DNA from: Gammaproteobacteria bacterium
GTDB taxonomy: Bacteria > Pseudomonadota > Gammaproteobacteria > Arenicellales > JAOTYS01
Direction of reading: 5' to 3'
Assembly: GCA_029861795.1 (NCBI GenBank)
Contig: JAOTYS010000009.1
Coordinates: 1-28,934 of the forward strand
DNA length: 28,934 nucleotides
Shown here: piece by piece, positions 1 to 28,934 of the stretch
How positions within the stretch are numbered: position 1 is the first letter of the stretch
Layout: the number at the start of each line of letters is the position of its first letter
The notes under the pieces: generated by a model
Databases searched by the model: none
Told to the model about the DNA's origin: nothing
What the model saw: the letters and a program-made list of their open reading frames with translations, nothing else
Made by a program: the position numbers and the translations under genes

Positions 1-88
1 CGAGATCTTTGTAGGTACGCCCTTAGGCGTACACAGAGTCGTTCCGAGGTCTTTGTAGGTAAGCGCTTAGGCGTACATAGAGCCTACC
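1..88. repeat. Two tandem copies of a 44-bp REP-containing repeat
   Basis: A 44-bp unit starts at 1 and again at 45, and the match holds to about position 83. Each copy carries a GTAG head followed by a palindrome. In copy 1 the head is at 11-14, with arms 15-21 and 26-32 pairing perfectly around a 4-nt loop. In copy 2 the head is at 55-58 and the left arm has substitutions. A GTAG tetranucleotide before an imperfect palindrome is the known layout of REP elements mobilised by RAYT transposases. The same family recurs near 17345-17406. No RAYT gene is visible in the window. Confidence 0.7.
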
Positions 89-215
89 GATCGGGCGAAG
101 TTAGTGGGACAACAGTGAATTCGAGTATTTTTTATGTTCGTATCTACTGGGGCGCGCTCGCAGCTTATGCGCACCGCCATGAACCATCTTTTATTTGTAG
201 CTTTTGTTAGAAATT

Positions 216-1421
216 ATGAATGAACAGCAAAACGCCAGCGCACTTGCCGATATTACTGTGATTGATCTCACTCGCGTATTGGGCGGGCCGTACTGCACCC
301 AGATATTTGGCGATCACGGAGCGAATATTATAAAAGTCGAACCGCCCCAGGGGGATGAAACGCGAGACTGGGGCCCACCGTTTCAAGATGGGGACGCGTC
401 ATATTACACCGGCGTAAACCGAAACAAACGATCTATCGGTTTGGATCTGTCGGGTGATCGAGGTCGCGATGTGTTGTTGCGTCTACTACAAGGCGCAGAT
501 GTGCTGATCGAAAACTATAAACCCGGGACAATGGAGAAATGGGGACTTGGCTATGAGGAGAATCTAAAACAACTATTTCCCACGCTGGTGCATTGTCGCA
601 TCAGCGGTTTTGGTAGTGACGGGCCTTTGGGCGGATACCCCGGCTACGATGCGGTGGTGCAAGGTATGGTCGGGATGTTCAGTGTTAACGGAACTGAAGC
701 GTCAGGCCCGACTCGCATGGGAGTACCACTGGTGGATCTCGGAACCGGTCTCTATGCTGCTCTCGGGATCTTGATGGCGCTGCACGAACGTACGAGGTCT
801 GGACTAGGGCAGTATATTGATATGACGCTGTATGATGCAGGAATTGCATTGATGCATCCGCATATCCCGAATTATTACTTGTCCGGGAAACTCCCGCGGC
901 TTACCGGGAACGCTCATCCCAACATCGGACTTTATGACAAGTATTCGACCAAGACAGGTGATATTTTTCTCGCTATTGGCAATGATCGAGCCTTTCGTCG
1001 GCTGTGCACGGAGCTCGGTCATCCCGAGCTCGTTGACGATCCGCGGTTTCTAGGCAATGCCGATCGTGTCAACAATCGCAGCGAACTCACGGAGGTTATC
1101 AATGCGTTACTGTCCAATGTCGACGGCGAGGCACTGTGTGAACGCTTGCTGGAGATCGGTGTGCCTGCCGGCCCTGTACTTAATGTAGAACAAGTGATGC
1201 AACACCCTCATACAAAGCACCGAGGCATGGCTGTGGAACTTGAGGGTTATCGAGGTTGGGGTGACCCTATCAAAATGTCACGCACTCCTGGAAGTATTCG
1301 ACGTAAGCCGCCGAAATTCAGCGACCATGCTCGTGAAGTGCTCAATGAGTTTGGTTTTAGTGAAGACGAGGTCCAAGAGCTCGTGGCAAATAAAGTATTG
1401 GTTGAGACGCGCAGACGATAA
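216..1421 (+). CDS. CaiB/BaiF family (family III) CoA-transferase
   Basis: This is a roughly 400-residue cytoplasmic enzyme of the CaiB/BaiF/formyl-CoA transferase family, which moves CoA between carboxylic acids. The N-terminus has the family opening (DLTRVLGGPYCTQIFGDHGA, KVEPPQGDETR, then NRNKRSIGLDL). The middle has HCRISGFGSDGPLGGYPGYD and the VPLVDLGTGLYAALGI segment, whose Asp (codon 735-737) aligns with the catalytic Asp that forms the acyl-anhydride intermediate. The length is normal for the family. I chose the ATG at 216; an in-frame TTG lies four codons upstream at 204, and neither has a strong ribosome binding site. The next gene is an anion transporter 100 bp downstream on the same strand, so a carboxylic-acid uptake and activation pair is plausible. 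The substrate cannot be read from the sequence. Confidence 0.9.
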   Translation: MNEQQNASALADITVIDLTRVLGGPYCTQIFGDHGANIIKVEPPQGDETRDWGPPFQDGDASYYTGVNRNKRSIGLDLSGDRGRDVLLRLLQGADVLIENYKPGTMEKWGLGYEENLKQLFPTLVHCRISGFGSDGPLGGYPGYDAVVQGMVGMFSVNGTEASGPTRMGVPLVDLGTGLYAALGILMALHERTRSGLGQYIDMTLYDAGIALMHPHIPNYYLSGKLPRLTGNAHPNIGLYDKYSTKTGDIFLAIGNDRAFRRLCTELGHPELVDDPRFLGNADRVNNRSELTEVINALLSNVDGEALCERLLEIGVPAGPVLNVEQVMQHPHTKHRGMAVELEGYRGWGDPIKMSRTPGSIRRKPPKFSDHAREVLNEFGFSEDEVQELVANKVLVETRRR

Positions 1422-1516
1422 ATGTCGGAGAACGTTAGTTGACAGGTCCGCGGAATTAGTTTGTTAGGTAGTATCTCTGATACTACATTCGATTCATAAA
1501 ATCGACCCCGACATTT
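1420..1516. repeat. Intergenic inverted repeat with internal hairpin
   Basis: The gap between the CoA-transferase and the transporter is bounded by a perfect 9-bp inverted repeat (1420-1428 and 1508-1516). It contains a second perfect hairpin with arms 1468-1475 (GTAGTATC) and 1479-1486 (GATACTAC) and a 3-nt loop. No U-tract follows the inner hairpin, so it does not look like a standard intrinsic terminator. It may be an operator, an mRNA-processing structure or a small repeat remnant. Confidence 0.45.
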
Positions 1517-1525
1517 TTGCATTCA

Positions 1526-3046
1526 GTGAGCGAAGAGAAGGAGCAAGCAGGCCCAGGGGTTATCGGCGGACCATCATTTCAAACCTGGCGCTGGGTCAAG
1601 ATTGCCCTGGGACCTGCGCTTTTCCTATTAGTAGAGCTACTGTTCCGCCCAGATCCGGGAACAGTCGATCACCCCGAGCTGGTACGGCACGCGTTAGGTG
1701 CGACCCTATGGATTGCTGCGTGGTGGTTTACCGAGGCACTGCCGATCCCAGCGACGTCGCTGCTGCCGATCATTCTATTTCCGCTGCTGGGGCTCGCCAC
1801 TACTAAAGAAGTGGCCCGCGAGTACGGCCACGACATCATCTTCCTATTCCTGGGTGGATTCCTGCTGGCCATTGCGATGGAGCGCACCGGCCTGCAAGAA
1901 CGTATCGCCATCCGCATCATCCGAATCGTCGGGCAGGGGCGACGCACGTTGGTGCTTGGCTTCATGGTCGCGACCGCGGTTCTGAGTATGTGGATCTCCA
2001 ACACGGCCACAACGGTAATGTTGTTGCCGGTGGCCTTGGCGATGCTCGCGACGCAAGAACGCGGTGTCGATGAGCCGGCTGCGAAGATTGACCAACCCTT
2101 TGCGGTGGCACTGCTGCTCGGAATTGCCTATGCCGCCAATATCGGTGGCTTGGGAACGCCGGTGGGATCACCTCCCAATCTGATCTTCCAGGATATCTAT
2201 CACCAGAAGACTGGCCAGGAGGTATCGTTCCTGCAGTGGATGCTCTACGCTGTACCAGTGGTGCTGGTACTACTGCCGGCGACCTGGTGGATGCTGGTGC
2301 GCAGGCTTAGCCGTGGCACGGTTGGTGTACACGAGCTGCCGCGATTCGGTCCGATGAGCTGGGGGCAGTGGTGGGTGTTATCGGTCTTCAGTGTAACTGT
2401 CGCGTTGTGGATCAGTCGTGGCGATTTCGTAGAGCTACAGGGTTGGGGAGCACGACTGAGTGAGTACGGGCTCGAGCTTACGGACTCGAGCGTGGCGATC
2501 GCCGCCGCCATAGTCTTGTTCGTTGTACCTCGTTCGCGCGGAAACCGTGCAGCAATTCTCGACTGGAGCGTGGCGCCGCGCCTACCCTGGGGAGTGCTTC
2601 TGCTCATGGGAGCCGGCTTCGCCATCTCCATGGCTTTCGACCGCAGCGGATTGACTGTCTGGATCGGCGCGCAGCTGCAAGCACTCGGGGGTCTGCCTCT
2701 GCCCGAGAGCATAATTTTCTATGTGGTGCTGGGAGCGATAGTTGTGGTCTCGATCCTGATCACCGAGTTCGCCTCTAACACCGCGAGCGCCAGCATCCTG
2801 CTACCTATCATATTCGGCATTTCTGCCGCATTAGGACCCGAGCGTTTTCCTCCCGAAATCCTGATGGTCGCTTGCGCCGTCGCCTGCACCACTGGTTTCG
2901 CGGTGCCCGCCGGCACGCCGCCCAATGCCTTGGTCTTTGCGACCGAGCGTATCTCGATCGGGCGTTTTGTGCGGATCGGTCTGCTGATCGACCTGCTTGC
3001 CGTGCTGATTATTGTGGTGGTCATCGGTGGCCGTCAGTCGGTGTAG
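1526..3046 (+). CDS. SLC13/DASS family sodium:anion (dicarboxylate) symporter
   Basis: This is an inner-membrane transporter of about 506 residues with many hydrophobic segments. The two diagnostic Ser-Asn-Thr motifs of the divalent anion:Na+ symporter family are present: WISNTATTVMLLP around residue 160 and FASNTASASILLP around residue 420, one in each inverted half. EALPIPATSLLPI and GTPVGSPPNLIF/PAGTPPNALVF also match the family. Substrates in characterised members are di- or tricarboxylates or sulfate; which applies here is unknown. No ATG lies near the N-terminus. I used GTG 1526, and TTG 1517 is three codons upstream in frame. It probably works with the preceding CoA-transferase. Confidence 0.9.
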   Translation: MSEEKEQAGPGVIGGPSFQTWRWVKIALGPALFLLVELLFRPDPGTVDHPELVRHALGATLWIAAWWFTEALPIPATSLLPIILFPLLGLATTKEVAREYGHDIIFLFLGGFLLAIAMERTGLQERIAIRIIRIVGQGRRTLVLGFMVATAVLSMWISNTATTVMLLPVALAMLATQERGVDEPAAKIDQPFAVALLLGIAYAANIGGLGTPVGSPPNLIFQDIYHQKTGQEVSFLQWMLYAVPVVLVLLPATWWMLVRRLSRGTVGVHELPRFGPMSWGQWWVLSVFSVTVALWISRGDFVELQGWGARLSEYGLELTDSSVAIAAAIVLFVVPRSRGNRAAILDWSVAPRLPWGVLLLMGAGFAISMAFDRSGLTVWIGAQLQALGGLPLPESIIFYVVLGAIVVVSILITEFASNTASASILLPIIFGISAALGPERFPPEILMVACAVACTTGFAVPAGTPPNALVFATERISIGRFVRIGLLIDLLAVLIIVVVIGGRQSV

Positions 3047-3116
3047 TGTAAGCTCGTATCAGCAAACACGCGGTCAATACCACACTATAGAGGATGGGCG
3101 CGTTCGTTCTTTAAGA

Positions 3117-3812
3117 CTAGTCGTAGAATCTCTTACACAACTGACGCGCGATCTGCTTAGCGTTGTTCTCTAGAATCGCCCCATGACCTGGGATGATGCG
3201 CTCGAAGTCCCACTGCCATAACCGGTCGAGAGATGTCCTTAGGGCTTGTGGATCCTTTACCATGAGTTTCATTTTCAAGGGAGGTGCCAAGCAAATGCCT
3301 TTGAAGCCTATGGGTTCGAAAACAAACTTGGTCAGAAATTTTGCAAAGCCCTTTTGTTCGACATTAGTGTGGTTTTGGAAGTAATCGGTGACGAGTAACG
3401 ATTTGCTTTCCTTATGTAGGAATACATACTCGTCGAAGAAGGGAACACCTTCCATATGGAGTTGGTCTAGATCGTTATCCCATGGCGGGGTGGTCAAATC
3501 TCGAAGGAGTGTAAACTCTTTCAATCTTGGCCGCTTCTTCGGGATACCTACTGCGACATAAACTGCTGCATCGGGGAAAGCCCTGCGCCAGGACTCCAAT
3601 GAGATATTGTGGCCGTTACTTGCCCCGACTATATGTTTGACCGACCCCAGCGACTCGACAGATCGCTGCAAGTCCGGTGTAAGCGGTGTCGGTGTATGAA
3701 TCCACAGACTACCATCCTTCAGCTTGGCCATGCTCATACGAATAGCTAGCTTCGCGCCAAGCATTTTCATGGAGTCTTCGTGCACCCACAGGTTGTCGGC
3801 AATCTCCCTCAT
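3117..3812 (-). CDS. DUF4336 domain protein
   Basis: This 231-residue soluble protein resembles the DUF4336 family, which looks like a metallo-beta-lactamase-type fold. It opens with the typical MREIADNLWVHE segment, continues with DGSLWIHTPTPLTPDL and VKHIVGASNGHN, and ends with FERIIPGHGAILENNAK. The canonical MBL HxHxDH motif is absent; only isolated His residues (GASNGHN, PGHG) remain, so hydrolase activity is doubtful. It converges on the transporter gene and lies about 120 nt downstream of the next minus-strand gene. Function is unknown. Confidence 0.75.
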   Translation of the reverse strand: MREIADNLWVHEDSMKMLGAKLAIRMSMAKLKDGSLWIHTPTPLTPDLQRSVESLGSVKHIVGASNGHNISLESWRRAFPDAAVYVAVGIPKKRPRLKEFTLLRDLTTPPWDNDLDQLHMEGVPFFDEYVFLHKESKSLLVTDYFQNHTNVEQKGFAKFLTKFVFEPIGFKGICLAPPLKMKLMVKDPQALRTSLDRLWQWDFERIIPGHGAILENNAKQIARQLCKRFYD

Positions 3813-3931
3813 GGGTTTGAATCCGTCGTTGACGAGTGTTTCAATGGCAGCCAGAACTTATGACAGGAGCAACCTGCTGAGTAGAACTACCGACACAAAA
3901 AAGCATCCCATCCCTGGGCTTAAGATAAGAT

Positions 3932-4219
3932 TTAGTACGAACGCGCCACTTCTCCTTCGGTAAGGATGTCAAGAGCCATGCCGAATTGTTCAATCATCGG
4001 CTTAACCAATTCCTGAACCATTGGGGCCGCTGCCTCCGCAGCATCCTTACTGGTGTAGTTACTAATCAATAACCATTTGGCATCGCTGGTCTGGATCATG
4101 TGATGCCCGACATGCTTTTCGCTTGCTTTTATAGCGGGAGTAATGACTGAGTCATAGTGCGCCATTAGTGAATCGGTGTGTGTGGGATCACATGTGATCC
4201 AATAGACTTTCGAGTACAT
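3932..4219 (-). CDS. Small dimeric alpha/beta-barrel-like protein of unknown function
   Basis: The product has 95 residues. It begins MYSKVYWITCDPTHTDSLM, then has an ASEKHVGHHMIQTSDAKW strand and ends in a helical C-terminus. This strand-helix-strand pattern resembles small ferredoxin-like monooxygenase or stress-response dimers, but I cannot assign a specific family. The start is supported by an AGGAAGAG ribosome binding site about 8 nt upstream on the minus strand. The following minus-strand gene encodes the DUF4336 protein, so the two could share a transcript. Confidence 0.65.
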   Translation of the reverse strand: MYSKVYWITCDPTHTDSLMAHYDSVITPAIKASEKHVGHHMIQTSDAKWLLISNYTSKDAAEAAAPMVQELVKPMIEQFGMALDILTEGEVARSY

Positions 4220-4470
4220 AACACTCTTCCTGTGGTGAATTTACTTGTTTGGCCATTCGGCGGGTACGTAATGAAGCGGCGGGCACCACGAACTAACCAT
4301 ACAGGGGGGACTCGATAGTTGTCACTGCTTCAATGAAGGATTCGGTCTAGGGTTATCCGCATATATTCTTAAGCAGGGGGACGCATGCACGCAGTCCAAT
4401 GACGTTCATGACCTCGTCGGCATGACCATCGTTGGATTGTCTCCCTCTGGTAATCGTGTGGGCTCAGTGA

Positions 4471-5202
4471 CTAGGCGGAAGCCGAATTGGGAAACAGCGT
4501 CGAATTAATAAGTGCCTGGATATGTACCTCTTTGTCGGCGCTCATGTTCTCGAATTGCAGACCCACCAATGTGCCTCGTCCCGACTCAGTGGAGACTCGC
4601 TGATCACGAACCACGCGGGCTTTCAGACGTAGTTCCGTGTCGTCCGGGGTGGGGATGACCACTCGCACCGAATCATTCACCGACGGTGCGTCTCGAGTGG
4701 CAAGCATCAAACAGCCACCTTGCGAAACGTCTTGCAAGATCCCCTGCAATTCTGCGTTATCGCCGTACCGTACCTCCATTCGGTATGCCACTCGAACATG
4801 CGCTCGCTGGCCGCCCCCGCCACGACCCAAGAGAATGACGAATATGCGGTCTAGCGCGGCCTGTTGATCGATGCTATGGGGTTTAAATCTGACGGCGAGG
4901 AGCAGATGCCCTTGGTCCTGCAGCTGCACCCGCGAGATCGTGCCTTCCATATTTAGTCGCTCCTTGTCTATGGATGGCAGGAGCAACTCGATGACATCTC
5001 CGCGAACACCGATATATTCCTTGATCACAAAACGGACACCACCCCTGGAGATCTCCTGCAGCTGCGCTGAAAACCATTGTAGGCTTCCATTGGGTTTGAC
5101 CTCGATGTCGGCCGTCACCTGTATCCGTGGATGCACTCTGCGACTCTTAGCAATCGGGACACCGCGGCTGCCGCCGGTACTTTTATGCGTTGTTGGCACC
5201 AT
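4471..5202 (-). CDS. Tandem PilZ-domain protein, likely c-di-GMP effector
   Basis: The product has 243 residues from the ATG at 5202, which has a GAGG ribosome binding site 8 nt upstream. An in-frame ATG at 5256 would add 18 unconvincing residues. It contains two PilZ domains in series. Domain 1 has RxxxR at R22/R26 and ExSxxG at E50-G55, where Glu replaces the usual Asp/Asn. Domain 2 has RxxxR at R137/R141 and a canonical DxSxxG at D158-G163. PilZ domains bind c-di-GMP through these two motifs, so domain 2 should bind and domain 1 may bind more weakly. There is no other output domain and no membrane segment. The CRP-like site at 5284-5299 lies upstream, suggesting cAMP control of a c-di-GMP receptor. 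Confidence 0.85.
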   Translation of the reverse strand: MVPTTHKSTGGSRGVPIAKSRRVHPRIQVTADIEVKPNGSLQWFSAQLQEISRGGVRFVIKEYIGVRGDVIELLLPSIDKERLNMEGTISRVQLQDQGHLLLAVRFKPHSIDQQAALDRIFVILLGRGGGGQRAHVRVAYRMEVRYGDNAELQGILQDVSQGGCLMLATRDAPSVNDSVRVVIPTPDDTELRLKARVVRDQRVSTESGRGTLVGLQFENMSADKEVHIQALINSTLFPNSASA

Positions 5203-5255
5203 ATTTGCCACCTCGTTGTGTAGAGAAGGCTCCTGACTGGTCCTGATCAGCCACA

Positions 5256-5299
5256 TTCATACCATAAGTGTAGTATAGTCGTCTGTGACAAAAGTCACG
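5256..5299 (-). promoter_or_regulatory. CRP-type operator and possible class II promoter for the PilZ gene
   Basis: Positions 5284-5299 read TGTGA-N6-TCACG, differing from the CRP consensus core TGTGA-N6-TCACA by one base. On the minus strand a TATGAA hexamer (5261-5256) lies where a -10 box would place the operator centre near -41.5, the class II activation geometry. Transcription would then start near 5249-5250, leaving about 48 nt of leader before the ATG at 5202. A second -10 candidate, TATACT, lies at 5277-5272. The operator core is seen directly; the promoter geometry is inference. Confidence 0.55.
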
Positions 5300-5321
5300 T
5301 TCTGAGGGGGTAGCTTTGCGA

Positions 5322-5521
5322 GGGTTTAAACCCCATTAACTCCAAGGAAAAAAGGCGGGAGTCAGTTTTTATTAATCAGAACCTCGAACTGCAGCCGCTT
5401 TAGAAAAGTTGGGACTCTGGGTCCCTTTTCAACTGGAGAGGATCAACCAATAACAAGACTGGGACGCGCCTACAGACTCGAAGTGTCCTAGGCGCATCCC
5501 GAGTGTTATGGTGCAAGGAAT
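5322..5521. other. Intergenic region with several inverted repeats
   Basis: The space between the PilZ promoter and the Spy-like unit holds a 12-bp palindrome at 5322-5333. A GGGAC...GTCCC hairpin follows at about 5410-5425 with a T-run on the plus strand. A larger hairpin has arms 5461-5472 and 5489-5500, 12 pairs with one G-T wobble. The last two lie just past the stop of the minus-strand Spy-like unit and probably form its 3' end or terminator. I see no gene here. Confidence 0.4.
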
Positions 5522-5965
5522 TTACTCGCCGAATCTCCTTTTGAGAAAAATCTCCAGTTGCTGACGTTGATTGATGTCGAGGCAACCAACAAAGCGCGTC
5601 AGGTTATCGATCGTACCATTCGTTTGTTGCTCGAATTCAAAGATGCTCTCGCTAACCAAGGCACGCGCTTTAGACTCTTCAAACGTCGGTTCACGCAACA
5701 ACCGTAGCCATTTCGACGTAAATTCCTTCCGTTTGCTGCGCCAAACACACCCGGCCCGCTTGAGCTCGGCAACGAGCAATTCGAACTGTTGCTGTTGATC
5801 ATCATCGAGTTGTAACTGCGCGGCAAATCGAGTCAAAAACTTCTCCATGCGTCGCTCGCGATGTCGTTTGAACCAACGAAAGCGGGTGCCGCATTGGCGT
5901 GGTTCACCAGATGGTCTGCGATGCAGACCTCCTGGACAACGCCAGATCGTGCTTGCAGATGTCAT
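5522..5965 (-). CDS. Spy/CpxP-like helical protein without evident signal peptide
   Basis: This 147-residue, charged, mostly helical protein has two degenerate LTxxQ-type repeats (LQLDDDQQQQFELL and LDINQRQQLEIFL), which mark the Spy/CpxP periplasmic chaperone and metal-sensor group. The N-terminal 40 residues are Arg-, Gly- and Trp-rich and show no signal peptide. The start at 5965 has AGGAG about 9 nt upstream, and an overlapping ATG-CCA-TGA mini-ORF sits closer to the same Shine-Dalgarno. Met40 could be an alternative start. It lies 27 nt after the signal-bearing Spy-like gene and is probably co-transcribed with it. It may be a cytoplasmic partner or a misannotated N-terminus. Confidence 0.65.
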   Translation of the reverse strand: MTSASTIWRCPGGLHRRPSGEPRQCGTRFRWFKRHRERRMEKFLTRFAAQLQLDDDQQQQFELLVAELKRAGCVWRSKRKEFTSKWLRLLREPTFEESKARALVSESIFEFEQQTNGTIDNLTRFVGCLDINQRQQLEIFLKRRFGE

Positions 5966-5992
5966 GGCATTAATCTCCTATTTCCGTTGTCG

Positions 5993-6451
5993 TTATTGCC
6001 AACGATGCCCGTGCCCATCGAAACGCTGTTCCATCATTTCGCGCGCCTGTTCCTTCTGCTCCGGGGTCAAGCTGTCGGTGAAGGCAGCAATGGCGCCGAT
6101 AATGATTGGTACACGTTGTGTCATGGAGTCAACTTTACTATTGAAAAGCTCAAGCGCAGCTTGCTGATCGAGTACCGGTGCACTAAACAAATCTTGGACT
6201 TGCTCCATGCTTTCCTTTCGATTGCTTACCGATTCCCGCCGCATCCGGCGCATTTCATTCAGCAAGTTATCGAGCTTGACATCTTGGTCTGCTGTGAGAT
6301 CTAGGCGTTCACTCACCCGCTCTATCATGTATGCCTTGTGGTGGCCGTAACCGAAACCACCCTCGTGTTGGGAATGGGCGAACGCTGCAGCGCCACCGAC
6401 AACACTAAGACCGACTACAGTACCGACTATGATTTTGGTCGATTTTTTCAT
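5993..6451 (-). CDS. Spy/CpxP family periplasmic protein
   Basis: The product has 152 residues with a clear N-terminal signal sequence (MKKSTKIIVGTVVGLSVVGG, cleavage probably after AFA around residue 25). A His/Gly-rich stretch (HSQHEGGFGYGHH) follows, then two LTxxQ motifs (LTADQDVKL, LTPEQKEQARE), and the C-terminus is HGHRWQ. Family members act in the periplasm as ATP-independent chaperones or metal-responsive modulators of envelope stress. The His clusters at both ends could bind metal. A good AAGGAGAT ribosome binding site precedes the ATG. It is first in a two-gene unit with the Spy-like gene downstream. Confidence 0.8.
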   Translation of the reverse strand: MKKSTKIIVGTVVGLSVVGGAAAFAHSQHEGGFGYGHHKAYMIERVSERLDLTADQDVKLDNLLNEMRRMRRESVSNRKESMEQVQDLFSAPVLDQQAALELFNSKVDSMTQRVPIIIGAIAAFTDSLTPEQKEQAREMMEQRFDGHGHRWQ

Positions 6452-6735
6452 GGATCAATCTCCTTCAAGTTGATTAACAATTCGAGGCTCATGCTAAGCA
6501 TCAGGTGGCGTCGAATCTTTTCGCAGAGGTAACGGTTTGTATCAATTTGTAACGGGTTTGCGATGAGGCCTTGAACAGGTCTACGAGAACTAACGTGACT
6601 GAGCACTTAAATCGGGAGGTGAGCTCTCGTGTGTGGTTGTTCGTGCGACTGGGCCGGGGTTAGTATCTAGTTTCTGGATAAAAGCCAGTTCCACGACACC
6701 CCGTGCATGACCTGTTTCCGGAGAATCGATGTGGC

Positions 6736-7194
6736 ATGAGTAAAGATCCTAAAGACGGTTATAAGGACCATTTCGGTCTGGTGAACTACCCTCACTCAGA
6801 CGAATTCGGTAAATGGTTGGGTTACCAGGTGGCTTGTGTAGACCGGGATTCGTGCAGCTTTGAAGCCACCCTAGCCATTCGAAAAGATCATCTTTCGCCG
6901 GCCGGTCGGGTTCACGGAGGGGTAGTCAGCGCTTTTCTGGACTATGCCTGTGGTGCTGCGGTCTTTACCACAATGAAGCCCAATGATTTCACCAGCACGG
7001 TCGAGCTCAAGGTCAATTACCTGCATCCCATAGAGTTGGGGGACAAATTGCTGGCCAAAACCAATGTCGTTTTTCGTGGTAATCGGCTTTGTGTCACCCA
7101 GGGCTTCCTATATCGCAATGAGGAGACGGAACCCGTGGCCATGGTGACCGGGACCTATTATGTTGTATCCGGCGATAAAAAGAAAAAGTCATGA
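6736..7194 (+). CDS. PaaI/YbgC-type hotdog-fold thioesterase
   Basis: The product has 152 residues from the ATG at 6736; an in-frame GTG at 6703 would add 11 residues. It has the single hotdog-fold layout of PaaI-like acyl-CoA thioesterases. The active-site helix segment RVHGGVVSAFLDYACGAAVFT carries the conserved HGG and the downstream Asp, followed by TVELKVNYLHPIELGDKLLAKT. It should hydrolyse short or aromatic acyl-CoAs in the cytoplasm; the exact substrate is unknown. Its stop overlaps the ATG of the next small gene (ATGA), implying translational coupling. Confidence 0.85.
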   Translation: MSKDPKDGYKDHFGLVNYPHSDEFGKWLGYQVACVDRDSCSFEATLAIRKDHLSPAGRVHGGVVSAFLDYACGAAVFTTMKPNDFTSTVELKVNYLHPIELGDKLLAKTNVVFRGNRLCVTQGFLYRNEETEPVAMVTGTYYVVSGDKKKKS

Positions 7195-7334
7195 CCTGGC
7201 TGCTGATTCTCGTCATTGTGCTCATACTCGCTGGTGTCGTTTGGGGCTTGGCGAGTCGCGTCGGTCGAGGGTTTGATGTGAAACAAAAAAAACTAACTAA
7301 GAGCGAAGCGGAAAAATCCAACGACGAGGAATGA
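7191..7334 (+). CDS. Small single-pass membrane protein, 47 residues
   Basis: The ORF starts at the ATGA overlap with the thioesterase stop and ends with TGA at 7332-7334. The product has one N-terminal hydrophobic helix (WLLILVIVLILAGVVWGL) followed by a charged Lys/Glu-rich tail (KQKKLTKSEAEKSNDEE). No family is recognised. The four-base overlap, the clean helix plus charged tail and the absence of a competing gene favour a real translationally coupled microprotein. A chance ORF cannot be ruled out. Confidence 0.5.
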   Translation: MTWLLILVIVLILAGVVWGLASRVGRGFDVKQKKLTKSEAEKSNDEE

Positions 7335-7449
7335 GAGGGGGCGGGAGTCTCTTTTTGAAGCCGTTGTCATACTTGGGATTCTTAAGTAACCAAAGCGTGA
7401 CTCCTCTCGATTCCATAAATGCCTAAGGGGCGTTGCGCAATTAAACTCC

Positions 7450-9225
7450 GTGGCTACCGACGAAAAGATAAAACGCAAGCTCGCCGCCATCTTGTGTGCA
7501 GATGTGGTGGGTTACAGTCGTCTTATGGGTGCCGATGAGTCAGGTACCCTTGCGCGACTCAAGGCACATCGCAAAGAGTTAATCGATCCGACCATCGCTA
7601 AGCACGACGGACGCATGGTGAAGCTCATGGGAGACGGTGCGCTGGTGGAGTTTTCCAGTGTGGTGGATGCGCTCGCCTGCGCCGTTGATGTGCAGCGTGG
7701 GATGACCGAGCGCAATCACAATGAACCTTCAGAACAGCGCATCGAGTTTCGCATCGGCATCAATCTCGGTGACGTGATTATCGAAGGTGATGACATCTAT
7801 GGTGATGGCGTCAATGTGGCGGCGCGACTGGAAGGGCTTTCCGATCCTGGGGGTATCTGCATCTCGGAATCGGTGCGCAGTGCCACGGGTAACAAGCTAC
7901 CGATCGACTATGAATTTATGGGCGAACAGGAGGTCAAAAACATCGCCGAGGCGGTGCGAGCGCATAGGGTATTGATGGAATCAGAGGAAGTGGCTAACAC
8001 GACCGTAACAGACAAACCTGAGTTGGAATTGCCTGACAAACCCTCTGTCGCGGTGCTTCCCTTCGCCAACATGAGCGCCGATCCGGATCAGGAGTTCTTT
8101 GCGGACGGCATCACTGAGGACATCATTACTGAGCTATCCAAGTTCCGCTCGCTGTTTGTGATCGCGCGTAACTCGTCTTTCGCCTTCAAGGGACGATCTA
8201 TTGACGTTAAGGATGTGAGCACCAAGCTTGGTGTGCGCTACGTGGTGGAGGGGAGTGTCCGGCGTGCGGGTAATCGTGTGCGCATCACCGCACAGCTGAT
8301 CGATGCCGTCGAAGACAATCACCTCTGGGCCGAGCGCTATGACCGCGACCTGGAGGATATCTTCGCGGTGCAGGACGAGGTGACGCACACAATCGTGACA
8401 ACCATTGAACCGCACCTCGCCAGCACCGAGCGTCAGCGGGCCCGGCGCAAGCCCACCGAAAGCCTCGGCGCTTGGGAACTCTATCAGCGCGGTCTCTGGC
8501 ACCTTTATCAAAACAACGCCGAAGACAGCACCAGGGCGCTGGATTTCCTGCAGAGTGCCATTGACCTCGACCCTACCTTTGCGTCAGCCCACGCGGGCCT
8601 CGCCTATGCGCTTTATTACCATGTCGTTCTGGGATACTCACAGGATCGCAGCGGCGATCTCGCGCGCGCGCTCGATGCCGGGAAGACTGCGGTGATGCTC
8701 GACGAAAACGATCCCTTCGCCCATGTGGCGCTGGGTCGCGTATACACGATAAAGGGTGAGCACGACACGGCGATTGCGGCCTGCGACAGGGCGATCGCCC
8801 TCAACCCAAACTATGCCAGCGCCTACATGGGACGCGCACACTCGCTTTGGCAGGCCGGCCGCCCAGCAGAGGCGCTCCCGTCCCATGACGAGGCCATGCG
8901 ACTGTCTCCGCGCGATCCGCTGATGTGGGCCTTCGTGGCAAGCAAGGCCATCGCCCTGATTCTGCTCGGCCGTTACGACGAGGGGTTGGATTGGGCCCGC
9001 AAGGCGCAAAGGCAACCGAGCACGGCGATCTGGGCTTTTATGCCCGAGGTCAGCGCGCTCGGGCTGCTCGGCCGGATCGACGAGGCGCGTGCCGCGCTGG
9101 AACGGGTGAAGCGAATCAAACCAGACGTCAGTTGCGCCTTCGTCGACCAAGCGCTGGCGTTTACACATGCGACCGACCGTGATCATTTTGTGAGCGGTCT
9201 GGTCAAAGCGGGCCTGAAGGAATAA
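7450..9225 (+). CDS. Class III adenylate cyclase with FlgO/TolB-N-like and TPR domains (copy 1)
   Basis: The product has 591 residues from a GTG at 7450, with only a weak ribosome binding site. Residues 1-180 form a class III cyclase domain. The metal Asps are D18 and D62, adenine recognition is by K58 and D115, and the transition-state pair is N122 and R126. These spacings match those known for mycobacterial Rv1625c, so ATP-to-cAMP activity is expected in a homodimer. Residues about 195-315 form a TolB N-terminal/FlgO-like domain (KPSVAVLPFANMS, FFADGITEDII, VVEGSVRRAG). From about 358 on there are 4-5 TPR repeats, ending in the family tail VKAGLKE. No membrane helix is present, so it is cytoplasmic. 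It stands alone, 3.2 kb from the next paralogue. Confidence 0.9.
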   Translation: MATDEKIKRKLAAILCADVVGYSRLMGADESGTLARLKAHRKELIDPTIAKHDGRMVKLMGDGALVEFSSVVDALACAVDVQRGMTERNHNEPSEQRIEFRIGINLGDVIIEGDDIYGDGVNVAARLEGLSDPGGICISESVRSATGNKLPIDYEFMGEQEVKNIAEAVRAHRVLMESEEVANTTVTDKPELELPDKPSVAVLPFANMSADPDQEFFADGITEDIITELSKFRSLFVIARNSSFAFKGRSIDVKDVSTKLGVRYVVEGSVRRAGNRVRITAQLIDAVEDNHLWAERYDRDLEDIFAVQDEVTHTIVTTIEPHLASTERQRARRKPTESLGAWELYQRGLWHLYQNNAEDSTRALDFLQSAIDLDPTFASAHAGLAYALYYHVVLGYSQDRSGDLARALDAGKTAVMLDENDPFAHVALGRVYTIKGEHDTAIAACDRAIALNPNYASAYMGRAHSLWQAGRPAEALPSHDEAMRLSPRDPLMWAFVASKAIALILLGRYDEGLDWARKAQRQPSTAIWAFMPEVSALGLLGRIDEARAALERVKRIKPDVSCAFVDQALAFTHATDRDHFVSGLVKAGLKE

Positions 9226-9267
9226 ACACTTGCGACCAGCAAAGGGGGCGGATTTATTGTTAAAAAA

Positions 9268-9325
9268 AATTCACCTCGGGACAGTCAGTGAATTGGCGGT
9301 AAATAAATCTGTCCCTTTTATTGTC
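9268..9325. repeat. Inverted repeat plus AATCTGTCCC-type repeat remnant
   Basis: Arms AATTCAC (9268-9274) and GTGAATT (9288-9294) form a perfect 7-bp hairpin. The adjoining motif GGCGGTAAATAAATCTGTCC recurs in modified form at 11377-11404, on the opposite strand at about 16520-16537, and weakly at 17468-17484. Such sequences often accompany mobile-element remnants, but no transposase is seen here. Confidence 0.4.
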
Positions 9326-9335
9326 GAGCGTTGAC

Positions 9336-10283
9336 ATGAGCATTCGTGGAAAGAAGGTCGGCCTATTACTTCCACATTGGGAGCGGGGGCTGGGGAGGGA
9401 AACGCCTGCTTGCTCAGATATCGTCGGCTTGGCGAAGTGCGCCGACGATTCGGGATTCGATTCAGTGTGGCTGGTCGATCACTTCTTGATCGAACCCTAT
9501 GTCGACGAGGCTGAGTACGGCGATCCCTTACCTGAGCACAGGAAAGGCGTGAAAGTAGGGGTGTGGGAATGTTGGACGCTGGCCGCAGCATTGGCCGTGG
9601 CCACCGAGCGGGTGGAAATCGGCACCCTGGTATCGAACACCGGCTACCGTAACCCGGCGCTGCTTGCACAAATGATGAACACCATCGATGACCTGAGCCA
9701 AGGCAGACTTATTGCAGGGCTGGGTGCGGGAGATTACCCCGCTGAGCATAAGGCGTTTGGTTATCCCTATGAGCGACGGGTTGGACGCTTCGAAGAGGCG
9801 CTGCAAATTATTCCTCCTTTGTTGAGGGGTGAAAAGGTGACGTTCCAGGGTGAGTTTTATGAGACCTTTGATGCAGAACTGCGCCCAAAGTATTCACGAG
9901 TCCCACCGATACTAATCGGGCTCCTCAAAGGAGGCCCGCGGATGAAGCGACTCGTTGCCCAGTACGCCGACCAGTGGAATTGCTGGGTGGTGGAAGACAC
10001 TCGTATCGAGCTCTATCGAGAATCCCATGATGCCATCGTGCAAGCATGTGAGAAACACGGACGTGATCCCGCTGCGCTTAGGAAAAACGCTGCGATCGGT
10101 GTTTGTTTACCTGGGTTTACTCCCGAGTATCAAGGCGAGACACGATTGTCTGGTTCTACCGAGGAAATTGCAGAGCAATTTGGTAAATTTCTTGAACAAG
10201 ATGTTGATCACTTGGTTGTATCGCTGCGGCCTTTTAGTCGAGACGGGATAGAGAACTTCGCAGAACTGTTGCAGCGGGTGTAA
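9336..10283 (+). CDS. LLM class flavin-dependent oxidoreductase
   Basis: The product has 315 residues from the ATG at 9336; an in-frame TTG lies at 9321. It is a luciferase-like TIM-barrel monooxygenase or reductase that uses FMN or F420. Recognisable segments are SVWLVDHF near residue 45, TERVEIGTLVSNTGYRNPAL, MMNTIDDLSQGRLIAGLGAG and YEFERFEEAL-like GRFEEALQIIPPLLRGEKVTF. PPILIGLLKGGPRMKRLVAQYADQWN follows. The substrate cannot be inferred. The start lies just after a repeat remnant, so its promoter may be within or next to it. The agmatinase-family gene follows after 87 nt with its own ribosome binding site. Confidence 0.85.
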   Translation: MSIRGKKVGLLLPHWERGLGRETPACSDIVGLAKCADDSGFDSVWLVDHFLIEPYVDEAEYGDPLPEHRKGVKVGVWECWTLAAALAVATERVEIGTLVSNTGYRNPALLAQMMNTIDDLSQGRLIAGLGAGDYPAEHKAFGYPYERRVGRFEEALQIIPPLLRGEKVTFQGEFYETFDAELRPKYSRVPPILIGLLKGGPRMKRLVAQYADQWNCWVVEDTRIELYRESHDAIVQACEKHGRDPAALRKNAAIGVCLPGFTPEYQGETRLSGSTEEIAEQFGKFLEQDVDHLVVSLRPFSRDGIENFAELLQRV

Positions 10284-10370
10284 GACGAAGCAGAGCAAGT
10301 CTGTTGAGAAAAAGTTTCTTTGTTGCGCGAGTATCGTTATTGCGTCGATTAACCTAAGAAGGAGAACGCC

Positions 10371-11333
10371 ATGCTTATCCCCGCAGCCAGCGACATTGCC
10401 TGGGGGCCGTCGCCACGACAGACATTTTTGAACGTGCCCTACTGTGACGATCTGGACCGATTAGATGCTCACGTGGCCATCCTGGGTATACCTTACGGGG
10501 ATCCCTATAGCATTGACGAGGTGAGCAACCCGCAAACCAAGGCACCGGCTGCGGTGCGGGAGGCATCGATTCGGGTCAGTTTCGGACTCGACCGATACGA
10601 TTTCGATATTGGGGGCACGGTCTTTGACGGTAAGGACATCAAGGTTGTCGATTGCGGCGATATTCCGGGTGATCCGCGCGATCTTTCAAAACATTACCAA
10701 TTAGCCGAGGCAGCGGTTCGGAAAATACTCGCCAAGGGCGCGTTGCCTATCATTCTTGGTGGAGATCACGGCGTACCTATTCCGGTGTTTCGTGCCTACG
10801 AGGGCAGGGGACCGATCCATCTTGTGCATATCGACGCGCACTTAGACTTCAGGGACGAGGTGCTCGGTGTGAAGGAGGGGTATTCGAACCCTATCCGACG
10901 CGCGTCAGAGCTCTCTCATATCAAAGGCATTACACAGATCGGTCTACGAGGTCAGGGCAGCGCCAGACCACAGGACGTCGAAGATGCCATAGCGTATGGT
11001 TGCGACATCATTACTGCGTCTGAGCTGCACGACATCGGCATGAAGTCGGTACTGGATCGAATCCCGGAGAATACAAACTACTACCTCACCATAGATGCCG
11101 ATGGCGTTGACCCTACTGTGATGCCCGGCGTTTGGGCACCACATCCGGGTGGTGTGACCTATCCGCAGATGCACACACTTATTCACGGACTTTGTCGCAA
11201 GGGGGGGGTAGTAGGGATGGACATCAACGAGATCACGCCCATTTTCGATATCAACCAATCGACGTGTATTGCGGCCGGGCGTTTTATCGTCAACCTAATT
11301 GGTGGTGCGGTACGAAGCGGAGTTTTTGACTAG
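10371..11333 (+). CDS. Agmatinase/arginase family ureohydrolase
   Basis: The product has 320 residues; AAGGAG at 10359-10364 supports the ATG. Binuclear-manganese ligands typical of ureohydrolases are visible: H133 in GGDH, the D155-A-H157-L-D159 motif (HIDAHLDFRDE), and D242/D244 in TIDADGVDPTVMPG. GMDINEITP near the C-terminus is also family-typical. The first motif reads GGDHG instead of the usual GGDHS. Members cleave agmatine, guanidinobutyrate, formiminoglutamate or related guanidino compounds to urea or formamide plus an amine. The exact substrate is unassigned, so I give no gene symbol. A possible operon partner is the upstream LLM oxidoreductase. Confidence 0.85.
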   Translation: MLIPAASDIAWGPSPRQTFLNVPYCDDLDRLDAHVAILGIPYGDPYSIDEVSNPQTKAPAAVREASIRVSFGLDRYDFDIGGTVFDGKDIKVVDCGDIPGDPRDLSKHYQLAEAAVRKILAKGALPIILGGDHGVPIPVFRAYEGRGPIHLVHIDAHLDFRDEVLGVKEGYSNPIRRASELSHIKGITQIGLRGQGSARPQDVEDAIAYGCDIITASELHDIGMKSVLDRIPENTNYYLTIDADGVDPTVMPGVWAPHPGGVTYPQMHTLIHGLCRKGGVVGMDINEITPIFDINQSTCIAAGRFIVNLIGGAVRSGVFD

Positions 11334-11376
11334 GATAAGCAGGCAAAAGCGCATGGGATGACCAGTGATCAATGAC

Positions 11377-11404
11377 AAACAAATCTGTCCCCTTGGTTGT
11401 TGAC
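11377..11404. repeat. Second copy of the AATCTGTCCC-type motif
   Basis: The segment AAACAAATCTGTCCCC followed by TTGGTTGTTGACA closely matches 9301-9335 in sequence and order. It lies in the convergent gap between the ureohydrolase and the SUMF1-like gene. It is probably a remnant of the same dispersed repeat. Confidence 0.4.
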
Positions 11405-11413
11405 ACGCCTAAC

Positions 11414-12286
11414 TCATAGACTCTTGACGCAACGCAAACCGATGTGACGATGGCCGTGCTGAACGGCACGGGAAAACCCTGAGCGAAAGAATGTCGTCAG
11501 CGCCTCCGGGGAATCATCGAAGATGTAGTCACCACCCCGCGTGACACGTTCACCCGGTGCGTCCGGGTCTTCGCGCCCGTCTATGGGGTCGTAGGGATAG
11601 GGGCGATACAAAGAACTGGTCCACTCGGCGAGACTGCCGGCCAAATCATGAACGCCCTCCGGTGTTGCGCCGGCGGGGCGCGATCCAACCGGCAGTGTTT
11701 GCCCTCGCGGCCGGGTGAAAACGGCCAGCTCTGCGTTGGGAGCGGCGTCGCCCCATGGATATAAACGTCCTTCTTTTCCCCGGGCTGCCGCTTCCCATTC
11801 TGCTTCGGTAGGTAAGCGCGCGTCGCGCCATCGGCAATAGGCTTGGGCTCCAAACCAAGTCACTTCGGTCACTGGATGATTCTCGAATCCTGGTTCCGGT
11901 GTGAGCAGACCATTGACAAGCGCGATGCGCGCATCCTCGTCATCGAGTTCGATCAGAGGCGGTTCAGTTGCAGTGCCCCCGAACAGCACATCCGCATCAG
12001 CACCTTCAACATCACGACGACGAGCATGACCTGCGGATGCGTCGCGAACCACCACAACATCGAGTGAGTCCAGGAAGCGCACAAACTGCGCGTTTGTCAC
12101 CTCGTGTCGATCGATCAAGAATGGTTCGAGCATGACGGTATGCGCCGGGCGCGAATCTATGGGACCGGTATCTTCGCCAATGGGATATTCACCGGCAGCG
12201 ACAGTGGCCATCTCTGACACGTCGCCTGCTGCAGCCGTGGCGACCACCACTATGATTAGCGCAAAAACGGTTCTTATCTGTCCCAT
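11414..12286 (-). CDS. Exported SUMF1/EgtB/PvdO-type formylglycine-sulfatase-fold protein
   Basis: The product has 290 residues from the ATG at 12286; an in-frame ATG at 12316 would add 10. The N-terminus MGQIRTVFALIIVVVATAAA is a signal peptide, so the protein is exported. The rest is a SUMF1-fold domain: AAGEYPIGEDTGPIDSRPAH, then FLIDRHEVTNAQFVRFLD, YCRWRDARLPTEAEWEAAARG, PWGDAAPNAE, DLAGSLAEWTSS and RGGDYIFDDSPEAL, ending HIGLRCVKSL. The paired active-site cysteines of true formylglycine-generating enzyme are not visible, so sulfatase activation is unlikely; a structural or binding role is possible. It diverges from the second cyclase across about 137 nt. Confidence 0.8.
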   Translation of the reverse strand: MGQIRTVFALIIVVVATAAAGDVSEMATVAAGEYPIGEDTGPIDSRPAHTVMLEPFLIDRHEVTNAQFVRFLDSLDVVVVRDASAGHARRRDVEGADADVLFGGTATEPPLIELDDEDARIALVNGLLTPEPGFENHPVTEVTWFGAQAYCRWRDARLPTEAEWEAAARGKEGRLYPWGDAAPNAELAVFTRPRGQTLPVGSRPAGATPEGVHDLAGSLAEWTSSLYRPYPYDPIDGREDPDAPGERVTRGGDYIFDDSPEALTTFFRSGFSRAVQHGHRHIGLRCVKSL

Positions 12287-12422
12287 TACTTCAGTTGTCA
12301 ATACTCGTCCATCCATTTCACCGCAAATGCGCCCTATGGTCTAGCCAATTGGCCGGTGAGGCGTGGGACTTTCCTGAGTACGAGTGCCATAATTCTCGGC
12401 TGGAATCAAACGATCTCGCCCA

Positions 12423-14213
12423 GTGAATAGTGACTCTTATGATCGTAAGCTTGCGGCGATCCTACACGCCGATGTAGCCGGTTACAGCCGTCTGATGGGT
12501 ATCGACGAGCCTGGCACCCTGGCGCGACTGAAGGCGCACCGCAAAGAGTTGATCGAGCCGAGCATTGCTTCACACCGTGGCCGCACGGTGAAGTTGATGG
12601 GGGACGGCGCGCTGGTGGAGTTTGCCAGCGTGGTGGAAGCGCTCGCTTGCGCGGTAGAGGTGCAACGCGGGATGACCGAACGCAATAATGATGAACCCGC
12701 GGAGCGGCGTATCGAGTTCCGTATCGGGATTAACCTCGGGGACGTGATCATCGAAGACGATGACATTTACGGTGATGGGGTAAATGTGGCGGCGCGACTC
12801 GAGGGCTTAGCCGATACTGGCGGTGTTTGCATATCCGGAACGGTTTACGATGCCGTTGGGAGAAAACTGCCGGTTGAGTATGAGTTCATGGGCGAGCAGG
12901 AGGTAAAGAACATCGTGGAACCGGTGCGTGCCTATCGGGTGTTGGTGGGCGCGGAGAAGGTCAGGTCTTCTTCATGGAAAAAAACCGCGCTAGAACTTCC
13001 CGACAAGCCTTCAATAGCGGTTCTTCCATTCACTAATATGAGCGGTGATCCTGAACAGGAATATTTCAGTGATGGTATCACTGAAGATATCACTACGGCA
13101 CTTTCAAAATACCGATGGTTCTTAGTGGTCGCCCGTCATACGACCTTCACCTATAAGGGTCGCGCGCTGGACATAGTGGAGGTTGGCCGTCAGCTTGCCG
13201 TCCGCTACATCTTGGAAGGAAGCGTGCGTAAGGCGGCTAACCGCGTCCGGGTTTCCGCACAACTAGTTGAAGCAGCGAACGGCAATCATCTTTGGGCCGA
13301 AAGTTATGATCGCGATCTCGCCGATATCTTTGCGGTACAAGACGAGATCACGCAGGCGATCATTGGTGAATTGACGCCGCAGTTTCTCACCGCTGAACTT
13401 CAGCGCTCTCGTCGCAAGCACGACACAAATCTAGATGCCTGGGATCTGGTGATGCGCGGCCGCGAGCACTTGTGGCGCATCAACAAGGATGACAATCTGA
13501 AGGCACAGCAGTTCTTTGATGCGGCAATCGAGCGTGCCCCCGACAGCGGATTGGGGCAAAGCGATCTGGTGCAATCATATTTATGGCAGTTAATTTTCGG
13601 ATGGGCGGATGACCGCGCAGGAACCGTAGAGCGAATGGCCGCGTCGTCAGCACGCGCAATCGCGGCTGATCCCAACGATTCCTATGCTCTGGCAGGCGCT
13701 GCAATCGCCAAATGCTTTGAGGACCATGCGAGCGAAGGTGTCGAATTGGCGCGCAAGGCGGTCGCCATAAATCCGAATCTGGCTTTGGCTCATGCTGCAC
13801 TTGGATTCTCGCTCGCGTTTGCGCCACGAAACTTTGAGGATCAATACGGTGAAGCGATTGAATCAGTGGAGCGGGCAATACGCCAGAGCCCGCGCGACCC
13901 CATGATGGGGACAATGTTAGGGAGTCTCGGCATCGCCTATTACCTCGCCGGACGATATGAGGACACAAAGCGCACTGCGGACCGACTGATCATGGAACAA
14001 CCGGAGATGCCGACAGGTTACCGTCAACTGGCCGCTAGCCTTGCGCAGCTCGGCCGAATCGATGAAGCAAGTGCGGTGGTCTCTAGGCATATATTGCGAC
14101 TGATCCCCGGTCACACTGCAACCCAATCTGGCCAGCAACTGCCCTTCGGTAGTAATGAGGAAGCCCGTCGTCATTGGGTCGAGGGGCTGGTCAAAGGCGG
14201 GCTCCCGGAGTAG
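12423..14213 (+). CDS. Class III adenylate cyclase with FlgO/TolB-N-like and TPR domains (copy 2)
   Basis: The product has 596 residues from a GTG at 12423 and begins MNSDSYDRKLAAILHADVAG. The cyclase domain (1-178) keeps all catalytic positions: D17 and D61 for metal, K57 and D114 for the base, N121 and R125 for catalysis. A FlgO/TolB-N-like domain begins at about residue 192 (KPSIAVLPFTNMSGDPEQEY, FSDGITEDITTAL). TPR repeats begin at about 361 and the tail is VKGGLPE. The TPR part shares little sequence with copy 1, while the cyclase part is very similar. Six nucleotides after its stop begins a truncated further copy, so it was once followed by another gene of the same kind. Confidence 0.9.
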   Translation: MNSDSYDRKLAAILHADVAGYSRLMGIDEPGTLARLKAHRKELIEPSIASHRGRTVKLMGDGALVEFASVVEALACAVEVQRGMTERNNDEPAERRIEFRIGINLGDVIIEDDDIYGDGVNVAARLEGLADTGGVCISGTVYDAVGRKLPVEYEFMGEQEVKNIVEPVRAYRVLVGAEKVRSSSWKKTALELPDKPSIAVLPFTNMSGDPEQEYFSDGITEDITTALSKYRWFLVVARHTTFTYKGRALDIVEVGRQLAVRYILEGSVRKAANRVRVSAQLVEAANGNHLWAESYDRDLADIFAVQDEITQAIIGELTPQFLTAELQRSRRKHDTNLDAWDLVMRGREHLWRINKDDNLKAQQFFDAAIERAPDSGLGQSDLVQSYLWQLIFGWADDRAGTVERMAASSARAIAADPNDSYALAGAAIAKCFEDHASEGVELARKAVAINPNLALAHAALGFSLAFAPRNFEDQYGEAIESVERAIRQSPRDPMMGTMLGSLGIAYYLAGRYEDTKRTADRLIMEQPEMPTGYRQLAASLAQLGRIDEASAVVSRHILRLIPGHTATQSGQQLPFGSNEEARRHWVEGLVKGGLPE

Positions 14214-14219
14214 AAGGCA

Positions 14220-14291
14220 ATGGAATCCGAACCACTATCACGCAAACTCGCAGCGATCCTGCATGCGGATGTTGTTGGCTTAGGCGCGTGA
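14220..14291 (+). pseudogene. 5' stub of a deleted cyclase paralogue
   Basis: Starting 6 nt after copy 2, the frame reads MESEPLSRKLAAILHADVVG and then LGA-stop. The first 20 residues match the N-terminus of intact cyclases, best the one at 27948 (MESEPLTRKLAAILHADVVG). Homology stops abruptly at about 14280, just past the first metal-binding Asp, and the rest of the gene is missing. The 6-nt spacing equals that of the intact tandem genes, so this is a deletion or insertion scar in a former array. The 24-codon peptide is unlikely to be functional. Confidence 0.8.
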
Positions 14292-14605
14292 ATTTGCGTT
14301 CGTCTGCGGCACTAAGTTTTGATGCATGAAGTTATGGGGTAGATGTTGTTGGTATGGATCCCGCCTATCGCCGACAGAATACACACTTCGGGCGCTCGCA
14401 GCTGAAGAATTTTTCCACTCGGCCTGATCGATAAGATCCGGCTCGTTGAATGCGCAACACAATGGTATCGATGGTTCGGGTTAAGGTGACTGGCTTAGCG
14501 CCGTATCGGATAACGATGACGAGAACTGCTTGACATCGCGCGGCGTCGTTGTGGAGTCTGGGCGAAGGCCTTCATCACAGGGGCCGCGACTTTCTTTGTA
14601 AATCC
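14292..14605. other. Gene-poor stretch after the truncated cyclase
   Basis: This is 314 nt between the stub and the next convincing gene. A 60-codon minus-strand ORF (14280-14462) has no recognisable domain and no ribosome binding site; I do not call it a gene. No terminator, tRNA or transposase is visible. The sequence probably arrived by the same rearrangement that removed the downstream cyclase. Confidence 0.4.
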
Positions 14606-16348
14606 ATGAAAGACAAACGCAATTCGCGACGATTGGGTCGTCATCGTTTTCCAGGAACAGGATGGAAGCTTCATTTTATACTGGGATTGTGCGGGTCGAT
14701 TGTCATCGCTGCGTCGATTATCTTTATCGCTCGATACGGAGTTCTAGATCATGTCGCTAATAAGTGGGCTTCGATGCAGAGCGCAGAAGACAAACCCCCG
14801 CAACAAGTCACGAGCGACAGACAAGCGGCGGAAACACAATCGGTCGATGAGTCGAATAAGCGCGACGCAGCGGTGACTAGCCAAGCGCTACTGGAATTGG
14901 ATAGGGAACCCGATATTTCGACCGTTGAGAGTGGCGCGAGCGTTGACGTCACAGCAACGTCCAAGAGAGATGATGCTGGTTTGATCAGCGAGAAAATCGA
15001 AGAACAAGACAACGAACCTCCCCAGACCGAAGCGGGTGATCTATCGATTTCCGGACGCATCTTGACGCAGGCGGGTGTTCCAGTACCCGGAATTGTAGCG
15101 ACTGCGCGTCTGTTGGACCGCGGAGATGGATCCAACTATCGAGGTCAAAGCGATGGGGACGGCTTTTATGAGATTCGGGGACTTTCAGCGGGCGAATATC
15201 AGATCCAGACAATCGCAACCGATCTCTATCCGTCAGCATTCATCTCGGCTCGTGCTGGCCTACATTCAGCGGATATCGTTTTGACAGAGGGCCGCACGGT
15301 AGAGGTGTTTGGTACGGTAGTGGACGTCGCGGGGACACCGCTTGCCGCTGTCGAGGTTGCTTCGAATCCTCCGAGTAAATCGGTTCGCACGGATGACAGC
15401 GGAAACTATGTGTTGTCACTTATCGCGCAATCGACCAGTAGCTACATCTTCAGGTACAAACTGGCAGGATATCAAGAAGAGCAGATCGTGGTCTCTGGGA
15501 TGGAGTTGTTAGAAGCAGGGAAAAAGCGTGCGGACGCAACACTCACTGCCGTAGGTGACACTATCGATGTAACCGGGGTAGTCCGAAACGAGTTTGGCGA
15601 AGGTGTCTCCAGCGCTAGAATTTATCTCCAGTCGACCACAAGAGCCCTGTATCAGGGAGTCAGTGATAGGCAAGGAAACTTTTCGATCCCCGACGTCAAA
15701 ATTGGGGCCGGTTATCGATTGACGGTCACATCCGCAGGACTGTACGAGCGCTATGTCAGTGAATCACTCATCATCAGTCCGGATAATCCGCCTATCGAGA
15801 TTACGCTGAAGTCTCTTGCCGCGGGCCGAGTATCGGGGAACATGATCGATCTTCATGGTAACTCGATTCCAAACTTCACATTACTGCTTAGCAATACGAA
15901 GGCGATGAGCAAGCATTTGCCCGTGAATGGCGATGGCTTCGGCTATTTTGAGATCGACCGAGTGCCTGAGGGTGAGCTGATATTTATGACAAGGTCTAAA
16001 CCGACCATTCAAATCAGGGGAGTCTTTTTGGAACCCGGAAGCGATGTGGTTATTAATCTTGTTCTTGATTGGGGCTACGAAAGCGTGGTGGGCACGGTTG
16101 TGGATAATGCTGGACACCCCGTAGCGGGTGCGCGTGTCTCGTTGACATGGGCATACGCAAGTGACGGCGTGCAAAGCGGGTCCTCTCGACAGACAATCGC
16201 AGACGGGTCGGGTTCATTTCGATTTACTCAACTTGGACCTGGCATTCACACTTTGGCTGTCAGCGCTCCGGGTTACCAGCCAATTAAAGAAAATTATGAT
16301 GTCGGTCGAGAATCCCGAGATATAACGGTTTTGCTCAAACCGCAGTAG
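14606..16348 (+). CDS. Membrane-anchored protein with carboxypeptidase-regulatory-like repeats
   Basis: The product has 580 residues from the ATG at 14606; a longer GTG start at 14549 is less likely. A basic N-terminus is followed by one hydrophobic helix (LHFILGLCGSIVIAASIIFI, about residues 23-43). Then comes a polar linker of about 110 residues and about five beta-sandwich repeats of the CarboxypepD_reg/CNA-B-like type. Repeat hallmarks are ISGRILTQAGVPVPG...GFYEIRGLSAGEYQI, VFGTVVDVAGTPLAAVEV...GNYVLSL, VTGVVRNEFGEGVSSARI...GNFSIPDV, GRVSGNMIDLHGNSIPNF and VVGTVVDNAGHPVAGARV...GSFRFTQLGPG. It is probably inner-membrane anchored with the repeats in the periplasm, acting in binding or adhesion. 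Enzymatic motifs are absent. Confidence 0.75.
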   Translation: MKDKRNSRRLGRHRFPGTGWKLHFILGLCGSIVIAASIIFIARYGVLDHVANKWASMQSAEDKPPQQVTSDRQAAETQSVDESNKRDAAVTSQALLELDREPDISTVESGASVDVTATSKRDDAGLISEKIEEQDNEPPQTEAGDLSISGRILTQAGVPVPGIVATARLLDRGDGSNYRGQSDGDGFYEIRGLSAGEYQIQTIATDLYPSAFISARAGLHSADIVLTEGRTVEVFGTVVDVAGTPLAAVEVASNPPSKSVRTDDSGNYVLSLIAQSTSSYIFRYKLAGYQEEQIVVSGMELLEAGKKRADATLTAVGDTIDVTGVVRNEFGEGVSSARIYLQSTTRALYQGVSDRQGNFSIPDVKIGAGYRLTVTSAGLYERYVSESLIISPDNPPIEITLKSLAAGRVSGNMIDLHGNSIPNFTLLLSNTKAMSKHLPVNGDGFGYFEIDRVPEGELIFMTRSKPTIQIRGVFLEPGSDVVINLVLDWGYESVVGTVVDNAGHPVAGARVSLTWAYASDGVQSGSSRQTIADGSGSFRFTQLGPGIHTLAVSAPGYQPIKENYDVGRESRDITVLLKPQ

Positions 16349-16519
16349 TGGCGCGCGAGTTTACGTAGATAATCTCCGGGACCACCCACAGTTTAGAACT
16401 CGAGGAGCGGAGTTTCATCGTCTTGTGCAATTCCAGTTTTTCACGTACGTCATTACCATTTGTGGTATGGGTTCGCGCTTCGATACCAAGGACCACAATC
16501 AGCTCGGCTTTCTAAATAC

Positions 16520-16537
16520 AGATTTATTTGCCGCCTC
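16520..16537 (-). repeat. Partial reverse copy of the AATAAATCTGT motif
   Basis: On the minus strand this reads GGCGGCAAATAAATCTGT, matching the element at 9296-9313 at nearly every base. It sits in the convergent gap after the carboxypeptidase-regulatory-like gene. The gap (16349-16578) contains nothing else I recognise. Confidence 0.4.
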
Positions 16538-16578
16538 TAAACAGCGATTAATACCGGTAACTAGATCCCCTCCTAACT

Positions 16579-17250
16579 TTAGTTGTCCAGTCCGTAACGT
16601 TGTTTGGCCTCTTCGTACGAAAATGCCATTCCGTTGTTATCAAAGGCGAAGTAGGCAAGCGAGCTATGACGCTGTGAATAGTCGAATTTGAGATCGCCGA
16701 TGCCCTTCATTTTGCCTGAGGCCACTTCGGCTTCATAAAAGGTCCACCCTTCCGGCAATACGGTGCGTATATGCACCTCTTTATCGGTTACGGGATTACG
16801 GATGGGTTCTGTGACCGCAGTCACTACTTCGGGGACCGAAAGCCGAGCGGTACGTTTTTTGACGTCCCAATCGAATTCAATCGGTAAAAATAGAGGGTCG
16901 TGGAGGTGCTCGACGATGATGCTAAAGATTTGAAATATGGTGCCCTCAGGTTGACCCTCACCCGATAGAATCTTGAAGATTGCGTCGCGCTGCTCCTCGG
17001 TGGTGCGTTCTTCCAATATCGGTTGCATGTGGCCATCACCGTGGTGGATCGCACGAGGAAAATAAAAAGTCGCGGCGATGACCAGATCATCAAGTCGCAC
17101 GTCGCCGTAATGACCTTCATCGACCTTCATTGCGACGACGCCATCACAATGTCCTTGAGAAGGTGGGGCCATCGCCTCACATGGGCAGCCGTGATCGCAA
17201 CTACAGTATTCGAGCCATTTGCCTTGTAGAAACCAATGTGAATCTGTCAT
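16579..17250 (-). CDS. DUF1326 domain protein
   Basis: The product has 223 residues from the ATG at 17250; an upstream in-frame start at 17337 would add 29 residues of low-complexity character. The N-terminus carries the DUF1326 signature: W-x-L-Q-G-K-W-L-E-Y-C-S-C-D-H-G-C-P-C-E, then GHCDGVVAMKVDEGHYGDV. The Cys cluster (CSCxxGCPC plus GHC) could bind metal or iron-sulfur. The rest is mostly beta strands (AATFYFPRAIHHGDGHMQPIL, FDWDVKKRTARLSVP). No biochemical function is established for the family as far as I know. The region upstream holds REP elements. Confidence 0.8.
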   Translation of the reverse strand: MTDSHWFLQGKWLEYCSCDHGCPCEAMAPPSQGHCDGVVAMKVDEGHYGDVRLDDLVIAATFYFPRAIHHGDGHMQPILEERTTEEQRDAIFKILSGEGQPEGTIFQIFSIIVEHLHDPLFLPIEFDWDVKKRTARLSVPEVVTAVTEPIRNPVTDKEVHIRTVLPEGWTFYEAEVASGKMKGIGDLKFDYSQRHSSLAYFAFDNNGMAFSYEEAKQRYGLDN

Positions 17251-17344
17251 GGGAGAACCCCCCTCGTTTGATGTGGCCGGCGGAGTGCTTACTTCGCAAA
17301 TGATGCCATTAGGCCAACTAAGTCTCATTGTCGCCAAGTGTGAT

Positions 17345-17406
17345 GTACGCCTAAAGAGGCGTACCTACAAACTCGTTTTCTATTGTAGGTTCGCCTTCAG
17401 GCGAAC
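17345..17406. repeat. Inverted pair of REP elements
   Basis: The left element is on the minus strand: arms 17345-17351 and 17358-17364, with head CTAC at 17365-17368. The right element is on the plus strand: head GTAG at 17385-17388, arms 17389-17395 and 17400-17406. Both palindromes are perfect over 7 bp. The heads face each other across 16 nt, an arrangement resembling a REPIN doublet. The sequence family is the same as at 1-88 (GTAGGTNCGCC...GGCGNAC). Confidence 0.7.
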
Positions 17407-17498
17407 TCTAGGGCTCGACGATATTGATTATTCACCACTACACACCCCTGAACAAACCATCATTCTGCGGTACATAAATCCGTTCGCGTTAGCGCGTG

Positions 17499-17696
17499 TC
17501 AGGCGGTAACCGAGATAATGTGCGCTGGGGCTGCGAATTCCACCGATCCCTCTTCCTGAATCAACGAGGCCAACTCCCTCGGTGCTTCCTGCAGCAACTG
17601 TTCGTACTCTTCATCGTTGATCGAGTCGGCAAGAGTCCAACCCTTGATGTCAGTGAATATCCAAGCTTCAAAAGATTGTGTTACACCGTCCGCCAA
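17499..17696 (-). CDS. Small acidic ORF of unknown function
   Basis: The ORF has 65 codons with a TTG start, overlapping the end of the preceding minus-strand ORF by 16 nt in another frame. The product is acidic (DSINDEEYEQLLQEAPREL) with aromatic residues (FEAWIFTDIKGWTL) and ends AAPAHIISVTA. No family is recognised. The amino acid composition looks protein-like, unlike the opposing Cys- and Arg-rich plus-strand frame. It may be translationally coupled to the upstream ORF or be the frameshifted second half of one gene. Confidence 0.4.
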   Translation of the reverse strand: MADGVTQSFEAWIFTDIKGWTLADSINDEEYEQLLQEAPRELASLIQEEGSVEFAAPAHIISVTA

Positions 17697-17884
17697 AGAT
17701 TGAAGAGTCGATGCAACACGCTCGGTGTAGCTTCACGCTGGGACATCGGTTTTGACACCGGTTGTCCGGACTGGGACTGGTTGGGGTGCTGCCGCCGCTC
17801 CGCGTCGATGGCTGTGTGCGCTGCGGCAACTAACCAGTTGTACGGGCCCATCGGGGTTCCAAATTTGTTGGAGTCAAAAGTCAT
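17681..17884 (-). CDS. Small ORF of unknown function, divergent to the giant gene
   Basis: The ORF has 67 codons from an ATG at 17884 preceded by AGAGGA about 7 nt upstream, a usable ribosome binding site. The product starts MTFDSNKFGTPMGPYNWLVA with an amphipathic N-terminal part and a polar Gln/Ser-rich middle. No family is recognised. It is transcribed away from the 2,103-residue gene across a 193-nt gap rich in hairpins. Confidence 0.45.
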   Translation of the reverse strand: MTFDSNKFGTPMGPYNWLVAAAHTAIDAERRQHPNQSQSGQPVSKPMSQREATPSVLHRLFNLWRTV

Positions 17885-17969
17885 CGTCTTGTCCTCTGTT
17901 TAGCGGTTAGGTTAAGTGCCTGTTGGCTGACGGGCATTGTTGACTGCGCCCGTGAAATCCCCGGAGACC

Positions 17970-18044
17970 CGTCGATAAATCGACGATTTTTATCAATAAA
18001 AAATCATTAAAAGTGATAAACTGCTGACGAATCAGCAGTTTTTT
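17970..18044 (+). promoter_or_regulatory. Two consecutive hairpins with T-tracts in the leader of the giant gene
   Basis: Hairpin 1: CGTCGA (17970-17975), loop TAAA, TCGACG (17980-17985), then ATTTTTA. Hairpin 2: AAACTGCTGA (18018-18027), loop CGAA, TCAGCAGTTT (18032-18041), continuing to a T-run through 18044. Between them the sequence is strongly AT-rich, with TTTATCA and TGATAAA as a further inverted pair. Hairpin 2 has the form of an intrinsic terminator on the plus strand. No plus-strand gene lies just upstream, so the pair may attenuate the giant gene or insulate it from upstream read-through. Confidence 0.5.
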
Positions 18045-18064
18045 CGAGCTCAACCCATTGGTGT

Positions 18065-18070
18065 AGGAGG
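18065..18070 (+). promoter_or_regulatory. Strong ribosome binding site of the giant gene
   Basis: AGGAGG lies 7 nt before the GTG at 18078, a consensus Shine-Dalgarno at good spacing. It fixes the start of the giant protein and is far stronger than the sites of the other cyclase genes. Confidence 0.8.
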
Positions 18071-18077
18071 AGCAAGG

Positions 18078-21000
18078 GTGGGTTTACTTCGGCTGAATCT
18101 CCTCGGTCGCTTCGAAGCACGACTGCCCTCGGGTGAAGTGCGCGCCCTGCCTACCCGTAAGGCCGAGGCGTTGCTTGCCTATCTGGCGTTAGCGCCCGAC
18201 AAGCCTCATTCCCGGGAACGCCTGACAGGCCTAATGTGGAGTGACCGCAGCGAGGAACAGGCGCGCAATTCCCTGCGTCACGCGTTGAGCGCCCTGAGAA
18301 AGGCCTTGGATGGTCTAGACCCATCGCCGCTTATAGTCGAGCGGAGTTCCGTCACCGTCAACTCTGGAGAGATCGAAGTGGACGCGCTCGAACTCCAGCA
18401 CCTCACTCAGCAAAAGGAGCCCAATGCACTCGCTCGGGCGACAGCGTTATATCGCGGTGAGTTTCTTGAGGGCATGGTGATCAAAGATCCAGCCTGCGAG
18501 GAGTGGTTGTCAGCGGAGCGGGATCGGTGTCGCCGAATGGCCGTCAATGCGCTGGCACATTTGATAGCGCATCAACGCGAGGCCGGTGAGATCGATGCGG
18601 CGATTGAGACCGGTGAGCGGCTCGTAGTGCTCGATCCATTGCGTGAATCGGCTTGGCGTGAGCTCATGCGAGCATACGCTGAAACAGGAGAACGTAACCA
18701 AGCGCTCAAGGTTTATAAGCGTTGCTGTGAAGTGCTCGCAAGTGAACTTGGAGTCGAGCCCGAGGCGGAGACATCAGAACTTGACGCGACTATCCGAAAT
18801 GGCGCCGTCGCCACAAAGCCACCGGCTGCGATACCCGATTCCACGATAGCTGTCGCCATTCAAAGTTCCGAAGCCGGTCCTGCGTGTCCGCAGCTCGTAC
18901 GCTCAGAGAGACCTTCTGTGGTCGTGCTCCCAATTGTCAGTCTCGGTACTGAATCGGAGCAAGACTATTTCGCCGATGGTCTGACCGAAGACATCATCAT
19001 AAGCCTTGCACACTATCGGGAGTTGTTCGTCATCGACCAACAGTCCGCGTTCGCCTTTCGTGAGCAGGGATCAGATGCAGAGAGTTTCGCCCGTGGCTTG
19101 AGCGTCGACTATCTAACCAAGGGTAGCGTTCGCAGATCCGGCAGCAAGATCAGAATCTCGATGCAGCTGATTGAAGTCGCAACAGGTAGAACGGTATGGG
19201 CGGACCGCATGGACCGGGAGTTCAGCGATCTTTTCGTAATGGAGGACGAGGTTGTGAGCAAGATTGCATCGAGCCTCGTCGACCATATCGAGGACGCAGG
19301 TCGCACCCGAGCCGCGAGCAAACTTCCCGAAGACATGACAGCCTTTGAGTATGTGCTCAAGGCGCGCAGAGACGCGCTTAGTTATGACGCTGAGGAGAAC
19401 TTAACCGGGCGTCGTGGGCTGGAGGAGGCGATTGCACTTGATCCTGAATATGCCGGCGCATATGCATATCTCGCCTTGAGCTCTTTTATGGAGTTTGACT
19501 CGTCATGGTGCGAATCGCGGCGAGAAGCGCTTGAGCGCGGCGTCACGCTGGCTCGTAAAGCCGTTGCCCTGGATGAGTTTGACGCCAATGCCCAGGTGGC
19601 GATGGGTTGGGCATGTCTGCATCAGAAAAAATTCGATCTCGCCGAAGCCCACCTCGATCGAGCCATCGAATGCAATCCCAATCAGTATAACGCTTATTGC
19701 ACAAAGAGCTGGCTGTTTGCGATGACGGGGCGGCCGTCCGAAGCGATGATCTGTGGTACGACTTCGTTTCGCCTCAACCCCTTGGCGCCGGATGACTGCT
19801 TGTGGTCATTCGTAGTCGCTCATTACGTGGAAAAGCGCTACCAGGAGGCGCTCGAGGTGCTGGAGCGCATGCATGACTCCAATGCCCAAACGGAAGCCTG
19901 GCGGGCGGCGTGTCTGGCCCAGTTGCAGCGAGATGACGAGGCGAGTGCGGCCGCTGCACGAGCCATCGAACTAGGCGGGGAACTCATCCGACATCAGGAT
20001 TGGCTGCTGTCTTGGCCATTCAAAAACCAACGTGACCTGGAGCATCTGATCGATGGCTTATGCAAGTCGGGTGTGCTGGAAAGACCGACGGGTACCGACT
20101 ATCTAACGTCGGCGAGTGCAACGGAAAAGCTAGGGTTGCGGGAACAAACGACGCCTCCCCACAAGTCGTCCGTTGCTGTGCCATCTAATCGATTGCCGCG
20201 AAAGCTAGCGGCCATCCTGTGTGCGGATGTTGTGGGTTACAGCCGTCTTATGGGCGCTGACGAGCCAGGCACCCTGGAACGACTCAAGATGTATCGAAGA
20301 GAGTTAATTGATCCTACGATCGCTTCGCATAACGGGCGTATCGTTAAGTTGATGGGTGATGGTGCGTTGGTCGAGTTTGGCAGTGTGGTGGACGCGCTTG
20401 CCTGTGCCGTAGAAATTCAAAGCGGTATGAAGGAACGTAACAAGGATGAGTCAGCGGAACAACGCATAGAGTTCCGCATTGGGATCAATCTCGGGGATGT
20501 GATGATCGAGGGGGATGACATTTACGGGGATGGGGTGAATGTCGCGGCGCGATTGGAAGGACTTGCTGATGAGAGCGGTATCTGCATTTCTGAATCTGTT
20601 CATATCGCAGTGGGCAACAAACTTTCTCTAGACTACGAGGATATTGGAGAGCAGTCGATTAAGAACATCGTCAAGCCAGTGCGTGCCTATCGAGTGGTGA
20701 TTGAGTCGGAGAGGCCTAAGTCTTCCTCATCGAAAACGTCAGAGCTTGAACTCCCTGACAAGCCTTCGATTGCCGTACTTCCTTTTTCAAATATGAGTGG
20801 CGATCCCGAGCAAGAATATTTCAGTGATGGCATCACCGAAGGGATTATTCTCGGTTTATCGTGGTTCTCTTCGTTGAGGGTCGTGTCCCGTCATTCATCT
20901 TTTGCATTCAAAGGCGAAAACCTTGATGTGAAAGAGATCGGCAAGCAGTTGGGTGTTGGGTATGTGGTCGAAGGTAGCGTGCGCAAGACGCCGACCTTGG

Positions 21001-24000
21001 TGCGTATCACGGCGCAACTGGTTGATACCGGAACGGGCTCTCAGGTGTGGGGAAAACGTTTTGATTCCGATATTGAAAAGATTGTTTCGCTGGAGGACGA
21101 GCTAACCCGAACTATTGTCGCGACGGTAACTGGACGCATTGAAGCCGCTGGTCAAAAGACAGCAGTCCAAAAATCCGCCAAGGACCTGCGTAGTTACGAC
21201 TATTTGATGCGTGGGATGTACCATTGTTATCGCTTTACTCGCGATGACAATCGAAAGGCCCGTGAGTTGCTGGAGCAATGCATCGATCTGGACCCCGACA
21301 ACGCTAGGGCGCACCAGGAACTCTATTGGTGCAATATAACTGATTGGATGTCGAGATGGTCGAAGCGTCTCGACGAATCATTTGAACGTGCTCGATATCA
21401 TGCTTCCAAGGCCCTCGAACTTGCCCCTGACGATTCCAACGCACAGGCGGCCTACGCTGAGTGTGCAATTTTTCGAAGGGCTTACGAAGAAGCCGAGTTA
21501 CACGTCAATCGCGCCATCGAACTGAACCCCTATAATCCAGTCGCGCTTTCCGTGGCCTGCGATGTCCACATCGCCAAAGGAAATCTGGAGAAGGCGGTAG
21601 AACTAGCAGACACCTGCTTTCGGCTCGATCCGTATCATCCCTGGAGTTCCTGGGTTTTGGGAGCGGCTTATTTTGTGGCACGGCGTTACCAGGACGCGAT
21701 CGATGCTTTCCTGACGATGCCGAATCCGGTTGACGAGGTCAACGGATGGCTCGCCGCAAGTTATCAATGTCTAGGTGATGCCGATAACGCCACAAAGCAT
21801 ATGCAGCGCTACCTGAAGATCGCCCATGAGAGCATGGTGAATCCCCCAATAACAGAGGGGGAGTGGCGGGAACAGTGGCAGCGTGTTCAACCTTACAACG
21901 AAGAAAGTACAGAGCACTTTTTTGGGGCGTTACTTAAAGCTGGATTAGCAGAACATGTTCAGTCGTCCACATCCAATACGTCTGCCGATCACCCATCCAT
22001 TGCGGTATTGCTGTTCGAGAACTTAAGCGGCGACGCGGAGCAGGAGTATTTTGCCAAAGGCATGACGAATACCATCGCTACCGAGCTATCAAGAATTCGA
22101 TCTCTGATCGTTAAATCAGCTTTTTCCTACAAGGGCGATGGACTATCGGCACAGCACGTCGCGGAGGAAATGGGTGTGGACTACCTACTCAGGGGAACCG
22201 TTCAAAGGCAAGGTGATCGGGTGCGAGTGGCTGCGGAGTTTGTCGATGGCGAGACCGGTGTTAACAAGTGGTCCGAGCGTTTCGACCGTCGGGGCAAAGA
22301 TATTCTAGAAATTCAAGACGACATTGCTCAGGCGATCGTAGCAACCCTTTGGGGATACAAAGGAAGACTTCAGGAAGTGGAGTTCCAGCGTAGGGCTCAT
22401 AAAGCAACGCGAGATTTACAAGCCTACGATTTCGTTTTGCGTGGTGTGGCGCACAAGGATCGATTTACTAAAGAAGACAACGTCAAGGCGCATGCTTGCT
22501 TCAGCAAAGCGCGCAAACTCGACCCCAGCTATGCCGACGCTGCTTCATGGCTCTCGTGGATTCACACGATGGACGCCATGATGGGTTGGTCCGAAGATCA
22601 CTCAGCTTCTTTGCGGCAAGCGATAGACGTCGCCAAGCAAGCGATCGAACTTGATAGGTATTCTGATCTGAGCCATTGGGCGCTCGCGGCCGCCTATTTG
22701 GCCAGTAGGCAGCACGATCGAGCCCTTGCGGCCTACGACGCAGCGTTGGAGCTAAATCCCAATAACGCGGACATCTTGGCGGATAGGGCAGAGGCTCTGT
22801 ACACGAGCGGTAAGGCCGACGAAGCGATCACCTGTGTTCGGCAAGCGATGCAACTCAACCCATATCATCCCGAGTGGTATCTGTGGAACCTCGGCATCGC
22901 GTATTACGTGGCCAGGCAATACACCGATGCGGTTCAAACGCTTAATCAGATGACTAACCACAATCTTGACAGTCGGCTTTACCTCGCGGCCAGTTACGCC
23001 CAATTAGGACAAATCAAGGAGGCCGAGGCGGAAACGCGGTGGATTCTCGAAATTGATTCTGGGTTTACGCTGCAGAAGCTCTCCCATACCCACATGTACA
23101 AGAATCCGGTTGATATCGAGCATTTGCTCGACGGTCTACGCAAGGCTGGGCTGGCAGAACAAACGGATACGGGATCCGAGCCCATGCAAACTCTGGATAA
23201 ACCATCCATCGCCGTACTTCCTTTCACTAACATCAGCGGTGATCCCGATCAGTACTTCAGTGATGGGATAACCGATGACATTGTTACTAACCTGTCACGG
23301 TTTCGCGATCTGATCGTCATCGCAAGCCATTCATCCTTCGCGTACAAAGGCAAGGTTGTGAACATAAAAGACGTGAGCCAAGAACTAGGCGTTCGCTATG
23401 TTCTCGAGGGCAGTGTTCAAAAGTCAAACGACCGGGTGAGGATCAACGCGCAGCTTATCGATGGTTCTACGGGCAGTCACCTGTGGGCAGAACGCTACGA
23501 CCGGCGGCTGGACGATATCTTCAAGGTGCAAGATGAAGTGGTAGAGATGATCGTCGGCACGCTTGCGTCTGGTTATGGCGGGCGATTGCGCAAAGCATGG
23601 CAACGTCAGGCACAAGGAACAAGAGCGCAGAATGCTCAGGCTTTCGATTATTTTATGCGCGGCATAGATTCGGTTAATCACTTCACCAGCAAAACTAACC
23701 GGCGCGGGAGAGAATTCTTCGAGCAGGCGATCGAACTCGATCCCAACTATGCAAAAGCCTATGGGAAGCTTGCCTGGACGCACCTTCTTGACGCCACCGA
23801 GGGGTGGACCGAAGACTATGAAGGTTCGATAGAGAAGGGCCGAATGTTCGCGACCAAGGGAATCGAGAACGACGACGGCGAGTCCTGGGCCCACTGGGCA
23901 CTGGCTGCGTACTACGCATATATGTCGCGTCATGATCTTTCCCAGTCGGAGTTCGAAAAGGCAGTCGAACTAAATCCCAATGATGCCGATGTACTGACCG

Positions 24001-24389
24001 ATGTCGGTTTCTATCTGAGCTACGCCGGCAAAGCGGAGGAGGGTCTTGAGATTGCTCGCAAGGCCATGCGACTCAATCCGCACTATCCCGAATATTACGC
24101 GGCGCAGTTAATCCAAATTTACTTTGATGCTCGTCAATACGAGGATGCGATTGCCACCTCTGAGAGCCTGCGCAGTTTTGAGACAACTTTACAATGTTTA
24201 TATCTAGCGGCTAGTCACGGCGCGTTGGGGCATACCAGCGAAGCACAGAAAGCAATAGAGCGGGTTCTGACACTCGACTCACAGGCCACGATTCAAAAGT
24301 GGACAGATGTCAAAATGGCCCCCTATAAGAACCAGGAGGATCTGGAACATCTCCGCGAAAATCTCCGCAAGGCGGGGTTGCCGGAGTAA
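18078..24389 (+). CDS. Giant SARP-BTAD / FlgO-TPR / adenylate cyclase / three further FlgO-TPR modules protein
   Basis: The product has 2,103 residues. Residues 1-90 are an OmpR-like winged helix (LNLLGRFEARLPSGEVRALP, then RKAEALLAYLAL) and about 95-240 a BTAD helical domain, the layout of SARP activators. Module 1 is 277-668 (FlgO/TolB-N-like, then TPRs). A cyclase domain spans 704-875 with D717 and D761 (metal), K757 and D814 (adenine), N821 and R825 (catalysis), all intact. Module 2 is 892-1292, module 3 is 1305-1694 and module 4 is 1706-2103. Each module ends in the family C-terminal tail (SGVLE, KAGLAE, KAGLAE, KAGLPE), so three former C-termini are now internal. No membrane helix is evident. 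It probably integrates several inputs into cAMP synthesis and DNA binding. Module 3 lacks 2-3 residues and module 4 one residue of the usual FlgO pattern. The next cyclase follows after 6 nt. Confidence 0.9.
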   Translation: MGLLRLNLLGRFEARLPSGEVRALPTRKAEALLAYLALAPDKPHSRERLTGLMWSDRSEEQARNSLRHALSALRKALDGLDPSPLIVERSSVTVNSGEIEVDALELQHLTQQKEPNALARATALYRGEFLEGMVIKDPACEEWLSAERDRCRRMAVNALAHLIAHQREAGEIDAAIETGERLVVLDPLRESAWRELMRAYAETGERNQALKVYKRCCEVLASELGVEPEAETSELDATIRNGAVATKPPAAIPDSTIAVAIQSSEAGPACPQLVRSERPSVVVLPIVSLGTESEQDYFADGLTEDIIISLAHYRELFVIDQQSAFAFREQGSDAESFARGLSVDYLTKGSVRRSGSKIRISMQLIEVATGRTVWADRMDREFSDLFVMEDEVVSKIASSLVDHIEDAGRTRAASKLPEDMTAFEYVLKARRDALSYDAEENLTGRRGLEEAIALDPEYAGAYAYLALSSFMEFDSSWCESRREALERGVTLARKAVALDEFDANAQVAMGWACLHQKKFDLAEAHLDRAIECNPNQYNAYCTKSWLFAMTGRPSEAMICGTTSFRLNPLAPDDCLWSFVVAHYVEKRYQEALEVLERMHDSNAQTEAWRAACLAQLQRDDEASAAAARAIELGGELIRHQDWLLSWPFKNQRDLEHLIDGLCKSGVLERPTGTDYLTSASATEKLGLREQTTPPHKSSVAVPSNRLPRKLAAILCADVVGYSRLMGADEPGTLERLKMYRRELIDPTIASHNGRIVKLMGDGALVEFGSVVDALACAVEIQSGMKERNKDESAEQRIEFRIGINLGDVMIEGDDIYGDGVNVAARLEGLADESGICISESVHIAVGNKLSLDYEDIGEQSIKNIVKPVRAYRVVIESERPKSSSSKTSELELPDKPSIAVLPFSNMSGDPEQEYFSDGITEGIILGLSWFSSLRVVSRHSSFAFKGENLDVKEIGKQLGVGYVVEGSVRKTPTLVRITAQLVDTGTGSQVWGKRFDSDIEKIVSLEDELTRTIVATVTGRIEAAGQKTAVQKSAKDLRSYDYLMRGMYHCYRFTRDDNRKARELLEQCIDLDPDNARAHQELYWCNITDWMSRWSKRLDESFERARYHASKALELAPDDSNAQAAYAECAIFRRAYEEAELHVNRAIELNPYNPVALSVACDVHIAKGNLEKAVELADTCFRLDPYHPWSSWVLGAAYFVARRYQDAIDAFLTMPNPVDEVNGWLAASYQCLGDADNATKHMQRYLKIAHESMVNPPITEGEWREQWQRVQPYNEESTEHFFGALLKAGLAEHVQSSTSNTSADHPSIAVLLFENLSGDAEQEYFAKGMTNTIATELSRIRSLIVKSAFSYKGDGLSAQHVAEEMGVDYLLRGTVQRQGDRVRVAAEFVDGETGVNKWSERFDRRGKDILEIQDDIAQAIVATLWGYKGRLQEVEFQRRAHKATRDLQAYDFVLRGVAHKDRFTKEDNVKAHACFSKARKLDPSYADAASWLSWIHTMDAMMGWSEDHSASLRQAIDVAKQAIELDRYSDLSHWALAAAYLASRQHDRALAAYDAALELNPNNADILADRAEALYTSGKADEAITCVRQAMQLNPYHPEWYLWNLGIAYYVARQYTDAVQTLNQMTNHNLDSRLYLAASYAQLGQIKEAEAETRWILEIDSGFTLQKLSHTHMYKNPVDIEHLLDGLRKAGLAEQTDTGSEPMQTLDKPSIAVLPFTNISGDPDQYFSDGITDDIVTNLSRFRDLIVIASHSSFAYKGKVVNIKDVSQELGVRYVLEGSVQKSNDRVRINAQLIDGSTGSHLWAERYDRRLDDIFKVQDEVVEMIVGTLASGYGGRLRKAWQRQAQGTRAQNAQAFDYFMRGIDSVNHFTSKTNRRGREFFEQAIELDPNYAKAYGKLAWTHLLDATEGWTEDYEGSIEKGRMFATKGIENDDGESWAHWALAAYYAYMSRHDLSQSEFEKAVELNPNDADVLTDVGFYLSYAGKAEEGLEIARKAMRLNPHYPEYYAAQLIQIYFDARQYEDAIATSESLRSFETTLQCLYLAASHGALGHTSEAQKAIERVLTLDSQATIQKWTDVKMAPYKNQEDLEHLRENLRKAGLPE

Positions 24390-24395
24390 AGGAAT

Positions 24396-26168
24396 ATGGA
24401 AGCTGAACGACTCCCTCGCAAACTCGCCGCCATTTTGTATACGGACGTAGTCGGTTATAGCCGTCTGATGGGCGAAGACGAGTCAGGTACCCTGGCTCGG
24501 CTCAAAGCACACCGCAAGGAACTCATCGATCCGACCATCGCGTCGCACCGTGGGCGTATGGTGAAGCTCATGGGAGATGGGGCGCTGGTGGAGTTTGCCA
24601 GTGTGGTGGATGCGCTTGCCTGTGCGGTGGATGTCCAAAGGAGTATGAACGAACGTAACAAGAATGAGTCGGCGGAACAGCGCATCGAGTTTCGCATGGG
24701 TATCAACTTAGGCGATGTCATCGTCGATGAGGATGACATCTACGGTGAGGGCGTGAATGTAGCGGCGCGATTGGAAGGCCTTGCTGATCCAGGCGGTATT
24801 TGCATTTCTGAATCTGTTCATACGGCGGCGGGTAACAAGCTCTCCCTAGATTACGAGGACATCGGCGAGCAGTTGGTTAAGAACATCGAAGTACCCGTGC
24901 GTGCCTATCGGATACGCATGGAATCAAAGGAAGAGCAGAAAGTGATCTCATCGGATAAGCCGGCGCTGGAACTCCCCGATAAACCCTCTATTGCTGTGTT
25001 GCCTTTTAGCAATATGAGTGGTGATCCCGAGCAGGAGTATTTTAGTGACGGCATCACTGAAGATCTGATTACCGCACTTTCAAGGATACGTAGCTTTTTT
25101 GTGATCGCGCGTAACACCACCTTTACCTACAAAGACAAATCTGTGTCGGTGCAACAGGTAGCGCAAGAGCTCGGCGTGCGCTATGTGCTCGAGGGCAGCG
25201 TTCGAAAAGGCGGGACAAGGGTGCGGATCTCAGTGCAGCTCGTGGATACCCAGACCGGTAGTCATGTGTGGGCGGAGCGGTACGATCGTGTGCTCGACGA
25301 TTTTTTTGTCCTACAAGATGAGCTAACCGAGACGATCGTGGGTGTGATCGAGCCGGAACTGAGCATCGCGGAACGAGAACGGGCAAAGCGCAAGGCACCT
25401 GAAAGCTTAGATGCGTGGGATCTCTACCAACGCGGTCTGTGGTATCTGTATCAATTCAGTCAAACGGACAACATGGAAGCCCGCGGCCTTTTGGAACAAG
25501 CGATTCGACTGGATCCCACGCTGGCGGGTGCTCACGCCGGTCTGGCCCATGTAGGCTATTGGGATGTGCTTTTTGGCTACAGTGACAATCCCGCAAAGAC
25601 CCTCGACGCCGCAGTTGAGGCCGCGCGGAAGGCCACGGCATTGGATCCTAAAGACCCGATGGGGCACTGGGCCTTGGGGAGTCTTCATCTGCTAAAAGGT
25701 GAGCCCGAGGAAGCGATCGCGCAATTGGAAACGGCCATTGCGTTCAACCCAAGTTATGCACACGCCCATTATCGCCTCGGGTTTGCCCTGTGGATAATGG
25801 GTCGCTATGAAGAGGCGCTTGCGCAGATCGACAATGCCATTCGCTTGAGTCCCAACGATCCCGCGTCGTGGACATTCTTCGCCGGCCGATCGCTGACACT
25901 AATTCTGCTGGAGCGTTACGAAGAGGCCGTGGAGTGGGCGAGAAAGTCGATCAGGCAACCCAAGTGTGAATTCTGGTCGCACGCTATTCTGGCATCGGCG
26001 TTAGCGCATCTGGGCAAGGTGGACGAGGCGCGAACTGAGATGGATGAAACGCTGCGGATGAACAAGAAATTTTCGCCTGAGCTTGTTCGGCAGATGTTCC
26101 GCTTTAAGCGAGAGCAGGATCTGGAGCGCTTCCTCGCGGGCCTACACAAGGCGGGTCTCACCGAATAA
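24396..26168 (+). CDS. Class III adenylate cyclase with FlgO/TolB-N-like and TPR domains (copy 3)
   Basis: The product has 590 residues from the ATG at 24396, 6 nt after the giant gene; AGGA overlaps that stop, so translation is probably coupled. Cyclase residues are D17, K57, D61, D114, N121 and R125, all conserved; small variants are YTDVVG for the usual ADVVG and YGEGVN for YGDGVN. The FlgO/TolB-N-like domain starts at about 193 (KPSIAVLPFSNMSGDPEQEY). TPRs run from about 362 (LLEQAIRLDPTLAGAHAGLAH and following repeats), ending HKAGLTE. It is cytoplasmic, with no membrane helix. Its TPR part is closest in layout to copy 1 (shared APESLDAWDLYQRGLWYLYQ-type segment), suggesting these two are sister copies. 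Confidence 0.9.
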   Translation: MEAERLPRKLAAILYTDVVGYSRLMGEDESGTLARLKAHRKELIDPTIASHRGRMVKLMGDGALVEFASVVDALACAVDVQRSMNERNKNESAEQRIEFRMGINLGDVIVDEDDIYGEGVNVAARLEGLADPGGICISESVHTAAGNKLSLDYEDIGEQLVKNIEVPVRAYRIRMESKEEQKVISSDKPALELPDKPSIAVLPFSNMSGDPEQEYFSDGITEDLITALSRIRSFFVIARNTTFTYKDKSVSVQQVAQELGVRYVLEGSVRKGGTRVRISVQLVDTQTGSHVWAERYDRVLDDFFVLQDELTETIVGVIEPELSIAERERAKRKAPESLDAWDLYQRGLWYLYQFSQTDNMEARGLLEQAIRLDPTLAGAHAGLAHVGYWDVLFGYSDNPAKTLDAAVEAARKATALDPKDPMGHWALGSLHLLKGEPEEAIAQLETAIAFNPSYAHAHYRLGFALWIMGRYEEALAQIDNAIRLSPNDPASWTFFAGRSLTLILLERYEEAVEWARKSIRQPKCEFWSHAILASALAHLGKVDEARTEMDETLRMNKKFSPELVRQMFRFKREQDLERFLAGLHKAGLTE

Positions 26169-26174
26169 GAACAT

Positions 26175-27941
26175 ATGGAACCCGAGCGGTTGCAACGCAA
26201 GTTAGCGGCCATCCTACACGCAGATGTCGTGGGATATAGCCGTCTAATGGGCGAAGACGAGTCAGGTACGCTGGCTCGGCTTAAGGCCCACCGCGAGGAA
26301 CTTATTGACCCGACTATCGCTTCGCACCACGGGCGCATGGTGAAGCTCATGGGAGATGGAGCACTCATTGAGTTTGCCAGTGTAGTCGATGCGCTCGCCT
26401 GTGCCGTTGAAGTTCAGCGTGGCATGAGCGAACGCAATCAAAGCGAACCTCAAGAGCAACGCATTGAATTTCGTATAGGGATCAACCTAGGCGACATCAT
26501 CATAGACGGGGATGACATCTACGGAGATGGGGTGAATGTAGCGGCGCGACTAGAGGGGCTTGCTGATCCCGCTGGGATCTGCATTTCAGAGTCAGTACGA
26601 ACGGCAGTAGGTAACAAGCTCCCGCTCGATTACGAGTTCATGGGCGAACAACAGGTCAAGAACATTGCCGACGCGGTACGATCCTATCGGGTTGTACTGG
26701 ACTCACAGAAAAGGACCCCAGAGACCTCGGCGGCGAAACCAAAACTGGAACCGCCAGACAAACCATCGATCGCGGTTCTCCCCTTCACCAATATGAGCCA
26801 TGATCCGGAGCAAGAGTATTTTGCCGATGGCATTGTCGAGGACATCATCACAGAACTATCGCTTGAGCCGGATCTCTTTGTCATTGCCCGTAACTCAAGC
26901 TTCGCCTACAAGGGGAAGTCGGTGGACATTCGGCAGATCGCGCGGGAACTTGGTGTGCGCTATGTGTTGGAAGGTAGCGTACGTAAGGCGGGTAACCGGA
27001 TACGGCTCAATGCGCAGTTGATCGATGCTGAGACTAATCATCATATATGGGCCGAGCGCTATGATCGCGCCATGGAGGACGTCTTCGAGATCCAGGACGA
27101 GCTGACCAACACCATACAAAACACATTGCTGCAGAAGGTTCGGGACACCAGTATTGAGCGTGCCCTGCGCCGGGCGCCGCGGGACCTGGACGCCTACGAT
27201 CACATGTTGCGCGGTTTTGGATCGTTTCTCCGTTTCGACAAAACTCACAACATCGAAGCCATACGCGAGGCCGAGGCGGCGCTCGCTATCGATCCTGATT
27301 ACGCGCGTGCACACACGATGCTGGCCTGGGCTCACCTCTATTCAGTGATGTCAGCATGGACGGACGATGCGGAGAAGGCCCTTGAGCTGGGCTATCAGGC
27401 GGCCCTCAAAGGTGTCGCTGCGGACGGACAGGATTACTGGGGTTACACCGCCCTCGGTTTTGCCGAGCTCTGCATGCATCACAACGACCGAGCCCTTGCC
27501 GCTGTTGATCGGGCGGTCGCACTTAATCCGAATAACGCCGAAGCGCACGCCGTTCGAGGAACGGTGCTCAATTTCCTCGGTCGTCCTGAAGAGGGACTAG
27601 CGGAGTTAGAGCTCGCCATGCGGCATAATCCACATTATCCCGATTGGTATCTGACTCCGGTTGGGCGCGCCTACTATTTGCTGGGGCGCTACGATGAAGG
27701 TATTCCCTATCTCGAGCGGCTGGTGAACGTCAGTCCGGAATTTGTGCCGTCACGCGCTATACTGGCGGCCAGTTACATGGCTGTAGGACGCTCCGAGGAC
27801 GCTCGAGCGCAAGTAACGGAGCTGTTGCAGGTGAACCCTACCCTTACCAGTGCACAGCTACGCACCATGGTGCCATTTAGTAAGGAAGAGGATCTCGATC
27901 GCTATTTAAATCTGTTGCGACAAGCAGGACTTCCGGAATAG
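26175..27941 (+). CDS. Class III adenylate cyclase with FlgO/TolB-N-like and TPR domains (copy 4)
   Basis: The product has 588 residues from the ATG at 26175, again 6 nt after the preceding stop. The cyclase domain is 1-178 with D17, K57, D61, D114, N121 and R125 conserved. The FlgO/TolB-N-like domain starts at about 193 (KPSIAVLPFTNMSHDPEQEY, FADGIVEDIITEL). TPRs run from about 363 (AEAALAIDPDYARAHTMLAW, AVALNPNNAEAHAVRGTVL and more), ending RQAGLPE. The TPR part differs from copy 3 but resembles giant modules 3 and 4 in layout (SAWTDDAEKALELG versus GWTEDYEGSIEKG), which hints at module shuffling. The Shine-Dalgarno is weak (AGAA), so expression probably relies on coupling. Confidence 0.9.
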   Translation: MEPERLQRKLAAILHADVVGYSRLMGEDESGTLARLKAHREELIDPTIASHHGRMVKLMGDGALIEFASVVDALACAVEVQRGMSERNQSEPQEQRIEFRIGINLGDIIIDGDDIYGDGVNVAARLEGLADPAGICISESVRTAVGNKLPLDYEFMGEQQVKNIADAVRSYRVVLDSQKRTPETSAAKPKLEPPDKPSIAVLPFTNMSHDPEQEYFADGIVEDIITELSLEPDLFVIARNSSFAYKGKSVDIRQIARELGVRYVLEGSVRKAGNRIRLNAQLIDAETNHHIWAERYDRAMEDVFEIQDELTNTIQNTLLQKVRDTSIERALRRAPRDLDAYDHMLRGFGSFLRFDKTHNIEAIREAEAALAIDPDYARAHTMLAWAHLYSVMSAWTDDAEKALELGYQAALKGVAADGQDYWGYTALGFAELCMHHNDRALAAVDRAVALNPNNAEAHAVRGTVLNFLGRPEEGLAELELAMRHNPHYPDWYLTPVGRAYYLLGRYDEGIPYLERLVNVSPEFVPSRAILAASYMAVGRSEDARAQVTELLQVNPTLTSAQLRTMVPFSKEEDLDRYLNLLRQAGLPE

Positions 27942-27947
27942 AGCTCG

Positions 27948-28934
27948 ATGGAATCCGAGCCGTTAACACGCAAGCTTGCTGCCATCCTACACGCCGATGT
28001 GGTGGGCTATAGCCGCATGATGGGGGAGGATGAGTCAGGCACGCTGGCCCGACTCAAAGCACACCGCAAGGAGTTCATCGATCCCACGATCGCCTCACAC
28101 CATGGGCGCATGGTGAAGCTCATGGGCGATGGGGCGCTCATTGAGTTTGCCAGTGTGGTGGATGCGCTCGCCTGTGCCGTTGAGGTGCAGCGTGGGATGA
28201 CCGAACGCAATAAAGATGAGCCTGAAGACCGTCGCATCGAGTTTCGCATCGGGATCAATCTGGGTGATGTGATCGTCGAGGGAGACGACATCTATGGTGA
28301 TGGGGTGAATGTAGCGGCGCGGCTGGAGAGTTTGGCCGAGCCTGGTGGTATTTGCATCTCTGAGTCGGTCTACACAGCGGTTAGTAAGAAATTGCCCGTC
28401 GACTATGAGTTCATGGGCGAACAACAGGTGAAGAACATCGAGCAACCTGTGCGCACCTATCACGCACGGGTGCGGGCTGGGGCGGAGCTGCCGAAGACCA
28501 GTGCTGTTGCCGGGTCGAAAAGAATACCGAGAACTCGACTGGCTGCGATCGCCGCTGTAGTGGTTATTGCTGTGGTTGGCATTGGGCTAGCCTGGCTTAA
28601 GCCGTGGCAACCGGATACGGAACCGGCTTCGGTCGAGCGCATGGCGTTTCCCTTGCCGGAAAAACCTTCAATTGTTGTCCTTCCGTTTGACAATCTCTCC
28701 GGAGATCCCGAGCAAGAATATTTCGTCGATGGGTTAACTGAAGACATCATTACCGATCTTACCCGCTATCCCGATTTCTTTGTCATCGCCCGTCACTCAA
28801 GCTTTGCTTACAAAAACAAAGCCGTTAAAGCACAACAAGTCGCCGAGGAACTCGGGGTGCAATACCTGGTTGAAGGCAGTATCCAACGTACGTCCAAGCA
28901 ATTCAGAATTACCGCTCAGCTGATCGATGCGCTT
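27948..28934 (+). CDS. Class III adenylate cyclase with transmembrane helix and FlgO/TolB-N-like domain (copy 5, truncated by window end)
   Basis: The frame is open from the ATG at 27948 (6 nt after the previous stop) to the last base, 329 codons, with no stop. Residues 1-175 are the cyclase domain with D17, K57, D61, D114, N121 and R125 intact. A basic patch (KRIPRTR) and a hydrophobic helix (LAAIAAVVVIAVVGIGLAWL, about 198-217) come next. A FlgO/TolB-N-like domain from about 236 (KPSIVVLPFDNLSGDPEQEY, FVDGLTEDIITDL, YLVEGSIQRTSK) continues past the window; TPRs should follow. Positive charges before the helix predict a cytoplasmic cyclase and a periplasmic FlgO/TPR part. None of the other complete copies has this helix. 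Confidence 0.9.
   Translation, partial: MESEPLTRKLAAILHADVVGYSRMMGEDESGTLARLKAHRKEFIDPTIASHHGRMVKLMGDGALIEFASVVDALACAVEVQRGMTERNKDEPEDRRIEFRIGINLGDVIVEGDDIYGDGVNVAARLESLAEPGGICISESVYTAVSKKLPVDYEFMGEQQVKNIEQPVRTYHARVRAGAELPKTSAVAGSKRIPRTRLAAIAAVVVIAVVGIGLAWLKPWQPDTEPASVERMAFPLPEKPSIVVLPFDNLSGDPEQEYFVDGLTEDIITDLTRYPDFFVIARHSSFAYKNKAVKAQQVAEELGVQYLVEGSIQRTSKQFRITAQLIDAL

What the first reader, a model, noticed from the sequence alone, without database searches (positions are those of the whole stretch)
18078..24389. 2,103-residue fusion: SARP DNA-binding head, four FlgO-TPR modules and one intact adenylate cyclase domain
Seen: one uninterrupted frame with a strong ribosome binding site encodes a winged-helix/BTAD head, four repeated modules of 392, 401, 390 and 398 residues, and a complete class III cyclase between modules 1 and 2. 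Known: SARP-TPR proteins and cyclase-TolB-N-TPR proteins exist separately. Inference: this is a multi-input regulator able to bind DNA and make cAMP from one chain. I do not recall this exact domain order and count as described.
Basis: partly seen in the sequence, partly recalled or inferred. Interest (0 to 1): 0.88.

Follow-up and report, generated by a model that had tools for sequence, protein, structure and literature searches.

The report
Giant gene switch with captured cyclase
A very large bacterial gene-control protein, built from a DNA-binding head and four sensor-like blocks, seems to have picked up a whole signal-making enzyme, most likely from a neighbouring gene, so one chain may both sit on DNA and make the messenger cAMP.

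Summary
Window 18078-24389 (+) is one open frame of 2,103 codons: SARP head (winged helix + BTAD), FlgO-TPR module, class III cyclase, three more FlgO-TPR modules. A module is a TolB-N-type domain plus TPRs, broadly like the sensor half of CadC. The exact order was in none of 271 other listed proteins (capped lists), but the kind is known: SARP-(FlgO-TPR)2-8 proteins are common, and other head + cyclase + FlgO-TPR fusions exist. Two relatives show its history: P0004 (SARP-F-F-F) and genome G230 (SARP-F-F) carry orthologous modules 1 and 2 side by side without a cyclase. The cyclase is closest to those of the five cyclase-FlgO-TPR genes in this window, above all the next gene downstream. I read it as a SARP multi-sensor regulator that captured a cyclase from the local array; the domain keeps the expected catalytic residues and is under purifying selection. 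Joint DNA binding and cAMP synthesis is inferred. New variant of a known kind.

The parts
18078..24389 (+). whole gene, 2,103 aa, SARP-F-C-F-F-F
18065..18072 (+). ribosome binding site AGGAGGAG, 5 nt before GTG
18078..18797 (+). SARP head (residues 1-240): winged helix + BTAD
   Evidence: Pfam; matches EmbR 2fez (E 1.7e-9) and AfsR 8jke (E 1.6e-6)
18912..20105 (+). FlgO-TPR module 1 (about residues 279-676, end by eye); ortholog of P0004 module 1 (85%) and G230 module 1 (49%)
20190..20687 (+). class III cyclase domain (about residues 705-870)
20763..21965 (+). FlgO-TPR module 2 (896-1296); ortholog of P0004 module 2 (78%) and G230 module 2 (56%)
21993..23168 (+). FlgO-TPR module 3 (1306-1697); no counterpart in P0004
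23202..24386 (+). FlgO-TPR module 4 (1709-2103); ortholog of P0004 module 3 (81%); modelled, pLDDT 90.6
24396..26168 (+). stand-alone cyclase-FlgO-TPR gene, same frame, 6 nt after the giant; its cyclase is the nearest relative of the giant's
26175..27941 (+). stand-alone cyclase-FlgO-TPR gene, same frame, 6-nt gap
27948..28934 (+). cyclase - probable membrane helix - FlgO gene, runs off the window
12423..14213 (+). stand-alone cyclase-FlgO-TPR paralog
7450..9225 (+). stand-alone cyclase-FlgO-TPR paralog
18018..18041 (.). perfect 10-bp palindrome (4-nt loop) just before the giant gene: operator, terminator or attenuator, undecided

Best explanation
A cytoplasmic one-chain regulator of the SARP type whose four FlgO-TPR modules are sensor or partner-binding units of the CadC/HilA kind. 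The ancestral chain was SARP-F-F(-F); in this lineage a cyclase domain, most likely copied from the neighbouring cyclase-FlgO-TPR array, was inserted in frame between modules 1 and 2, and module 3 was added. Proposed working: the SARP head binds DNA and recruits RNA polymerase; the modules set the shape or pairing of chains; pairing two cyclase domains (two giants, or a giant and a cyclase encoded just downstream) forms the active site, so the same input both drives transcription and makes cAMP near the regulator. Shown: anatomy, orthology of modules 1, 2 and 4 to P0004, expected catalytic residues, purifying selection on the cyclase. Supported: insertion rather than loss, and the local donor. 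Inferred: DNA binding, cAMP synthesis, sensing, coupling, co-transcription.
Confidence: 0.55

Rival explanations
1. The cyclase is a passenger: active or not, it is not coupled to the SARP head. The giant is an ordinary SARP multi-sensor activator and the cyclase adds to the cell's general cAMP pool or serves only to pair chains.
For: SARP-(F)n proteins without any cyclase are common (59 of 272), and related genomes hold many other cyclases (3-29 matches in 16 of 17 genomes, none in the other; 25 in G230).
Against: Expected catalytic residues are kept and the domain is under purifying selection; by the cyclase tree, head + cyclase + FlgO-TPR fusions arose more than once (P0068/P0124, P0109 and P0161 lie apart from the window group).
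Confidence: 0.22
2. The FlgO-TPR modules are protein-binding scaffolds, not ligand sensors: the chain assembles the downstream cyclases or other partners on DNA.
For: Identities fall when the TPR part is added (to module 4, window rows: 36-61% for the first 133 residues, 29-43% for the whole module), so the TPR part is the more variable; TPRs usually bind proteins (recalled); the best whole-module matches by Z are TPR proteins.
Against: CadC's comparable domain senses pH directly, though CadC is also held by LysP (PMC3096576, passages).
Confidence: 0.15
3. The full order is an assembly or strain-mixture artefact joining a SARP-F-F-F gene with a cyclase gene.
For: Tandem paralogs invite misjoins; the only contig with the full order is this one (its cluster lists three member sequences but one contig).
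Against: No exact repeat of 27 nt or more in the window; the frame is kept across both junctions; the giant's cyclase differs from the window copies at 15% or more of sites in 38 of 40 comparisons of 20-codon blocks, residues 711-870, so it is not a collapsed copy.
Confidence: 0.08

Closest known systems
SARP-(FlgO-TPR)n proteins (e.g. P0003-P0020; loci L002, L003, L009, L012-L014 from gammaproteobacterial MAGs), unnamed family
   Same: same head, same modules, one chain of up to 3,526 aa; P0004 is a direct ortholog
   Different: no cyclase
Stand-alone cyclase-FlgO-TPR proteins (this window's five genes; NCBIfam TIGR04510 is a distant relative, below cut-off)
   Same: same cyclase and same kind of module
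   Different: no DNA-binding head
CadC and HilA/EilA regulators
   Same: module similarity by fold (CadC) and by sequence model (both); one-component regulators
   Different: one module, no cyclase (recalled); the giant has no membrane helix and is far under both equivalog cut-offs
Head + cyclase + FlgO-TPR fusions: P0068, P0124 (S-C-F(-F)), P0109 (wHTH-C-F-F), P0161/P0244/P0246 (wHTH-F-C-F), L025 (S-F-C-AAA-hydrolase)
   Same: head, module and cyclase in one chain
   Different: other order or head; the cyclases of P0068, P0124, P0109 and P0161 lie elsewhere in the tree (the others were not in it)
CHD+LuxR proteins of Actinobacteria (e.g. Rv0386)
   Same: cyclase and DNA-binding domain in one chain
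   Different: LuxR head; no FlgO-TPR (recalled)
AfsR (large SARP)
   Same: SARP head, TPRs
   Different: ATPase core, no cyclase or FlgO modules (recalled)

Membership tests
SARP regulators | N-terminal winged helix + BTAD | tested here: met
   BTAD 96.7 bits over cut-off 22.1; Trans_reg_C 25.5 bits, just under 26.2; EmbR and AfsR chains matched by sequence
SARP regulators | binds DNA and activates transcription | not testable with these tools
   needs gel shift or reporter
AfsR (NCBIfam NF053617) | score over the equivalog cut-off | tested here: not met
   34.7 bits against 1430
class III nucleotide cyclases | Guanylate_cyc domain over cut-off, near full length | tested here: met
   45.7 bits over 21.9, profile 10-171 of 183; 3mr7 matched over 173 residues
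class III nucleotide cyclases | two metal Asp, substrate Lys/Asp, Asn and Arg | tested here: met
   motif positions give D717, D761, K757, D814, N821, R825; the roles are recalled
class III nucleotide cyclases | makes cAMP | not testable with these tools
   needs assay
TolB_N/FlgO-like domain | TolB-N-type fold | tested here: met
CadC | sensor domain of alpha/beta part + helical part | tested here: inconclusive
CadC | membrane helix between head and sensor (recalled); equivalog cut-off | tested here: not met
   highest 19-residue hydropathy 1.54 in the giant; 86.8 bits against 400
HilA/EilA (NF009037) | score over the equivalog cut-off | tested here: not met
   121.5 bits against 589
TIGR04510 peptide-modification cyclases | score over the subfamily cut-off | tested here: not met
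   102.7 bits against 400

The most novel reading that the evidence does not exclude
A transcription factor with its own built-in cAMP source: a DNA-bound SARP whose cyclase half-site pairs with another giant or with the cyclases encoded just downstream, giving a private cAMP signal at the promoter in a cell full of other cyclases, i.e. a covalent version of the CyaC-CycR-Clr complex.
Probability: 0.3. Interest if true: 0.78.

Novelty: new variant of a known kind. Interest (0 to 1): 0.52.

Why it matters
Bacteria with dozens of cyclases that share one messenger must keep signals apart. A regulator that carries its own cyclase would be a hard-wired answer, and the authors of the CyaC-CycR-Clr paper say that cyclase-regulator complexes could be a common means and deserve study (passages). 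The locus also shows domain capture in steps that can be read: SARP-F-F (G230), SARP-F-F-F (P0004), SARP-F-C-F-F-F (window). More broadly it points to a set of long proteins, up to eight FlgO-TPR modules, that carry a SARP, winged-helix, cyclase or kinase domain in front.

Tried and rejected
Remnant test: the stretch KSSVAVPSN before the cyclase resembles the FlgO start KPSIAVLPFSN; by DNA alignment the best score was 9.0 against a control 95% point of 9.5, so it is not evidence. Recent copying of the cyclase from a neighbour: rejected, 60-87% nt identity per 20-codon block within residues 711-870. Viral relatives: one scan of viral contigs found none, and it reaches close relatives only. RNA families and tRNAs: none reported in the window. 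Direct repeats upstream (17880-18090): none found. Promoter scan of 16200-28934: 4 sites against 8.6 expected; terminator-like sites 14 against 11.2 expected, so neither is above chance. VIA-align on the whole module listed TPR proteins in its 50 rows, which says nothing against CadC. Genome survey: 29 of 369 genomes in the class of G001 matched residues 1-881 at E 1e-40 or better and none of the 45 listed matches ran from head to cyclase, but only two candidates per genome were scored. Paper searches of the held library (open-licence papers only) showed, by titles and abstract starts, no paper on SARP- or cyclase-headed FlgO-TPR proteins. The full text of PMC2447327 is not held (abstract only).

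Full report
Observation. The 2,103-codon frame at 18078-24389 (+) is real, uninterrupted and preceded by a strong ribosome binding site. It encodes a SARP head, a FlgO-TPR module, a class III cyclase and three more FlgO-TPR modules. The cyclase matches PDB 3mr7 over 173 residues and has D717, K757, D761, D814, N821 and R825 at the expected catalytic positions (roles recalled). The window has no exact repeat of 27 nt or more.

Setting. The gene is the first of a row: three further genes follow with 6-nt gaps, all in the same reading frame. Each is a cyclase-FlgO gene, two of them complete with TPRs; the third carries a probable membrane helix (hydropathy 2.69) between cyclase and FlgO and runs off the window. 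Two more cyclase-FlgO-TPR genes lie at 7450 and 12423. Co-transcription is inferred from spacing. No genome is held for the window. The window arginase is 83% and 82% identical to genes in G230 and G109, the two genomes of one order in the collection, reached from a search of the class of a gammaproteobacterial MAG, so the host is probably a relative of these.

How common. Three protein searches listed 272 distinct proteins including the query (only the best 120 of 215, 4,198 and 679 hits were listed each time). By domain order from my S/F/C profiles (F and C matches under 30 bits and head matches under 85 bits were dropped; winged-helix and kinase heads are not in these profiles): 59 are SARP followed by two to eight FlgO-TPR modules; 173 have the cyclase as their first profiled domain (CF, CFF, CFFF, CFFFFF or CFCF); one, the window itself, is SFCFFF. 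SARP + cyclase + FlgO-TPR occurs in P0068 (SCFF) and P0123, P0124 (SCF). Winged helix-F-C-F was checked by Pfam in P0161, P0244 and P0246 (the fourth FCF, P0213, was not); P0109 is winged helix-C-F-F. Among 79 SARP loci from named genomes (the best of 136 relatives), L025 (an alphaproteobacterial MAG) has S-F-C-AAA-hydrolase and L059 has S-C-F with a cyclase that Pfam does not recognise. Some other long members list a protein kinase domain. So the exact order is unique in what I could search, and the kind is not.

How it arose. P0004, from another contig, is SARP-F-F-F: its head is 79% and its modules 85, 78 and 81% identical to the giant's head and modules 1, 2 and 4. G230 has SARP-F-F: head 54%, modules 49 and 56% to modules 1 and 2. 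A tree of 62 modules keeps these pairings (SH-aLRT 99-100 for the three window/P0004 pairs and for G1 with G230_1; G2 and G230_2 only share a six-row set at 96 with three first modules of other SARP proteins). In both relatives modules 1 and 2 are neighbours without a cyclase, so gain of the cyclase in the window's line is simpler than two losses. Module 3 is also extra relative to P0004. The six window cyclases group together, SH-aLRT 99, among 58 cyclases, apart from those of P0068, P0109, P0124 and P0161. In a careful 25-row tree the giant pairs with gene 24396 (89/89) and the five G230 cyclases included fall in a separate group (100/100), while the grouping of all six is unresolved (34/58). 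Synonymous distance is lowest to 24396 (1.06; the others 1.9, 2.45 or saturated), with dN 0.13-0.18 throughout. I conclude that a cyclase of the local array was the likely source, long enough ago for many synonymous sites to have changed, and that selection has kept it since.

How it may work. Class III cyclases need two catalytic domains for an active site and SARPs bind DNA as pairs (both recalled). A single cyclase per chain therefore implies pairing of two giants or of a giant with a downstream cyclase. The modules, which diverge far more than the cyclase, would be the inputs. The published CyaC-CycR-Clr complex of Sinorhizobium meliloti shows that a cyclase and DNA-binding regulators can form one signalling unit amid 28 cyclases (PMC10463352, abstract and passages). 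The giant would be a covalent form of this idea. This last step is inference.

Verdict. A real, well-supported domain fusion with a readable history; new variant of a known kind; mechanism untested.

Noticed in passing
window 17970-18044: Upstream of the giant: a hairpin at 17970-17985 listed as terminator-like on the + strand, and a perfect 10-bp palindrome at 18018-18041 (listed on the - strand; by eye its T-run on the + strand ends 33 nt before the start). The stretch 17940-18080 folds better than all 200 shuffles (z -2.8), but terminator-like sites in the region are not above chance.
   Followed up: partly
window 24387-27950: Four successive genes are in one frame, each separated by a stop codon and two codons, so loss of a stop would fuse them; chance of three same-frame joins is about 1 in 27.
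   Followed up: partly
window 27948-28934: Here a probable membrane helix lies between cyclase and FlgO domain, so the same kind of module may be used outside the cytoplasm, as in CadC.
   Followed up: partly
window 7450-28934: Cyclase domains of six copies stay 73-85% identical while full-length FlgO-TPR modules are 28-52%: selection or gene conversion on the cyclase.
   Followed up: partly
P0003 (3,526 aa): SARP head with eight FlgO-TPR modules; SARP-(F)n proteins grow in steps of about 400 residues.
   Followed up: partly
P0142, P0214, P0215, P0232, P0233: Proteins with two cyclase domains in one chain (C-F-C-F); in P0215 and P0232 the first cyclase looks partly decayed by eye.
   Followed up: no
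window 17681-17884 (-): Small reading frame (about 67 aa) read by eye, divergent from the giant gene.
   Followed up: no
window 14549-16348: Protein with a hydrophobic stretch near its N-terminus (by eye) and four carboxypeptidase-regulatory-like domains beside the cyclase genes.
   Followed up: no
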